Of a stretch of 64,000 bases of DNA, positions 1 to 64,000 are shown in pieces; the stretch's first letter is position 1, and each line of letters starts with the position of its first letter. The position numbers and the translations under genes are program-made. Source of the stretch: a virus; IMG/VR virus record IMGVR_UViG_3300044633_003049, positions 124,001 to 188,000 of that record, one strand, 5' to 3'. The notes below the pieces were generated by a model that saw only the letters and a program-made list of their open reading frames with translations, was not told the DNA's origin and did no database searches.

Positions 1-324
1 ATCTACCCTAATAATCGTATTATCAATAGTTGGGGTGAAAATTAAATCTTTGATTTGTTGGGGTAGATGAGCCGTGACCATATTTTCTCTTTGGAATAAG
101 AAATAAAATTTAATATGTTCGTCAATTAATATTGTATATAATTCTCGGTCGACCTCTATTGGTTCCATTTCAGAATCAAATATTACTATTATATTCTCTG
201 AATTTTCTATAATGAATCTAATTGATTTGATGACCTTGCTTTCACCTATAACATCAGTACAAAAATACTCGATATCCTCATGGTCATCGAACATACCAAA
301 AATAAATAATACGTATGTATTCAT
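1..324 (-). CDS. Hypothetical protein, C-terminal part outside window
   Basis: An open frame begins with ATG at 324 and runs without a stop through the left edge, giving at least 108 codons. The protein starts MNTYVLFIFGMFDDHEDIEY and is a soluble-looking mix of hydrophobic strands and acidic residues (VIFDSEMEPIEVDRELYTIL). It contains no motif I can name. It follows the 332-979 gene by only 7 bases, so it is probably the last visible gene of the same transcription unit as the spanin-like cassette. A function cannot be assigned, and the true end lies outside the window. Confidence 0.6.
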   Translation of the reverse strand, partial: MNTYVLFIFGMFDDHEDIEYFCTDVIGESKVIKSIRFIIENSENIIVIFDSEMEPIEVDRELYTILIDEHIKFYFLFQRENMVTAHLPQQIKDLIFTPTIDNTIIRVD

Positions 325-331
325 TTATGTG

Positions 332-979
332 TTATTTTTTGAGTTTAACTTTCCAATAAACACCTCCACCGATAAATGGAACCAATTTTCCATTAGTCCC
401 TTCGTCATCAACTCTATTCGTTACTCCAACACCTAATCTATACATATGTCTATCGTCTTTATTTTTAAATAAAACACTGATACCTACAATATTGATTACA
501 TTCGGTTTGTCAAATTTTGCGTCAATACCGAGGTACATTTCATTCTGTCTTGGTATTGGTGTGTACATTGTGTCTCTAACAATTTTTTGTTTTACGTCAC
601 TTTTAAATGAGCGACCGACTATTCTACTATTAGATATTGTATCAAATAAAGTAACCGTTCCTATATTGTTTGGTAATTTAAGAACGTCTTTCTTAAACAT
701 TTTCATTCCAATTGCATTTAATAATGCCGTCGTGTCAATTGGTTTATCTACCGGTACAGTATCGTGAACTGCATATGGAATCTGTACTTCTACGGGTATC
801 TCAACTTCCACAAGAGACTCAACTTCTACCGTATCATGAACAGGGACTTCAAATCCAACCGTATCTCGTATTAAAACCGTTCTATTTGGCATTATACCCT
901 TAGGATTAAGAAATTCTAAAATACATATTAATAATAAAATTAATATTATTATATGTCTGATGTCAAAAATTTTCTTCAT
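332..979 (-). CDS. Membrane-anchored protein with beta-rich C-terminus (lysis cassette candidate)
   Basis: This 215-residue protein has an N-terminal transmembrane helix at about residues 8-24. A Val/Pro/Asp-rich stretch with repeated HDTV and VPV/IPV motifs follows (about 38-85). The C-terminal third (about 148-215) alternates polar and aromatic residues (YLGIDAKF, YRLGVGVT, FIGGGVYWKVKLKK), as in short outer-membrane-like beta hairpins. An inner-membrane anchor, extended periplasmic spacer and beta-rich end would suit a protein bridging the envelope, such as an unusual spanin. It starts one base after the 981-1397 gene ends, and both neighbours are small membrane or coiled-coil proteins. 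The function is inferred from architecture and position only. Confidence 0.55.
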   Translation of the reverse strand: MKKIFDIRHIIILILLLICILEFLNPKGIMPNRTVLIRDTVGFEVPVHDTVEVESLVEVEIPVEVQIPYAVHDTVPVDKPIDTTALLNAIGMKMFKKDVLKLPNNIGTVTLFDTISNSRIVGRSFKSDVKQKIVRDTMYTPIPRQNEMYLGIDAKFDKPNVINIVGISVLFKNKDDRHMYRLGVGVTNRVDDEGTNGKLVPFIGGGVYWKVKLKK

Positions 980-980
980 T

Positions 981-1397
981 TTACTTAAGAAGATAAAGAG
1001 ATGTCATTATTATACCTGCAAAACTTCCAACCTTATAAAGAAACGTTTTTCTTCTTTGTCCTTTTAATTCTTTAAATAAACTTTCAGATTTTTGTCTTTC
1101 TAATCCAAATTGCTCATCTTTTTTAGTGATGATTAATTCAAGATTACCGATTTTTTGTTCTTTTAATGAATCCTTTTGTTTGTATAAACCAATTTGTTCA
1201 TCTTTTAATGATACAACTTTATTTAATTCAACAACTTCAGCAACGGCACCGTCACCTTTCATAAGGTCTTTGATAACTAATTTAGCTACCGGTACTTTTA
1301 ATGCTACGATAGTGTCTACGTTAGTTTTTGTAACGGTCTGAGAAAAACTTTTCAAGGTCACTAAAGTTATAATTGTTAACAGAATCAATTTTTTCAT
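981..1397 (-). CDS. Exported coiled-coil protein with C-terminal membrane helix (spanin-like)
   Basis: This 138-residue protein begins with a typical Bacteroidetes-style signal sequence, MKKLILLTIITLVTLKSFSQ, probably cut after FSQ. A Lys/Glu-rich coiled coil spans about residues 55-115, and a hydrophobic helix (FAGIIMTSLYLL, about 125-137) ends the protein. There is no lipobox cysteine, so it is not a classical Rz1 lipoprotein. It overlaps the start of its upstream neighbour's 3' end by 77 bases in a different frame, an arrangement like Rz/Rz1 gene pairs. Its role in lysis is an inference; another periplasmic coiled-coil function is possible. Confidence 0.6.
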   Translation of the reverse strand: MKKLILLTIITLVTLKSFSQTVTKTNVDTIVALKVPVAKLVIKDLMKGDGAVAEVVELNKVVSLKDEQIGLYKQKDSLKEQKIGNLELIITKKDEQFGLERQKSESLFKELKGQRRKTFLYKVGSFAGIIMTSLYLLK

Positions 1398-1659
1398 GTG
1401 TTTGGTTTTTAATAATAGTTATGTTTTTGGTAACGTTATTTACATTTGCATCGACTTTATCTATTTCTTTGTCGATGATAACCATTTGTTCGTTTAATTT
1501 AAGATTTTCATAATGAACAGAATCTATTTCATTTTGGATTGAATCTATTTTTTGGTTGTACCCCGCAACATCGGTTCTAATCCCGTTTGTTGTAAAAATA
1601 TTCCAAGCGGCCAAAACGATAATTATAACTAATAAAATGTTGGATTTATTTATCTTCAT
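1321..1659 (-). CDS. Rz-like inner-membrane coiled-coil protein (i-spanin candidate)
   Basis: This 112-residue protein has an N-terminal membrane anchor (ILLVIIIVLAAWNIF, about residues 8-22) followed by a long periplasmic coiled coil rich in Asp, Lys, Asn and Ile (about 30-100). This is the topology of Rz-type inner-membrane spanins. It is the first gene after the terminator-like hairpin at 1684-1708 and is preceded by a TATTTAT element at 1674-1680. Its 3' end overlaps the next gene by 77 bases. No endolysin or holin is visible nearby, which leaves the lysis assignment as an inference from topology and overlap. Confidence 0.6.
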   Translation of the reverse strand: MKINKSNILLVIIIVLAAWNIFTTNGIRTDVAGYNQKIDSIQNEIDSVHYENLKLNEQMVIIDKEIDKVDANVNNVTKNITIIKNQTHEKIDSVNNYNFSDLEKFFSDRYKN

Positions 1660-1673
1660 ATCTATGTTTTATT

Positions 1674-1680
1674 ATAAATA
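1674..1680 (-). promoter_or_regulatory. Candidate late promoter box (TATTTAT)
   Basis: Read on the coding strand this is TATTTATA, ending 14 bases before the ATG at 1659. It is one of the set of near-identical elements before structural and late genes in this window. Confidence 0.4.
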
Positions 1681-1683
1681 TGA

Positions 1684-1708
1684 AGAAAGGGGGTTTTATC
1701 CCCCTTTA
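1684..1708 (-). terminator. Intrinsic terminator after clpP-like gene
   Basis: On the minus strand, AAAGGGGG and CCCCCTTT form an 8-bp stem around an ATAAAA loop, directly after the stop codon at 1710. The following tract (TTTCTTCATATTT) is only moderately T-rich. It separates the protease gene from the spanin-like operon. Confidence 0.65.
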
Positions 1709-1709
1709 C

Positions 1710-2387
1710 TTACTTTTTCTTCTTTTTAACTATTTCGTCAATAATTCCATAGGAAAGTGCGTCTTCCGCATTTAACCACAAATCCCTTGAAGCGTCATTT
1801 TTAACCTGTTCTGCGGTTTTTCCACAATATTCACCTAATAATGTGAATAGAATTTCATTCACCTTTCTCCACTCTATCATGCTGATTTCAGCGTCTTGGA
1901 TGTTTCCAACTGCCCCACCTGATGATTGGTGTAACATGGTTTGGGAAAACCTCAATGACCCTCTTTTACCTTTGGTACCAGCCCCTAATAGGACCGAACC
2001 CATTGAAGCTGCCATACCTGTGTTGATGGTTCTGATGTCAGATGTAATATAATCCATAACATCTACAATTGATAGACCCGATTTAACACTTCCTCCTGGA
2101 CTATCGATGTGCATTGTAATGTCATTATGATCTAAACTATCCAAGAACATTAATTGTGCTTGACAAATAGTCGACATATGGTCATCTACACCACCAGCAA
2201 CCCAAATGATACGTTCCATCATCAATCTTGAGAACACATCCATTATTGTAACATTCATTTGTCTCTCCTCCAAAATATATGGAGTTAAACTATCTTGAAT
2301 TTTTTGATTGTGATAATGTAAATCTAAGGAGCTAATCCCTTTGTCTTTAGCATAAAGTCCAAATTGTTGGTAATCTTTTGGTGTCAT
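1710..2387 (-). CDS. clpP: ClpP-like serine protease (peptidase S14 family)
   Basis: This 225-residue protein has the ClpP fold signatures. The nucleophile region GMAASMGSVLL places Ser at 128, MLHQ places His at 153, and RDLWLNAEDALSYGIIDEI places Asp at 202, so the catalytic triad is intact. The substrate-binding IDSPGGSV is at 94-101, and the C-terminus is a run of lysines. Phage S14 proteases can serve as prohead maturation proteases or as accessory proteases. No capsid genes lie nearby here; it sits between the gp46-like gene and the spanin-like cassette, so its target is unclear. A TATATTTG box lies 24 bases upstream of the ATG. Confidence 0.88.
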   Translation of the reverse strand: MTPKDYQQFGLYAKDKGISSLDLHYHNQKIQDSLTPYILEERQMNVTIMDVFSRLMMERIIWVAGGVDDHMSTICQAQLMFLDSLDHNDITMHIDSPGGSVKSGLSIVDVMDYITSDIRTINTGMAASMGSVLLGAGTKGKRGSLRFSQTMLHQSSGGAVGNIQDAEISMIEWRKVNEILFTLLGEYCGKTAEQVKNDASRDLWLNAEDALSYGIIDEIVKKKKK

Positions 2388-2410
2388 AAAAGTAAATTTA
2401 GTTTATAGGA

Positions 2411-2418
2411 CAAATATA
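2411..2418 (-). promoter_or_regulatory. Possible host-type -7 box (TATATTTG) before clpP-like gene
   Basis: The coding strand reads TATATTTG, which fits the Bacteroidetes TAnnTTTG consensus and would give a leader of roughly 17 bases. I do not see a good -33 TTTG/TTG at the right distance, so support is limited. Confidence 0.25.
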
Positions 2419-2434
2419 ATTAAGATATTTGAAA

Positions 2435-4771
2435 CTAAGAAATTTTTGTTGTGATAAAATCTATGGATGAAACATTTTCTTCTTTCTTAATCATAACAAT
2501 ATTATCAGACCAATTACGTATTAAAGAATTGTGTGATATGACAAGTATATGGTCAAAGTAATTTTTAATCTTTTTAAAGAATTCACCGACCATTTCCAAG
2601 TTCTCGTCAGCAATTTTACCGAACACCTCATCCATAACCACAATGTTAGGTTTAGGTAATGAAGATATTTTAGTTAATACACTACGAAGTGCCAATGAGG
2701 ATATGGTTCTTTCATAACCAGACCCCGCATTAAGGGGTTTAACGATTCGGGTCTCTGTATCTATCATTATAAATTCAACCTCATTCTTATCATTTATATT
2801 CATCTCTAAAATGAAATGACAACTATCCACTAACAAACGATACAATTCCTGATTGATTAATGGAATCATATTTTTAAGAATGATTTTAGATATTCCGTTT
2901 TTACCATAAACGGTTAAATAAATCTTAAACACGGCAGCCAATTCTTCCTCCGCCGTAATCTTTTTAATTAACTCCTCATTGATACCAACCTTACCATTCA
3001 TATTTGAAATGTTATTGGTGTGTTTTTCAATGTTAGTGTTTGTCTGTCTAATGTCTCCGTTTGCTGTTTCAATTTTAGTTTTAAGTGCAATCACTTCCGC
3101 ATCAATCTTTTGATTCTCCTCAAGTTTCTTTTTATTACTTTCGTAATTATCTAATCTTTTTTGTTTACCGTCAATCTCTAATTGTTTTTGTTCAATCTCT
3201 AACTCATATCTTTCCTTACGAAGTTTATTTCTTTCGTAACTTTCAAATTCAGTTTTTAATTTATCAAACCCTTCCGATTGTTCTTTTAATAAATCAAACT
3301 GTATTTGATTTAATTCCATTTCCTTTATGATGTCTTCAATTTCTTTTTTAATCTTTTCAATTTCATCTGTGTGGTCAACCTCATCTAACGCACGATTACA
3401 AGTAGGGCAAACTGTTCCTTCTTCAAATTGTTTGATTAATTTTTCTCTTTGGGTCTTTTCATATTTGGATACAACATCAATTCCTTGAAGATTTGCCATT
3501 TCACCTTTTAACTCTTTGTGTTGATCTTCATCATAGAATTGTGATGGTTCAACAACACTAACTCCGTCGGCGTTTGTTTGACTTACGTTTTTTTGAGTTA
3601 ATAGAAAAGTAACTTCTCTTTGTAATAAAGTTGGATTTGTATTCAGTAATTCTTTATCGACGTCATTATTTCTTTTTAAGAATACATCGTCCCTTTTCTT
3701 TTCTAACTTCTCTAAATCTTTTTCAAACTTACCTAATTCTTTTGTTAATTTTACAATCTCACTTTCCGAATTGGTAATACTTTCTTTGTACGTTTCATTA
3801 TCAGATTCTAAACTAACTTTGTTATATGTGTTGGACACCAATTTCTTACCCCAATCGTTATAAATTTCTTTTGCAAGTTCTTCTTTAATTTTTAAGTTTT
3901 CCAATCCCATGAACTTTGTTAAAATTTGTCCACGAGCGGTTGGTTTGGATTCAATTAATTCTTCCAAGTTATAACCAGTAGTTAATATAGTTGATAAGAA
4001 ATCTTCTTCCGTTCCAATTGCCGAAGATATAAACACTTCAGTTTCTCTTCTTTGTTCACCAGATAAATTTACAATTTCACCATCTTCAGTTTTTTTATAA
4101 AACTCCAATTCATTCTTAACGGTGTACTCACCAGACTTACCCATCTTACGAGATGTCTTTCTTTCAATAACATAATCGTCACCATCAATAGTAATTTCAC
4201 CACGAACACTCACATCGTTCTTATCGGTAAATCTATTAAAAATTTCACCGTTAGTTTTTGTCTTTGTTGTTGTATTAAAAAATAAGAACATTAAAAGGTC
4301 TACTGAAGATGTAGATTTACCACCGAAGTTCTTTGGTGTAGATTCGATTACCGTAATACCGTCCAACCCAGTAAAATCAATAACGTTATTATCTCCGAAT
4401 GATAGAAAATTAGAAAACTCCACTTTTCTAATATACCATTTATTATATCTAACTTTGTTTTCATTTAACTTATCAATTTGAATATTAACTTTATTATCCA
4501 ACCTATCAACCAATTCCCATTTAATATCAATTTCATTGTCCTTAATGAAATCTTTCATTAATTTCTTTTGATATTGGTGGTCTAAGATATTATCGGAAGC
4601 CTCTAACGATTCTAATCGTGTTTGATTAACACTAGTTAATGTTTTAGTGATTACTTGAACTGTCTTTGCATTATATTTTTTCTCAAAATAAGATTTCACC
4701 CTTCTGATTTTCTCAGGGGTGAAATTTTCGGGAACATCTTCCCATGTTACTTTTATAAATGGATTAGTCAA
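2435..4771 (-). CDS. 46: gp46-like SbcC/Rad50 recombination ATPase
   Basis: This 778-residue SMC-like ATPase is the partner of the gp47-like nuclease at 6976-7794. An ABC-type N-lobe starts near residue 112 (FSNFLSFGDNNVIDF). A P-loop-like STPKNFGGKST lies at 145-154, followed by long coiled coils with a CPTC zinc hook at 455-458, then the C-lobe with SGYERTISSLALR (signature-like) and the Walker B NIVVMDEVFGK near residue 713. Two features are odd: the first P-loop glycine is replaced by proline, and about 110 residues precede the usual start. The start is TTG at 4769-4771; the next in-frame Met is residue 72. It overlaps the methyltransferase stop by 8 bases, suggesting translational coupling. 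Confidence 0.88.
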   Translation of the reverse strand: MTNPFIKVTWEDVPENFTPEKIRRVKSYFEKKYNAKTVQVITKTLTSVNQTRLESLEASDNILDHQYQKKLMKDFIKDNEIDIKWELVDRLDNKVNIQIDKLNENKVRYNKWYIRKVEFSNFLSFGDNNVIDFTGLDGITVIESTPKNFGGKSTSSVDLLMFLFFNTTTKTKTNGEIFNRFTDKNDVSVRGEITIDGDDYVIERKTSRKMGKSGEYTVKNELEFYKKTEDGEIVNLSGEQRRETEVFISSAIGTEEDFLSTILTTGYNLEELIESKPTARGQILTKFMGLENLKIKEELAKEIYNDWGKKLVSNTYNKVSLESDNETYKESITNSESEIVKLTKELGKFEKDLEKLEKKRDDVFLKRNNDVDKELLNTNPTLLQREVTFLLTQKNVSQTNADGVSVVEPSQFYDEDQHKELKGEMANLQGIDVVSKYEKTQREKLIKQFEEGTVCPTCNRALDEVDHTDEIEKIKKEIEDIIKEMELNQIQFDLLKEQSEGFDKLKTEFESYERNKLRKERYELEIEQKQLEIDGKQKRLDNYESNKKKLEENQKIDAEVIALKTKIETANGDIRQTNTNIEKHTNNISNMNGKVGINEELIKKITAEEELAAVFKIYLTVYGKNGISKIILKNMIPLINQELYRLLVDSCHFILEMNINDKNEVEFIMIDTETRIVKPLNAGSGYERTISSLALRSVLTKISSLPKPNIVVMDEVFGKIADENLEMVGEFFKKIKNYFDHILVISHNSLIRNWSDNIVMIKKEENVSSIDFITTKIS

Positions 4772-5504
4772 TTTTTTTATTTTCTTCTTCTATTCTTTTT
4801 AAGATTATGTTATAATAATCTTCGTTATTTTCTATTCCAATATAGTTTCTTTTTGTTCTTATCGAAGCAATTGCGGTAGTACCTGACCCCATACAATTGT
4901 CTAATATTACATCATTTTCATTACTATACGTTTTTATTAACCATTCAAATAATGATATAGGTTTTTGTGTTGGGTGATATACTTTTCCTTCGGATTCCGC
5001 CGTTTTAAAATATTGAACTGATCTTGGATAACGTAAACCATCTTCATTTTTAACATGTATCTCACCCTTTTGTTCTCTATAAACTTCGGTTGGTCTATTT
5101 GCCTTACCTTTATCATATGGGTCACCTAAAGTTTTTTGTGGGTTGTACGTTGGTAAATTTTTATAAAAAACTAAAATATCTTCATGTGCCCTCATTGGCA
5201 TCTTTTTACTATTTAAATAACCAGTTGATTTTGATTTTTCCCAAACTAATGAATATCTAAACATTTTAATATTAGACATAACCAATGTAGAAGTAAATGG
5301 TTGTGTTGCCGTTAAAACAATGGCACCGTTACTTTTAATTATTCTATTATATTCTTTCCACAATTCATTAAATGGTATTATAGTGTCCCATTTACATTGT
5401 GTTGTTCCATATGGTAAATCACATAATATCATATCAATAGATTCGTCATCCATTTTTCTCATCTCTTCCAAACATTCCCCTAAAATTATTTTATTCAAAT
5501 TCAT
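4764..5504 (-). CDS. DNA adenine-N6 methyltransferase (beta-class, DPPY-type)
   Basis: This 246-residue protein has catalytic motif IV as DLPYGTT (29-35) near the N-terminus and the AdoMet-binding DNCMGSGTT (202-210) near the C-terminus. That motif order defines beta-class amino-methyltransferases, and the DLPY form indicates N6-adenine (N4-cytosine less likely). HPTQKP (177-182) is also typical. The recognition sequence cannot be read from the protein. It overlaps by 14 bases with an upstream gene carrying a PD-(D/E)XK-like motif, so the two may act as a restriction-modification-like pair; self-protection of phage DNA is an alternative. A TATTTAT element precedes the ATG by 10 bases, although that position is inside the upstream gene. 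Confidence 0.88.
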   Translation of the reverse strand: MNLNKIILGECLEEMRKMDDESIDMILCDLPYGTTQCKWDTIIPFNELWKEYNRIIKSNGAIVLTATQPFTSTLVMSNIKMFRYSLVWEKSKSTGYLNSKKMPMRAHEDILVFYKNLPTYNPQKTLGDPYDKGKANRPTEVYREQKGEIHVKNEDGLRYPRSVQYFKTAESEGKVYHPTQKPISLFEWLIKTYSNENDVILDNCMGSGTTAIASIRTKRNYIGIENNEDYYNIILKRIEEENKKID

Positions 5505-6090
5505 TTTTTATTTTATAAATAAAGTTTATCCTTTTTTCTACTAATTCTTGATCCAATTTAAATGGTGACTCACCACCATAAGTAAAATATTTACTTGCTG
5601 GTACTCTGTCATTTAAACATAATGGTTGGTAAATTAATTTTTGTTTCATCGCTTCTCTAATATCATTATTAAATAATCTTATTTGCTTATTAAAAATAAC
5701 ATCATATCTATTATAAGTAGTTGGGCAAGTTATTATAATATATGGTATAGTGTAATTACGTTCTATACATTCAAAAATTATTTCTCCAGCATTTGCCATT
5801 GCACGTTTCATAAAAGTTGAATCCAAATAATGTCCTTTATCTTCTTCAACAACAATAATTCTTGAGTATTCTCCAACAACAACATCAGGATTGAATTCAG
5901 TGTTTAAGATTTTTTTTGATTCTTCAAATATGGGCAAATCAAACGTGGTATATAATGATTTATTAAAATATTCAAAATTCTTACCAACAATATCTTTACC
6001 TGAACCTTTTTCACATTTCCATTGTTCGTAAGTTGGTGCAATAAATTTCTCTAAAAATAAATCTTCAAAATCTTTGAAATTAAAAATCAT
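5491..6090 (-). CDS. Putative PD-(D/E)XK nuclease adjacent to methyltransferase
   Basis: I do not recognise this 199-residue family by name. It contains FNPDVVVGEYSRIIVVEEDK (67-85), which reads as a PD-(D/E)XK core: Pro-Asp at 68-69, then a hydrophobic strand leading to Glu83-Asp84-Lys85. Further hydrophobic strands (IPYIIITCPT) follow. Its 14-base overlap with the adenine methyltransferase gene suggests co-translation. Together these support a restriction endonuclease or a modification-dependent nuclease. Without a homology search it could also be an unrelated phage protein with a chance motif. Confidence 0.5.
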   Translation of the reverse strand: MIFNFKDFEDLFLEKFIAPTYEQWKCEKGSGKDIVGKNFEYFNKSLYTTFDLPIFEESKKILNTEFNPDVVVGEYSRIIVVEEDKGHYLDSTFMKRAMANAGEIIFECIERNYTIPYIIITCPTTYNRYDVIFNKQIRLFNNDIREAMKQKLIYQPLCLNDRVPASKYFTYGGESPFKLDQELVEKRINFIYKIKNEFE

Positions 6091-6102
6091 GATTAATTAG
6101 AT

Positions 6103-6408
6103 TTATTTTTCTAATTTTTCAACCAAGACATTAAATGAATAGACTAAACCGCTGGTTAAAACGGCGTCAAAGAATAGACACATATACCAAGGACATAGAA
6201 AAAATTTATTTGTCAAACCACCAAGGACTAATGACATAAAAATGCCAACGTAAAAGGGTAGACACATCATACAATTCACCAGTTTTCCAAACCATTCTGA
6301 TTTTCTTGTAATCCATTCTCTTGGTGTATTAAATATACTACCAAACACCATAATGTTTGACATTCCATAGGAAATAAACAACCACATAATTAAATTCATC
6401 ATAATCAT
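6103..6408 (-). CDS. Small multi-pass membrane protein
   Basis: This 101-residue protein is almost entirely hydrophobic, with helices at about residues 1-24, 44-66 and 72-95. Cysteines occur in CMMCLPFYVG and LCPWYMC around the central helices. The CxxCLPFW/Y-type pattern resembles small phage and bacterial membrane proteins grouped as DUF1360-like, a resemblance I cannot verify here. It lies between the gp47-side genes and the methyltransferase pair in the DNA metabolism block. It might modify the host envelope or exclude other phages, but nothing in the sequence shows this. Confidence 0.6.
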   Translation of the reverse strand: MIMMNLIMWLFISYGMSNIMVFGSIFNTPREWITRKSEWFGKLVNCMMCLPFYVGIFMSLVLGGLTNKFFLCPWYMCLFFDAVLTSGLVYSFNVLVEKLEK

Positions 6409-6467
6409 TAATTTATTATTTAAAATATAGATAAAACATTCCGTAAAAAAAAGTAAGTTGCCGGAAA

Positions 6468-7007
6468 TTATTCGTCGTACAGTGAATTCATATTACTATT
6501 CTTCATTAATCTACCCTTCCCTAACTTGGATAGTGAATTTGTAATGTTATCTAAATCTGTCTTAAGTTTTTCATTCTCTTTCATTAATCTATCTATCTCA
6601 TCATTGTTAACCACCTCCCTAACAACTTCCACAATTTTCTCAACAGGAACCTCTTTAATCACCTCTTTAGTTACGGTTTTACTCTTACCTTTCTTTTCAA
6701 CGATGACCTCTTTAATAACCTCCACAGGTACCTCTATTGTTATTTCTTTAATCACTTCCCTAATGACTTCAATGGGAACTTCAACAATACGTTCAACTAT
6801 CTTTTCAACAATAACTTCTTTGATTGTTTCTTTGGGTACTTCAACGATTTCTCTAATTTTATTACCATTTGGTATCTCACCATATTTTAACAAAGAAAAC
6901 CCTCTATTGAAGGTTTCTTGTGCTTGTTTATCAATATCTGTTATATTATTTAATTCACAAAATTGTGTGAACTCCTTATCCAAGATTAACGTGTGTTTCT
7001 TTTCCAT
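6468..7007 (-). CDS. Val/Glu/Lys repeat protein (EVIKEVPVE repeats)
   Basis: A short N-terminal segment (MEKKHTLILDKEFTQFCELN) is followed by about 80 residues of near-periodic VP-(x)-E-x-I-(K/R)-E-V repeats, then a coiled coil (IDRLMKENEKLKTDLDNI) and a basic tail. I chose the ATG at 7007; a TTG two codons upstream is the other possibility. The alternating Val/Ile and charged residues could form an extended rod or beta structure. The gene overlaps the 3' end of the gp47-like gene by about 30 bases, so it is translated with the recombination nuclease genes. The function is unknown. Confidence 0.6.
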   Translation of the reverse strand: MEKKHTLILDKEFTQFCELNNITDIDKQAQETFNRGFSLLKYGEIPNGNKIREIVEVPKETIKEVIVEKIVERIVEVPIEVIREVIKEITIEVPVEVIKEVIVEKKGKSKTVTKEVIKEVPVEKIVEVVREVVNNDEIDRLMKENEKLKTDLDNITNSLSKLGKGRLMKNSNMNSLYDE

Positions 7008-7794
7008 CTTCAATGTCTTTTATATCGTTTATTGAGAAATGAAGAAACGGTTGTTCATTATCCAAATCGTGAAATGTATATTCATTTGTTTCTATATCAT
7101 AAATACCATACCCGTGATGTTTAACTGTTTCACCAAAGTTTTGTTGTATTAAACTGCCAACCATAATTGCATGTCCTCCGTTTGGTAATGTAAATTGTTG
7201 TCTCTTGTGAATGTCACCACATAACAATAAATCTAAATCAACAAAGTTTAATTGGTCATACGCATCCTCAAACTCATATCCTAAATCAGTTGATAACCCC
7301 ATAATAGGTCCGTGAAATAATCCAACTGTTAATTTACTTTCATCTTTTGTAAACTCAGGACGTGAGTTATGTTGGTATAGTGAATAAACAACCCACTGAA
7401 TATTATCATCCATATAATCACCACTATCTTTATAATAAACAATAGTTGGGTCGTCTAATAACTGAACCACTGGTGTTATACTATCCATACGTTGTGTGTT
7501 ATTTTCCAAGAAATCGTGATTACCTGGTATAATTACAACTTTACCATATTTGGATAATTCTTTTAGGAACCAACTTGTTAATAATAACTGTTCATTAGAA
7601 ATATTTATTTTCTGATGCGCTATGTCCCCCGCAACAACTATACGAATTTCTTCATACTGAATACCTTCTTGATGCCACACGATATTATGTTCTCGTATCT
7701 CATCAATTAATGTTTCAAATTGTTCTCTATACAAATCATGCATTTGAATTGTACGAATATGTAAATCAGCAATGTGAATTATCTTTTTGACCAT
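6976..7794 (-). CDS. 47: gp47-like SbcD/Mre11 nuclease
   Basis: This 272-residue calcineurin-type phosphoesterase is the nuclease partner of the gp46-like ATPase and resects DNA ends for recombination-dependent replication. The metal-binding motifs are in order: IADLH (Asp10, His12), AGDIAH (Asp57), PGNHDF (Asn92, His93), GLFHGP and CGDIHKR. It is slightly shorter than T4 gp47 and ends soon after the phosphoesterase domain. Its 3' end overlaps the Val/Glu repeat gene, and its 5' end overlaps the RecB-like nuclease gene by 16 bases. The group therefore looks like a tightly coupled recombination operon. Confidence 0.9.
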   Translation of the reverse strand: MVKKIIHIADLHIRTIQMHDLYREQFETLIDEIREHNIVWHQEGIQYEEIRIVVAGDIAHQKINISNEQLLLTSWFLKELSKYGKVVIIPGNHDFLENNTQRMDSITPVVQLLDDPTIVYYKDSGDYMDDNIQWVVYSLYQHNSRPEFTKDESKLTVGLFHGPIMGLSTDLGYEFEDAYDQLNFVDLDLLLCGDIHKRQQFTLPNGGHAIMVGSLIQQNFGETVKHHGYGIYDIETNEYTFHDLDNEQPFLHFSINDIKDIEDGKETHVNLG

Positions 7795-8648
7795 CTTGAA
7801 ATATATTTTGATAAATCCATTTGTAGGATTGCGTTATTAATTTGTGATGGGACTTTATATTCAACAAATGTTGCGTCGTCTTTTAATAAAACGACAACAT
7901 TACCCAATAATTTAGTGTCGTCATATTTTGTTCCTTCTAACATCTTACGCAACAATCTACCGTATAATGGTAATTGTAAATAATAATGACCTAAAGCATT
8001 ATCGTGATAGTTGTTGAATGGTGGATATAATCTACCAGTGTAATGATGAACCTCAAAGTTTTTTGGTTGATTCGTCTTCCAATCTGTAATAACAAAACCA
8101 AATCCATCTTTCTCTTTGTTTTGCATCAACCATACTTTATCAGGTTGTCCTGTGTATTGTTCTGTCGGGTCACCTAATACGATTTCAGTATCTAATAATA
8201 CCCCACCTCGTTCTAACATTAAATCAAGAAATTGTTTTCCCGCAATAATCATGTTATCACTCTTACGTTGTTGTTCTTCATTGATTTCAAATATTGGTTG
8301 TCTAACTTCTTTGTAGTTATCAAAACGACCAATTAATTCAGATTCCAATTCAAAGTGAACACGACTACCCATATTAGTTGATAGGTCACCCGCTTGTTTC
8401 CATTCAGCAAGTAATTGTGATTGTCCTTCAGGGTCTCCTTTTGCCATTTTAAGTGCCATACCATCAGCATCAAATGGTTTGTGAAATTTCTTAACAATTT
8501 TAGATACAGATGGAAAGTTCTTTTTGACTTCACCATCAACATCTTTCATATAGTAAATGTGTTCTTCTTCTATGAATGTTAATTCTAATTCTTGTCTTCT
8601 CTTTTCTAATAAATCATTTATCTCTAATGAGATGTCTTTTAAATTCAT
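7779..8648 (-). CDS. RecB/Cas4-like PD-(D/E)XK exonuclease
   Basis: This 289-residue protein carries the full RecB-type motif series: SRVHFELESEL (the early His), LLDTEIVL, YTGQPDKVWL (G-x-PD), FVITDWKTNQ (the D-x-K catalytic lysine) and a C-terminal GHYYLQLPLYGRLL (the Q-x3-Y type motif). This family cleaves single- or double-stranded DNA ends and is common in phage recombination modules. It sits directly between primase and the gp47-like nuclease, with a 16-base overlap to the latter. It has no helicase domain and no visible iron-sulfur cysteines. A role in end processing or host DNA breakdown is the natural inference. Confidence 0.82.
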   Translation of the reverse strand: MNLKDISLEINDLLEKRRQELELTFIEEEHIYYMKDVDGEVKKNFPSVSKIVKKFHKPFDADGMALKMAKGDPEGQSQLLAEWKQAGDLSTNMGSRVHFELESELIGRFDNYKEVRQPIFEINEEQQRKSDNMIIAGKQFLDLMLERGGVLLDTEIVLGDPTEQYTGQPDKVWLMQNKEKDGFGFVITDWKTNQPKNFEVHHYTGRLYPPFNNYHDNALGHYYLQLPLYGRLLRKMLEGTKYDDTKLLGNVVVLLKDDATFVEYKVPSQINNAILQMDLSKYISRWSKR

Positions 8649-8649
8649 G

Positions 8650-9591
8650 TTATTCTATTTGTTTCATTTTATATTCACTTAAGTTTCCTTGCAAATCGGC
8701 GATGTCTTTATCCCCTTCTAATTTAATACTCCAAACTTTCCCCATTAGTTTTCCACAATTCAATCTATGATATAATCTCTCTTGGTCGTTCCACGCATCG
8801 GGGTCAAGTACTATAATTATTTTTTTTGCATTATCGTATAGTTTTTTAAATAAATGTTCACTCATAAACTTTCCCAACATTGGGATTGCGTTGGGAATGA
8901 AAATACTGTCGAACGCTCCTTCAACTATATAAACAGGTTCGTCCCAATTAATTAAACTTTCATTGAAAATAATAACCTCCTTTTGTACCACGGGGTTCAT
9001 ATACTTTCTATTTGTTTTATTTAAAAAAGAACGGGCAATAAAATAATTCAATCTTCTGTTTTCATCATATGAAGGAATGATAATTCTATTTTCATAAGGT
9101 CCTGTTGCACAAAATCCAATATTATAAAGTTGTAACATCAAATCTGTTATATTTCTTTTTTTGATGTAATTGAGTGCCTGCTTATACCCTGGTGTTAATT
9201 TCATTCCAAAACTTGCATCTTTAAATGAAATAAATTCTTTTGGTAATTTAACTGGTTTATATTCTTTTTTATTCCCATCTTCATCTTCTTCTGGTTTTAA
9301 TAAAATATATTTTTTAAGTTGTTTAGGATTACCAAACTTCTTAATTAACTTATAAATTGAACCGTGTGTTTCGTGAGATTCGGCACATACCCAACACTTA
9401 TAAACACCGTATTTGTAATTGATTTCCAAATTGCCCTTACCATCACCTTTTTCTAACCCTTTGATTTCATGAGAACACACAGGACAGTCAAAAGAAACTT
9501 GGTATCTATAATCATTATGATTCTTATAGTCACCAAATATGTCTTCCAAAATTTCAAATACTGCGGAATAATCTACTTCTTGGGTGTTCAT
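8650..9591 (-). CDS. 61: gp61-like DNA primase (DnaG-type zinc ribbon and Toprim)
   Basis: This 313-residue primase has an N-terminal zinc ribbon with CPVC (Cys36, Cys39) and CWVC (Cys66, Cys69). The Toprim region has YIVEGAFDS (Glu224, Asp228), VLDPDAW (Asp263, Asp265) and the downstream acidic GDKDIADL. Its size and domain order match T4 gp61 and DnaG-type primases. It would lay RNA primers for the lagging strand with the gp41-like helicase at 38844-40229. It follows the strong terminator at 9620-9655 but has no TATTTAT element, in keeping with early or middle expression. Confidence 0.9.
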   Translation of the reverse strand: MNTQEVDYSAVFEILEDIFGDYKNHNDYRYQVSFDCPVCSHEIKGLEKGDGKGNLEINYKYGVYKCWVCAESHETHGSIYKLIKKFGNPKQLKKYILLKPEEDEDGNKKEYKPVKLPKEFISFKDASFGMKLTPGYKQALNYIKKRNITDLMLQLYNIGFCATGPYENRIIIPSYDENRRLNYFIARSFLNKTNRKYMNPVVQKEVIIFNESLINWDEPVYIVEGAFDSIFIPNAIPMLGKFMSEHLFKKLYDNAKKIIIVLDPDAWNDQERLYHRLNCGKLMGKVWSIKLEGDKDIADLQGNLSEYKMKQIE

Positions 9592-9619
9592 GTTGTATAT
9601 TATAACAAAAAAATCTTAT

Positions 9620-9655
9620 AAAAAAAAATGGAGGCCAGACACCACGCTGACCTCC
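9620..9655 (-). terminator. Strong intrinsic terminator after RuvC-like gene
   Basis: The minus strand forms GGAGGTCAG / CTGGCCTCC (9 bp with one G-U pair) around an 8-base loop, followed by ATTTTTTTTT. A second, smaller hairpin (ACAAGG / CCTTGT) lies just before it at 9667-9686. The 155-base gap 9592-9746 contains nothing else I can identify. Confidence 0.85.
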
Positions 9656-9746
9656 TACCAACCAAACAAGGCTTTTAACCCTTGTCCCGTCCTATTATTA
9701 AATATATCATTGATAAATCGTAATATAAAATCTAAGTTGCCAAATA

Positions 9747-10358
9747 TTATTTATCCAATTGTTTTATCATATTGAAGTGACCAATAACCGCAGTGGCAGC
9801 ATCACTCATATCAAAATTTTCTTTTTTTAATTTACCGTTCTTATCATACAACCATTGAACATCAGGACATACGTCATTAACGTGATCCCAAATAACTTGT
9901 TTCTTATCAATGTCTTTTGGGTATCCACCAAACAATACATTTCGTCCTTTTTCATTTGGACCCACTAAATCTGGAAATGCATATTTTCTTGCATTATATG
10001 TTGAAATGAATGTTGGAACAATCTCAAAAATATCATAAATCAGTTTACATATCATTGTATTGTATCTCAATAAAGTTCCAACTGTATAAACGTTATTAGA
10101 ATTTAATAATGGTTCCTCAATGATAACACGAGTGATTCCCATATCTTTATATCCTTCCAAATGTCTTTGAAATGTATTGGCCTTCATCATAAGTTCTTCC
10201 AACTTATCTTCAGGTTGTGGTTTAATTTTAGGGGAAAAATGCGTTAGTTCTAATAATTTAGAACCTGAAATATCAAACAAAGCAAACCCAATGGTTTTTG
10301 TACTAATATCAAGTCCCAGTATCTTTGGCTTATTCTTAAATTTTACATCTATACTCAT
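9747..10358 (-). CDS. RuvC-like Holliday junction resolvase (RNase H fold)
   Basis: This 203-residue protein shows the RuvC/RNase H-fold acidic residues: KILGLDISTKTIGFA (Asp17), RVIIEEPLL (Glu81/Glu82) and FDMSDAATAV (Asp183, Asp186). Proteins of this type resolve four-way junctions or debranch DNA before packaging, a job done by gp49 in T4 with an unrelated fold. It leads into a strong terminator and precedes the primase. The catalytic set is complete, so an active enzyme is expected, although its preference for Holliday junctions over other structures cannot be read. Confidence 0.85.
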   Translation of the reverse strand: MSIDVKFKNKPKILGLDISTKTIGFALFDISGSKLLELTHFSPKIKPQPEDKLEELMMKANTFQRHLEGYKDMGITRVIIEEPLLNSNNVYTVGTLLRYNTMICKLIYDIFEIVPTFISTYNARKYAFPDLVGPNEKGRNVLFGGYPKDIDKKQVIWDHVNDVCPDVQWLYDKNGKLKKENFDMSDAATAVIGHFNMIKQLDK

Positions 10359-10396
10359 AATTCTAATATAAAGTAAATTAAAATAAATGTAAATCG

Positions 10397-11899
10397 TTAG
10401 AAATCAATTTTTACCGACACAATTTGAGCACCAACTCTTGGTATTGGTGATGCCAATTTACCCATAACCAATGTTTCTTTATTATTATTCAATAAAGCAA
10501 CTTCGGTCATCGTTGGATTTCCAGTGGTATATGTTGGGTTTTGAGACTTATCAAAAACTCCATTGGGTAAATTCAAATCAAAACTCATTTCTTCAACATC
10601 ACTTGCCCTAACTAAATTAACCGTTCCAAATGTCGTTCCACTTGTATTTGGGAAAGTTGTTAATGATGAAGTATATTGTGTTCCGCTCGCAATTTTAGTT
10701 TGATTTAACGTAAATGTATATCCTGTTTTTAAATCATTTATAGAATTCAATTCACTTGTTAAATTAATTATATTCCATGAAGTATGACTTGGGGTATTTC
10801 CTGTGGTGAATTGATAAAGTACATTAAATTGATTTCCGGTATATCCATTATTTAAATAATTAAAACTATTACCACTAAATTGAACGGTAACAACTTCGTT
10901 ATTTGACGACCCCGTTACTTTCATAAAATAATTACATGGTAATTTAGTGGTGTCTAAGGTATATGTAATCCAAAGAGTTTGTCCAGTTGTTAAACTTGTA
11001 ATTGGATCACTATTAGATACTAATGTATTAACAAATGGTGCAGGTAACGTATAAGTTCTACTTGAAGCTTGGTCTAACGCTACCACAATTTCTTCATCGT
11101 CAATAACTATTAATTTATGATTTTGAAATATTTTACCAACTACATTCGCAGTATTACCTGTTGAGTCTACTAAATCCATATAGTCGATTGTTAATCTACT
11201 ATTTAAATTTGAAACTATAGTTTTTGAACTACCAGTTGTCATGTAAAATGTTGTTCCCGTACTTCTATGGTATTTTAAATCGGGTATTGTTACACTAAAA
11301 TATTGTTTGTCGGTTTTTGTATTTGGTGATGTAACACCTGTATATGTACTAATATAGTCATCATATTTAAAGAAACTATTAACATCAGTACCACCACTAT
11401 AATGTAAAATTGCAATTGCTTTTTGTTCTTCTGGAGATATTACAACTTGATTACCAATTGTATTAGTAATTGTTGTTCCTGTATTTGATGTTTGTCCCGA
11501 AGATGATGAATAACCAAAAAATGATTTTATTCCCAAATATTTACTATTTGAAAAATTTGTAAATCCAGTAGTTGCGTAGCCAATTGGATTTTTTTCCCAA
11601 ACAACATTTGATGTCCATCCAGTGTCTGTCATAACATTTCTACAAACTGATGTTATTTGATTACTTATTGGAACACCAAAAAATGTACTACCACTTGTAT
11701 ACCAAAAAGGGTATTTTACATTTATATCTTTATCAAATGGTTCCAACGTAGTTTGTGTACTTGGTCCACTGTAGTTATATTCTGAATCACCAACTGCAAA
11801 ATAACTAACATTAAAATTACCAGATGCAATTGCATTTCTACCTTTTTGTGTTAATCTTGCGGCCACTGTTGCCGAATATGTTGGGTTTAAAAAGCTCAT
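10397..11899 (-). CDS. Putative tail fibre or baseplate protein
   Basis: This 500-residue Gly/Thr/Ser-rich protein has N-terminal ARLTQKGRNAIASGNFNVSY followed by FAVGDSEY. I associate this kind of attachment segment with phage tail fibre and baseplate proteins. The body is beta-rich (repeated TGxT, YTLxx and NxxVTVQFSGN strands) with no enzymatic motif. It is the most distal member of the long structural gene run and directly follows the 1003-residue protein. A TATTTAT element ends 5 bases before its ATG. The virion role is inferred from composition and position. Confidence 0.6.
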   Translation of the reverse strand: MSFLNPTYSATVAARLTQKGRNAIASGNFNVSYFAVGDSEYNYSGPSTQTTLEPFDKDINVKYPFWYTSGSTFFGVPISNQITSVCRNVMTDTGWTSNVVWEKNPIGYATTGFTNFSNSKYLGIKSFFGYSSSSGQTSNTGTTITNTIGNQVVISPEEQKAIAILHYSGGTDVNSFFKYDDYISTYTGVTSPNTKTDKQYFSVTIPDLKYHRSTGTTFYMTTGSSKTIVSNLNSRLTIDYMDLVDSTGNTANVVGKIFQNHKLIVIDDEEIVVALDQASSRTYTLPAPFVNTLVSNSDPITSLTTGQTLWITYTLDTTKLPCNYFMKVTGSSNNEVVTVQFSGNSFNYLNNGYTGNQFNVLYQFTTGNTPSHTSWNIINLTSELNSINDLKTGYTFTLNQTKIASGTQYTSSLTTFPNTSGTTFGTVNLVRASDVEEMSFDLNLPNGVFDKSQNPTYTTGNPTMTEVALLNNNKETLVMGKLASPIPRVGAQIVSVKIDF

Positions 11900-11927
11900 A
11901 TATTATAAATATTATTTTTTTATTTTA

Positions 11928-14900
11928 TTAACATTGTGGTATGTGGTAATTAAATACTCCCGAATTTAACTCCCAACTTGTATTAGACGAATCGATAAAA
12001 CAACTAGTTGTTATAGGATTACCAATGCTATTTCTAGCTATAGCGGTACAAGTTGTTGAAGAACCTCCACCTAAACCATTAAATAAATTACCATTTGCAA
12101 CAAATAAATTATAATCTACACTATCGAGGAATATCCTCATAATTGTACCATTTGTACATCCATCTGAATCACATGTCGTGCCAATGTCGGCCAAATTATT
12201 TGTCAAACCGTTTGATGTTGGTGTTGGTGTTGGTGTCGGTGTATTAGTTGATGTATTTGTAGGTGTATTTGTAGGTGTATTAGTAGGTGTATTAGTTGGT
12301 GTAACCGTATTAGTTGGTGTGTTAGTTGGTGTTTTAGTAGGTGTAGGAGTATTGGTAGGTGTTTTGGTAGGTGTAGGGGTATTGGTAGGTGTTTTAGTAG
12401 GTGTTATAGTTGGGGTAGGTGTATTAGTTGGAGTATGTGTAGGTCTAGGTGTTTGTGGTATAGGATTTGAACAGTTATATTGATCATCATTGTAATCAAT
12501 ACCAACTGGATTTGTTAAACCATATCTTGGTTTTTGATATTTATATTTACATCTATTGAATATTGTATTAGAAATTAAATTTCCACCTGTCCATAATGTT
12601 GTCGCTGGTACAAATTGTTCAACCACTTTTACCCAATATGGACTCATTTTATTTATATATTCATTTATCGAAATGAAATCATATGGTGTAAATCCTGTGT
12701 TAGTGTTGGTAATGTAACTATTAAATACTTCCGTTAAACCAGTATATGATTTATCGTATTTTGATGTATTTGAATTTATCACCAATGTGTTTAATATGTT
12801 TTCAATATATTCATTAAATGTTACACCTGTTTGTGGTGTTAAACCTCCAAAGGATAATTCTAAATTTCTTGATTGTCTATAAACGTCATATTCAATTCCT
12901 TGTGATGGTGATAAATGGACACTAATATTTTTTCTATTTAAAACAAGTTGTTGGTCATTTACATTAACTTTTTTATTATCAATTTTTGATGTTAAATCAA
13001 ACCCATAATCTAATCCAGGTAAAGTTCTAAATGTGTCAAAATAATCTTCACCATATGTGTATGGTTTTGACATTGTTTTAATATATTTTGTTCGACCTGT
13101 TAATTGAAAAACTCCGTTTACAAATGACCCGCTTGATAAATTTGTATCAATTATATCTGACGACCTATGGTCAAGTGTTGTATCGTACCAACCAGAACCT
13201 TTTCCAAAAAATATATCACTTTGGGTATTTGTTGTTTTTCTAGGTAATCCATTTTCATCAATTGGATATTCATCTCTACTTAATGTTGATGAACTTATTG
13301 TTAATCCAGTTAGATATGTGTATCCCGATGTTGTATCCGTAAGTCCTGAACTATTTACGTACATAGTATATTCAAACCCACTACCTATTGTATATCCAGT
13401 AACTACTGTATCAACTTTTGTTCCTTGGATTACGTCGTATAAATCGGTTTCTAAATTAGGGTTGTTTGGTAATTTTGTTACATTATAAACAAACTCATTA
13501 ATTTTAATTATTGGTTCGGGAGCTCCGATAAACTTTAAAAAGAATTCCAAAGACGCTCGTGTTCCTTTTGATTTATATATGTAAGCAAGATTAACTAATA
13601 ATCTTCTATAAAATTCATATTCAGCTTCCACTAAAGTTTTACCTAATGATATACCATTAAACACAGTATCTTGTCTTAAGTATAAAGTATCCTCTAATGA
13701 TTTTTCATCAAATAAATTAATGGTTGATAATCCTAATGTTTGTGAAAGATTCTTCAATAAAATATCAGGAAAATTATTTATTCCATCATAACTTACATTA
13801 CGCATGTAAGCAATATTATCAATATATTTTTTTACTCTATCGAATGATTGACCATATAATTGAAAGATGGATTGTGCCTTTTGGTCGTCAGTATCAAATT
13901 CAAATAATTGTGGTGCTGTTAAAAATCTTACAATTAAGTTAGATTTATAATCATCTATCTCATCACCTAAACTACTTAATTGACTAATATAATCAGCATA
14001 ATCAATACCGACTATTTGTAAATTCCAACCATCTTTCGTTGTTGGCCAATTAACATATACATTAACAATTTCAGTTTTAGTTTCATCAAAACTATCTTTC
14101 GGTACCTTAAAACTTGCTTGATATTTTGGGTTAGTTTCTCTATTTAATAAAAGAGTTTCTAATTCGTCTAACCCACTAAAAAATTCTTCGGTAATTCCAT
14201 TATTTGGCCTTATTAAAACATTTTCAGTAAATCCTGTTAACCCATTAAATGGATTTCCTTTAACTTTTAATTTAATTAAATTAGAACTATCAGGTTCGGT
14301 ATATGAAACAATATCATATGTTAAACCACTATATTCACTATTATCTAAACGTTGTATGGTGTATTTTGTATATGATGAATAAAAATTTCTAATTGTATTA
14401 TCCACATTAGGTAAAGTATTACTTAATGGTTTAATAAGTGTAATATCAAAAGGATTAAATAAAATTGATTTTTGAATGTAAAATTCAGTTGTCTTTGCAT
14501 TTTCACTATAAGTTATTCCCGATAATGTTACGTCAATACTTTTAATGGGACTATCTTTATCAACTAATATAGCTGCAGGAAAGTTTGTGATAATATTTGA
14601 TATAGATACTTGTAATCTTTGTTTTAATGAACCGTATAAAGATTTTCCGGCATCGTTAATCCCACCTTTAAATTTAATTTTTTCTTTTTTCTTTACACTA
14701 CCATTTTGTGTTGTTTCACCACTTAACTCTTCTTTTAAATCTTTTAATGTTAAGAAATCGGAAAATGGTTGTGATTTAAAATTTTTGCTATCTTTTTCAG
14801 GAATGACTCTATTAATATCAAAGTTCGTATTAGTCAGTTGACTAGTACCATCTGTAATCTGTGTACCAACTAATTTATCGCTAAACGTTTCTACACCACT

Positions 14901-14939
14901 AGCAGCTTCACTTGGAACTTTATATCTTACTTTAGCCAT
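11928..14939 (-). CDS. Large baseplate or tail protein with Thr-Pro-Asn repeat linker
   Basis: This 1003-residue protein has a long N-terminal region (1 to about 825) that includes YKSKGTRASLEFFLKFIGAP, reminiscent of the KGT...LE segment in phage tail protein I families. A flexible TPTNTP-type linker follows at about 828-907. The C-terminal cap (about 908-1003) is rich in Cys, Gly and Thr. The linker is the same sequence type as in the 1989-residue protein encoded at 17278-23247. I infer a baseplate-anchored protein that displays a small distal domain. The ATG overlaps the stop of the preceding gene (TAATG). Confidence 0.62.
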   Translation of the reverse strand: MAKVRYKVPSEAASGVETFSDKLVGTQITDGTSQLTNTNFDINRVIPEKDSKNFKSQPFSDFLTLKDLKEELSGETTQNGSVKKKEKIKFKGGINDAGKSLYGSLKQRLQVSISNIITNFPAAILVDKDSPIKSIDVTLSGITYSENAKTTEFYIQKSILFNPFDITLIKPLSNTLPNVDNTIRNFYSSYTKYTIQRLDNSEYSGLTYDIVSYTEPDSSNLIKLKVKGNPFNGLTGFTENVLIRPNNGITEEFFSGLDELETLLLNRETNPKYQASFKVPKDSFDETKTEIVNVYVNWPTTKDGWNLQIVGIDYADYISQLSSLGDEIDDYKSNLIVRFLTAPQLFEFDTDDQKAQSIFQLYGQSFDRVKKYIDNIAYMRNVSYDGINNFPDILLKNLSQTLGLSTINLFDEKSLEDTLYLRQDTVFNGISLGKTLVEAEYEFYRRLLVNLAYIYKSKGTRASLEFFLKFIGAPEPIIKINEFVYNVTKLPNNPNLETDLYDVIQGTKVDTVVTGYTIGSGFEYTMYVNSSGLTDTTSGYTYLTGLTISSSTLSRDEYPIDENGLPRKTTNTQSDIFFGKGSGWYDTTLDHRSSDIIDTNLSSGSFVNGVFQLTGRTKYIKTMSKPYTYGEDYFDTFRTLPGLDYGFDLTSKIDNKKVNVNDQQLVLNRKNISVHLSPSQGIEYDVYRQSRNLELSFGGLTPQTGVTFNEYIENILNTLVINSNTSKYDKSYTGLTEVFNSYITNTNTGFTPYDFISINEYINKMSPYWVKVVEQFVPATTLWTGGNLISNTIFNRCKYKYQKPRYGLTNPVGIDYNDDQYNCSNPIPQTPRPTHTPTNTPTPTITPTKTPTNTPTPTKTPTNTPTPTKTPTNTPTNTVTPTNTPTNTPTNTPTNTSTNTPTPTPTPTSNGLTNNLADIGTTCDSDGCTNGTIMRIFLDSVDYNLFVANGNLFNGLGGGSSTTCTAIARNSIGNPITTSCFIDSSNTSWELNSGVFNYHIPQC
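12216..12455 (-). repeat. Thr-Pro-Asn coding microrepeats
   Basis: The sequence is a dense array of degenerate 12-base units (GGTGTATTAGTT-like on the plus strand) encoding TPTNTP and TPTKTP repeats. Such arrays change length readily by slippage or recombination. Confidence 0.85.
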
Positions 14940-15847
14940 TATCCTGTTATGTTATCTAAATTTAAGGTTTCATCAACGCTTGTTCTTTCTTCACGAACTT
15001 CATATAATGTCTCATTAAATTGGTCTTTAATTTCGTAAAGATTGTATTGTTTATAGATATTTTTATCCTTATCGTAGATTGTGTAAATACCTGGAGCAAT
15101 TGCCTTAGTTTGGTCACCGTAAAGTGCGTGTGCCAATGTTGATGCATCATGTTCAACCATTTCAATTTCAACCGTTGTTGGGTTGAAAAATGTATTTGTT
15201 AAAATAATAGTTTGACCTGGTTCGCCGATAAATGGAACCACATTAGGTCTACTTGATGGTGATGAACTTGGTGTTACTGTTAAAAATATAAAATTAGATT
15301 GGGAATCGGTATATTGATACCTAATTGCCTTATCTGTTGAGTTTGATAAATTTGCGGTAGTTGGTACACAATAAAAAGAAGAAGTTACCAATCTATAAAA
15401 GTTTGGAACTTTTTGATTATTATTATTATTAATGTATTCAATTCTATAACCAACTAAACCTTGTGGTGTGAATTTTCCTTGGTCGTCCACCGGTACATTA
15501 CCAATGTCAATAACCAATCCTCTAACTGATGGAAGTGAAGCTAAAACTCCACAATCCATAATATTTGTCCTAACTTGTTTAGGACGTAAATGTAATGTGT
15601 AAATTCCCAATTCGGAGAATTGTCCTGCTTGTAATTTTAAATTATATAATCCACCTAAAATTTCTTTGTTTGCAACTCCACCTGTCGTTTCATTATGAAA
15701 CACCGGTGTTAATATTGCTGTCGAGTCTAATTTTGTTAATGTTGGTGTAACGTTCGCAGTTCTATCTGAAACGTAATGATATAATATCTCTACGTCTGCT
15801 GGTGATACGTCTGCGGGTCTTACAATACCATATGATCCTACTGCCAT
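14939..15847 (-). CDS. Structural protein of unknown function
   Basis: This 302-residue protein begins MAVGSYGIVRPADVSPADVE and is rich in beta-forming residues. It contains GIYTLHLRPKQVRTNIMDCG and a Ser/Pro run (TPSSSPSSRP). I do not recognise a family. It lies between two fibre-type genes, has a TATTTAT element 12 bases before the ATG, and shares TAATG with the downstream 1003-residue gene. Its tight coupling to a large tail protein suggests a connector, neck or wedge accessory component of the tail, but that is only context. Confidence 0.55.
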   Translation of the reverse strand: MAVGSYGIVRPADVSPADVEILYHYVSDRTANVTPTLTKLDSTAILTPVFHNETTGGVANKEILGGLYNLKLQAGQFSELGIYTLHLRPKQVRTNIMDCGVLASLPSVRGLVIDIGNVPVDDQGKFTPQGLVGYRIEYINNNNNQKVPNFYRLVTSSFYCVPTTANLSNSTDKAIRYQYTDSQSNFIFLTVTPSSSPSSRPNVVPFIGEPGQTIILTNTFFNPTTVEIEMVEHDASTLAHALYGDQTKAIAPGIYTIYDKDKNIYKQYNLYEIKDQFNETLYEVREERTSVDETLNLDNITG

Positions 15848-15872
15848 TTTCTTTTATTAATAAATATAAATC

Positions 15873-16436
15873 TTATTGTTTTCTAACTTTAAAATACCCA
15901 TTTCCATATATACTCAATTCACCCATACTATCAATTTCACTTAACCTGAAGTTCCTTTCCATAACTCCCAATTTACCTCGTTCCACAAAAATGTCCGAAT
16001 AAACGGTTGGTTGTTCCACAAACCCCAAGAAATGTTCGTTTCTTGTTAGGGTATAGTTAATCACTTCCTCCTTGGTAAACCCCGTAGTGCTACCTGTAAT
16101 CATGGTGTACCCATCAGAATAATCTCTATATTGTAAACTTGTGGAACCAGTTGTATTGTATGTATAATCAAATGTATAACCTGTCCAAGTTGTCCCTCCT
16201 GTTATTGATCCACTTGTTAATGTTTGTGTGTATCCTGTTGCTCCGTATTTTTTTAATTCGGATAACTTACTACCACCAATACCTAAATAGGTGAAACCTG
16301 TTGTGGTATAACCCGTTGCAGGGTTATATTCATAGTCATTTAAATAATCCGAACCACTATTTGGTGTTAGTGTGTCTGACGATATGTTCGTATATGGAAT
16401 TGTGAATCCAGTAAGTGTTCCAAAAAAAGTTGACAT
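15873..16436 (-). CDS. Small Thr/Gly/Tyr-rich structural protein
   Basis: This 187-residue protein has repeated TGYT and TGFT motifs (GYTTTGFTYLGIGGSKL, SGSITGGTTWTGYTF) in its first two thirds. The C-terminus is more regular (FVERGKLGVMERNFRLSEID) with alternating charged and hydrophobic residues. Similar TGFT/TGYT composition runs through the whole fibre region. A TATTTAT element lies 17 bases before its ATG. It has no enzymatic motif and no membrane segment. A baseplate or fibre component is likely. Confidence 0.5.
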   Translation of the reverse strand: MSTFFGTLTGFTIPYTNISSDTLTPNSGSDYLNDYEYNPATGYTTTGFTYLGIGGSKLSELKKYGATGYTQTLTSGSITGGTTWTGYTFDYTYNTTGSTSLQYRDYSDGYTMITGSTTGFTKEEVINYTLTRNEHFLGFVEQPTVYSDIFVERGKLGVMERNFRLSEIDSMGELSIYGNGYFKVRKQ

Positions 16437-16516
16437 ATAAATTATTTACACCTATAAATATCTTTATTAGGTTTTAGGTAATATAAAGATTAATTTAATG
16501 TAAATAAAGGGATAGA

Positions 16517-17242
16517 TTAAACGGCCGCAGGAATATACCAATAATCAAAATCAACATAATTAGTTGTTGAGTTATGTGTTAACCTCATGGTTCCTTTTAT
16601 GGAAACAGGATCAGAATCTAATGATGTATTAGCACTACCCGTTAATGTAAACGTTTTACCTGATTTAGTGATAGAAAAACTACTAAATGGTCCGTATTGA
16701 TAATCGCCATAAACTGTGACTCCTCCCGATGTTCCACTCACATAAGATAATGTAAAACCTGTAGCATCTATATATGATAAAGTATCAAAAGTACCAACAA
16801 CGTAATTACCTACAATCTTTCCATTAGATTCCGAAAACCCATTGTATGTATAACCTGTACCTGTTTGATTAAAAGTATTAACTTGTGCTGTTGTAGGGTA
16901 ACCGTTATATATGTTGGTGAATGTTCCTGTATTTGGTTGATACACCGTTAATGCTGCCGTTGTAATGTCTTGTGTTGCAGTTGTACTACATGAGGTTGTA
17001 CTTGTTAATTTAACATAGTTATCTAAACCTGTTATACCTGAAATTCCATAACCATTAAGTAATGTGCCACCATTTACCGATGAAGTTGCGGTTTTAGTTA
17101 AACCTGTAACAATGGTTCTATCATAAACCGCAGCATCAGTTGCGACATCCCATCTATAGATTTCAACTGTAAAATTATTTGGTACTGATGATGTTCCTGT
17201 TAATTGTACACTAACTTGAGAACTTGGTAAAAATACTGGCAT
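16517..17242 (-). CDS. Beta-rich fibre or adhesin protein
   Basis: This 241-residue protein starts MPVFLPSSQVSVQLTGTSSV and consists of beta strands rich in Thr, Ser, Gly and Tyr. An internal NGYPTTAQVNTFNQTGTGY segment looks like the linkers in the neighbouring giant protein. The C-terminus ends FDYWYIPAAV. Its composition and strand pattern match the C-terminal non-repeat domain of the 1989-residue protein just upstream in transcription, so it may be an additional distal fibre domain on a separate polypeptide. A TATTTAT element lies 25 bases before the ATG. Confidence 0.5.
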   Translation of the reverse strand: MPVFLPSSQVSVQLTGTSSVPNNFTVEIYRWDVATDAAVYDRTIVTGLTKTATSSVNGGTLLNGYGISGITGLDNYVKLTSTTSCSTTATQDITTAALTVYQPNTGTFTNIYNGYPTTAQVNTFNQTGTGYTYNGFSESNGKIVGNYVVGTFDTLSYIDATGFTLSYVSGTSGGVTVYGDYQYGPFSSFSITKSGKTFTLTGSANTSLDSDPVSIKGTMRLTHNSTTNYVDFDYWYIPAAV

Positions 17243-17277
17243 TTTTTAAATTTTTATTTCTTTTATAATAAATATCC

Positions 17278-20200
17278 TTAATCTATAATTTGAGTAATAT
17301 TTCGTTTATTTGTTCCCGCAGTTGAATCGTCATATTGTAATTGGAATACACCACCAGAAGACGGTGAAGTTTTATTGACATTGAAAGTATAATTTGCTCC
17401 ACTAGGTAATGCCCAATAACCTGAATATGTCGTTTGGTTAGGACCGGTGATATTCACTGAAATACTATATGAGGATGCCGCTCCTGATGGATCTAACACT
17501 CCATATCCAGATAACGTTCCTGAACTGGCGAATGTTGAATTACCATATAACCATATATATTTAGTTGCACCACTAGTATTTGTTACTGTAATTGTCGCGG
17601 TACCATTACTTGTTACCGGGTATGTACCGGATACAACGGTATATGCGAATTGTGATGCACATATGATTTCACTATGTGATGAATATGTAACACATCCATT
17701 TGCGTCTGTCACTCTTAAGTAATAATAACCACAACCTAATGAAGCATATCCCTCTGATGGTGACGATCCTGGTACGTTAAGTGTATTAACAATTAAAGTA
17801 TCATTTGCATAATCGTAATCAGTGTAAGAAGTTGCGGTGGTGTCTTTATATAATGTATAAGTTTTAGGGAAAACTCCACCTGTTGAGGTTACTTGAAGTG
17901 ATCCGTTTCCTGGTACCGTTTCATTAACTACCGATGTTATTGTTGCAGTTTGTACTGTTGGTTGTGTTATTGTTTGTGAATATGAATGTACACAACCTAA
18001 ACTATCTTTAACATAAACTGAATGTGCTGCAGCAGTTAATGAATTAAATGTTTTATCTAACGCAAAATATGTAACATTATCTATTGAAGTGCTGTATCCA
18101 GTTCCTGACCCACCTGACCCACCTGTTACCGCTATTGAACCATTTGAACCACCATTACAACTTACATTTGTAATTGTAAATGTCGCATTTGGTGCGGTTT
18201 TTGCTAAGTTACCAACTGAAACTGAAGCTACAGTTCCAACTCTATTATTATTTCTAGCATAACCAGTGTATGTGCCTCCAGCTAAACTACTAAATGTTCC
18301 ACTAGCTTGCCAATTATCATTATCTCTTGAATACTCATATGGTGCACCATTACCACCACTTGCGGTTAATGTAAATGCGGCAGTACTATCATCATAACAT
18401 GTTTGAACCGTTGAACTGCTACTTACCGTTAATGCCGGTAGTGATGGTGTAGGAGTTGGTGTTCCTGTAGGAGTATTAGTTGGTGTCGCTGTGTTAGTTG
18501 GGGTATTAGTTGGAGTATTAGTTGGAGTATTGGTCGGAGTATTTGTTGGTGTTGGTGTATTGGTCGGAGTATTAGTTGGTGTATTAGTTGGTGTGTTAGT
18601 AGGTGTTACCGTATTTGTTGGTGTGTTAGTAGGTGTGTTAGTAGGTGTGTTAGTAGGTGTGTTGGTTGGAGTTACTGTATTAGTTGGGGTAGGTGTTGGG
18701 GTTGGTCCTAACACAACAATACTAATACCGAATGAACAGTTTACTGTTGGTGTTGGGGTATTAGTTGGTGTAGGGGTATTGGTCGATGTAGGTGTGTTAG
18801 TTGGGGTATTAGTTGGCGTATTTGTCGGTGTGTTAGTAGGGGTTGGTGTGTTAGTAGGTGTGTTAGTAGGAGTATTAGTTGGTGTATTAGTATTAGTCGG
18901 AGTATTAGTTGGTGTGTTGGTTGGCGTTGCAGTATTAGTCGCAGTTGGGGTTGGGGTTGGTCCTAACACAACAATGCTAATACCAAATGAACAGTTTACA
19001 GTTGGTGTTGGTGTATTGGTTGGTGTAGGTGTGTTGGTCGGAGTATTAGTTGGTGTTACAGTATTAGTCGGAGTATTAGTTGGTGTGTTGGTAGGTGTAT
19101 TAGTAGGTGTTACCGTATTGGTCGGAGTATTAGTTGGGGTATTAGTTGGTGTTACCGTATTTGTTGTCGTAGGTGTTGGAGTTGGTGCTAACACAACAAT
19201 GCTAATACCAAATGAACAGTTTACAGTTGGTGTTGGAGTATTAGTTGGAGTTACAGTTGGGGTAACCGTATTAGTTGGTGTATTAGTAGGGGTTGGTGTA
19301 TTGGTAGGTGTTGGAGTTGGACTTAATATTGCAACACTAACACCGAATGAACAGTTTACTGTTGGAGTTGGTGTATTGGTTGGAGTTATAGTTGGTGTAA
19401 CCGTATTAGTTGGTGTTGGAGTTGGTGTTGGTACGACATAACAAACTCCTGTTTCTAAAATTCTAATATTTGCGGGTGGATAATACGTTTCAGTATCTAC
19501 AACAGGAACTAATGATTGATATTGAATTGGGTCTGTAATTTCATATATAGCCTCAGAGACATAAATAACTTCAGTTATAAAACCATTATTAATCGTATTA
19601 AATCTATTGTATTGTACATAACCATATGAATCGACAATATATGTTGTTCCCGTATAATATTCACAAGCAGTCACACCCGTACTTTGTGTAAATCCACTTT
19701 GAATAAAAGTTATTTTATCAAACGGGTTTTCAGATTCATAATCTGTTATGTTGTATGACGTTAGTGTACCTCCTGTTTGAGGGATATTTAAATATAAAAA
19801 CTGATTCGTTTCATTTGGACCAATTGTTATTTTTTCAGATGTAAGTAAACTCGTTGACCCTGTAAAAATATTAACATTAAAAGTAACACCAACGTATGAT
19901 GGTACAGTGTTACCACTAATATCGGTTAAATAAAAATTTATACCATTATCATCATTATCAAGGTCACTAATTTCTTCTGCATTAATTAAAATCGTAAAAG
20001 GATTACGATATGTAAATTTACCACTACTAAATGGAAAAATCTCTCTATAAATTGAATCCGAGGCCTCGGTATATCCTGTTCCGGTTAAATTATTATTGTA
20101 AAGAAAAAAACTTGTAGGTTCAGTTCTATTATCCACAAAACCTCTACTGACTGTTGCACCAGTAGTTGCTCCTGTGTAAAATGTATTTGTATTCCAATTT

Positions 20201-23200
20201 GTAATTAATCCGTCAATATTATTTTCTAAACTTAAAGTTAATAAACTATAATCATATGAGTCTATATACCATGCACTTGTATGATCAAGATTTGTTGTTG
20301 ATATGTTATGGGTACCAGTTGTTGCCGATGTTACTGTCGCATCATTACTATTTTGCCATATTAAAACATCGGTTACAACACCATTTACCATTTTGTATAT
20401 GGTTCTGAATGGACTCGTTCCAACTAAAGAATAATAACCATTTAATGCTGTTGAGTCACCATGAACGTCATAATATAATTTCTTACCAATAGTAATACCT
20501 AATCCATTTGAATTATCATAATTTATTACCGTTAAATTTGGTAAGTTTTCAGATTTTATTTCATGTGTGAAATTTAATTCTATGTCAGTAACGCCGGGTT
20601 TTTCTTCATAAGAATATAATGTATCAATTGTGTTTCCTGATAGTGAAGAAAGATATGCTGCCGCTTGATTATCGGCATCATTTTGTGAAACTGTTGATGT
20701 TATAAATCCTTCAGGTATAGTATATATAATCGGTAATGGATTATTTAATTCCCCAACTATTGAACTACCTTGAGTGTACGTTATTGTTAATGAATTACTT
20801 GAGTATGTGGTTGGGGTTGTTGTATATTTAACAGGATATCCCGCAGTGTAAGATAGAAACCACAATTTAAGTGTTTCTGTGATATAATTTGTTTTAGACG
20901 TATCTATAACATTTAGTGAATATTCATTTATGGAATTTTTAGTTGTATATGATAATGTTTTTGTTGTTGGTTTTCCGTCACTTGAATTAGACGGAATATT
21001 ATAAAAATACGCTCCATCATTATATATACCTCTATCCCATGAAGATAAATCGTCTTTTTTATAAATTGTTGATCCGGTTGTTATGTATGGTGTTGTTGCG
21101 TATCTACTGAAAAAATAACTAAATTTTTCTTTAAAATCTTTTGTCTGTGCTGTTAAAGCCAAAATTAAAAAAAACGCTAAAGCCGCAACTGCAATAACTA
21201 AACCAACAATTGGTACAAATACAGATGCTCCGGCACTTGCTATTGATCCACCACCGCTTATTAAAGCCGAAGTTTTTATTATACTTGCCGTAAACCCATA
21301 AACAAATCCCGCAGATAAAACAGATCCACCTAAAGCCGCATAAACCCCTGCGTCATCTTCTAATAATTTAAATAATTCGGGAACTCCAGAACCTAAAATG
21401 TATCCTTTATTAAGTTTTATCACCATATGTTGTACACCTGTAATACCGGAAGAAGTTTCATTCGCAAAATTCCACGCATTGAAAAATGGATTATTAGCGT
21501 TAGTTTCCGTATAACCCGAAGTGTACCCTAAATGATATTTGTAAACCGATGGTTGTAGATAATCTGATGTTGATAAAATTTTATTAACTAAACCAACACC
21601 AGTCATTGACGGTTCAACACCTGTTGGTACTAATAATTCATTTGCTATTAATGTTTCATCGCCTCTATTCTTAAGATTTGTAAAATCTTTTGGTCCTGTA
21701 ACCACGTCTGACGTTTTTCTTGGTCCAAATAATTTTTTAGTTACTTTATAGTCGGTATGTGTACCGAATTCTCTTTTTAATATATTTCCAACTTGATATA
21801 CTTTATTTGTGGGTGACGTTCTAACATTATCACCGTAAAAATACGGTAAAGCAAGTGATGTTAATAAACTATCATTATAAACATTAGTTCCTTTTATAGT
21901 GTAATTATTTGTTGATCCACTCCAATTTGAAATTGATACATTTGACCATAATTTAGTTACCGCTATTGGATTGTTATATGAGTCATATGGTGAATAAGGG
22001 TGAACTCCCATATCATATCCGTAAATCTCGTCTCCACATCCGACAGTAATTGATGTTGTAATTGATGCTCCGTTATATGATTTATTTTGTCCGACGGCAA
22101 TTCTAACTCTAACTTGTCCACTATTAGTTACAACATATATTGTTTTAGTTTTTGATGTTTTAGGAATTTTAATTGATGTTACATCGATAAAACCTATAAA
22201 ATATGGTTGTTGTCTACTATATGATTCGGTATAACTTACCTTTCCGGTAGTGTTGTTATTTACGCCATCACCAATTGAAAAACAAACGTCATCAGCGGTA
22301 CCTGTGTATGTAACCGTTACTGGAACAATTCTGTAACTAGATTCTAAAGTAAAAATAGTATCTTGTACTGAATATTTTAATCCGTTGCTTGCTAATGGAT
22401 TTACAATTGGAATATATTGATGTGTGTATGTATATCCACTAATATAATGTGTTTGTGAACTATTACCACAACCTAATGAAGCTCCAATACAACTTGACTG
22501 AAATACAAAAGAATGTGTAGATGGATTATATGTGTATATTGATCTTTTTTCAATATCTCCAGAAGCATAAGAATATGTTACACCTGAAGGTGCTTCAATT
22601 GTTAATCCATTATCCAAATACCAAGGTCCTGTCGTGAAAGGTGAGAAATTACTAAATCCGGAATTAATATCCAAAATACCATTTATTGGTGGTAAATTTG
22701 GTGTTTTAGCCCTATATAATGTTACAACTGTTGGACATGTTGTACAATAATAACTTGGGCTTGTAAATCCAGTACAAAATTCAGCACTTATTATTACAGG
22801 GTCACAATCAATTTCACAATACATTTGTCCACTCGTTCCACCTGATGTAATGATATCTAAAGTTAGTGAAATGTCATCATTTTTATTTTCATCAAAATAA
22901 AGTGTAATATATTTTGAAGTCTCAGTAGATAGTGTATTTAAATTTTCAACATCTACTAACGTATAAACACCGTTTATTTTTTGATTAATATTAATAGTAA
23001 TATTTGAACCGTTATTTGAACCTGGTGTGAATGTAAATTTAAATAACTTTTTGACTTTTGGTTTTATGAAAACATAAACCGGAATTTTGTTATTTAATTG
23101 ATTATAATTGAAGAAATAACTTTGTATGTTTGATTTAGTTCCAGCATTAGACCATGTTAAAGTTTTTTGAACTCCACAATCGTTTGTTGATGATGTGACG

Positions 23201-23247
23201 TCACTTTCTAAACAATCAATACTAAATGTACCTCCGGTTATACTCAT
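17278..23247 (-). CDS. Giant tail fibre/adhesin with Thr-Pro-Asn repeats and SprB-like repeats
   Basis: This 1989-residue protein has several distinct regions. Residues 1 to about 1260 are beta-rich with Cys-containing modules, and contain a hydrophobic stretch at about 640-700 ([19 protein letters not shown]). About 1270-1602 is a TPTNTP-type linker interrupted four times by a cassette NCSFGxSxxxLxPTPTP. About 1605-1870 carries SprB-type repeats ([40 protein letters not shown]), as in the flavobacterial gliding adhesin SprB. The last 120 residues form another beta domain. I infer a host-recognition fibre whose distal domains derive from, or mimic, host surface adhesins. Its order in the gene run agrees with a late virion product. 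Confidence 0.72.
18439..19437 (-). repeat. 1-kb Thr-Pro-Asn repeat array with four NCSFG cassettes
   Basis: Tandem degenerate 12-base units encode (TPTN)n. They are interrupted by four nearly identical segments encoding NCSFG(I/V)S, located near 18731, 18987, 19211 and 19347 on the plus strand. The spacing between cassettes varies (about 256, 224 and 136 bases), which indicates expansion and contraction of the array between copies. Confidence 0.9.
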
Positions 23248-23249
23248 TT

Positions 23250-23546
23250 TTATAAACTTTTAATTCCGTAAGTTTCCGATTTTTGACCAGGAACATGTCT
23301 TAATTTGACAGTATCAGTTATAACTGAACTATCAGATGATTTATTATATGTTTTTCTATACATTTCTTCATTACTCCCTTTATTAAATATTACAATATTA
23401 ATATCTGTTGATTGATTTGGTGTGATAAATAAATTAACCGCAAACGTGCCTGTTATACCTGTAACATCAAACCAAATAACTTTATTAACCGTTCCGAAAT
23501 TGGTGCTTATTTGTTTTACAGGTATGGGTGTATATGTTGTACTCAT
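23250..23546 (-). CDS. Small structural protein
   Basis: This 98-residue protein ([20 protein letters not shown]) consists of beta strands with no membrane segment or recognisable motif. It is packed between two fibre genes with gaps of 1-2 bases on either side, so it is certainly part of the same operon. It may be a small adaptor between the 431-residue protein and the giant fibre. The function is not known. Confidence 0.55.
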
Positions 23547-23547
23547 G

Positions 23548-24843
23548 TTATAATATTTGATAAAAATTCCCTAGTGCCGTGGTTGTGAATGTGGTTCCTC
23601 TTTCAACAAATCTTGATTGAAAAAATCCGTCACAATCTATCCAAGATACGGTGTCACTATATTCTTGATTTGCATTAAATGTTATGGTTCTACAATTTAC
23701 TGTTGTTCCTGTTGATGATGTTTCTGAACCTGACGTATCTACTGTAATTGAATTACAACTACTTCCTGTTACTACATTATTATATGCCGCAACACTAATT
23801 AGTGGATAACCTGGTGATAATGTATTAATTAATATACAATCATTAATCGTATATGTGCCTGTTGATGTTATATTTCTAAATACAAATCCATTTATGGTAT
23901 CATATTTAATATTTCCTATTGCCGTTACGTTAATTGTTGTCCCACTATAATATGTTGTACCTGTTGTTGCACTTGAACAATCAACACCGTCAGGACATGA
24001 CGCGGTAAATACCACATTAAATGGTGTAAATGTATTACCCGTTGTTGTTGAATAAACCACAACGTCTAATGTTGTTTTTGTGTCATTACTAATGAAACCT
24101 ACCGTATCAGATATACTTTGAGCCCCCGTACCAAATGCGTATGTGGTACCATAACTCTCAGCTACATTACCGACGAATATTTCATTATTTGAGTTTGTAT
24201 TTCCACTAATGTTAATTGTAATATCTACATTACCATAAGTTTGATTTAATTCAAAAAGTTGTGTTGGGGTGTTATATCCTTGTGTCGCAACATTGTATGT
24301 TAATGAACCTGAACAAACTAATGTTGTTCTTAATGTTGATAATGCACAATTGCCCGCTAATTCAACATAACTTGAATCTGTTAATGTCATACCTCCATCA
24401 TAATTTGAAAATAAATATGGTTCTGTATCGGCACAACTTTGAGCACAAATATAATCTGTAAATGTTCCTGGATATGAAAAAGTTAGATATGATGTCTCAC
24501 CACTATAAGTTCCACAAGGATAATAATATAAATAAATCTTATTATCGGTTTCACCTGATATATTGTTTAAATCACTCTGATTAATAACGATATTATATGA
24601 TGTACATTCGTCACAAGGTTTTTTAATATCTTCTTTAGTAATTAATTGATTGGATAATTTTTCACTATATGAAACATGTAGGGGATTAATATTAATATAT
24701 TGTAGTGCACGTTCTTTTGTAACTCCTTTATCTGTTGTTGGAATCGTTGTTTTTGATGTTAAAAAACCATCTTCAGCGGCTCTATTAATATCACTATCAG
24801 TTAATATTTTATTTTTGGTTATCCCTGTCCATGATAATGACAT
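23548..24843 (-). CDS. Cys/Thr/Gly-rich fibre or adhesin protein
   Basis: This 431-residue protein begins MSLSWTGITKNKILTDSDIN and contains several Cys pairs (KKPCDECTSY, YICAQSCADT). Beta-rich modules follow, with many TGNT, TGTT and SGxT motifs. Repeating Cys-bounded beta modules also occur in the N-terminal part of the 1989-residue protein. Its start overlaps the 3' end of the collagen-like fibre gene by 35 bases, which implies co-translation. A virion surface role is probable; the precise location in the tail is not determinable. Confidence 0.55.
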   Translation of the reverse strand: MSLSWTGITKNKILTDSDINRAAEDGFLTSKTTIPTTDKGVTKERALQYININPLHVSYSEKLSNQLITKEDIKKPCDECTSYNIVINQSDLNNISGETDNKIYLYYYPCGTYSGETSYLTFSYPGTFTDYICAQSCADTEPYLFSNYDGGMTLTDSSYVELAGNCALSTLRTTLVCSGSLTYNVATQGYNTPTQLFELNQTYGNVDITINISGNTNSNNEIFVGNVAESYGTTYAFGTGAQSISDTVGFISNDTKTTLDVVVYSTTTGNTFTPFNVVFTASCPDGVDCSSATTGTTYYSGTTINVTAIGNIKYDTINGFVFRNITSTGTYTINDCILINTLSPGYPLISVAAYNNVVTGSSCNSITVDTSGSETSSTGTTVNCRTITFNANQEYSDTVSWIDCDGFFQSRFVERGTTFTTTALGNFYQIL

Positions 24844-27139
24844 ACAATGACTCTATTTTATTTTCTAATTGTTTTATTTTATTTTCCAATTGATGTATTT
24901 TGAGAGTATGGACATCGTTATAGTTGACACTCATTGGTAAATCACCAACGACTAAGTCAGAACAAGCTTCTTTAACACTTTGAGCCGAATAACCATATCT
25001 TACTTGATTATCACCTTTTAATGTGAATTGTATAACATCTAATGTTGATAAATCCACATTTGGATTAACTGATATAATATCTTTATATCTAATATCTGAT
25101 ACTTCGTAATACGCAGCAGCACTTACACTACCTGTAACAGATAATGATCCTGAAATTATTTGATTTCCTTTAAATGTATTTGAACCAGTTGTTGCAAAAT
25201 CTCCATAATTTTTTATTTGTATTGAACTAGACACAATACCTGAAGGTATTCCATTCAAACCGCTATATGTAATCTGTGAACTACCTGAAACTAAAGATGG
25301 TTTGTCGATAATACCATTGAATGATATTTGACCTGAACCGGACACTACACTTATACCATTAAAAAATGAACCTGAATGTATAGTTGTTCCACCCAATACT
25401 TGTGAAGAACCTGATACCAAACCTGGTGGAACATCTGTAATACCGGTGAATGATATTTGTGATGAACCTGATATTACACCATCAGTTAATCTTAATAATT
25501 TTGATTCGGACCCCAAAGGACCAGCCATCCAATAATCATTTGTTGTATTCCATAATAACGAACCTGATACTAATGATGCGGTAGTTGCATCCCTAACAAC
25601 CAAACCCGCATTTGCGGCTCCTGAACCATTTAACGATATAATATTATCACCAATTTCAAGTGTTGTTGAATTGATTGTTGTAGTTGTGCCAGATACAATT
25701 AAATTACCACCAATAGTAACTGTTGTACCGTCATCTGTTATTGATGAGTCACCTACAGTTGATGAGGAAGTAAATTTAACTACTTTATTGTTAGTACCTG
25801 ATGTTGTAATTGAAGTTCCTGAACTTCCGTCTGTTCCATTAGAACCACTAGACCCTGAAGACCCGTCAGTACCATTACTACCTGATGAACCACTAGTACC
25901 ATCTGTTCCATTAGAACCACTAGTACCAGAACTACCATCAGTACCATTGGAACCTGATGAACCATTAGAACCTGAACTACCGTCTGTTCCGTTAGAACCA
26001 CTAGTTCCTGAAGTACCATCTGTTCCATTACTTCCACTACTTCCCGAAGACCCGTCAGTTCCATTAGAACCTGAAGAACCAGAAGAACCATCTGTTCCAT
26101 TAGAACCAGATGAACCTGAAGAACCTGAAGAACCAGAAGAACCATCTGTTCCATTAGAACCAGATGAACCTGAAGAACCTGAAGAACCAGAAGAACCATC
26201 TGTTCCATTAGAACCAGATGAACCTGAAGAACCTGAAGAACCTGAAGAACCATCTGTTCCATTAGAACCAGATGAACCTGAAGAACCTGAAGAACCAGAA
26301 GAACCATCTGTTCCATTAGAACCAGATGAACCTGAAGAACCTGAAGAACCAGAAGAACCATCTGTTCCATTAGAACCAGATGAACCTGATGTTGATGCGT
26401 TTGTTTTTGTTTCTAATCTACCTGATGTTGTATTATAAACAATAACTTCTGTTGATGTTGATCCTGATGTTAATCCTGTAATATAAATTGAACCTGTGAA
26501 TTGATGTGTGTCGTCATTGGTATCACCAAATTTTGTTGAACCTGATGAATATAAAACAGATGATGTAACATATGTCATATAAAGTTCGTCAGCCGTAATC
26601 GCACCTTTAACTTTAAATGAACCTGTTACTTCTAAATTGTTTGTTGTGTAATAATACCCTGCACCTGATATAAATAAAGAATCACCTGATGTACCTGAAG
26701 AACCGTTGGTTCCATTAGACCCTGAAGAACCATTTGTTCCGTTAGAACCACTAGAACCTGAAGAACCGTTGGTTCCGTTAGAACCTGATGTACCATGTGT
26801 TCCTGGATTTCCTTGATTACCCTGAGCTCCGGCCTCCCCATCACTACCTGATGTTCCAGAAGTTCCACTTGTTCCAGAAATACCTGATGAACCTGATGAA
26901 CCATTTGTTCCATTATTTCCCGTGTCACCTTTTGTTCCACTTGAACCACTTGTTCCGCTAGACCCTATTCCTGATGTTCCAGATGTACCATTACTTCCAT
27001 CACTAAATCCAGTTAAAAATAATTCTCTTTTAATTCTAGACGTTACCGTTTGACCGGAATTATTTACAATTAACCATGAACCTGATATGTCTCCCTCAAA
27101 TAAGGGTAATTCACTAATTGGTATATCTGTTCCTGCCAT
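24809..27139 (-). CDS. Collagen-like tail fibre with S74-type intramolecular chaperone
   Basis: This 776-residue protein has four parts. The N-terminus (ISELPLFEGDISGSWLIVNN) probably attaches it to the baseplate. A collagen-like Gly-x-y domain (about 53-440) is almost entirely GSS, GTS, GSN and GTD triplets. A beta-rich shaft follows, and the C-terminal S74 chaperone-like region contains YEVSDIRYKDI near residue 680 and QVRYGYSAQSVKE. A short coiled coil (LENKIKQLENKIESL) ends the protein. In this peptidase family a Ser-Asp site cleaves the chaperone off after fibre trimerisation, and Ser-Asp is present here. A TATTTAT element precedes the gene by 16 bases. Confidence 0.8.
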   Translation of the reverse strand: MAGTDIPISELPLFEGDISGSWLIVNNSGQTVTSRIKRELFLTGFSDGSNGTSGTSGIGSSGTSGSSGTKGDTGNNGTNGSSGSSGISGTSGTSGTSGSDGEAGAQGNQGNPGTHGTSGSNGTNGSSGSSGSNGTNGSSGSNGTNGSSGTSGDSLFISGAGYYYTTNNLEVTGSFKVKGAITADELYMTYVTSSVLYSSGSTKFGDTNDDTHQFTGSIYITGLTSGSTSTEVIVYNTTSGRLETKTNASTSGSSGSNGTDGSSGSSGSSGSSGSNGTDGSSGSSGSSGSSGSNGTDGSSGSSGSSGSSGSNGTDGSSGSSGSSGSSGSNGTDGSSGSSGSSGSSGSNGTDGSSGSSGSNGTDGSSGSSGSNGTDGTSGTSGSNGTDGSSGSNGSSGSNGTDGSSGTSGSNGTDGTSGSSGSNGTDGSSGSSGSNGTDGSSGTSITTSGTNNKVVKFTSSSTVGDSSITDDGTTVTIGGNLIVSGTTTTINSTTLEIGDNIISLNGSGAANAGLVVRDATTASLVSGSLLWNTTNDYWMAGPLGSESKLLRLTDGVISGSSQISFTGITDVPPGLVSGSSQVLGGTTIHSGSFFNGISVVSGSGQISFNGIIDKPSLVSGSSQITYSGLNGIPSGIVSSSIQIKNYGDFATTGSNTFKGNQIISGSLSVTGSVSAAAYYEVSDIRYKDIISVNPNVDLSTLDVIQFTLKGDNQVRYGYSAQSVKEACSDLVVGDLPMSVNYNDVHTLKIHQLENKIKQLENKIESLYVIIMDRDNQK
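26089..26412 (-). repeat. 54-base tandem repeats inside the collagen-like fibre gene
   Basis: The 10-mer CATCTGTTCC recurs at exactly 54-base intervals (26089, 26143, 26197, 26251, 26305, 26359), and the intervening bases are almost identical. Each unit encodes 18 residues, or six Gly triplets. The near-identity at DNA level points to recent duplication. Confidence 0.92.
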
Positions 27140-27177
27140 AACTATTGATTAACTAATAAATATATTAGTTTTTGGTT

Positions 27178-28050
27178 CTAATCGACATTTATGTAATTAT
27201 TATTTTCAGTTTTAATAGGATTGAGGTCTTCAGTATTAATTCTCATATAACTCGCAGCACTTTCACCACAATTAACAACCTTAACAACTTGATTTGTTAG
27301 ATACGGTGATTCAAAAACTATTCTAATTGTTTTCTCTTCAGCAACATCAAATGATTTTGTTACACTACCATTAATTCCAATTGGTGATGTGGTTTCGTCT
27401 CCCCAATGTACCGTAAATGATGACCCCGATATTGATAAATCTTGTCCGTCAATTATTATATATTCAGACAATTCGTTCTTAATTTGTTGGGGGTATTCAG
27501 ATGTCAAATTTCTAACACCTGTTACATTCGTTGTTCCGTCTGGATTTGTATCATTAGCTAAAATGATATTAACTAATTGATACGTTGTTGTATTGTTAAT
27601 TGTTATTGTGCTACCAGTTTCAGTACAAACACTTTCATATGCGAAGTTTGCACTAATTTTATTATGTCCAATATTTTTATCAAACTCAACCATATCTCCC
27701 ATTTCATCGGCCGTTGCTTCTAAAAATAATGGTAGTTGGAAATCGTCATAAACTTGACTATTAATATGTGTTTCTATTTCTTGTTCTGTCGTACCAGTAC
27801 CAATAATTAAATTCCATGTGTCTCCTGTTGTTGGTGTATTCCATTTATAATATCCACTTGTTACGGTACCACCTGTTACATTAAAAACTAAAAAACCTGT
27901 GTCGGGTGTAAATCCGGTAGCTAAAAAGTCGGTCGCTCCCGTCCATGAAATCGGCGTATCATTAGAATCATACCATGTCTTTCCCGTTAATGAAACTAAT
28001 TTCACTTCAGGTATTTTTTTTCTTCTAATGGTATGGTTAATTCTTTTCAT
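27178..28050 (-). CDS. Structural protein of unknown function
   Basis: This 290-residue protein has a basic N-terminus (MKRINHTIRRKKIPEVKLVS) followed by a TG-rich beta region. Its C-terminal half includes SEYIIIDGQDLSISGSSFTV and ends near NPIKTENNNYINVD. It has no enzymatic motif. The gene overlaps its upstream neighbour by 14 bases and precedes the collagen-like fibre gene. It is therefore a candidate fibre-attachment or baseplate accessory protein, by position only. Confidence 0.5.
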   Translation of the reverse strand: MKRINHTIRRKKIPEVKLVSLTGKTWYDSNDTPISWTGATDFLATGFTPDTGFLVFNVTGGTVTSGYYKWNTPTTGDTWNLIIGTGTTEQEIETHINSQVYDDFQLPLFLEATADEMGDMVEFDKNIGHNKISANFAYESVCTETGSTITINNTTTYQLVNIILANDTNPDGTTNVTGVRNLTSEYPQQIKNELSEYIIIDGQDLSISGSSFTVHWGDETTSPIGINGSVTKSFDVAEEKTIRIVFESPYLTNQVVKVVNCGESAASYMRINTEDLNPIKTENNNYINVD

Positions 28051-28855
28051 AAAACTTTATCGGGGTATTTGTTATTCCTGATTTTGTCCCTCTACTAATT
28101 CCGTTATATTTGTAAACTTGGTATGAATAATCTCTTTTATCAATATCAACTTGGTAGTACATATCATTTTGTTCAGTAATAGTGTGACTCGTACTATAAC
28201 TATCATTTGTAAAATCTAAAATTGTACCTTCTTTTGCGTTATAAAACTTTGCTGTCATAAAAAAGGTGTTACTTGTCGTTGTACCACTTAAATTTGTTTC
28301 AGTTAAAACACTCTCATCTTGGAACCAAAAGAAATACATATTTTCTTTGTTACTATAATTTGATCCTCTAAAAACAGGTAAATGTATATAACCATTAAGT
28401 GAATTATAAAACATTTTTTCACCTAACGGTAACGACAAATTTTTTGCAAATATTAATTTTCTATTTTGTCTTGTTGGTGGTTCACATGTTAATACATTAC
28501 CTGAGACGGTTCCTGGTGTTTTAAAAAATTCCAATCTAAAAAAACTTTCGGTGGCCTGTTTCAACATACTTTCATTTTCTTGTGAACTTATACCTTGTGG
28601 GGTATAATCTTGAGTATATGTTCCATCACTTAAAAAATAAAAATAAAACCAAATATCGGTTTGCGCTACACCATCAGATAAATATGGTTTATGGATATAT
28701 CTAACCGTTTCGTAATTCTCAATTGGATTAATAATATCACTTAACACTTCGGTTTCAAATTCTTTCAAATTTTCTTCCCAACCGAGATTTGTTTGAAAAT
28801 CAGTTTCAGTATTTAATAATATATTTAAATCAGTATCTTTTCTTAATATTTTCAT
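28037..28855 (-). CDS. Structural protein of unknown function
   Basis: This 272-residue protein starts MKILRKDTDLNILLNTETDF. It contains YFYFLSDGTYTQDYTPQGIS and several aromatic-rich beta strands. I find no conserved motif. It is one base downstream of the 596-residue gene and overlaps the next gene by 14 bases, in the part of the cluster where T4 would place gp8-gp11 type baseplate and fibre-socket genes. This positional comparison is only suggestive. Confidence 0.5.
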   Translation of the reverse strand: MKILRKDTDLNILLNTETDFQTNLGWEENLKEFETEVLSDIINPIENYETVRYIHKPYLSDGVAQTDIWFYFYFLSDGTYTQDYTPQGISSQENESMLKQATESFFRLEFFKTPGTVSGNVLTCEPPTRQNRKLIFAKNLSLPLGEKMFYNSLNGYIHLPVFRGSNYSNKENMYFFWFQDESVLTETNLSGTTTSNTFFMTAKFYNAKEGTILDFTNDSYSTSHTITEQNDMYYQVDIDKRDYSYQVYKYNGISRGTKSGITNTPIKFYEKN

Positions 28856-28856
28856 G

Positions 28857-30647
28857 TTAACAATCTGAATTACTATTTTTATTATTTATATCCATGAAAC
28901 TCGTTATTCCATTTGATTTATTTTTATAATATCTTTCATTTCTTAAATAGAAATTAATGTTTGCTTTAACATAATGATTACCATTCATAAAAGGAAAATC
29001 TGTTCCGAATCCATCGGAATCAACGTAACCGTGATCATATATATCTCTCCATCTCCAAACTTTATCATATGGGTCATACTTTGCATTTTCAGGTAAATTG
29101 AAAATATCATTAGTATTTGCAGTTTCGGTATATGGTGATAATTCCCTTAATTTAATTCTATAATGTGGTTGATATATTAATCCTTCTAAATTTGTTGATG
29201 ACGCATATGTTGAACCCGATGTTTGTCCGTGATTAAATATTGTTATTGGATTTGTGATTTTATGAAATGATTCACTTACAATTCTCTCAGTCATTTCTTT
29301 TGGGTTATATTCAACAAAGGCACCATTTAATATTGAACCTATTGGTAATGTTTGTCCACTTAAAAATGTAAATCCAGTGTATCCAGGTAAATTTGTGTTT
29401 CCAGTAAATGACGTACTCGTTAATCCAATTTCGTTTGATGTGGTTCCACTAAAATGTTCATCAATCCATGTATCGTGAAAATGAAATTTATATCCAACCT
29501 TTGGTGGATAATTAAAATATCCATTTCCATTTCTAAAAATTGCAGTAACAAAAACATTTGTTGGACTAAATCCTAAATTATTTGTTAATCCACTTAATTT
29601 TAATGGTTCCTTAAAATCATATAAAACAGATTCCATTCTATTTCTTTCAACTATAACATCATTTGTACCTACACTATTTTCAAATAGTATTTTTTTCTCG
29701 TCTTCAAACACTGGACTTTCAAATCCAAGTGAATCCATTATATATCCACCTTCATTAGTTAATGTTTTATGTTTGTGAACATAATATTTGGAAGTTGAAG
29801 CAACAATGTTATTAAAATCTTTACATCTTTTACCTAACATAATTGTACTGAATGTTGTTCCCGTTTTTATTTGTGACTTTATAATATTAATGACATATTT
29901 TTTAGAATCAAACGTTTCATTACCAACTGAATTGATATAAAAGGTTCTACCTGTTAATGTTAATCCTGTTAATGTACTACCAGATAGAACCACATGTTCA
30001 CCTTCGCTCATTCCATGTTCAACTGGTGATGTTAATTCATAATATGTGGTATAATCCACGACTCTAAATGGAATACCATCTTTAGCGGTGAAACTAACTT
30101 TAGTTCCGCCTGTTAGCGTATAGTCCATTTTAAATTCACTATCACCACTATAAACATAACTTAAATATAAATTCCAGTTTTGGTATGGTGCCGATATTGG
30201 TGTTACGGTTGTGTGTGCTGTTGATCCTGATTTTACTATGTTTGGTGTAAAGGTACCTAATGTATTTCCCGTTACCGGTAAATTAACTTCTCTATAAACG
30301 TCTCTTCTTAAAAATGCAAATTCGTCATATGGTAAATAACCATCAAAAACAGTACTATCTTGTATGTTACTACCGTCACCCGTTAAATATAATCTTTGTT
30401 TTAAATAAGAATAAGGTGTCGATCCAGAATATAAATTACGAAAAACCATTTTTAACTTTCCATATATCTTATAATTTATACTTTCATTACGTTCTTTATA
30501 ATATTGTTCATCTATATCTAATATTATGTCCCTTTCACCTATTCGCATAAGTGTATCACTATTGTCAAGATTTAGTTTTAATTCTAATTCTTGGTCATCC
30601 GCCTTTGCGAATTTTTTACTTGGTAATATGATTTGTTTCTTTTCCAT
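28857..30647 (-). CDS. Baseplate protein in gp8 position
   Basis: This 596-residue protein opens with MEKKQIILPSKKFAKADDQE and has a beta-rich body with TG-rich loops and aromatic strands (VGYKFHFHDTWIDEHFSG, WRWRDIYDHGYVDSDGFG). It follows the 1126-residue protein with a TAATG stop/start overlap, just as T4 gp8 follows gp7 in the wedge gene cluster. I see no sequence similarity strong enough to call it gp8. It may be a wedge component or a fibre connector. Confidence 0.52.
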   Translation of the reverse strand: MEKKQIILPSKKFAKADDQELELKLNLDNSDTLMRIGERDIILDIDEQYYKERNESINYKIYGKLKMVFRNLYSGSTPYSYLKQRLYLTGDGSNIQDSTVFDGYLPYDEFAFLRRDVYREVNLPVTGNTLGTFTPNIVKSGSTAHTTVTPISAPYQNWNLYLSYVYSGDSEFKMDYTLTGGTKVSFTAKDGIPFRVVDYTTYYELTSPVEHGMSEGEHVVLSGSTLTGLTLTGRTFYINSVGNETFDSKKYVINIIKSQIKTGTTFSTIMLGKRCKDFNNIVASTSKYYVHKHKTLTNEGGYIMDSLGFESPVFEDEKKILFENSVGTNDVIVERNRMESVLYDFKEPLKLSGLTNNLGFSPTNVFVTAIFRNGNGYFNYPPKVGYKFHFHDTWIDEHFSGTTSNEIGLTSTSFTGNTNLPGYTGFTFLSGQTLPIGSILNGAFVEYNPKEMTERIVSESFHKITNPITIFNHGQTSGSTYASSTNLEGLIYQPHYRIKLRELSPYTETANTNDIFNLPENAKYDPYDKVWRWRDIYDHGYVDSDGFGTDFPFMNGNHYVKANINFYLRNERYYKNKSNGITSFMDINNKNSNSDC

Positions 30648-33600
30648 TATTCAGCTGACGGGAATGCTCCCTTTGGACCAAATAGGTCAATAAATTTATC
30701 CATACCTGTTTTACCCGCATTTAATCCAAAGTAAAATTGGAATGGGGTTGAAAGTATTTGTTTATTTCCACTATAATAATCTTGTGTTCTTTTAATTGTA
30801 AATGTCGTGTTAGTCCAATTTGTAGATTGCCAAGTGCCAGCATCACCATATCTTGTATATAATGTTCCTGATGTTGGGTTTGTTTCCGAATTAGCAAATA
30901 AATAAGTAAATCCAGGATATTGTGTGTCATAACTTGTATGGTCGTCAACATCTGAAATCACATCAAATTCTATAGTTGTTCCTGATATTTCACTATTTCC
31001 CGTTATAGTTAAACCGCTAAATGTATATGTCATCGGTAATAAAAGATATTGGTCTGATGGGTCATTAGGTGATTCCGTATATCTATATCCATATGTCATA
31101 CCTTGTAAAGGTTGTGATTGTACTCCACTATAATCCCATGATTGATTATTTTTATTTGTTCCATAATCACCAAATCCATTTCCTTTTTTATCCCATAAAT
31201 AAAATGGGACATTTTGTGACGATTCAGTTAATCTACCAGGCTCATTTAAACAAGATCTAATTCTTTGTCCATCTTCTGATAATTCCAATGTAAGAGGTAA
31301 TGGTCCGTAAATTGATGTTCCTCCTTTAAAAACTTGTGGATATTCTTCCGGATCTAAAACATTAAATTGGTATCCGAGATATTGTGGATTTTGTAAATCA
31401 AATTCTTCAATTCCAGTTTCATTATTTATAGATAATAGTTGTAAAATATCACCATCTAAAACATTTGATATTCCTACTCCACTTGAAAATCCTTTATTAT
31501 CAAAAAACATATTTAAATTGCCGTTAGCATTTGCAACATCCATTCTATAGTTAATTGCTAACCCTAATAATTCACCTAAATCTTGATATGATGTCGCACC
31601 GATTGAACGTGATACTGAACAGTTTGGGTCTAATTTTGGATCAATACAAATTTCTTTAATAAATTCATCTCTTGGACCTAAATCAACAAATGTTGTTGGT
31701 TTTTTTATATTATCTACACTAAACGATAACCCATTTGATGTTGGGGCCGAACAATAATATAGTCTTTTTTGTCCGACCACTAGACGTGCAATGTCTCTAC
31801 AATAATTTGCGGTATTTTGATTATTACGATTAATTGCCGTTATTACTCTTTTAGCTTTGAATTGAGTGAAATACAATGAGCCGGATAACCAATTATCGAT
31901 AAATGCGTAATTCACAATTCCACCACAAAACATCTTTCCAACTCTTTTTCTTCTATAATATTCGTTTATTATTTTAATCAATCTAGACAATGTGTGAGTA
32001 CCTGGTACTATATAAAAAATACCATTCATAAATTCGCTTCTATGGCTGGCCGGAATTGGTAGTCTACTAAAAACTTCACTTTCAATATCTCTTATATTTT
32101 TATTTGAACTATAATTAGGAAATGGTATATGGGTCATAGAATCACCACCCGCCAATAATGTCGCAACTACTTTATCACCGGTGGATGGACTTGGTTTATA
32201 CGTTCTTCCTCCAATACCATTATCAACATAAACACCCGTTATTATCGCATCATTATATACTGTGTCGTACAATGCACATCCCTCTTCCGCAACAATACTT
32301 ACATCTTGTGCACATTCAGTACATTCTGGAAAATTTATTAATGATAATTTTGTTGTGTTATCTATTTGCATATTACTTACAAATCTTCTTAAATCTCTAC
32401 CCGCACCTTTAGTTACACCAATATCAATTAATAATTCCGCAAATGGACCTAAAATATCTTTTACTAAAATATTTAACGTTGTTAGAATAATAAGTTTTAA
32501 TACATAATCTAATAATAAAAGAAAATCTGCAATTAATAATGTAAATGTATAATTCTTAAATCCAAAATTTGATGGTGGTGTTAGTTTATCTCCACAATCC
32601 TCTTCCTCTGATGGATGTAATTCATTTATGTTTGCAAAATTTCCACCAACTTGGTAATTACTATGAAACGATGAAACAGTATAAACTTTATTATAATTAA
32701 ATCTATAAAAATAATCTCTTGGATAATATTCTCCCATTTCACTATATAAAATACCGTAATTAGAATTAGTGCTAACGGCATTTGTTGGATATCCACTCCA
32801 TTGTGTACCGAAATAATATGACGCATCTATCTCACTTTCAGATGAATTAAATTCTCTAATATTTGGAATTAGGTAGTCAGCGTTAGCTCTTGCTCTACTT
32901 AAATCATTATCGTTCATACCGATTCTAAAACGATAACACGCGGAAGTTGGTACACCTTTATTTGGATCATTAGTAATTTCATTTTCACCAAACTCATTTG
33001 TATAAACATAATCCATATTCATTTCAATTGGAAACACAAAACCTCCGTCGTCGGGTATATCTTCTTCTAAATTAACCTCTTCTAATATTGGTGCCGTAAT
33101 TGATGTTCCGGATATTATTATGGTCTCTTTTTTTGGTGTAAATCTAATTGCTTCAATCTTACCAGATTTGGCAACCAAATCACATTTTCTACCCATTTTC
33201 TTTTTGGGTCTACAGTTTTTATTAACTGCACTTTTACCGTTATCACCGTATATTCCACCAATAATAAATGCTGTTGGTGTTATATTAATTCCTTTCTCTG
33301 ATAAATCAAAATCAGTTCTTGTTAAACCAATTTCACAAAAATCATCATTACCCCAAAAAGGATAAACTTCAATTGTTTTATCAAATGAAACAATTTGTGG
33401 TAACGTACTTAAATCTTCAGATGATTTAAATGTGTATTTGTTTTTAAATTTATCCACTCCATCACCTTGTCTCATGAAATCGTAAGGTCTTAAAGAGAAA
33501 CAACCAATATCGGACAAATCAACATCAACGTGAATTGTTTGTTGTCCTAATGGAACTCCCCAAATCATAAAATCACCAGAACTATTTGTTTTAACTGTAT

Positions 33601-34027
33601 ACGAATAATAAGTTTCATACACCTCTAAAACTTCTTCTCTTGTTAAAATATCTTCTTGGTCAAAGAATGTACCGGTGGGTTCATGTCCGCCATGTTGTTT
33701 TCTTGATGGTAACAAATTGTATCTATAATTGTTACTATCTTTGCCCCCGATTTCAGTATAGGGATATAATGCAGATATAACTGGGTCATTTGAATGAATT
33801 TCTAATTGTGGAATAAATAACGATACTCTGGCATTTGGTACGCCCAAACCATTATTAACTGAAATACGACCACACACAACCCCATAATCCGAACACATAG
33901 ATGAATAAACATCCTTTTGAGTGAATCTTAACGATAGAACTTCCAAAAAATCAAAATCTTGTTTTAATTCAAGATTGACTATTTGGTCCTTCCCAATGTT
34001 TGTGGATATTCTATGCTTCTGTATCAT
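30647..34027 (-). CDS. Large baseplate wedge protein in gp7 position, with carboxypeptidase-regulatory-like domain
   Basis: This 1126-residue protein follows the gp6-like gene, as T4 gp7 (also about 1000 residues) does. The N-terminal 200 residues contain a transthyretin-like regulatory domain pattern: GVVCGRISVNNGLGVPNARV leading to VKTNSSGDFMIWGVPLGQQT. Such domains are common in Bacteroidetes outer-membrane proteins. Later regions are Cys-containing and rich in Tyr and Asn. A TATTTAT element lies 7 bases before the ATG. I infer a peripheral wedge protein carrying a host-like binding domain. Confidence 0.62.
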   Translation of the reverse strand: MIQKHRISTNIGKDQIVNLELKQDFDFLEVLSLRFTQKDVYSSMCSDYGVVCGRISVNNGLGVPNARVSLFIPQLEIHSNDPVISALYPYTEIGGKDSNNYRYNLLPSRKQHGGHEPTGTFFDQEDILTREEVLEVYETYYSYTVKTNSSGDFMIWGVPLGQQTIHVDVDLSDIGCFSLRPYDFMRQGDGVDKFKNKYTFKSSEDLSTLPQIVSFDKTIEVYPFWGNDDFCEIGLTRTDFDLSEKGINITPTAFIIGGIYGDNGKSAVNKNCRPKKKMGRKCDLVAKSGKIEAIRFTPKKETIIISGTSITAPILEEVNLEEDIPDDGGFVFPIEMNMDYVYTNEFGENEITNDPNKGVPTSACYRFRIGMNDNDLSRARANADYLIPNIREFNSSESEIDASYYFGTQWSGYPTNAVSTNSNYGILYSEMGEYYPRDYFYRFNYNKVYTVSSFHSNYQVGGNFANINELHPSEEEDCGDKLTPPSNFGFKNYTFTLLIADFLLLLDYVLKLIILTTLNILVKDILGPFAELLIDIGVTKGAGRDLRRFVSNMQIDNTTKLSLINFPECTECAQDVSIVAEEGCALYDTVYNDAIITGVYVDNGIGGRTYKPSPSTGDKVVATLLAGGDSMTHIPFPNYSSNKNIRDIESEVFSRLPIPASHRSEFMNGIFYIVPGTHTLSRLIKIINEYYRRKRVGKMFCGGIVNYAFIDNWLSGSLYFTQFKAKRVITAINRNNQNTANYCRDIARLVVGQKRLYYCSAPTSNGLSFSVDNIKKPTTFVDLGPRDEFIKEICIDPKLDPNCSVSRSIGATSYQDLGELLGLAINYRMDVANANGNLNMFFDNKGFSSGVGISNVLDGDILQLLSINNETGIEEFDLQNPQYLGYQFNVLDPEEYPQVFKGGTSIYGPLPLTLELSEDGQRIRSCLNEPGRLTESSQNVPFYLWDKKGNGFGDYGTNKNNQSWDYSGVQSQPLQGMTYGYRYTESPNDPSDQYLLLPMTYTFSGLTITGNSEISGTTIEFDVISDVDDHTSYDTQYPGFTYLFANSETNPTSGTLYTRYGDAGTWQSTNWTNTTFTIKRTQDYYSGNKQILSTPFQFYFGLNAGKTGMDKFIDLFGPKGAFPSAE

Positions 34028-34034
34028 TCTTTTA

Positions 34035-34041
34035 ATAAATA
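34035..34041 (-). promoter_or_regulatory. Candidate late promoter box before the 1126-residue wedge gene
   Basis: The coding strand reads TATTTATT, ending 7 bases before ATG, in the 54-base gap after gp6. The gap also contains a weak 7-bp hairpin (TAGAAAA / TTTTCTA). Confidence 0.4.
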
Positions 34042-34081
34042 GAAAAAAGGAGATTTTCTACTATTATAAACAAAAAACATT

Positions 34082-35914
34082 TTAATATGTAGTCGTTCCT
34101 AATGTTTTGGTTCTAACTCTAATATCAGTATTAGGGAACCTTATTTGGAATATTTGATTAGACTTCATAAAAATGGTCATATCTGACTGTAATATTTCCT
34201 TAGTTAATGTGTCTTTGTATGCCATTGCGGTTTCTGATGAAGAATATAACCCACCAATCTTATTATACGCCCTGATATCAATTACATTCACTACTCCAGG
34301 TATTTGACCAATATGTCTAATTAAATCTCCAATGAATAATGGGTCACCCATTTTTCTTTTAGAAATGTCAAAGAAATCTGTTGTATCGTTAATTGCTGTT
34401 TTAACGACATCTGTTGGGTTTTCATTTTTGTCGATGACAATATCCATTTCCAATGATAAGTCAATAACTTCCCCACTTGCAATGTCAATATAATCATTTA
34501 TCATTCTATATTCAGAAAGATATTCTATAATATTACTTTTTAATGTATTTGAAACTGTGTCAGATAAATTACCATTATCGTCATAGGATAAAATTTTAAT
34601 TTTTACCTTATTGTCTTCTTCAACGACGTTCACTTTTGCTGGTGCTCCAAATGTTGCTGGCATCACCTCAATTATTGATTTATAGTCATTTAAAGTAACC
34701 GCTCTATTTTGTGCAGCAAAATTATAAGAAATCATGTTTCTCAATTCTTCAATCGTTGGTTGATCTGCCCCACCGACAGCTGGAGTTACATTTGTAACCC
34801 TCATAGATTGTGTCACTTGTGTGTTAATGGTAGATTGAGGTCCGTTGATATCTAATTCCACATTATCAATACTCGTGATAACATTCACACCTAAATTGGA
34901 ATCTTTTCCTCCACCAACTCTGTATTTTATGAATAAGGTTGTACTTGATTTTGGTATTGCCCCCAATGACATATTATTAAGATAGGTTGAAAGATTAACT
35001 TTCATTGTACCATTCATATAACTATCTAAATTGTCTAATGGATCAACATTACCCGAACCAAATGTAACTGAAAAATATCCTTCTGGTGTATATTCAGTTA
35101 TAAATTTATTTGTAACAATTTTATTAGTTCCAGCCTTAAAATTATTTTTATCTGATACTGCGGTCGGGTCCGGTACAAAAACTTTATCCTGTACCAAACT
35201 TTTAACTTCATACCATTTGTTTGTTAAATCACTAAATTCATTTGAAGTAGGATTAGTACCAAAGTTAGTACCATCTTTATGTATAATACTACTAACACCT
35301 AACACATCTTGTTCGGGTAAATACAATTTTAAAAATGGCTTTTGGTCTAATGATGTGATTACTCTCCTATATATTCTTGTAACCCCATTAACTACCGCTT
35401 CTCTTTTTGTAATTGTATATGACACCAATGAATTATTTGCATTGAAATTTGGTATTTTTAATCTATTTGGTTCACCCTTACTATTAAATGGGTCTGAAAA
35501 ATCTACATCCTCTACGGTTTCAAAAATTTGTCCTCCTCCTGATACTTGTGTTCCTGATCTCATAATTCCCAAATATCTATCATCTTCTTTATCACCTCTA
35601 ACTGGTACATTTATTGAGAAATCACATAACGCAACTGAAGGTCTTTTGCATGGTATTTTCATACCATAAGTTTTTGCAATATGAAATAATGATTGTCTTT
35701 GTTGAGCAAAATCTAACATTGTTTCTTGCCAAACTCTATCTATATGGAAGTGTAAGTTATCTGCTACCGCAGCATTTAAATCCAATAATACTGAAAATAT
35801 TGATGCGTCGTTGGTATTTTTAACCAAGTCAGGATAATATTGTGTTGTTAGATTTACTAACTCTTCTCTTAAACCTGCAAAATCTCTTGTTGCGTATGAT
35901 ATTTTTTTACTCAT
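34082..35914 (-). CDS. 6: Baseplate wedge protein gp6-like (Baseplate J family)
   Basis: This 610-residue protein is close to T4 gp6 (660). The N-terminus (YATRDFAGLREELVNLTTQY; DASIFSVLLDLNAAVADNL) is the usual gp6/J start. A central beta domain follows, then TIEELRNMISYNFAAQNRAV with LNDYKSIIEVMPATFGAPAK, the conserved J-type segment. The final domain (FFDISKRKMGDPLFIGDLIR; IGQIPGVVNV) is also typical. In contractile tails gp6 forms the inner baseplate ring and contacts gp25 and gp53. The gp25-like gene lies one base upstream, as in many phages. Confidence 0.88.
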   Translation of the reverse strand: MSKKISYATRDFAGLREELVNLTTQYYPDLVKNTNDASIFSVLLDLNAAVADNLHFHIDRVWQETMLDFAQQRQSLFHIAKTYGMKIPCKRPSVALCDFSINVPVRGDKEDDRYLGIMRSGTQVSGGGQIFETVEDVDFSDPFNSKGEPNRLKIPNFNANNSLVSYTITKREAVVNGVTRIYRRVITSLDQKPFLKLYLPEQDVLGVSSIIHKDGTNFGTNPTSNEFSDLTNKWYEVKSLVQDKVFVPDPTAVSDKNNFKAGTNKIVTNKFITEYTPEGYFSVTFGSGNVDPLDNLDSYMNGTMKVNLSTYLNNMSLGAIPKSSTTLFIKYRVGGGKDSNLGVNVITSIDNVELDINGPQSTINTQVTQSMRVTNVTPAVGGADQPTIEELRNMISYNFAAQNRAVTLNDYKSIIEVMPATFGAPAKVNVVEEDNKVKIKILSYDDNGNLSDTVSNTLKSNIIEYLSEYRMINDYIDIASGEVIDLSLEMDIVIDKNENPTDVVKTAINDTTDFFDISKRKMGDPLFIGDLIRHIGQIPGVVNVIDIRAYNKIGGLYSSSETAMAYKDTLTKEILQSDMTIFMKSNQIFQIRFPNTDIRVRTKTLGTTTY

Positions 35915-35915
35915 C

Positions 35916-36368
35916 TTAAATGTTTAGTATTATAAAATCCGAAGACGTAAAAGCTCCGTTATTTACTGTATATTCAATTTTAACTACAGCCGTATGTGGT
36001 TTTTCAGAATCGCTTGAAACTCTAAAAAGTCTATTATCTTCATTTTCTTGTAGTGAATTAATTTGGTCTGGATCATCTTCCGCTGATACAACTACTATTG
36101 AGGTTAAATCCAAATTAGGAATATATTTTTTTACAGAATCTCGAATTTCACTTTCAATTAAACCGAATGTAACCGCATCGTTTTGGTCAAAGATGTATTG
36201 ATATAATCTAGTACCAAAATCAGGTAAAAAATATCTACTACCCTTCTTTGTCAATAGGAGGTGTATTAAATCCGCTCTAATCTCTCTTTCGGGAGTACCA
36301 GTCATCTTTAAAAACTTTCCTTCTAAACTATCCCTAAATGGGAAATCTATTCCGTAGGTTGCTGCCAT
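35916..36368 (-). CDS. 25: Baseplate wedge protein gp25-like (GPW/gp25 family)
   Basis: This protein of about 150 residues has the family core EREIRADLIHLLLTKKGSRY followed by FLPDFGTRLYQYIFDQND and a conserved C-terminal strand (AVVKIEYTVNNGAF). Gp25 is the structural clamp at the base of the sheath and may start sheath assembly. I chose the ATG at 36368; a TTG two codons upstream (36374) extends the frame but overlaps the TATTTAT element at 36374-36380. If that element is a promoter, the transcript would be nearly leaderless. Confidence 0.9.
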   Translation of the reverse strand: MAATYGIDFPFRDSLEGKFLKMTGTPEREIRADLIHLLLTKKGSRYFLPDFGTRLYQYIFDQNDAVTFGLIESEIRDSVKKYIPNLDLTSIVVVSAEDDPDQINSLQENEDNRLFRVSSDSEKPHTAVVKIEYTVNNGAFTSSDFIILNI

Positions 36369-36373
36369 ATTCA

Positions 36374-36380
36374 ATAAATA
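36374..36380 (-). promoter_or_regulatory. Candidate late promoter box before gp25-like gene
   Basis: The coding strand reads TATTTATTG, ending 5 bases before the preferred ATG. The short distance suggests leaderless or near-leaderless mRNA if the element acts as a -10 box. Confidence 0.4.
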
Positions 36381-36398
36381 TAAACAATACGAAAATGG

Positions 36399-36518
36399 TT
36401 ATGTATCTTCTTTTATTTTTGTATTCCCTTTTTGATGTGGAGGTAAGTAAGGACATCCTGAACATCCATTACCACAACAGTACCCTCTCTTTAATAAAAA
36501 AAGAGAAGTCAGAACCAT
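36399..36518 (-). CDS. 39-residue Cys-rich microprotein (YCCGxGCxxCPY motif)
   Basis: A 40-codon frame (including stop) starts at ATG 36516-36518 and reads MVLTSLFLLKRGYCCGNGCS, then GCPYLPPHQKGNTKIKEDT. The KRGYCCGxGCxxCPY motif matches very short proteins that I associate with Bacteroidetes (I believe grouped as DUF5522), including the MVxT start. Four cysteines in CC-x3-C-x2-C could bind a metal. The ATG sits in the 5-base loop of the RNR terminator hairpin and the U-tract encodes SLFLL. The gene lies between RNR and gp25. Function is unknown. Its small size makes certainty limited, but the motif is too specific to look random. Confidence 0.6.
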   Translation of the reverse strand: MVLTSLFLLKRGYCCGNGCSGCPYLPPHQKGNTKIKEDT

Positions 36519-36537
36519 AAGTCCTGACTTCCCATCT
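36497..36537 (-). terminator. Intrinsic terminator after RNR gene, overlapping a small ORF start
   Basis: The minus strand has GAAGTCAGGAC / GTTCTGACTTC (11 bp with one G-U pair) closing a TTATG loop, then TCTTTTTTTA. This is a strong rho-independent terminator. The loop contains the start codon of the Cys-rich microgene. Confidence 0.8.
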
Positions 36538-36562
36538 ATGTAATAATCTACCCCTTCTACCA

Positions 36563-38824
36563 TTAGATACTTGTAATTTCACAACTTCCACCAGAACATG
36601 CTTGAGCCGCAAAGTCACTAATATCTTTATATTGAGGTCTGTCTAAAATTTCACCAAAATTAACTTCTTTAAATTGACGAGTGATGGTTTCCCACTTATA
36701 AAATAAATGGACGTCTTTTAAACAATAAACCATTTTCTTCATATCACCTTTAAAGTAATTCTTTGCAAATTTCTTCGCTCTTGATAACCAATATTCTTTT
36801 AATAAAACTTGTTCTCTTGTTCCTGTTAAAGTTATACTTCTATCCAATAAAGTATCACAAGCTAACCATAAGTTTTGATTAAAGTAATGTAAACCATCAA
36901 TGATTAAACCTGACGCTAAAATTGAACCTTTACCATATTGTTCAATAATATCTTCTAAATTCAATACTGAAGTGAATGGTGCTTGGTTAAAATCTTTATC
37001 TCCGTAATCAGACATAAAACTTACAGCAGTAAAGAAATCTCTTTCTTCCCAAATGTAATCAACAATCGCATCTTTGTCATCAATAATGACGGTACAAGAT
37101 GTATTATGATTAACTCCTTTGTAAGCACATAATTCATGATTAGTTCCGGCATTTACCCAATGTTGTTGAACTAATTTAATTAATTCAAGATGTTTAATTC
37201 CTTTCATGTCCTTTTTGAATAAACCAACTTTTGGGTTTTCAACAGGAACAAAAACAACGTAATCACTTTTAGTTGATGACCATACACTCTCTTCCAATAA
37301 GAATCCCATATTGTCAACTAACCATTTTGCGGTGTTACTTTCTTTATTCAATTGCATAATACGGAAATACTTTTCAGAATGTTCAGGGTGAATACCTGAA
37401 GCGGTTCCTAATACAACTGATGCGTTACCTGAAGGTTTAACACAAGTAGTTCTTGCAGCTTGGTTAATACCAATAACCGCAGCAACTTCTTTATTTGTGT
37501 CTTTTACCATTTGAGCACCTTCTTCTAATAATTCTGCATTGAATAATTTTGGATTGTTCATCCAACCTGTAATACTAACACCTAATAAAGCCTCCCTTTC
37601 AAAAATCTTTCTACTTGTTTCACCTAAGTAAGGGAAACTTGTATATCCTGCTTGTAGTGTACCTAAGATAGACGCATCTTTACAAGCCTTTAAAAATTTA
37701 TCTTTTGTAGTTGCCTTCTCCGCATTAATTTCAGTTAAGTTACAACCTTGAATACCAAATTTTTCTTTATTGTTTTTAACATATTCTTCAACATCATCAT
37801 ATTTGATTTTAGAAAAATCTACAGTATCTAATACAGGTATTTTTAAAATTTCAAAACATGGGTTGAACATATCAAACCAACTATTTGCAAATACGAATCC
37901 AATATCGTTAGCACCATCATTAAGTTGTACCAAGTAATTAAATTGTTCTTTTTGAACTTCACTTCTTAATAACAAAACTGAGTTATTACTACGACCTCTT
38001 TGTGGATTTTCATTTCTCCAATTCCCTGTTTTAGCGTGAATCATTTCAGTATCGTTAGGGTCAACAATCATATTCAACGCTGAACGTCTAACACCACCTG
38101 ATAATACAGCATCTGCCGAATGACAAATAATATCAAACGCTAAAATTGGTCTGATTTTATTTCCTTCATTAGTTAACCACTTTTCAATTAACGCTTCTAT
38201 CTTTTCTAAAGATTGTTTTAATCCTTCGGGGCCAGGTGCTTTAAAACCACCACTAATGAATGCTCCTTTTTCTCTGATTTGTGAATAATCAAATTTTACT
38301 TCATATCCAGCAAATTCAGGGAAAGGTTGTTCATCAACAAAATATGATGACATAATAACTCCCAATGAGTTTGCCCATCCTTCAATACTATCTTCAATTA
38401 CATATGTTTTAGTACCTAAAGTTCTTTTTTGAATTTTACTTAAATTATTAACAAATGGAATTGATAGTCCTCCACCGAAACCACAACCAGATAATGCAAG
38501 ATAAAATATCTCTTGAAATACTCTATTACGAGCAATGTGTCCTGATGTACAGTTAAACATTCTCGTGTTGTGTTTCATAATTTGTTCGTGTCTGTATTGT
38601 AAATTTCTTTGTGAAGCCAATACCGCCTGATCTTTCATACTTTCTAACGCCGACTCTAAATACGGTTCCACCGTTTTTTTATAGTTCACATATTTTTTTC
38701 TGTGTCCATCTATGATATTTTCACATGCGTCTTCCCATGTTTCATACCTTCCTTTATCTTCCAACCATTTGAAATAGTCCGAGTGTAACTTCAAGTCACT
38801 CAGAAATTTTTTACCTTTCTGCAT
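36563..38824 (-). CDS. nrdJ: Class II adenosylcobalamin-dependent ribonucleoside-triphosphate reductase
   Basis: This 753-residue single-subunit reductase makes deoxynucleotides for phage DNA synthesis. It contains NPCFEI (Cys323, the presumed thiyl-radical cysteine), CNLTEI (Cys361), an N-terminal MFNCTSG (Cys92, candidate redox partner), SGGVRRSALN, and KPSGNASVVLGTASGIHPEH near the catalytic barrel. A terminal CSGGSC (Cys743, Cys748) forms a swinging reductant pair like that of Lactobacillus RTPR. There is no class I beta subunit or class III activase in this window. Activity would need host cobalamin. It is co-transcribed with the helicase gene and ends at a strong terminator. Confidence 0.9.
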   Translation of the reverse strand: MQKGKKFLSDLKLHSDYFKWLEDKGRYETWEDACENIIDGHRKKYVNYKKTVEPYLESALESMKDQAVLASQRNLQYRHEQIMKHNTRMFNCTSGHIARNRVFQEIFYLALSGCGFGGGLSIPFVNNLSKIQKRTLGTKTYVIEDSIEGWANSLGVIMSSYFVDEQPFPEFAGYEVKFDYSQIREKGAFISGGFKAPGPEGLKQSLEKIEALIEKWLTNEGNKIRPILAFDIICHSADAVLSGGVRRSALNMIVDPNDTEMIHAKTGNWRNENPQRGRSNNSVLLLRSEVQKEQFNYLVQLNDGANDIGFVFANSWFDMFNPCFEILKIPVLDTVDFSKIKYDDVEEYVKNNKEKFGIQGCNLTEINAEKATTKDKFLKACKDASILGTLQAGYTSFPYLGETSRKIFEREALLGVSITGWMNNPKLFNAELLEEGAQMVKDTNKEVAAVIGINQAARTTCVKPSGNASVVLGTASGIHPEHSEKYFRIMQLNKESNTAKWLVDNMGFLLEESVWSSTKSDYVVFVPVENPKVGLFKKDMKGIKHLELIKLVQQHWVNAGTNHELCAYKGVNHNTSCTVIIDDKDAIVDYIWEERDFFTAVSFMSDYGDKDFNQAPFTSVLNLEDIIEQYGKGSILASGLIIDGLHYFNQNLWLACDTLLDRSITLTGTREQVLLKEYWLSRAKKFAKNYFKGDMKKMVYCLKDVHLFYKWETITRQFKEVNFGEILDRPQYKDISDFAAQACSGGSCEITSI

Positions 38825-38843
38825 TTCTAAACTTTGTTTTTTT

Positions 38844-40229
38844 TTATTTACTTATTATTTGTGTCTTCTTCTCTTGTGCCTTTTTGTAAACTTCGGCAAC
38901 TCTATTAGCTCTTTTTTGTACCTCGTCTTGTTCATGACCTAATAAGGTATTTTGTGATTCCGTATCAATAATTAAAAATTCATTATTAAATTTACAATTT
39001 TGAAATACCACACCATCTTTACCAATACGTGATTTCAATAATGTAAGTGTTGCCAAATTATGTTCCTTTTGTTCTAATGTTTTACCAATAGATAATATAA
39101 CGTGAGCAATTTGAGCCTTCTTAATTGAACCTCCCATTTGGTCACCAGTCACAACTTCGCTTGAAATAGATTCACGGTTACCTTGTGTTGCCGTCCATAT
39201 TGCCATTTCAAATTCACCCGTCATAGATTCCAAACTTCTCATAACCGAACCCTCTCCTTTCCATTCTTCACCATTTGTTGATTTGTCAGATGAAATACAA
39301 TCAACATAATCTAACACTAATAAATCCACTTTAATTCCATCTGAATTCATCTTTCTGATTTTATTTTTAATTTCAGAAACAGTTACATTATCACTCGCCA
39401 ATTTCAATAATTTCAAACTTCCTTTTGATCTTGTTTGTGCTTCCTCAACTTTTTCTTTAACCATATCTTTAAATTCTGGTTGTTGGTCTGGAGCAATTTC
39501 TGACCAAATAGTATAATGTTTTCTTTTAATATTACCTGGGTTGTCTTCAAAAAATATTTGAACTACGTTATAACCTAAGTTATAAGCCGTGTTTGCAAAC
39601 TTCGTAAGTAAGGTAGTTTTACCAGTACCAGTAGGTGCTAATACAACTCCTAATTCTCCTATCCCTAACCCACCCTTAAGTAAGTTGTCAATTCCCACAA
39701 TGCCTGTCGGTAATGGGTGTCTAAAGTCCTGTTCTAACGCTGCATCAATATCGTGGAATACATCAGTTGTTTCATCATTAGAAATACCAACTTGTAATGC
39801 TTTTTGGATAATTTCTTCAATCTTATTATACGCTTCAAATTCACCACTTTCAATAATACTCTGTACGTTTTTTAACTCTCTTTTCAAGTTTTGTTGTTTA
39901 CAGAAATTAAGTGCAGTGTCTTTTACATATTCAATTTGTGATTCATTATTTTTAATTGCCTCTAATGTATCTACGTGAACTTTGGAAGAGTCTTTGTTAC
40001 CACCTTCAGCCATAATTTTCTGTGCCAATGTATTGTAATCAGGAATTTTATTATATGCCTTATATAATTCCTTTGTATTTTCCATAATAAATTTAAATGA
40101 ACTGTTGTCAAAAAATTTACTTTCTAATACATCAATAATGGTCTCACCATATTTCTTATCTTCAATAATCGCTTTTATTAGGGATTGTTGAAACGAAAAT
40201 CCCAAATACCCAAAATTCCTTTCTTCCAT
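38844..40229 (-). CDS. 41: Replicative DNA helicase, gp41/DnaB-like
   Basis: This 461-residue RecA-fold helicase has a helical N-terminal domain (1 to about 150), then LPTGIVGIDNLLKGGLGIGE and a Walker A APTGTGKTT at 198-206. The Walker B-like LLVLDYVDCI comes next, followed by the TATQGNRES and GSIKKAQIAHVILSI segments typical of the DnaB family. It would unwind DNA as a hexamer at the phage fork and load the gp61-like primase. It lies 20 bases before the RNR gene in the replication operon, and no TATTTAT element precedes it. Confidence 0.92.
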   Translation of the reverse strand: MEERNFGYLGFSFQQSLIKAIIEDKKYGETIIDVLESKFFDNSSFKFIMENTKELYKAYNKIPDYNTLAQKIMAEGGNKDSSKVHVDTLEAIKNNESQIEYVKDTALNFCKQQNLKRELKNVQSIIESGEFEAYNKIEEIIQKALQVGISNDETTDVFHDIDAALEQDFRHPLPTGIVGIDNLLKGGLGIGELGVVLAPTGTGKTTLLTKFANTAYNLGYNVVQIFFEDNPGNIKRKHYTIWSEIAPDQQPEFKDMVKEKVEEAQTRSKGSLKLLKLASDNVTVSEIKNKIRKMNSDGIKVDLLVLDYVDCISSDKSTNGEEWKGEGSVMRSLESMTGEFEMAIWTATQGNRESISSEVVTGDQMGGSIKKAQIAHVILSIGKTLEQKEHNLATLTLLKSRIGKDGVVFQNCKFNNEFLIIDTESQNTLLGHEQDEVQKRANRVAEVYKKAQEKKTQIISK

Positions 40230-40254
40230 GTTTTGTTTTTATATATGTTTTAAA

Positions 40255-40713
40255 TTATAGCTCGTGTTGTAGATATTTCGTCTCTAATTCTTCGGTTGAT
40301 AAAATGTCAGTTAAATCTGACAAAATTGTTTTCAATCTCGGACGAATGTCTACCGTATATCTTACTTTCGGATGGTAATAATATGCGGGGAATATCCTTT
40401 GAATAAATACATCGTCCCCCAACTTAATTTCCATTAAAAAATGTTCTTTTTCTTTGGTTTCATCACTTTCCACAGAGTCCATATTAAGGATATAGTTTTG
40501 ATTCTCACATAGATAGTTGGAACTTTTTATTTTCAAATCGTGTGAAATATCTTCACAAATATTTTTTATATAGTAGTGAAGGTCCATTGAACGTCTCGCT
40601 TGGTCAACGTGGTCTCTCACGTTAAAAAATCTTTGACACACAATGTGTCCTTCTAAAGACAAAAGAAATTCAAATTTCGTAATGTTGTCTTGGTTTTGGT
40701 AATCTCTACTCAT
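40255..40713 (-). CDS. Conserved-looking hypothetical protein in replication operon
   Basis: This 152-residue protein (MSRDYQNQDNITKFEFLLSL) contains GHIVCQRFFNVRDHVDQARR and ends with an acidic helix. I recognise no family. It overlaps the Rnh-like exonuclease gene by 8 bases and sits 25 bases before the helicase gene, so it is expressed with replication proteins. T4 has several small helicase- or polymerase-associated factors, and a helicase loader or accessory role is conceivable. The sequence itself does not show it. Confidence 0.6.
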   Translation of the reverse strand: MSRDYQNQDNITKFEFLLSLEGHIVCQRFFNVRDHVDQARRSMDLHYYIKNICEDISHDLKIKSSNYLCENQNYILNMDSVESDETKEKEHFLMEIKLGDDVFIQRIFPAYYYHPKVRYTVDIRPRLKTILSDLTDILSTEELETKYLQHEL

Positions 40714-41734
40714 TGGTTTTTACTTTAATTGTTTTTGTTTTTATTTTATTTTTTTCTTTTCTTGTTAAACGTAAGAATGGATTTAAAAACTTTGTCCATG
40801 CGTCATCTGATTTGGGTAACATATTGAACAGTCCATCGTCCATCATCATTTTCATTGCGTTTTTATAAGATCTTCCTTCTTGGTCTAATGACTCGTTTAT
40901 TAGAAGGTCAATGTTTTCTTTCGCCTCATCACTTAAAAAAGGTTCATCCAAACTCACGATACGATTGTTTACGTCAAAGAACTCTTCCCCAAATACTCCG
41001 TGTTTAGTAACACCTGTTAGTAAATTTGTAATTAATTTGTTGTGTTTGTCTTGTTCAAAAAGAAGTTCACTCCTTTCTTTAACTTGTTGAACTGAGATTG
41101 ATTCGGTTCTAAGTTCAGGGAAAAAAGATAGAAATCTTTTAACACCCATTCCTTTAATTCCTGCAATGTTGTCTGACGAATCACCACATATCATCTTAAC
41201 CAACCTAACGTTTTCAATTAAGATGTCTTCTTTGTCATAAACTATCGTATCATTTTGTTTGTATAACTTTCCGTGAGACGGATTGTAAATTTGTGTGTTT
41301 TCTGAAACCAATTGGGTGAGGTCTCCGTCTGAAGAATAAATTATTTTATTTTCATCTGGTGAGTTTTGTGTGTAATAAGCAATGTTATCATCTGTCTCAC
41401 AAAATTCATATTCACCCTGTCTTACATATAGTTCTTCAAGATATTGTTTAACCCTATCTCTTTGACTTAAATAAGATTGTAATTCTTCTTCCGACCTTAA
41501 TCTTGAACGTCGGTTTTCCTTGTAATGAATGTATATTTTCTTTCGGTTTTGTGAACCTTCGTGTCCATCCCAAAATACTACAATCTTATCTAAATGGTAG
41601 TACTCAAACGCTCTCCTAAGAGTATTAAGGAAATGATATATTCCCCCAACATGTTGTCCTTTATGAAAAGCATTTTTGACACCGTAAAAACCAATTGTGA
41701 GTAGATTGTCTCCATCAACAAGTAAAACCGACAT
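40706..41734 (-). CDS. rnh: Rnh-like 5'-3' exonuclease (FEN/RNase H of T4 type)
   Basis: This 342-residue flap nuclease removes primers and flaps. The motifs are in order: LLVDGDNLL (Asp7, Asp9), VVFWDGHEGS with the basic HYKENRRSR arch region, CETDDNIAYY, IYSSDGDLTQLV, and the helix-3-turn-helix ICGDSSDNIAGIKGMGVKR. All metal-binding Asp positions are present. The C-terminal 100 residues match the length of T4 Rnh. The gene is in the replication operon between uvsX and a hypothetical gene overlapping it by 8 bases. Confidence 0.9.
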   Translation of the reverse strand: MSVLLVDGDNLLTIGFYGVKNAFHKGQHVGGIYHFLNTLRRAFEYYHLDKIVVFWDGHEGSQNRKKIYIHYKENRRSRLRSEEELQSYLSQRDRVKQYLEELYVRQGEYEFCETDDNIAYYTQNSPDENKIIYSSDGDLTQLVSENTQIYNPSHGKLYKQNDTIVYDKEDILIENVRLVKMICGDSSDNIAGIKGMGVKRFLSFFPELRTESISVQQVKERSELLFEQDKHNKLITNLLTGVTKHGVFGEEFFDVNNRIVSLDEPFLSDEAKENIDLLINESLDQEGRSYKNAMKMMMDDGLFNMLPKSDDAWTKFLNPFLRLTRKEKNKIKTKTIKVKTNE

Positions 41735-41744
41735 TTAAAATAAT

Positions 41745-42725
41745 TTATAGATCACTTTCTTCTGTTACAACTTCTACGTCTGCGATGTCTGTAACATTAA
41801 CACCTAACATCTTACTGATGTAATCACCACTTTCTTTTTTATATTCCTCGATAGATTTCTTCTCTTCAGCGTCTTCTCTACCTGGCATAAATCCGTGTGA
41901 TGTAACCAAGATACGTCCATCCTCATATCCTAAACCATTGATGTGGTTTTTCATAATTGAGATTTTTGTTCTTGTTGCAATTTTAACTTTTCTCTTATCT
42001 TTAGTGATAGAGATTTTAGTTGTTCCCGCTCCTTTTTGATTACCAAATAAGAATACAATACTTGAGTTTAACCAAATTGCTTCACCGCCCTTTGCTTTAA
42101 TCTTTGGTTGTCCAAAAGGATTGTCAGGTAATTCTACCCAAGGTTGGTTTACAATGATTAACGTGTTTGTATAAGGTTTATCTGTTCTTCTTGAACCTGA
42201 GATACGTTGATTAATACCCATTCCAATTTTGTCAGCTAATACCGACGCATTGTGTTGTTTACCACCTTTACCATCATATGTCATCTTACATGGAACTGAA
42301 CCAACCGAATCCCAAAGAATTAATAAATCGTGAGGTAAATCACCTTTTTCTTGTGCATCTAATAGTTCATTTATATATTCTGTAATTTGCTCAATATACT
42401 CAAAATCACTATTAAAAAGGTAGTCTCCGTCTTTATTAAACCCCATTAATTCGGCGTGGTCCCAACTCCATTTTTGTTCTGTAATTACAAACACAGGAAC
42501 AACACCTTTCTTTTGTGCATCTACCGCTGCCTTTACAAGTGCTGTAGTTTTACCCGTATCACTATGTCCTAATAACATATTGATGTGTCCCATTGCAGGA
42601 CCTGGAATACCACAAGCATCCAAGAAAGCATCTCCCAAATCAAAGAAACGGTCTGGTTTATATTCGGCCTCTTTTGAGAATTTTTTTTTAATTGCTGAAA
42701 AATCTGTTTTTTTAATACCTGCCAT
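41745..42725 (-). CDS. uvsX: UvsX/RecA-like recombinase
   Basis: This 326-residue strand-exchange protein has the Walker A GHSDTGKT at 53-60, a Glu/Gln-containing VFVITEQKWSWDH segment, the Walker B LLILWDSVGS (Asp139), and a loop region KGGKQHNASVLADKIGMGIN. IIVNQPWVELPDNPFGQPK and KAKGGEAIWLNSSIVFLF continue the RecA core. The C-terminus is acidic. It would drive recombination-dependent replication on gp32-coated single strands with ends made by gp46/47. A terminator-like hairpin (42738-42766) separates it from the SSB gene. Confidence 0.92.
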   Translation of the reverse strand: MAGIKKTDFSAIKKKFSKEAEYKPDRFFDLGDAFLDACGIPGPAMGHINMLLGHSDTGKTTALVKAAVDAQKKGVVPVFVITEQKWSWDHAELMGFNKDGDYLFNSDFEYIEQITEYINELLDAQEKGDLPHDLLILWDSVGSVPCKMTYDGKGGKQHNASVLADKIGMGINQRISGSRRTDKPYTNTLIIVNQPWVELPDNPFGQPKIKAKGGEAIWLNSSIVFLFGNQKGAGTTKISITKDKRKVKIATRTKISIMKNHINGLGYEDGRILVTSHGFMPGREDAEEKKSIEEYKKESGDYISKMLGVNVTDIADVEVVTEESDL

Positions 42726-42737
42726 GTTTTTGTTTTT

Positions 42738-42766
42738 AAAAATGGGGCGGATATTTCACCACCCCG
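42738..42766 (-). terminator. Terminator or attenuator between SSB and uvsX
   Basis: The minus strand forms GGGGTGG / CCGCCCC (7 bp, one U-G pair) around TGAAATAT, followed by ATTTTTAAAA. It lies in the 49-base gap after the SSB stop. Partial termination would give more SSB than recombinase, as expected for a gp32 analogue. Confidence 0.65.
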
Positions 42767-42774
42767 TTAAATAA

Positions 42775-43617
42775 TTAGAACGGAAGATCTCCATCTACAT
42801 CCGCATCGTCTTGTGGGTCAACCACAGGAGTAGAAGATTTCGGTGCTCCGATAGTTTCTTCTGTTGTCAAATTAGAAACCCATTTGCTACTTGCGGTGTC
42901 CCAACGTGGAACCTCACCTCTTGCAACCATTTCCAAATAATCTTCACCCTTTTTAGAGTAAACATCAGACCAAGTTAATTCATCTTCTAACCACGTTTTT
43001 GCAACGTCAGCGTCAGTATGTAATGGACTTGGGTCATCATTTAATACTGAATTAATAACAGTGTACTCTTTTCCTGTACCTGCCTTTGTTAAGGTTAAAG
43101 ACAAGATTAAGTCACGACCTGTTTCAGAATTGGTAACATCACCTTTATTACGGAAGATTGGGAATACTTTGTCGATAACACCATCACCTTTATGGTTGTG
43201 TTTAAATCTCCAAAATTTAACTCCGTCAGATTCGTGGTCTCTATCTATAACTTTAACGATATAGAATTTACGAGAACGATATTGACGTGCGGCTTCTCTA
43301 TCAGCCTCAACACCCGTACCCATTAAAGCTTCATTAACCTCATTTAATGGTGAACGTTTTCCTTCTTGTTTTGGGTCATATAATTTAACCCATTTTCCAT
43401 CCACTTGAATTTCGTGGAAGTAAACCTCAACAAACGGAGAAGAACCGTCTTTTGTTGGTAAAATACGAATACGTCTTTCTTCACCCTTAGAACCCTTAGG
43501 TAATACGGTTGTGAAATAACGTTTCATTCTGTCCTCTGAGGACATTTTGTTGCTATTGCCACTTGTGGCGTTTTTGTTTTTCTCGTACTGTGCAAGTACT
43601 GCGTCAAATGTAGACAT
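42775..43617 (-). CDS. 32: Single-stranded DNA-binding protein, gp32-like
   Basis: This 280-residue protein has the gp32 layout. The basic N-terminus (MSTFDAVLAQYEKNKNATSG) should mediate cooperative binding. An OB-fold core carries YFHEIQVDGKWVKLYDPK and FWRFKHNHKGDGVIDKVFPI, and the acidic C-terminal tip is DDADVDGDLPF, the type of tail that recruits partner proteins. It has no cysteine at all, so the zinc site of T4 gp32 is absent. Its length is near that of T4 gp32 (301). It is the first gene after the terminator at 43663-43694 and heads the replication operon. Confidence 0.9.
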   Translation of the reverse strand: MSTFDAVLAQYEKNKNATSGNSNKMSSEDRMKRYFTTVLPKGSKGEERRIRILPTKDGSSPFVEVYFHEIQVDGKWVKLYDPKQEGKRSPLNEVNEALMGTGVEADREAARQYRSRKFYIVKVIDRDHESDGVKFWRFKHNHKGDGVIDKVFPIFRNKGDVTNSETGRDLILSLTLTKAGTGKEYTVINSVLNDDPSPLHTDADVAKTWLEDELTWSDVYSKKGEDYLEMVARGEVPRWDTASSKWVSNLTTEETIGAPKSSTPVVDPQDDADVDGDLPF

Positions 43618-43662
43618 GTGATTTTGATTTAAATTTTAATAATCATTTATGATATAATATAC

Positions 43663-43694
43663 ATAAAAAAACCCAGACTGTGAAATCTGGGTTG
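43663..43694 (-). terminator. Intrinsic terminator ending the small-protein operon
   Basis: The minus strand has AACCCAGA / TCTGGGTT (8 bp) with an 8-base loop, followed by TTTTTTTATG. It follows the 75-residue gene and isolates the SSB-led replication operon from upstream late genes. Confidence 0.85.
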
Positions 43695-43718
43695 AATTAT
43701 TTTTAAAGTATTTTTTTA

Positions 43719-43946
43719 TTACCAACTAATCACATAATCGTTATTGGTACCCATAAAATTGTTCTTAGTCTGAATTTTATAACCATAATTTGTTAATGTG
43801 GTTACTATCGCGTCATTCACGTATCTTGGGTCTAAGGTAATTTGATATAGTCCTTGAGATGTTGCCCCTGATATTAAACCATCAATATAAGCTAACGACC
43901 CTGTTGATGTATTTGACGCTGTTCTAGCTGCTGATCCTGATTGCAT
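43719..43946 (-). CDS. Small Ser/Thr-rich protein
   Basis: This 75-residue protein has a Ser/Ala/Thr-rich start (SGSAARTASNTSTGSLAYID) followed by a compact domain (SQGLYQITLDPRYVNDAIVT, then LTNYGYKIQT). The pattern resembles small repeat domains I have seen in Bacteroidetes phage virion proteins, where a beta strand precedes an alpha helix and a glycine turn. It is the last gene before a strong terminator and is preceded by the DUF5856-like gene. A virion decoration role is possible, but no direct evidence exists. Confidence 0.6.
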   Translation of the reverse strand: MQSGSAARTASNTSTGSLAYIDGLISGATSQGLYQITLDPRYVNDAIVTTLTNYGYKIQTKNNFMGTNNDYVISW

Positions 43947-43966
43947 TTTTTAATATTTTTTAATTT

Positions 43967-44338
43967 TTATTCTAATGTTAATAGATATTGTAGTTTATTT
44001 ACTTCACCTAAGATTTCGTCCCTTATGTTCATAAGATTAGTATCTGTAGATTCAAATTCTTCTGTAAATTGAATTAAAGCGTCTTTAGTTGTTTTTAACA
44101 TTCCTTTAAGGTCAAGTTCCGCTAAGTTCTGTAAATTGATTGTTTTACTTTCATCATCTAAAACGAATCTACCGTATTTTCCCATTGACTCTTCAACAAA
44201 CCTATCAATTAAATCTCCTAATGCATCATATATTCCACCAAATGCATTATGTCTTGAGAACTCTTTAGTTTGCCAATGATTAATCCTGAATTGTACTTGA
44301 ACCTCCAAGAGGAACTTTACTTTAGTAGCTATATTCAT
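43967..44338 (-). CDS. Helical HWQTK protein (DUF5856-like)
   Basis: This 123-residue all-helical protein contains FRINHWQTKEFSRHNAFGGI then YDALGDLIDRFVEESMGKYG. Short phage and giant-virus proteins with an HWQT...H.A..YD.L.DL.D motif are, as far as I recall, grouped as DUF5856; their four-helix layout resembles Dps/ferritin proteins. The conserved His, Glu and Asp positions could bind metal. It overlaps the upstream Pro/Asp-rich gene by 17 bases. The molecular function is not established. Confidence 0.68.
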   Translation of the reverse strand: MNIATKVKFLLEVQVQFRINHWQTKEFSRHNAFGGIYDALGDLIDRFVEESMGKYGRFVLDDESKTINLQNLAELDLKGMLKTTKDALIQFTEEFESTDTNLMNIRDEILGEVNKLQYLLTLE

Positions 44339-44978
44339 CTTTCTCTTCTTCTGGGTTAAACGATGCCTTTATTGTTGGGTTATAATTTTCAACATCATCT
44401 TTAGTTAAAATGTATTCATTTTTTCCACTAGCTCTCATTTCACCTTGTTTGTGGTCAAAAAATTCTGCTGGTTTTTCATTAAATGGGTATGAATCTAAAG
44501 AACGCATTTCTAATTTCTCAACAGGAGTTTCAGGTTTGATTTGTTGAACCTCAACACCTAATTGGTCAATTTTAGCCATTACTTGATCCATTTGAGCAAG
44601 TTTTTGTTCTAACTCACCTAATTTACTAAACACATCATCCATTTTATTAACAATAGTACCGTGGTCTTGTTGTTTATTCTCTAAATCTCTCTTTATACTT
44701 TTAGTCATGTCAACTAAATCTGTAATATCAATTTCTTCCGTACTGTCCATTTCAGGTGATGGTGGAGTGTCCATAGACATATCAGCATCAGGTGTTGGTG
44801 GTAAATCCGTAGGAACGTCGCCAGCCGGTGGTGGAGGAGGAACATCCGTAGGTGCCGCAGCATCTGGTGCTGGTGGAACATCTGTAGGAGGTACGTCTTG
44901 CTCCATTATCATCGTTTTACCATATTTGTTAATGGCTTTGTAACGATTTAATTCTTCTTGTAGTTTTTGCTCTAACAT
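44322..44978 (-). CDS. Pro/Asp-rich linker and coiled-coil protein
   Basis: This 218-residue protein has three parts. A basic N-terminal helix comes first. An acidic repeat of PPTDVPPAPD-type units runs from about residue 29 to 80. A coiled coil follows (MTKSIKRDLENKQQDHGTIV; LGELEQKLAQMDQVMAKIDQ) and leads into a charged C-terminus. The repeat should form an extended flexible spacer. It lies between two small genes downstream of the hub protein. A scaffolding, virion or adaptor role is possible, and there is no enzymatic motif. Confidence 0.6.
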   Translation of the reverse strand: MLEQKLQEELNRYKAINKYGKTMIMEQDVPPTDVPPAPDAAAPTDVPPPPPAGDVPTDLPPTPDADMSMDTPPSPEMDSTEEIDITDLVDMTKSIKRDLENKQQDHGTIVNKMDDVFSKLGELEQKLAQMDQVMAKIDQLGVEVQQIKPETPVEKLEMRSLDSYPFNEKPAEFFDHKQGEMRASGKNEYILTKDDVENYNPTIKASFNPEEEKDEYSY

Positions 44979-44982
44979 AGTA

Positions 44983-45186
44983 TTAATCTTGTAATAATTG
45001 TCTACCGTCGTTTGTGACGTATTTTTTATTTATTCTTTCAACGATTCCGTCTTTTTCTCTGATTGTATAACATTCTCCAGTCATCAAATCACATTCTTCT
45101 CTTTCCATTCCGTCTTGAGAAACTCTCTTAACATTCTTTGGAGTTAAGAATTGATCTACCGTATTATTTAATTTATTATTTTCCAT
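44983..45186 (-). CDS. Small hypothetical protein
   Basis: This 67-residue protein (MENNKLNNTVDQFLTPKNVK) carries ECDLMTGECYTIREKDGIVE, with two cysteines eight residues apart framing MTG. A TATTTAT element lies 18 bases before the ATG, making it the first gene of a four-gene small-protein operon that ends at the terminator at 43663-43694. No family is recognised. Confidence 0.6.
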   Translation of the reverse strand: MENNKLNNTVDQFLTPKNVKRVSQDGMEREECDLMTGECYTIREKDGIVERINKKYVTNDGRQLLQD

Positions 45187-45204
45187 AATATTTCTTTTAT
45201 TAAT

Positions 45205-45211
45205 ATAAATA
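45205..45211 (-). promoter_or_regulatory. Candidate late promoter box before the small-protein operon
   Basis: The coding strand reads AGGATATTTATAT, with the core ending 18 bases before the ATG at 45186. The 48-base gap contains no terminator. Confidence 0.4.
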
Positions 45212-45234
45212 TCCTAAATATTGTTATTATTCAA

Positions 45235-48200
45235 TTATTTGTATAAAGGAAGGTCATCATCTCTAAAATACACCACGTCACCGTCTTTTAAACCTAATGC
45301 TATCATTAATTTTTTAGACAATGCAACGCCATAACCTGCAACTGATGGCCCAACACTAATCGGACCTGTTAGGTTATCAATACGCATTTCTGATTCACTA
45401 ATTGGGGGTACGGTTACCGTTTTTCCGTTTTCAGGGTTTTTAAATAACGTTGATGTAGATATGATTCTATTAGGTGTTATTTTATTAGATAAGAACTTTG
45501 TGGAATAGAATAATTTACTATTTGATACAGTTTTAACTGACTCCCATAGTAATGGTAATGGTTTTATTTTTAATGTATTAAGTTGGTTATTTCCGTATCT
45601 ATCGACACCATTTAATAAACTCATTTCTATTTTATCATCCAACGGATTTTTTGTACCTCCCATTTCAACCGCAATTGCTCTTAACCATATTCCACTATTA
45701 CTTACTTGTTGAATGTACTTCTCATCTTCAAATCCATTATATGGAATACCAAAACTACTAATACCTGTTTTATATATTAATGTTTCACCATTAATACTTT
45801 TACCTCCGTTATCAACAGTAACGGATCCGATATCTGTTTGTATTGATTTTTCGTTTTTATTAGAACCTATTAAACTATCAGCTTGTTTTACTTTAGCCAC
45901 CGCACTGTTTGTTATTTTATCAAAATAAACCCTATAACTTGAGAAGAACGAATCTTTAGGGTCAGGTAACGATGCGTATGGTATTCTTGTTCCTTTAAAT
46001 GAAGTACTGATTTTATTTCCTTGAATGCTATGTGATACTTCGGTAATCCAATATGAACCTCTAAACATTGGTACATTCTTTAAATAGAAAAACATTGTTG
46101 GTTGAATCATCACATTACCCATACATGAAACTTCACAGGTATATGAAGCTTGTCTATAAACATCAAATAAACCGATATCAACATTATATGTTGCACCACC
46201 ACTTTCAGAACGTCCCATATTTTCATATACGGCGAACGATTCACTTGTATTTCTAATTGAGTTTTGATCAAGTTTTACTCCTTTGAATATTCCTTGATTT
46301 TGGTCACCAATACTAACTTCAAATGCAACAACTTTATTAGATTTACTTAAATCTCCAGTTTTGAAAACTTCAGGTATGGTAATTGATAGGGGTCCACCTT
46401 GTCCATTAAATAAATTACCACTATCATTTTTAAATTTGTATTTTTCACTAATGTCAGATAATTCCAAATGTTTTGATGTTGGTCCCGTATATTGAAGAAC
46501 TATCTTTGGTGCGGATTCTTGGTAATCAACTTCTAAAAATGTTCCAAATATATTTTTAGCAACTTGTTTTGATGAAGTTACTTTAGATTTATTTGTAAAG
46601 TTAGTTCCGTTAAAGTTTACATATGCAGGTAATGCCCTCATATCAAATCCAGTTCCTGAAATTAACATACCAATAACACTATACAAATCTACGTTGTCAT
46701 TTTTAGGGTCTTCTAATGCTATAAGTTTATCTAATGAAATGTAAGCTTGACTACCAATATCTTTATTGGCTTTATCAATAAATAAAAACTCTTCCAATAG
46801 TCCTCTTTGACCTATGGAATTTCCAGACGACCATTTATCATTAAACGACTTAAAGTGATTGTATAATTCCAATTTACCTAATAAATCGTTATAACCATTT
46901 GTAATTGTTAATTTATTATTGGAAGTTCCTTTTGACACAAAATCAGGAGATTTAATTTTATCAATAATTTGTTGTAGATATATGTTAAATCTATATTCAA
47001 ATTCAGTTAATACATTATCCTTTATATATGTTTGGAATCCAATTTTAGTGGTGAATTTATCTCCATATCCACCAGCAAAAATTAAAATTAAAGGTCTAAA
47101 TAATTTGATATTATCTTCACTTAATATTATATTATTTGTGATAAAAAATTGTTTATATTTTAAATCTAAATCTTCACCGACATATATTTTAATGTAATCT
47201 TCGGTTCCAGGAATCCAATTACCATCAATATATTGACCTGAAGTATATTGTGATTGATTGTATTCATTATATGTAAACGTGTTACCTGTTGAAAATTTTG
47301 TAAATCCATCCCAAACATATAATTTAATTTCTTTAGGATTTCCTAATGTAATTTTAATTAAATTATCATTAGTTAAAATATCATTTGTAATTGTTTTTAG
47401 ATTATCTTCTTGTATTGTTCTAATTGAACTATACACGTCTTTTGTTGAGTCAATTTTAGTACTGTCAACAGTAACGATTGATTTTAAAAGATTTTGAAAA
47501 TTATCATATCTAATATAATGTCTATGTCCTGATGATGTTTCAATATAATCGGGGAATATTTTTCTTTCAACCTCAACATTTACTCTTTCAGATGCAAACT
47601 CTATAAAATACGTTTCAAATAAATCTAAAATATCAGGACTAAAGGTTCCAATTAAATCAATTACTTTTCTTTTATTTTCACTAACTGAATAATGATTATC
47701 TAAATTTCTATCATCAATATTTAAACTTCTATTATATTCGTATGGTGTGTTAAATGTTTTTCCACTAAAAGATTCACCATTTGTATTTTCATCTTCGTAC
47801 CAAACAACTCTGAAATTAGATTGTTCACCTTGATTAAAGTCGATAATATCAATTTCAATATTATTTATTAAATCAACATAAAAATCGTTATATGTATTTA
47901 GATATTCTTGTTTGTTAGACCCATCACAAGGTAATAATGTATAATAGGTACTACCAGTTAATATTTTAGAATTATCCACATATGATGTCCAATAATTTAT
48001 TCCATCATTTATTTTATTTGTTCTACTTCTACCAACATATGTGCTCCCACTTACTGAACTATAGAAACTATCTGTACTTCCCGTTGAAAAATTAAAATAA
48101 CTATACCCATTAACAACATTGTGAAATACATTGTCATAATATGGGTGTAACCCAATATTGGTTTTTCCACTATATGTTACAACATTTGTAATTTCTGAGT

Positions 48201-51078
48201 TAGTTGGATAAAATAGATTACCATTAAAATCAAAAAACGTACTTCCTACAATTGGAGTCGTTACTCCTGATAATATATCAACGTTATCTAAAATTTGTCT
48301 TTTATACCTATGATATAATGACCCCCATTTTAACATCAAATGATACGGAACGTAATGTGTTCCTCCAACTTCTTTAAACATTGAAGACATATTAACCGAA
48401 TTTCCACTAAATGTTAACGTATCTTCTAAATCTTTGAATGGTAATGAGTTCAATAACAAATATGCTGAACCAATATATTTTCCATTTGATGTTTGTATTA
48501 AAAAGTCATCATTCAATTGTTTATGGAAATAAGGGGTATTGAGTATGTTAATTTTTGAATCTCCTATTTCTAATTTTTGACTAAATAAATTTGTTGTGTA
48601 ATCACTTTTAACCCATGATTGGGGTTCTAATGGTGTACAAATAAATCCTGATTTTGTATCAATCTGAAATATATTTGTGAACTTCAAACTGTCATCAAAA
48701 GATGTTTTATTTAAATAACTTAAGTACTCGGTAGAATTAAATGGATAAATGTTTTTTCTATAATCTTCAATTTTATAATCTTCAAGTAATTTTTTTAAAC
48801 TACCAAATGAACTTGATTTATCCGTTTTAAACTCATTACCGTAAGATTGTTTTATTTCAAATGGTGTTTCTATAACATCTTTTATGTATTGTACCGTATC
48901 TAAATTGTCTAAATAATATGGGAACCTTTCCAATGGTGAAAATGATAAAAGATAATTTTTTAATATATCTATTGTGGACACTCCTTTAATTAAATTAATT
49001 AAATCATAATCTTCATTAAATGAAAATCTAATATTTTCAAATTCAATGTTAGCTAAATCTTGTAATGTTTTAGGGTTATTAAATGTATCAAATAATGTGG
49101 CGTTTTTTGCCCTCTCATATATCTCATAAAAAATATTTGATATTGATTTATCATTATATGGTAACCTAAAAGATAAATTTAATAAATTTGAGGTTGGTGT
49201 GTAATTTTTTTCATCAACATTAGATTCAAAAACAAAACTCACGTTACCTACACCTCCTTCTTTTTCGGCCAATGTGTCTAATCTTTTAGTGGATACTCCG
49301 ACATAGTTTTCAATAAAATCAATTTCAGGCCAAAGTGTTTTATTATCTGATCTTAATTTTTTCTGTAGGTCAGGGTCTCCAGGATATGCCAATACTTTTC
49401 TCTTATCTGAACCAGTTTGTTTTTTAATTTCGGGCCAAGGATATATGTTATCACCACCAGGCGCTTCGTCAACTAAACCATTTAAAATATTCTTTCTTTG
49501 TGCTGATACGTCAAAAGCTGACTTGTGTACGTCTTTCATTAAACGAATATAAACATCGGCGTTAGCCAAGATAACCGCAAAAATATTTCTAATTGTAGGG
49601 TCAAATCCAATACCTATACCATTATTTGGGTCTTTTATAATGGTATTCATTTTTTCTTCTACACTTTTTTGTAACTTATCTCTTTCTTTTACAAATGATG
49701 ATTGAATTTCGTATATGTCAGATAATATTAAATTTTTTGCAATAACATATTGTGATTCAAATGGTTTATAATATTGATTGATTTTTTTAATATTAGTAAT
49801 TAAATTAAATGTTTCTTTTTTGAAATCTACATTAATTGATTTAACACCATTTTTGTCCTTTTTTATTAAATCGTCGGTAAAGATTTGAATTTCTTTTAAC
49901 TCCTTTTGATAATTTATTATTAAGTATTCTAAAGTATTTGTACCTGTTCCTGTTATTTTTTCTAATGTATTTTTTTCTTTTGCTTGACCTTTTAATTTGA
50001 AATAAACTGTATCCGTGTCGGTAAAATTAACAACTTCATCTGTTAAATTAATATTAGACCATGCTGTAATTGAATTTTCAAAATCAATTATTTTTTTCTC
50101 AAACTCTTTAACTCCATTAAATAATTTAAAATCAACAACTTGGTCAAAAATAGTTCTTTCTAAAATTTTGTCTAAACTTTTAGCAATTGCAATAACTTCC
50201 CTAAGTGTTTTAACTGGAAAATCTTTTGGTAATAATCCTTTGGCCTTATATTCATCGTAAACGGTTTTAAGTATTGAATACCCTTTTGATGATTTTTTAA
50301 CTCTTTTCTCGTTTATACCAGTTTTATTATTAAATTTTATTTCACTATCACTTTCAATGTAATACATATACGGGGCGTTTAACATACCCGATAGTGGAAT
50401 ATCATTTAAATATGCATATGTTGAACCGACAAACGTACATGTTATATCAAAATTTCCATTTGATTCGTTATATCTAGATGTAAAATTTGTCATATGTAAA
50501 CGATATCTTATCGCCTTACCATAATAACCCTTAACCGTTAAATAATATATCGGCCACGGTAAATGAAAGAATGCTTTATATGGTGAATCTTTAGGTGATT
50601 CAAATAATGTTTTACCTCTAACATCAACAAAATTTATTGTGATTTGAGGGATAAAATTAGCACCTTTAATTGCAATGTTAATACTATCAATACCAAAAGA
50701 TTGTCCTGAAGAATCTGATTGTTCAAATTCACCAGTAAACTCTCCTGTTTTATTGTTTTTTACTTCTTCTGAATTTAAAAATGAATCTGTCCATGATGTA
50801 TCAAAATCCTGACCATTTTGATTTCTAAGGAAATTCAAAGTTCCTTTAGCAATTGAAGACAACGAACCAACTATGTTTTGTCCTCCTGACGCTGTTAATA
50901 TTGATCTTGGTACTAAGTCCGCCTCTAAATTAACGTACATCACAAAATTTTCAGGAATTACACCTCTAGTTTCAACGGTATTTCCGTTGACAATACTATT
51001 AGGGTCAATATATATTAGGTTATTTTCATCAACCTTAACTAATATATTTTCACTACCATTTAAATTATTGTTCGCCAT
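45235..51078 (-). CDS. Giant baseplate hub protein
   Basis: This 1947-residue protein has an N-terminal beta domain (INIAIKGANFIPQITINFVD; FFHLPWPIYYLTVKGYYGKA) of the kind seen in contractile-tail hub components. A long helical and beta middle section follows. A later region (about 1460-1780) contains LISGTGFDMRALPAYVNFNG and RQASYTCEVSCMGNVMIQPT, then FRGSYWITEVSHSIQGN, which resembles hub/gp27-gpD-like beta barrels. The C-terminal YGVALSKKLMIALGLKDGDV is a small barrel-like segment. No lysozyme motif is evident. Its place after gp53 and the 1586-residue protein supports a central hub or spike role. Confidence 0.65.
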   Translation of the reverse strand: MANNNLNGSENILVKVDENNLIYIDPNSIVNGNTVETRGVIPENFVMYVNLEADLVPRSILTASGGQNIVGSLSSIAKGTLNFLRNQNGQDFDTSWTDSFLNSEEVKNNKTGEFTGEFEQSDSSGQSFGIDSINIAIKGANFIPQITINFVDVRGKTLFESPKDSPYKAFFHLPWPIYYLTVKGYYGKAIRYRLHMTNFTSRYNESNGNFDITCTFVGSTYAYLNDIPLSGMLNAPYMYYIESDSEIKFNNKTGINEKRVKKSSKGYSILKTVYDEYKAKGLLPKDFPVKTLREVIAIAKSLDKILERTIFDQVVDFKLFNGVKEFEKKIIDFENSITAWSNINLTDEVVNFTDTDTVYFKLKGQAKEKNTLEKITGTGTNTLEYLIINYQKELKEIQIFTDDLIKKDKNGVKSINVDFKKETFNLITNIKKINQYYKPFESQYVIAKNLILSDIYEIQSSFVKERDKLQKSVEEKMNTIIKDPNNGIGIGFDPTIRNIFAVILANADVYIRLMKDVHKSAFDVSAQRKNILNGLVDEAPGGDNIYPWPEIKKQTGSDKRKVLAYPGDPDLQKKLRSDNKTLWPEIDFIENYVGVSTKRLDTLAEKEGGVGNVSFVFESNVDEKNYTPTSNLLNLSFRLPYNDKSISNIFYEIYERAKNATLFDTFNNPKTLQDLANIEFENIRFSFNEDYDLINLIKGVSTIDILKNYLLSFSPLERFPYYLDNLDTVQYIKDVIETPFEIKQSYGNEFKTDKSSSFGSLKKLLEDYKIEDYRKNIYPFNSTEYLSYLNKTSFDDSLKFTNIFQIDTKSGFICTPLEPQSWVKSDYTTNLFSQKLEIGDSKINILNTPYFHKQLNDDFLIQTSNGKYIGSAYLLLNSLPFKDLEDTLTFSGNSVNMSSMFKEVGGTHYVPYHLMLKWGSLYHRYKRQILDNVDILSGVTTPIVGSTFFDFNGNLFYPTNSEITNVVTYSGKTNIGLHPYYDNVFHNVVNGYSYFNFSTGSTDSFYSSVSGSTYVGRSRTNKINDGINYWTSYVDNSKILTGSTYYTLLPCDGSNKQEYLNTYNDFYVDLINNIEIDIIDFNQGEQSNFRVVWYEDENTNGESFSGKTFNTPYEYNRSLNIDDRNLDNHYSVSENKRKVIDLIGTFSPDILDLFETYFIEFASERVNVEVERKIFPDYIETSSGHRHYIRYDNFQNLLKSIVTVDSTKIDSTKDVYSSIRTIQEDNLKTITNDILTNDNLIKITLGNPKEIKLYVWDGFTKFSTGNTFTYNEYNQSQYTSGQYIDGNWIPGTEDYIKIYVGEDLDLKYKQFFITNNIILSEDNIKLFRPLILIFAGGYGDKFTTKIGFQTYIKDNVLTEFEYRFNIYLQQIIDKIKSPDFVSKGTSNNKLTITNGYNDLLGKLELYNHFKSFNDKWSSGNSIGQRGLLEEFLFIDKANKDIGSQAYISLDKLIALEDPKNDNVDLYSVIGMLISGTGFDMRALPAYVNFNGTNFTNKSKVTSSKQVAKNIFGTFLEVDYQESAPKIVLQYTGPTSKHLELSDISEKYKFKNDSGNLFNGQGGPLSITIPEVFKTGDLSKSNKVVAFEVSIGDQNQGIFKGVKLDQNSIRNTSESFAVYENMGRSESGGATYNVDIGLFDVYRQASYTCEVSCMGNVMIQPTMFFYLKNVPMFRGSYWITEVSHSIQGNKISTSFKGTRIPYASLPDPKDSFFSSYRVYFDKITNSAVAKVKQADSLIGSNKNEKSIQTDIGSVTVDNGGKSINGETLIYKTGISSFGIPYNGFEDEKYIQQVSNSGIWLRAIAVEMGGTKNPLDDKIEMSLLNGVDRYGNNQLNTLKIKPLPLLWESVKTVSNSKLFYSTKFLSNKITPNRIISTSTLFKNPENGKTVTVPPISESEMRIDNLTGPISVGPSVAGYGVALSKKLMIALGLKDGDVVYFRDDDLPLYK

Positions 51079-51391
51079 AATATAAGTTATACAATTCTAC
51101 GCCGTTTTTATAATCTTGTAAAGAGGTTACCAAAGGAAACGGTACCCTTATATAAGAATTATCTGGTATTTCAAATTCAATACTACCCACGGATGGGTTT
51201 GCTGATAATATTAACCAACCAAACATTGGTGAGTTGTAATATTCTTGTGATAAAATATCTAATCTATGTTTTCCTTTTTTATATTGGAAAAATTTATCTG
51301 TTGATTTAATTGGTATTTCTATTCCAGGGACAATTCTAAATTTTCCGTCGGTAATATAATCTTGGTATCTATTGTAATAATTTCTACTCAT
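51065..51391 (-). CDS. 53: Baseplate wedge protein gp53-like (LysM-like fold)
   Basis: This 108-residue protein has FQYKKGKHRLDILSQEYYNS and PMFGWLILSANPSVGSIEFE, then IPDNSYIRVPFP. This is the LysM-like pattern of gp53-family proteins, which link gp6/gp25 wedges to the hub. It is shorter than T4 gp53 (196), containing little beyond the LysM-like core. It overlaps the downstream hub gene by 14 bases and shares one base with the preceding gene. Confidence 0.8.
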   Translation of the reverse strand: MSRNYYNRYQDYITDGKFRIVPGIEIPIKSTDKFFQYKKGKHRLDILSQEYYNSPMFGWLILSANPSVGSIEFEIPDNSYIRVPFPLVTSLQDYKNGVELYNLYYGEQ

Positions 51392-54300
51392 TATTTATAA
51401 AAATTTAAAGTGGTTCCAAGGTTATTTTTTGATGAGAATATTTTAAATATATCATCTGATTTTGTTAAATCTGAAACCTCACTAGATGGTGAAGTTTCAT
51501 ATTCTATTGGTGTTTCATTACTTCTAATAGGTGCAACATCAATTGTTAATGTTGTTTTATTATTTGTGTTAACAAATAAATCAAATTTTTCATAAAAATT
51601 TTGTGTGGTATATTGTAACAATTCATCACCAATCCAACGATTAACAAGTGGGTCCACAATATCTGATTTATGTCCAATTAGGAATACTTGTAATATTGAT
51701 TTAATATCTTCATTTGAAATTGTTGCAGATTCAAGATATACTGTGTTAAAATCAATTGATGAGTTAAATAATGAAGTAGTTTTTAAATCAAAACTTCTTA
51801 AATAATCAATAACTACATTGTAGTTTGATGTGAATCCTGATTGATTAAATCCCGTTAAAGGTGTTTTTACCAATGTTGTTTCAACAATTTTAGTGTCTCC
51901 TGAATATATTGCAATGTAGTTTAATTTATCTATTATTGATACAGTTTCATTTCTCGATGTTTCAACTTCTTTTATTGATTTTAATGTTGAAAATTCATCA
52001 ATAATGTCAGATACTATTTTATTAATAATAGGTTTAATTATATCTTCCGCCTCTTTTGATACATCCTCACCACCCATTTCAAACCCTAACATATCCATAA
52101 GTTCTTTAGTTGGTAATGTTGTGATTGAATATGTTAATGTGTTTTTAAATGCGTTAGAATAAAAAGATAAATTATTATTTCCACTATATTCTCCTAACAT
52201 ATTAATAACATCACCTTCTTCAATATTAATATTTAACTCATTAATTGTTCTATAATCTGGTGAGAAAAATAATCCAACTACTTTAGGACCATATTTTTCA
52301 TAAATTGATTCATATGTAGATTTATATTTTTTAGTATAGTTATCCGCTAATTTATATAATTCATTTATTAAGGTTGTGTATACTAATTTAGTACCACTAC
52401 CAACACCAATATATGTGCCTTGTACTATTTTATTCGGGTCCGTCGAAACTGATGGGGTTTTTGCTATGTCAATATTATTTAATGTTTGTAAAAATTCTTT
52501 TGTGAACTTTTCTCTATTCTCATATCCAATTCTACCATCAGTTGGTATTGACCTTTCATCATACATTTCTGTATTTGCAAAGAAATTAGACGATAACGCA
52601 TTTTGTAATTTTTCAACAGGTCTATCTAATCCTTGTCCTCCAATAAAATTAACTTGTAACTGAACGTTAGCAATCATTGGTTGTACACCAATACCTTCAG
52701 GATTAAAATCCCAAACACCTTCTTCATATGTTATATTAATGTCTTTAATAATAATTTTTGAATGGTAGAAATCACCAATTCTCAATACACAAATTGGTGG
52801 TGGTCCAAAGGTTGTGTTTCTTGCACCAATATCATTATTATCTGAAAGTCCTTTAATTGGTATGGTATCACCAGGTCTTAAACATTGTAATAAAAATGTT
52901 AATCTACTATTCAAACCTTCTGGTGTTGTTGAGTGAAAAGATGGGTGAAAATATTTTAATTTTTCTGTTAAAGATTTAAATGCTACCGGTGAGTCCTCCT
53001 CTAATTTTTTAAAATAAAAACACTCCGATAATGTTTTCATTATAATTCTTTTCATAACATCTATCGATGGTTTCTTTTTTGTAATGTCTACCGTATCCCT
53101 TGAAACTACTAATTTTAGAGGTGGAATGTTAATCTTTTGTACTGTTTTTTCACCCGCACTTTTTGTATATTTAATTTTTACTTTACCCTCTCTACAATAA
53201 AATGCCGTTGGTGAATATACCTTTAATAATGTATTTGTAAATGGTTTAGAACAATCAACATTTGTTTCTCCTCCAGCATTATCTAACACATAACTTTCAC
53301 CAAATGTACTAACATTAAATTTTATTTGTCCATCCACATCATAACCAAAATCTTTAAAACTTTTTGTAATTGGTAAAGTGTTAAATCGTAAACCATCCTT
53401 TACAAATGGGTCAAGTTTAAGTTGGTCGAACCAAACTAAACTTGGTGGGTTATTATTTTTAGTTATATAACCAATAATGTATTTTAGTAATGAATGTATT
53501 CTTCTTATACCTAAATAGAAATTTTTATTTTCATCTCCCGCTTCAGATGTTGTAGTTAAAATTTGAATTTCAGCATCTCCAACAATAGTTTTACCTGATA
53601 AAACCGTTTTTAAATCATCTAATTGTTTATTTAATTCGGTAAAATTTACACCTAACTCGGTGAATCCACTTGTTATTTTACCAGTTATTTCGGTGATAAC
53701 ACTTGGAGTTGATGTTGATCCGGTACTTCCTATTAGTAAAAGTTTATCTGATGAATTTAACGAACTATTCATTGCTGTCGTTAAATTAGTGACACATGTA
53801 CCTGACGTTCCACTATAAGATGTGATTTGTGAACCGTAATCTCCATCTGAAATTGTTAATGAATTTCCTTGTTTACTTGGTATGTCATTTTCAAAATAAA
53901 ATGAATTTTTTATATTATACTCTATATTTGTAAATTTATTATTATCAGTATCTCCATTGTCGGCTGGTAATGGTTCACTGGTAAATTTAATATTAGTTAT
54001 TGCCTGTTTTTCAATTCCAGCATTAAGATATTGTTGGATTAAATCTCTATCGTTTTGGTCTAAAGTGGTGTATGTTTGTATTAAAGAATAGAAGTCAACA
54101 TCTTGTGCACCAGCGAAAAACGCATTTATATAGTTATCTGATTCTTCATCTGACATTCCTTTGAAATGTTCTCTAACCAATAAATTCATAATACTTGGGT
54201 GGTCAACAACTACTTTAAATGAAACTTGTCCGGTTCTTTCGGTATTTTGATATGTGTAAATCGGTTCGGGTCTTCCAATAAAAGAATTCTTTTCCCAACT

Positions 54301-56151
54301 TGCACTATTTTGTTCTGACATTTTTAAATCATATGGTGGAAACCACATGACTCTTCCTCCGTTATTACCTCTTTCACATGCTGGTAAATCGCTAACTTGA
54401 AATCCTTTTAAATTAGATGTTTTCCATGCTAAATTCTCAATTGATAACATATATTTTTTAGCGTAGAAATCACCATTACCTATATTTTTTTCAACAATAT
54501 TTGTTGACGTATCAAATGATTTTTTACCATTAGACATCGGTGCCATATTCAAATTCCATGTGTCGTCTAATACACTTGAATTGAATCGTCTTATATTACC
54601 TCTTCTATATTTTCTTCCTGTTTGTTTGTATTTTTTTGTGTTAATATCTTTTTGATTTGTCGCCAATGGCATCGTATCAAAATTTGTCATATATGGTCTA
54701 TCTTTCGTCCAAACTCTAGCATATTCAACTCCACTTTCTTCTCCTGTAAATTTGTCCGTATACTTAACTGCAGAACCTCTCGATATTCTTGTGTCTCCAT
54801 CTTGGAAAACTCTACTTGTTTGGTCAATAACATTTGCAACATGTGAACGTGCTGCACCTCCATCTGAAGGCATTGAATCTAATAATTCTTGTGTAATTCC
54901 TAAAATTGAATCGGACCTAAATTTATAATTAATTGATGTACTACCAGTAAATAATGAAGCTTGATAGCTATCGTTATTAGCACCTAATTTATTTTTGGAG
55001 TTTTTACTAATCCAAGATAACTTACCGCCGATTGACCCTCCCTCTGTAATATTTTTATTTGTGTGAAATAATTCAGCTGACACTTTATCAAACATTAACG
55101 TTAAAAAATAGTTACTCTTTACGGGTCTATCATTAAAATCGTTCATCTCATATTTTACATCCTCACCTCTATCATCTCCAATATATGCTTTTCCTGTAGG
55201 TGCCTCAACACCTAAAATATTTTTTACCCCTTGTGCAACTTTATCGACAAAATTAAAAATTTTAGATGTGTTTTGTGACCTTGCTGTTGTGGTATAATTT
55301 GGTGCATATGTGGAATATCGTAATAGGTCATATAACCTGTTTTTTTGACCACTTCCCATATGTTCAATCAAAAGGTCAGATGGTTTCCTTGACAACAATG
55401 GTCGTCTTTGTATTCCGATTAATGAACCTAATACGCCTGTTACGTCTTGATATAATGCACCTAATTGTGATGACGCTTGTGGTCTATAATTAATTGGGTT
55501 TCTTGGATTGCTTAAATAATCACCCGGTATTTGACTAAAGGGTAATTGTACTCCCGACACCGTTCTTAAAAAATCAACCGCTTGACCTGGTATACTTAAT
55601 GTATTATCAACCGTGATTGTGTAATTTGATTCAATTAATGGTTCTCTACCTGTTATTATGTTAACCGCGGTGGCTGTGTTACCATTAAGAGCATCCAATA
55701 TTCTCACACGACCATATGTATTTTTTTCTACATTTTGAGCTATTCTACTATAAACGGGTCCTTGTGGGTCATTTTTAATTAAACTAGTTGAAAACTTAAC
55801 TAATTCAGATTCAGTTTCATAATTTGAATTACTAATGATACCGAATAAACTTAAATCTGTTTGAACAAAACTTGGGTATAACTTTAAATTAACTGAACGA
55901 GGTAATGTGTTAATAACTTCACCAATAAAATATTCGTCAGGTTTATATATGTTTGAGTTTTTTGGTATTCTTAAATCACTACCTCTGTTGGTATCTACCT
56001 GACCTTGTAATAAATTAGGAATGTCACTTAGATTTTGTTCAATATATGAACTGTTTGTAAACGTTTGGGGTCCATTAGGTTGTTGTAAGGTCTTACCTAA
56101 TATATGGTTTCTAAACTGTTTTGTTGTGTTAAAATCTAAATAACTCGGCAT
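51391..56151 (-). CDS. Large baseplate/tube-initiator protein with OmpA-like segment
   Basis: This 1586-residue protein starts MPSYLDFNTTKQFRNHILGK and has NIYKPDEYFIGEVINTLPRS near residue 70. In the middle, MWFPPYDLKMSEQNSASWEK then GRPEPIYTYQNTERTGQVSF resemble the segment of tail-tube-initiator and LysM-type baseplate proteins. From about 749 to 1000 it has FYFENDIP, EIQILTTTSEAG, LGIRRIHSLLKYI and TFGESYVLDN, which follow the order of an OmpA-type peptidoglycan-binding domain with insertions. It lies between tape measure and gp53. I infer a baseplate hub or wedge protein with a cell-wall-facing module. Confidence 0.62.
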   Translation of the reverse strand: MPSYLDFNTTKQFRNHILGKTLQQPNGPQTFTNSSYIEQNLSDIPNLLQGQVDTNRGSDLRIPKNSNIYKPDEYFIGEVINTLPRSVNLKLYPSFVQTDLSLFGIISNSNYETESELVKFSTSLIKNDPQGPVYSRIAQNVEKNTYGRVRILDALNGNTATAVNIITGREPLIESNYTITVDNTLSIPGQAVDFLRTVSGVQLPFSQIPGDYLSNPRNPINYRPQASSQLGALYQDVTGVLGSLIGIQRRPLLSRKPSDLLIEHMGSGQKNRLYDLLRYSTYAPNYTTTARSQNTSKIFNFVDKVAQGVKNILGVEAPTGKAYIGDDRGEDVKYEMNDFNDRPVKSNYFLTLMFDKVSAELFHTNKNITEGGSIGGKLSWISKNSKNKLGANNDSYQASLFTGSTSINYKFRSDSILGITQELLDSMPSDGGAARSHVANVIDQTSRVFQDGDTRISRGSAVKYTDKFTGEESGVEYARVWTKDRPYMTNFDTMPLATNQKDINTKKYKQTGRKYRRGNIRRFNSSVLDDTWNLNMAPMSNGKKSFDTSTNIVEKNIGNGDFYAKKYMLSIENLAWKTSNLKGFQVSDLPACERGNNGGRVMWFPPYDLKMSEQNSASWEKNSFIGRPEPIYTYQNTERTGQVSFKVVVDHPSIMNLLVREHFKGMSDEESDNYINAFFAGAQDVDFYSLIQTYTTLDQNDRDLIQQYLNAGIEKQAITNIKFTSEPLPADNGDTDNNKFTNIEYNIKNSFYFENDIPSKQGNSLTISDGDYGSQITSYSGTSGTCVTNLTTAMNSSLNSSDKLLLIGSTGSTSTPSVITEITGKITSGFTELGVNFTELNKQLDDLKTVLSGKTIVGDAEIQILTTTSEAGDENKNFYLGIRRIHSLLKYIIGYITKNNNPPSLVWFDQLKLDPFVKDGLRFNTLPITKSFKDFGYDVDGQIKFNVSTFGESYVLDNAGGETNVDCSKPFTNTLLKVYSPTAFYCREGKVKIKYTKSAGEKTVQKINIPPLKLVVSRDTVDITKKKPSIDVMKRIIMKTLSECFYFKKLEEDSPVAFKSLTEKLKYFHPSFHSTTPEGLNSRLTFLLQCLRPGDTIPIKGLSDNNDIGARNTTFGPPPICVLRIGDFYHSKIIIKDINITYEEGVWDFNPEGIGVQPMIANVQLQVNFIGGQGLDRPVEKLQNALSSNFFANTEMYDERSIPTDGRIGYENREKFTKEFLQTLNNIDIAKTPSVSTDPNKIVQGTYIGVGSGTKLVYTTLINELYKLADNYTKKYKSTYESIYEKYGPKVVGLFFSPDYRTINELNINIEEGDVINMLGEYSGNNNLSFYSNAFKNTLTYSITTLPTKELMDMLGFEMGGEDVSKEAEDIIKPIINKIVSDIIDEFSTLKSIKEVETSRNETVSIIDKLNYIAIYSGDTKIVETTLVKTPLTGFNQSGFTSNYNVVIDYLRSFDLKTTSLFNSSIDFNTVYLESATISNEDIKSILQVFLIGHKSDIVDPLVNRWIGDELLQYTTQNFYEKFDLFVNTNNKTTLTIDVAPIRSNETPIEYETSPSSEVSDLTKSDDIFKIFSSKNNLGTTLNFYK

Positions 56152-56164
56152 TTTTTATTTTATT

Positions 56165-56171
56165 ATAAATA
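56165..56171 (-). promoter_or_regulatory. Candidate late promoter box before the 1586-residue gene
   Basis: The coding strand reads CCTATTTATAA, with the core ending 13 bases before the ATG at 56151, in a 29-base gap. Confidence 0.4.
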
Positions 56172-56180
56172 GGTTTAATA

Positions 56181-58109
56181 CTATTTTTTATTGTTAGCGG
56201 CTAATTTTGGTGTGGTATAATCACTTTTATGTCCCCATTCAGTTATTGCTGTTGGGTTTTTCATAACTTCTTTATTAATACCGTCCATAATTGATGAAGT
56301 AATTAAATTATGATTTACTGTTAATGTTGAATTTTGCGGTGTGTTATTATCGCTAACTCCATTTTTCACTTTTTCAAATTCTTTATTAAGTGATTCTGTT
56401 ATTTTTTTAACCGTTGCATTTTGTGCTCCATATATTTCAGTTAAAACATTTAATTTTGTTATTTGTTCCTGAACTTGTGGTAAGTTTTTAAAATCTTCGA
56501 CGGCCGCCGCTATTCTTTCTTTATTATTATCATTAAATGGTCCCCTTTTTTCTTTTAAAAAAGTATCAGTATAATTTGATACATTTCTCATCGCATCAGC
56601 ACCAAGTTCATTTAAATTTAAACCTTTTTTTCCTGCCCCCATACTTACAGCCTCTATTTTTTGTAATGCCCACATTGATGCCAAATCTCTTTCTATGTTT
56701 TTAACTGATGTGACTTGGTCTCTAGCTATGTCTGCTGGACTCATGGCTTCAAATGCTTTTCTATTATCTTGTAATACTTCAATTTGTTTTTGTGTCAAAT
56801 CAGATAGCGCTATTTTACTTTTACCTTCAAAATCTTGTGATAATGTTTTAGGTATTTCAATTACCATTTTACCATTATCCATTTTAGATAAATTGGTAAT
56901 AAATTCTTTATCTTCTTCTTTGATACTAAAACCTTTAGCCATTAAATCATTTGATGCTGCTAATCTTTCTTGTGACGCAACGGCACCTCTAGTTAAACTT
57001 TCATATGAAATACCTAATTCATCCGCCATCGCCTTCGCTCTTCTAATATTAATACCTGTAATTTCAAATCTACCTTGTTTGTCATTATATGTTGCCAATG
57101 AACCTGAAGCCTTTATAATTGCATCTTGTAATCCCTCAACATTGTTAGTGGCCATGTACATCAACTTAAGAGGGTCATTAAAATCGCCAATTGCACCACC
57201 TAAAACTTGTAAATTAGCGGTTAATGCTATTGCCTTTTCAGGGTCCATTACTTTATCTGCAATGATGAAGGCATCACCAATATCCATTCTAAATTCTTTT
57301 GCCCTTCTTGACATAGTTGCTAAACCTTCAATACCCTCTTTAAATCCGTATTTATTTAACTTCTCAATATTTTCTCTAATATCCGTAATTGTTTTTTTAG
57401 CTACAAGTCCTAACGATAATGAATTCTTACCAGCCTGATTAATTGAATCAATAGCATTACCAGCACCAATTCCAACCTTTTCAAATTCGGTAAACGACTT
57501 ACCCATATCACCTAAACTACCCACAAATGCCCTTGCCGAATCAAAACTTTTTGTTAATGTTTCTGAAGAAATTAAATTAAATCTACCTGATGACTCCATC
57601 ATGTTGGTTACCAATTCAGTTACTTGTGCAATACCATATCCCATTCTAATCGCGGCGGGATACGAATCTATCATTTCTTTTCTTAAACCTTGAGATAATT
57701 CACCACTAATACCAATTTTTTCGTTTACTTCAGTTCTAACTTGATTTTCTAATTGTAGTTGTTGAAATATTTCATTACCAGCAACTTTTAAATCTTTAAA
57801 TAAATTTGCACCGTTCTTACTTAATGCACTTAATATGTCACCTGGAGTGGTAACCTCATCACCATATGTGTTAGATTGTGTAACATTAAACGCTGCAGTA
57901 AAACTAGTTGCTTTTTGTGCGTACGCAGTTTGAGATGAACCACTTGAAGTATTTTTACTATTTCCTGTAGATGTTGCGGAAACTCCTGCTAACGCAGTTA
58001 ATACTTGTGGTTGAGATGCCCCTTCTTTATCTAAATATTTTGATAACCCTTTAGGGTCATTTTTATATTTATTTACCGCATCCTTTACTTGTTGATCTGT
58101 TAGTGCCAT
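56181..58109 (-). CDS. Putative tail tape measure protein (gp29 position)
   Basis: This 642-residue protein is mostly alpha-helical and slightly longer than T4 gp29 (590). It contains ESSGRFNLISSETLTKSFDS, AGKNSLSLGLVAKKTITDIR and LNKYGFKEGIEGLATMSRRA, the kind of repeated helical text usual in tape measure proteins. The N-terminus includes a Ser/Thr/Gln-rich linker. Position is the strongest evidence: it directly follows the hub assembly protein and its overlapping small ORF, the classical place of tail assembly chaperones. A TATTTAT element ends 6 bases before the ATG. Confidence 0.7.
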   Translation of the reverse strand: MALTDQQVKDAVNKYKNDPKGLSKYLDKEGASQPQVLTALAGVSATSTGNSKNTSSGSSQTAYAQKATSFTAAFNVTQSNTYGDEVTTPGDILSALSKNGANLFKDLKVAGNEIFQQLQLENQVRTEVNEKIGISGELSQGLRKEMIDSYPAAIRMGYGIAQVTELVTNMMESSGRFNLISSETLTKSFDSARAFVGSLGDMGKSFTEFEKVGIGAGNAIDSINQAGKNSLSLGLVAKKTITDIRENIEKLNKYGFKEGIEGLATMSRRAKEFRMDIGDAFIIADKVMDPEKAIALTANLQVLGGAIGDFNDPLKLMYMATNNVEGLQDAIIKASGSLATYNDKQGRFEITGINIRRAKAMADELGISYESLTRGAVASQERLAASNDLMAKGFSIKEEDKEFITNLSKMDNGKMVIEIPKTLSQDFEGKSKIALSDLTQKQIEVLQDNRKAFEAMSPADIARDQVTSVKNIERDLASMWALQKIEAVSMGAGKKGLNLNELGADAMRNVSNYTDTFLKEKRGPFNDNNKERIAAAVEDFKNLPQVQEQITKLNVLTEIYGAQNATVKKITESLNKEFEKVKNGVSDNNTPQNSTLTVNHNLITSSIMDGINKEVMKNPTAITEWGHKSDYTTPKLAANNKK

Positions 58110-58115
58110 ATACTA

Positions 58116-58122
58116 ATAAATA
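58116..58122 (-). promoter_or_regulatory. Candidate late promoter box before tape measure gene
   Basis: The coding strand reads TCTATTTATTAG, with the core ending 6 bases before the ATG at 58109 and 2 bases after the stop of the small overlapping ORF. Confidence 0.4.
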
Positions 58123-58124
58123 GA

Positions 58125-58286
58125 TTAATTAGGATTTTCTAACTCTAATAAGAAGTTAATATAATATCTTCTAACATATATGGGCATAGATAGGATATCG
58201 CCATATGTAAACCCCTTTTTAATGAGGTATAAAATCTCGTCTAATTGATTTTTTTTATATTCCGTAGAAAGGTCGAAAAAACTCAA
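58125..58286 (-). CDS. Small tail-assembly ORF overlapping the gp26-like gene in another frame
   Basis: The open frame spans 58125-58310 and overlaps the last 52 bases or so of the hub assembly gene in the +1 frame. Its product includes LDEILYLIKKGFTYGDILSM then PIYVRRYYINFLLELENPN, a helical pattern I associate with small tail assembly proteins before the tape measure. It has no ATG near the start. It could begin at TTG (58284-58286), giving 53 residues, or be reached by a +1 frameshift at TTT TTT CGA (58273-58281), where tRNA-Phe could slip to TTC. That would give a gpG/gpGT-like fusion of about 292 residues. The protein-like sequence is clear; the mode of translation is not. Confidence 0.62.
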   Translation of the reverse strand: MSFFDLSTEYKKNQLDEILYLIKKGFTYGDILSMPIYVRRYYINFLLELENPN

Positions 58287-59004
58287 CCCCAAATCCAATG
58301 TCAATTTGGACTATATCTCCTGATGGGGTGGTTACTGTTTGGGTTAAATCTAACCCTGGTTTATTATCTTTGATAAATTTTCTAAATTCTTGTGAATCTT
58401 TAATCGGCATATTCTCAACAAAGTTCCTAATGTTCATTTGGTCTTTGTTACCTGCAACCGTTTTAATCATAAATTCAAGTTGTTTTGTAACAATTGGAGC
58501 CACCCCATTACCATTCCAACTTTCCTTTATATCTTCAATTTCCTTTTCTTGTTTTTGAGTTAAAAACTTGAAGGTGATATCTATTTTACTCTTTTCCATG
58601 TAATATTGATATTCACCATTACTATCTTCTTTCAAGTTAAAATCCTTCATCTTTAATTCAGATAAATCAATTTCAACCGTAAATTGTTCTTGTGTCTTTG
58701 AGTCAGTTGTGGTTAAGTTATATATTGAACCAAAACCTGTATTTCTTAAAAATATAAGAATGGCTTGTCTATCTTCATCCACAATATCATCTACTTGTAA
58801 ATCTTTATCCAAAACCTTTCTTCTTAAAAGTTCATTGATAACACCGTTATTCGCAATTAAGTTTGGAGCAGAAAGAATATTTTCATCTGCAGCAGTTAAA
58901 TAAGCAACTCTTACTGATTTCTTTTTACTTGGGTAATGTATACCTCTACTTGGTAGTTCTACTACGTCGTATGCAATTGTTGGGTCTATTTTATATTCGT
59001 CCAT
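58255..59004 (-). CDS. Baseplate hub assembly protein (T4 gp26/gp51 family)
   Basis: This 249-residue protein has VVELPSRGIHYPSKKKSVRV, AYLTAADENILSAPNLIANN then GVINELLRRKV, and a terminal GVEFFRPFYGI. The LPS(K/R)G-YP, LTA-xx-(E/D)(E/D)-IL and terminal FF(W/R)P motifs mark the T4 baseplate hub assembly family (gp26/gp51) known from many T4-like phages. It lies between the tail tube and the tape measure. Its end is overlapped by another frame encoding a small helical protein, recalling the gpG/gpGT tail chaperone arrangement. Confidence 0.82.
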   Translation of the reverse strand: MDEYKIDPTIAYDVVELPSRGIHYPSKKKSVRVAYLTAADENILSAPNLIANNGVINELLRRKVLDKDLQVDDIVDEDRQAILIFLRNTGFGSIYNLTTTDSKTQEQFTVEIDLSELKMKDFNLKEDSNGEYQYYMEKSKIDITFKFLTQKQEKEIEDIKESWNGNGVAPIVTKQLEFMIKTVAGNKDQMNIRNFVENMPIKDSQEFRKFIKDNKPGLDLTQTVTTPSGDIVQIDIGFGVEFFRPFYGI

Positions 59005-59049
59005 AATATAAGTTTATACTATAACTATGATAAAGTAAAGTTTTTAAAT

Positions 59050-59086
59050 AAAAAAACCGATACCCATTTCTGGTATATCGGTTTCT
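59050..59086 (-). terminator. Intrinsic terminator after tail tube gene
   Basis: The minus strand has AAACCGATA / TATCGGTTT (9 bp) around an ACCAGAAATGGG-type loop, followed by TTTTATTT. It ends the tube transcript 20 bases after its stop codon. Confidence 0.88.
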
Positions 59087-59105
59087 CATATGAAAAATTA
59101 TTATA

Positions 59106-59594
59106 TTAATAAACTTGGATACAACGGTCCATTCTTAATGAAGCGTCAATTGTTGCCAAATCATCTCTTGAGTAATCTAAATCACCGAAGTTCAAACTTG
59201 TTAAGAAACAACCTTGTAAAATCCATTTTTCAACCACAACTCCCGTTGGGTCTAACATCTCCAATTCAATGTCTTTCTTATAACCCGCAGCATATCCCAT
59301 ACGACCTGTAACTGACTCCGCATGTAAACGGAACCATTCCATAAGTGCTTGAGAAGCAGAAGGACCAATTGGGTCTTTAAATTGAACTTTAATCTCTTCC
59401 CACTCAAATTGACCAGCAACATAAGTTTTTGTGTTCAAGAAAGGAATCTCAACTGATTTAATTTTAGCAGATGGTCTCGCTGTGGAGAATACATACCACT
59501 CATTTATTCCTAAAGATGATGGAAATCTTAGGATAAATCTATTTTTTCTTTTCGGTTCGTAAGGAACCGGCATTTTCATTAATAAATCTGCCAT
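59106..59594 (-). CDS. 19: Tail tube protein, gp19-like
   Basis: This 162-residue protein matches T4 gp19 (163) in length. It includes PYEPKRKNRFILRFPSSLGI, a conserved EWEEIKVQFKDPIGPSASQA, LMEWFRLHAESVTGRMGYAA and LQGCFLTSLNFGDLDYSRDD, all typical of the T4-type tube fold. It polymerises into the inner tube inside the sheath. The gene has its own upstream region (59595-59918) with two TATTTAT elements and its own terminator, which agrees with the high expression needed for a major virion protein. Confidence 0.92.
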   Translation of the reverse strand: MADLLMKMPVPYEPKRKNRFILRFPSSLGINEWYVFSTARPSAKIKSVEIPFLNTKTYVAGQFEWEEIKVQFKDPIGPSASQALMEWFRLHAESVTGRMGYAAGYKKDIELEMLDPTGVVVEKWILQGCFLTSLNFGDLDYSRDDLATIDASLRMDRCIQVY

Positions 59595-59632
59595 ATTGTA
59601 TTTGTTAAAGTTTTTAAGTTATTTACTTTCTT

Positions 59633-59639
59633 ATAAATA
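59633..59639 (-). promoter_or_regulatory. Candidate late promoter box before tail tube gene
   Basis: The coding strand reads GATATATTTATAAG, with the core 38 bases before the ATG at 59594. This is one of the longest leaders in the set. Confidence 0.4.
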
Positions 59640-59674
59640 TATCTATATTGGAAAATAATTTTATTTTAAGTTTT

Positions 59675-59773
59675 TTATTGGAAATACTTGTTTATGTCAA
59701 TTATTTTTCGTAGTTTTTTACAGGCTCCAGTATCTAGTTCCAGTTTACTACTCTCCTTTAATAATTTAATATT
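59675..59773 (-). pseudogene. Possible decayed gene fragment (start-less open frame)
   Basis: After an in-frame TGA, 32 codons read protein-like text, LLKESSKLELDTGACKKLRK then IIDINKYFQ, before a stop. No ATG, GTG or TTG start is available. The Lys/Leu/Ile-rich amphipathic character and clean end suggest the C-terminal remnant of a lost gene. It may equally be a chance reading frame. Confidence 0.25.
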
Positions 59774-59806
59774 TCAATAATAAATACTAGTATATCTAGT
59801 TCCAGT
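59731..59806. repeat. 14-base direct repeat pair TATCTAGTTCCAGT
   Basis: Two exact copies (59731-59744 and 59793-59806, plus strand) lie 62 bases apart between the sheath and tube genes. They flank a TATTTATT element on the minus strand, so they may be a regulatory site, the scars of a deletion or insertion, or a recombination target. Confidence 0.6.
59780..59786 (-). promoter_or_regulatory. Additional candidate late promoter box upstream of tube gene
   Basis: The coding strand reads TAGTATTTATTATTG between the two 14-base direct repeats. It lies 186 bases before the tube ATG, so any transcript would have a long leader. Confidence 0.3.
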
Positions 59807-59863
59807 ATTCTGGGTATAATATAATAGTATAATTGTTATATAATATGGTTCTACGTGGAGCAT

Positions 59864-59893
59864 TAAAAAAGGGTACCATTTCTGATACCCTTC
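59864..59893 (-). terminator. Intrinsic terminator after tail sheath gene
   Basis: The minus strand has AAGGGTA / TACCCTT (7 bp) with a 10-base loop, followed by TTTTAATG. It lies 26 bases after the sheath stop codon. Confidence 0.85.
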
Positions 59894-59918
59894 TTATTTT
59901 TATATATCTCCTTTTAGA

Positions 59919-62750
59919 TTAGATATTGTCAAATGAAGCTCCTGTTGGAGTGATTACAAATTCCAAATCAATGAATTCTAAAGAACGAGTTGGTTTGATA
60001 TAAATCTTACCTCTTAATGTGTTAGCATCGATGTCCTCTGGATCATTAGATACACTCACACGGAAGTCATACAAACCTCTTTCTTTCTTAATTGATTCCA
60101 AGATAGGATTTACTAATCTTAAGAACTCTTGTCTTACTTGGTCGTCATTTTGTTCAAACAATAACCTTACAGCTACCGCAGAAATCAATTTTCTAGCTCT
60201 TAATAATAATCTTCTTACGTTGATTCTATCTAAAGCCGACTCTCTAACTTGTAACGTTTTATTACCCCATATAATGGTACCTGTATCAGAGAATGTTGCA
60301 ATTGGGTTGATTCTCGCCTTATATAACTCATCTCTTTCGTCAAGAGTAAGTTTCTTTTGTGCTTTGATTGCGTTTACCAAACCTCTACTGTAACCCGCAA
60401 CTGCGAACCAAGGATAAGATACGTTGTCAGTTAAGGCGATGTTCTTAACAACCTCACCTGTTGGTGGAATATATAATTGAGTTGCATTATCCGTGTCTCT
60501 TACTTGAATCCAAGGCCAATATGTGGCTGAATAGTTTGAGTCAACTGCGATACCGTCTAAATCGTCAATAACGTTAGATGCAATAGTTTCATTTGGTGCT
60601 CCAATTATATAAATTGAATCCGCTCTATCAGTTTCAATCATGTCAATTGCTTGAGTTGTTAATGAACTATGGTCGTAGAAGTTAATACCTGGAGTTGCAA
60701 ATACGTTAATATCTACGGCCTCAGGATTTGCATATGTTTGAATACCTTCTAAATAAGCATAATAATCAGAGTTTCCATTTGCAGTGTCAAACAATCCACC
60801 ATTTGTTGTAAGACCTGAAATATATGTTAATTTTCCAAATATATAACCGTCACCATATGTTCTTACTTGTCTGTAAATGTCCCAACCATCAAAACCACCA
60901 CATACGGCAAATGTAAATTTACGGAAGTTAATACTATCTAATTTACCTTTATCGGTACCTTCTAAATCATAAGGTGTTGTTTGGTACATTAATCCTGAAA
61001 CTGTATTTCCAGTTATTGTAGCTGCGTTTATAGATAAGTGAAATCCGTCTGTTGATCCTTTTTGAGTTGCTTCTGTTGAACATTTATATTTAAACAAATC
61101 GGAGTCAAAATTAAAATTACCATCAGAAGATAAACCTAAAGATGTTTTTCTAAATTTATCACCATTACTTGTTATGTCATCATAAATTGTTTCACCAGAA
61201 TCAAAAAATTCAGTTTTATAAAGAACACTACCTAATGTTGTTGAACCTGATAAAGTTGCATTTGTAAAACCTTTAAATCCTGCAGGAAATGCATTTGATG
61301 GTGCGTTAGAGTCCATAAGTAACATAATGTATTTAGAATTCAAAGTATACTCACCAGTTGATGTACCTATTTTTCTAGCAACATATCCTGCAACGTCTGG
61401 ATTCATTGAACATCTTGAGAATTTTTCCAAAACAACCATGTTTTCATCGGAATCATTAAAATCTCTAACTAATATATCAAATTCACCTGTTTCAATATTA
61501 ATATTTTGAATTGTGATTTTAATTTCCTGATTTGCGGCGTTTCCGTCAGAAATTGTAATAACATCAAATAAATCATCAACTTTACCACCACGAACTTCAG
61601 AAACCACAGTAGGTGACTTTGGTGTGTCCCAAGTATTTGAGAAGTTGTCACCTTCCGCATTATATACTTCAGTTAGGCTTAAACCTCTAATTAAACCTTG
61701 ATTATATAAGTTTTTTGTTAAGTTCGGATAAACTTCGTGAACATATAATGGAACATCGTTACCATCTTTATCATATGGACTTGTTCCTAAAACTTTAGTT
61801 ATGTATTTTGTTGACGTTGAATCTAAACTACACGTGAAAACCTTAGCACCTGTAGTTCCTGTAACATAAATATTAAATTCCGATAATGGGTCACTTGTTA
61901 ACGTTGCCCCACTAATAGTAAAAGATGTGTTTCCAGTAACTTGAAAATTTAAAGATTCTTGTGAATAATTTCCTCTTGATCTTAATGCCGCCATAACAAT
62001 TTCCTTATCATATACTGAAGTTGCGGTATATGTATATTTTGTTGTGGTAAAATTCATTGAACTAGCAGCATAAACAAATAAGTAACTATACACTTCGGTA
62101 CCGTTAGTATTGGTAAACACGTTATTCCAATTTTTTATAGTTGCGGTTCCAATAGGACTTGTTTTTTGATTTCCCGTTAAACCTGATGTTGCTGATGATG
62201 GAACATTTCCAATTGTAAACCAATCACCTGTAGATAAACCGCTACCGTAATTAGTGACTATATAATTTGTAACCGTTGTACCAGTTGAATTGGTTTTACC
62301 AGATAATGAACTATAAAAAGTACTATATGTTGGGTTTACAATGTCCTCAGCTGTTGGTGTTGTAATACCTGTAGTTGAACTTGGAGTTTGTGTTAAGTCA
62401 ACAGATATACCACCTATTGTTTTAATGCCGAATGTTTTTCCTGCTTTGTAACCTGTCTTACCTAATACTCTTGTTACAAATAATTGATTTGACTCTTGTA
62501 AATAAGATTTAGCGACATAACCTAATTCATATTTTGGATTGCCAGCACCATCTTTTTCAGGTGAGGTTGGTCCGAAGTATGTTTTAAATTCGTCAAAATT
62601 TGAAATTAATATTGGTTCAAAAGCGGGACCTTTTAAGGTTTCACCCACTAATCCCAATGTTGTAACACCTATACTTTGTGCTACGAATGTTAGATCTTTC
62701 TCTGATGTATAAACACCAGGAGACACGAAAACTCTGTTATTACTTGCCAT
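59919..62750 (-). CDS. 18: Tail sheath protein, gp18-like
   Basis: This 943-residue contractile sheath subunit is much longer than T4 gp18 (659). The conserved N-terminus is VSPGVYTSEKDLTFVAQSIG then VTTLGLVGETLKGPAFEP. The C-terminus has DRINVRRLLLRARKLISAVA, VRLLFEQNDDQVRQEFLRLV and SNDPEDIDANTLRGKIYIKP, which form the core that joins neighbouring subunits. The extra length is in a Thr/Gly/Ser-rich middle (about 110-600), probably outward-facing domains. It faces the plus-strand regulator gene across a 116-base region and ends at its own terminator. Confidence 0.93.
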   Translation of the reverse strand: MASNNRVFVSPGVYTSEKDLTFVAQSIGVTTLGLVGETLKGPAFEPILISNFDEFKTYFGPTSPEKDGAGNPKYELGYVAKSYLQESNQLFVTRVLGKTGYKAGKTFGIKTIGGISVDLTQTPSSTTGITTPTAEDIVNPTYSTFYSSLSGKTNSTGTTVTNYIVTNYGSGLSTGDWFTIGNVPSSATSGLTGNQKTSPIGTATIKNWNNVFTNTNGTEVYSYLFVYAASSMNFTTTKYTYTATSVYDKEIVMAALRSRGNYSQESLNFQVTGNTSFTISGATLTSDPLSEFNIYVTGTTGAKVFTCSLDSTSTKYITKVLGTSPYDKDGNDVPLYVHEVYPNLTKNLYNQGLIRGLSLTEVYNAEGDNFSNTWDTPKSPTVVSEVRGGKVDDLFDVITISDGNAANQEIKITIQNINIETGEFDILVRDFNDSDENMVVLEKFSRCSMNPDVAGYVARKIGTSTGEYTLNSKYIMLLMDSNAPSNAFPAGFKGFTNATLSGSTTLGSVLYKTEFFDSGETIYDDITSNGDKFRKTSLGLSSDGNFNFDSDLFKYKCSTEATQKGSTDGFHLSINAATITGNTVSGLMYQTTPYDLEGTDKGKLDSINFRKFTFAVCGGFDGWDIYRQVRTYGDGYIFGKLTYISGLTTNGGLFDTANGNSDYYAYLEGIQTYANPEAVDINVFATPGINFYDHSSLTTQAIDMIETDRADSIYIIGAPNETIASNVIDDLDGIAVDSNYSATYWPWIQVRDTDNATQLYIPPTGEVVKNIALTDNVSYPWFAVAGYSRGLVNAIKAQKKLTLDERDELYKARINPIATFSDTGTIIWGNKTLQVRESALDRINVRRLLLRARKLISAVAVRLLFEQNDDQVRQEFLRLVNPILESIKKERGLYDFRVSVSNDPEDIDANTLRGKIYIKPTRSLEFIDLEFVITPTGASFDNI

Positions 62751-62789
62751 TGATTTTTGTTTGGTTAAATTGTTTTTATTACTTATCTA

Positions 62790-62796
62790 ATAAATA
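62790..62796 (-). promoter_or_regulatory. Candidate late promoter box before tail sheath gene
   Basis: The coding strand reads AAAGATATTTATTAG, with the core 39 bases before the sheath ATG. It abuts an ATCTTTG / CAAAGAT dyad (62796-62816). Confidence 0.42.
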
Positions 62797-62802
62797 TCTT
62801 TG
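62795..62802 (+). promoter_or_regulatory. Candidate host-type promoter (TATCTTTG) for the plus-strand regulator
   Basis: TATCTTTG is an exact fit to the Bacteroidetes TAnnTTTG -7 box. TTG at 62770-62772 lies 22 bases upstream, close to the usual -33 spacing. Transcription would start near 62808 and give a leader of about 60 bases for the gene at 62867. Confidence 0.45.
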
Positions 62803-62863
62803 TTTTTACCAAAGATTTCCTAACTTTTATTAAAAAGATAGTTATTTATCTTTAATTATCTTT
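62796..62863. promoter_or_regulatory. Cluster of AAAGAT/ATCTTT boxes (putative operator)
   Basis: Within 68 bases there are five copies of AAAGAT or its complement: 62796, 62811, 62834, 62848 and 62858. Four form two inverted repeats: ATCTTTG-N7-CAAAGAT (62796-62816) and AAAGATA-N6-TATCTTT (62834-62853). The region separates the divergent sheath and regulator genes and overlaps promoter-like boxes on both strands. Confidence 0.5.
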
Positions 62864-62866
62864 TAT

Positions 62867-63025
62867 ATGGAAAACAAACAAAAAAACGTTAAAATAGGTC
62901 AGAAACACCACGAAATGTTAAAAAATTTTTGTGATAAAAATGGATTAAAAATTTATAAAGTATTGGAAAAACACATTGAGGAACTTTGTAAACCTAAAAA
63001 GAAGGACATTTACGGAGATGATTAG
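62867..63025 (+). CDS. Putative ribbon-helix-helix DNA-binding regulator
   Basis: This 52-residue protein is the only convincing plus-strand gene here. It reads MENKQKNVKIGQKHHEMLKN, then FCDKNGLKIYKVLEKHIEEL and a basic tail. A short strand (NVKIG) followed by two helices with a KNGLK turn is the ribbon-helix-helix pattern of Arc/MetJ-like repressors. The upstream region carries five AAAGAT-type boxes and a Bacteroidetes-type promoter match. Its stop overlaps the end of the convergent gene at 63022 by 4 bases. A TATTTAT on the plus strand (62843-62849) also precedes it. I infer an autoregulated transcription factor. Confidence 0.62.
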   Translation: MENKQKNVKIGQKHHEMLKNFCDKNGLKIYKVLEKHIEELCKPKKKDIYGDD

Positions 63026-63525
63026 TATAGATAAGATATACTAATTTTTGACCCAACTTTAGGATTGGAGAGATATGTAATTTCATCGTCTCCCGTAATC
63101 TCAAACCCAACTGACTCTTCTTCAGCTAATCCATTGGTTTCAACTGTTATTAAACTATTGATGTAATTACTTAAGTTAAACACCGTTGATGTAGAGTAAA
63201 TAAACTCTTCTTTTTCATATTGTAATAATTTACCCTTATTATCTAATATTACACTATTAATTCCTTTATAAAATTGTACCGTTATTATTGAGTTATTTAA
63301 CGGAGGTTCAATAAAAGTAATCGTACTTGTAAAGTTTATAAACGTAAAACTTAAATCTCTTATTTGACCAATACCGTTCATTGAAACTGAAAATAAGGTT
63401 CCGATATTAGTTCCAACACTAAAATTAGTTTGTGTTCCGTCCGCAACAAAACTGACCGTTGTTATATTAATCGGCATGTTTTGACTCTGACTTGAAACGA
63501 CATTATCTTTTATAAATTCGTACAT
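63022..63525 (-). CDS. Beta-rich virion protein, tandem paralogue A
   Basis: This 167-residue protein is almost all beta strands, with ADGTQTNFSVGTNIGTLFSV, TVQFYKGINSVILDNKGKLL and VETNGLAEEESVGFEITGDD. It is clearly related to the partial upstream protein encoded at 63536-64000 (compare DGIQTVFDVGESIGTLFGV and VEINGLAEQQGIGFIVSDD). The family is not recognised. A TATTTAT element overlapping the end of the upstream paralogue lies 15 bases before the ATG. A neck, tail-completion or decoration role is plausible from its place next to the sheath. Confidence 0.6.
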   Translation of the reverse strand: MYEFIKDNVVSSQSQNMPINITTVSFVADGTQTNFSVGTNIGTLFSVSMNGIGQIRDLSFTFINFTSTITFIEPPLNNSIITVQFYKGINSVILDNKGKLLQYEKEEFIYSTSTVFNLSNYINSLITVETNGLAEEESVGFEITGDDEITYLSNPKVGSKISISYLY

Positions 63526-63535
63526 AGATTATAAT

Positions 63536-64000
63536 TTAAAATAAATATCCTACCGATATATTTGAATTTATTGATGGTCTATCCGATAAAATAATATACG
63601 AGTTATCATCTGAAACAATAAATCCGATACCTTGTTGTTCTGCCAATCCATTAATCTCAACTGTAACAACACTATTAATCATTTCATTTGTATCAAACAT
63701 TGGTCTATTATTGGTTGGTGGGTCAAAAAAAGATCCCGAACCTGTGAATTGAAACTCTTCTCTAACAAAACTAAAAATTGTACCTGATGTTCCTACTATT
63801 CTACTATTTTTACTTTTATAATAAACAATGGTGAGTTTACTTCCGGCGGTTGGGATATATGGAGAAACAAATTCTATTTTTGAAGTGTAAGTAATATGTA
63901 AATAATTTGTATTTTTTGTTTGTAATACATCATTTACATAAACACCGAATAATGTACCAATACTTTCACCAACATCAAAAACAGTTTGAATTCCGTCAAC
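63536..64000 (-). CDS. Beta-rich virion protein, tandem paralogue B (N-terminus outside window)
   Basis: The open frame enters from the right edge and ends at 63536, giving 154 visible codons. It reads VDGIQTVFDVGESIGTLFGV near the edge and ends RPSINSNISVGYLF. The strand order and the NGLAE(Q/E) segment match paralogue A, so the two genes arose by duplication. Paralogue B has an additional Phe/Gly/Ser-rich loop (REEFQFTGSGSFFDPPTNNR). The start codon is not in the window. Confidence 0.6.
   Translation of the reverse strand, partial: VDGIQTVFDVGESIGTLFGVYVNDVLQTKNTNYLHITYTSKIEFVSPYIPTAGSKLTIVYYKSKNSRIVGTSGTIFSFVREEFQFTGSGSFFDPPTNNRPMFDTNEMINSVVTVEINGLAEQQGIGFIVSDDNSYIILSDRPSINSNISVGYLF
63541..63547 (-). 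promoter_or_regulatory. Candidate late promoter box between the tandem paralogues
   Basis: The coding strand reads AGGATATTTATTTT. It overlaps the last codons of paralogue B and ends 15 bases before the ATG of paralogue A. Confidence 0.38.

Follow-up and report, generated by a model that had tools for sequence, protein, structure and literature searches.

Does a 52-residue protein, encoded divergently from a phage tail sheath gene, control both its own synthesis and that of the sheath, through the short repeats found between the two genes? The locus lies in a stretch of 64 kb, corresponding to bases 124001-188000 of a 211,784-base virus record and indicated below as the window. A first-pass annotation had described a lone plus-strand gene, a gap of 116 bp and five AAAGAT/ATCTTT boxes within it: all of these were recovered. 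Their positions are reported in Table 1, together with those of the neighboring promoter-like and terminator-like elements; the last column gives either the supporting evidence or the conservation among the sequences of related loci.

Table 1. Features of the divergent locus, in window coordinates. RHH, ribbon-helix-helix; haplotypes are the distinct intergenic sequences described in the text.
Feature	Position	Strand	Evidence or conservation
Terminator-like hairpin after the sheath gene	59866-59895	-	13-bp stem, -16.5 kcal/mol, z -4.9, U-rich 3' arm
Tail sheath gene	59919-62750	-	phrog_23 E 5.6e-65, PF04984, PF17482
TATTTAT, apparent late-type sheath promoter	62790-62796 (ATAAATA on plus)	-	invariant, 66/66 haplotypes
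TATCTTTG, putative Bacteroidota-type -7 element of the RHH gene	62795-62802	+	invariant, 66/66 haplotypes
Five AAAGAT/ATCTTT boxes	62796, 62811, 62834, 62848, 62858		within the 116-bp gap
Dyad 1, ATCTTTGTTTTTACCAAAGAT (boxes 1 and 2)	62796-62816		both boxes invariant, 66 haplotypes
Dyad 2, AAAGATAGTTATTTATCTTT (boxes 3 and 4)	62834-62853		box 3 invariant, 66 haplotypes
TATTTAT, possible second late-type RHH promoter, inside dyad 2	62843-62849	+	51/66 haplotypes
Box 5, ATCTTT	62858-62863		tandem to box 4, 10-bp period
RHH gene, 52 codons	62867-63025	+	ORF call

Gene layout and promoter-like boxes

The 116 bp separate the start codons of the two divergent genes, the sheath ATG being at 62750; it is this gap, and not the RHH gene, that begins at position 62751. 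At its other end, the RHH gene overlaps by its stop codon a convergent gene (63022-63525). Going by the ORF list, the remaining plus-strand ORFs of at least 60 aa in the window are shadows of minus-strand genes.

Within the 70 bp preceding 47 window genes, sense-strand TATTTAT is found 14 times, versus 1.5 occurrences expected, which supports its earlier reading as a phage promoter. Genes featuring the box include those for tail fibre, tail tube and sheath; it is absent from the ribonucleotide reductase, helicase, exonuclease, recombinase and SSB genes. From this distribution, TATTTAT is the apparent late promoter of the phage. The 14 genes are all on the minus strand (e.g. at 15847, 17242, 45186, 56151, 59594 and 63525). 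Elsewhere in the record, a 232-aa ORF (L247:1348-2046, record about 207.9-208.6 kb) gives weak matches to a late-sigma PHROG and to sigma-70 region 2, and is a candidate for the late sigma of the phage. The plus-strand TATTTAT, also proposed by the first-pass annotation, is present inside dyad 2, but is not strictly conserved.

In Bacteroidota the -7 consensus is TAHHTTTG, with transcription starting 4-5 nt downstream (PMC6847099). For the TATCTTTG copy of the RHH gene the predicted start is A62808, a base which is also invariant. Four more copies are found just upstream of minus-strand genes in the first 16 kb of the record (1560, 3893, 6159 and 15271; L248, record 1-18000), each of the four being preceded by a shared TTTG-ATATYC element that starts about 24 bp ahead of it. 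TTTG-ATATYC and TATCTTTG, placed just upstream of genes, make up a second promoter class. The earlier reading of TATCTTTG as an early-type -7 box is sustained by this recurrence at 1-16 kb, but the RHH copy is not preceded by TTTG-ATATYC. Upstream of window genes TAnnTTTG is not enriched (1 match versus 1.6 expected), so that the early-type reading rests on the genes at 1-16 kb; no promoter signal was found in the record stretches at 62-98 kb.

The phage is likely to infect Bacteroidota: when baseplate and sheath C-terminus are compared, the Flavobacterium phages immuto are among its nearest relatives in culture; a Microcystis phage comes about equally near. The Bacteroidetes lake phages encoding bS21 (PMC9723584) were also considered, and no S21 gene was found in the record.

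On the sheath side, the first-pass annotation had spoken of a sheath operon. The term goes too far: downstream of the sheath gene there is a strong terminator-like hairpin, which a simple terminator scan does not list, and the tail tube gene has a TATTTAT of its own. For these reasons the sheath is probably transcribed alone, and would hence be the sole target of the RHH protein. The 324-bp gap between tail tube and sheath (59595-59918), where the hairpin is located, also contains two TATTTAT copies and a repeated ACTGGAACTAGATA.

The 52-residue protein and its relatives

Assignment of the 52-aa protein to the RHH fold is well supported by profile comparisons. Arc-like repressor PHROGs match all 20 relatives analyzed (best E 2.5e-5), with residues 1-45 of the window protein covered. 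The RepB-RCR_reg profile also matches 20 out of 20 (best E 4e-4), ParG 18, Omega 12 (best E 0.006) and 56B_RHH 4; RepB and ParG are the most frequent Pfam matches. Throughout the 20 relatives the RHH profiles recur in the correct register. The window protein alone gives weak family E-values: its RepB/CopG and ParG scores are under the curated cut-offs, it has no match to PF07764 (Omega), and its PDB profile matches, which include 56B, Omega and ParG, are not significant.

The strand predicted to face DNA is QKNVKI (Q5-K6-N7-V8-K9-I10), where polar or basic residues alternate; N7 and K9 are invariant among the relatives. In an ungapped alignment to P22 Arc, whose score is not significant, Q5, N7 and K9 fall on Arc Q9, N11 and R13, which are the operator contacts of Arc. 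By hhalign, pairwise similarity to Arc and Mnt is not significant (probability about 1%, E 0.04-0.05). The protein is accordingly not filed as a member of the Arc/Mnt subfamily; it may nevertheless work like Arc.

An AlphaFold model of the monomer, of low confidence (pLDDT 64), features helices at about 12-25 and 30-41 and an unformed N-terminal strand, and a Foldseek search with it returned nothing useful. Since an obligate dimer is expected, the poor monomer model speaks neither for nor against an RHH fold. A basic C-terminal tail, CKPKKKDIYG (CKPKKKDIYGDD, window 62987-63022), is almost invariant, though outside the predicted helices; a similar stretch, KKDIMGD, is present at the N-terminus of Omega. 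No second copy of the protein was found in the record.

Relatives of the protein are found in about 300-400 uncultivated phage contigs, and none in the cultured-phage or GTDB collections. Among the loci examined whose upstream region was readable, nearly all place it divergently from a sheath gene, with a gap mostly of 114-127 bp. One locus (L018, near 3528) has lost the start codon and leader of the sheath gene as far as TTATAAATATCTTTG; an assembly join may be the cause. The distant sheath relatives in L088 and L089 have no divergent RHH gene among their listed features or ORFs.

The box array and its conservation

Both dyads, ATCTTTG-N7-CAAAGAT and AAAGATA-N6-TATCTTT, are perfect over 7 bp. 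The first-pass annotation had suggested, as a check, a search for AAAGAT clusters elsewhere. In the window no other 116-bp stretch contains at least four boxes, and in the 211,784-base record each perfect dyad has a single mismatch-free occurrence. Near-matches to the dyads are about as common in the record as those to reversed-pattern controls, and the three examined (L083, L084, L085) fall in coding sequence or at its extreme end; for the 10-bp direct repeat, one further exact copy is present, at 122735. When the gap was dinucleotide-shuffled 20,000 times, at most four boxes were obtained, never five; yet some 6-mer reaches five copies in 32% of the shuffles. As the gap is very A/T-rich, such single-sequence statistics are weak when taken alone: the decisive evidence for an array beyond chance is its conservation among relatives.

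Conservation was evaluated on 66 distinct intergenic sequences (haplotypes), which are related, so that the counts do not represent independent events. Boxes 1-3 do not vary, and boxes 4-5 are conserved at 86-100% per base. Mean identity is 98% in the boxes (22 of 30 columns invariant) versus 82% in the rest of the gap; for the RHH gene, it is 70% at third codon positions and 46% at four fourfold sites. When the box mask is shifted along the gap, an equally high contrast is found at 2 out of 115 positions: the promoter bases beside the boxes are therefore conserved too. A further well conserved segment, which is not a box, is located beside box 2 (62817-62828, TTTCC..AC.TTT).

Spacing is also maintained. 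The 8-bp spacer within dyad 1 is fixed in all 66 haplotypes, and that of dyad 2, also of 8, is kept in 64. Successive right-hand boxes are spaced by exactly 10 bp in 91 cases out of 94, and by exactly 20 in the other three; about half of the haplotypes feature one additional box, with the same 10-bp period. By these sequence patterns the conserved array reads as a protein-binding footprint, and the 10-bp steps would look like sites for dimers bound side by side on one helix face.

Two explanations not involving a regulator bound to the boxes may be weighed at this point. The repeats could act in RNA, where a leader hairpin, formed by box 3 with box 4 or box 5 near the start codon, would limit translation; the window leader indeed folds at -12.3 kcal/mol (z -3.1). 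The structure varies, however, between haplotypes (median z -1.9), and no compensatory change is found at the boxes: dyad 1 is broken in 2 of 462 cells and dyad 2 in 32 of 528, and where the box 3-box 5 stem does show compensation (17 cells), all of it is outside the boxes. Moreover, dyad 1 straddles the predicted start, and so would not be whole in the RNA, and extra copies added in 10-bp phase are a signature of DNA. A role in RNA is thus very improbable. Even less credit is given to the idea that the boxes are stacked -7 elements of the TAnnTTTG type, their repetition being incidental. The resemblance of TATCTTT to TAHHTTTG (PMC6847099) suggests it, but there is only one full TATCTTTG copy, and the two orientations, the fixed spacings and the extra 10-bp copies do not fit.

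A third alternative accepts the footprint and assigns it to another protein, either a host factor or another phage regulator, the RHH protein acting elsewhere. Conservation marks a bound site, not which protein binds it, and protein and boxes show no covariation, as both hardly vary. Against this, the array is directly upstream of the gene for a DNA-binding protein and its dyads are unique in the record, which together are the usual mark of autoregulation. A different binder is accordingly judged improbable.

Proposed regulation and known systems

An autoregulatory RHH repressor, which also holds down the divergent sheath promoter, is probably the best explanation of the locus. It is supported by RHH homology, the conserved array, the promoter-like boxes, the fixed divergent synteny and the unique dyads. 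RHH dimers would bind the AAAGAT boxes upstream of their own gene: dyad 1 would place them over the -7 box and start site of the RHH promoter and at the same time, on the opposite strand, against the sheath TATTTAT and over the DNA just upstream of it, while at dyad 2 and the 10-bp tandem boxes further dimers would load side by side across the RHH leader. The protein would limit its own synthesis, and the sheath promoter would be held down until the repressor is outpaced by phage late transcription or by template replication. Four points count against such a repressor. The monomer model is poor, with its N-terminal strand unformed, and the family E-values of the window protein alone are weak. 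The inverted half-sites are 14-15 bp apart, centre to centre, a spacing which is not usual for RHH proteins (the tandem boxes are at 10 bp), and the RHH promoter does not feature the TTTG-ATATYC of the other TATCTTTG promoters.

The main rival to repression of the sheath is its activation: the RHH protein would bind the same boxes, repress itself and activate the sheath promoter. The geometry allows it, as dyad 1 is directly upstream of TATTTAT, where an activator would sit, with box 1 touching the upstream edge of the promoter box and box 2 about 15 bp further upstream. No such array is present at other TATTTAT genes in the window, and the sheath might need extra output. RHH proteins are able either to activate or to repress, as described for AmrZ (PMC3325190). 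On the other hand, box 1 shares one base with TATTTAT, and dyad 1 also covers the predicted RHH start. Activation is considered unlikely, and repression is retained as the presumptive sign.

The RHH regulator of itself and of the sheath, as first proposed, thus stands in its RHH and operator parts, by virtue of the profiles and of the 66-haplotype footprint; binding of the boxes by the RHH protein, repression and early timing are what we infer from them. The general early/late switch, also suggested, is unsupported: the perfect operator dyads are found only here, indicating local control and not a genome-wide switch. A wider and rather doubtful reading, offered tentatively, is that a lineage of uncultivated T4-like jumbo phages may have a dedicated, autoregulated RHH regulator for one virion gene. 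Its early expression would come from a host-type promoter, and it would act as a timer, withholding the sheath, and perhaps its polymerisation, until baseplate and tube are ready.

For late genes of T4-like phages, the usual explanation of timing is that sigma and clamp factors act alike on all late promoters. If the repressor model is true, a conserved repressor on one structural gene would mean that tail assembly is also controlled at the level of an individual gene. The system is small, complete and testable, being composed of one 52-residue protein and one 116-bp DNA.

Among known systems, T4 late transcription (gp55 sigma, TATAAATA) shares with the present phage the T4-type replication and tail genes, a short promoter box upstream of structural genes and a sigma region 2-like ORF, here located elsewhere in the record. 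The sense-strand box of the present phage is TATTTAT, the reverse complement of most of TATAAATA. To our knowledge, the T4 sheath gene has not been described as being under the control of an RHH protein. RepB-RCR_reg/CopG (PF10723) and ParG (PF09274) are also RHH proteins, but act in plasmid copy number and partition. The Omega repressor of pSM19035 (PF07764) is likewise a small RHH protein, which binds cooperatively to an operator composed of arrayed short repeats, palindromic and non-palindromic (PMC4803016). Omega, however, binds 7-bp heptads at plasmid copy and partition genes, while the boxes here are of 6 bp, at 10 and 14-15 bp. Membership of the Omega family was considered and set aside: the gap has no contiguous heptads, and no PF07764 match is above cut-off.

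Phage RHH repressors whose operators lie among divergent promoters are a kind of system already known from P22 Arc/Mnt. A limited literature search returned no T4-like lineage in which a tail structural gene is under conserved control by an RHH protein through this layout of operators. Arc and Mnt (immI) are phage RHH repressors of similar size (53 aa for Arc), with operators also located in a short divergent intergenic region and overlapping promoters, and Arc aligns in register with the RHH protein, with similar strand residues. Their operator sequence and spacing differ from those of the AAAGAT array, and the gene regulated in P22 is the antirepressor of a temperate phage, while the neighbor here is a virion structural gene.
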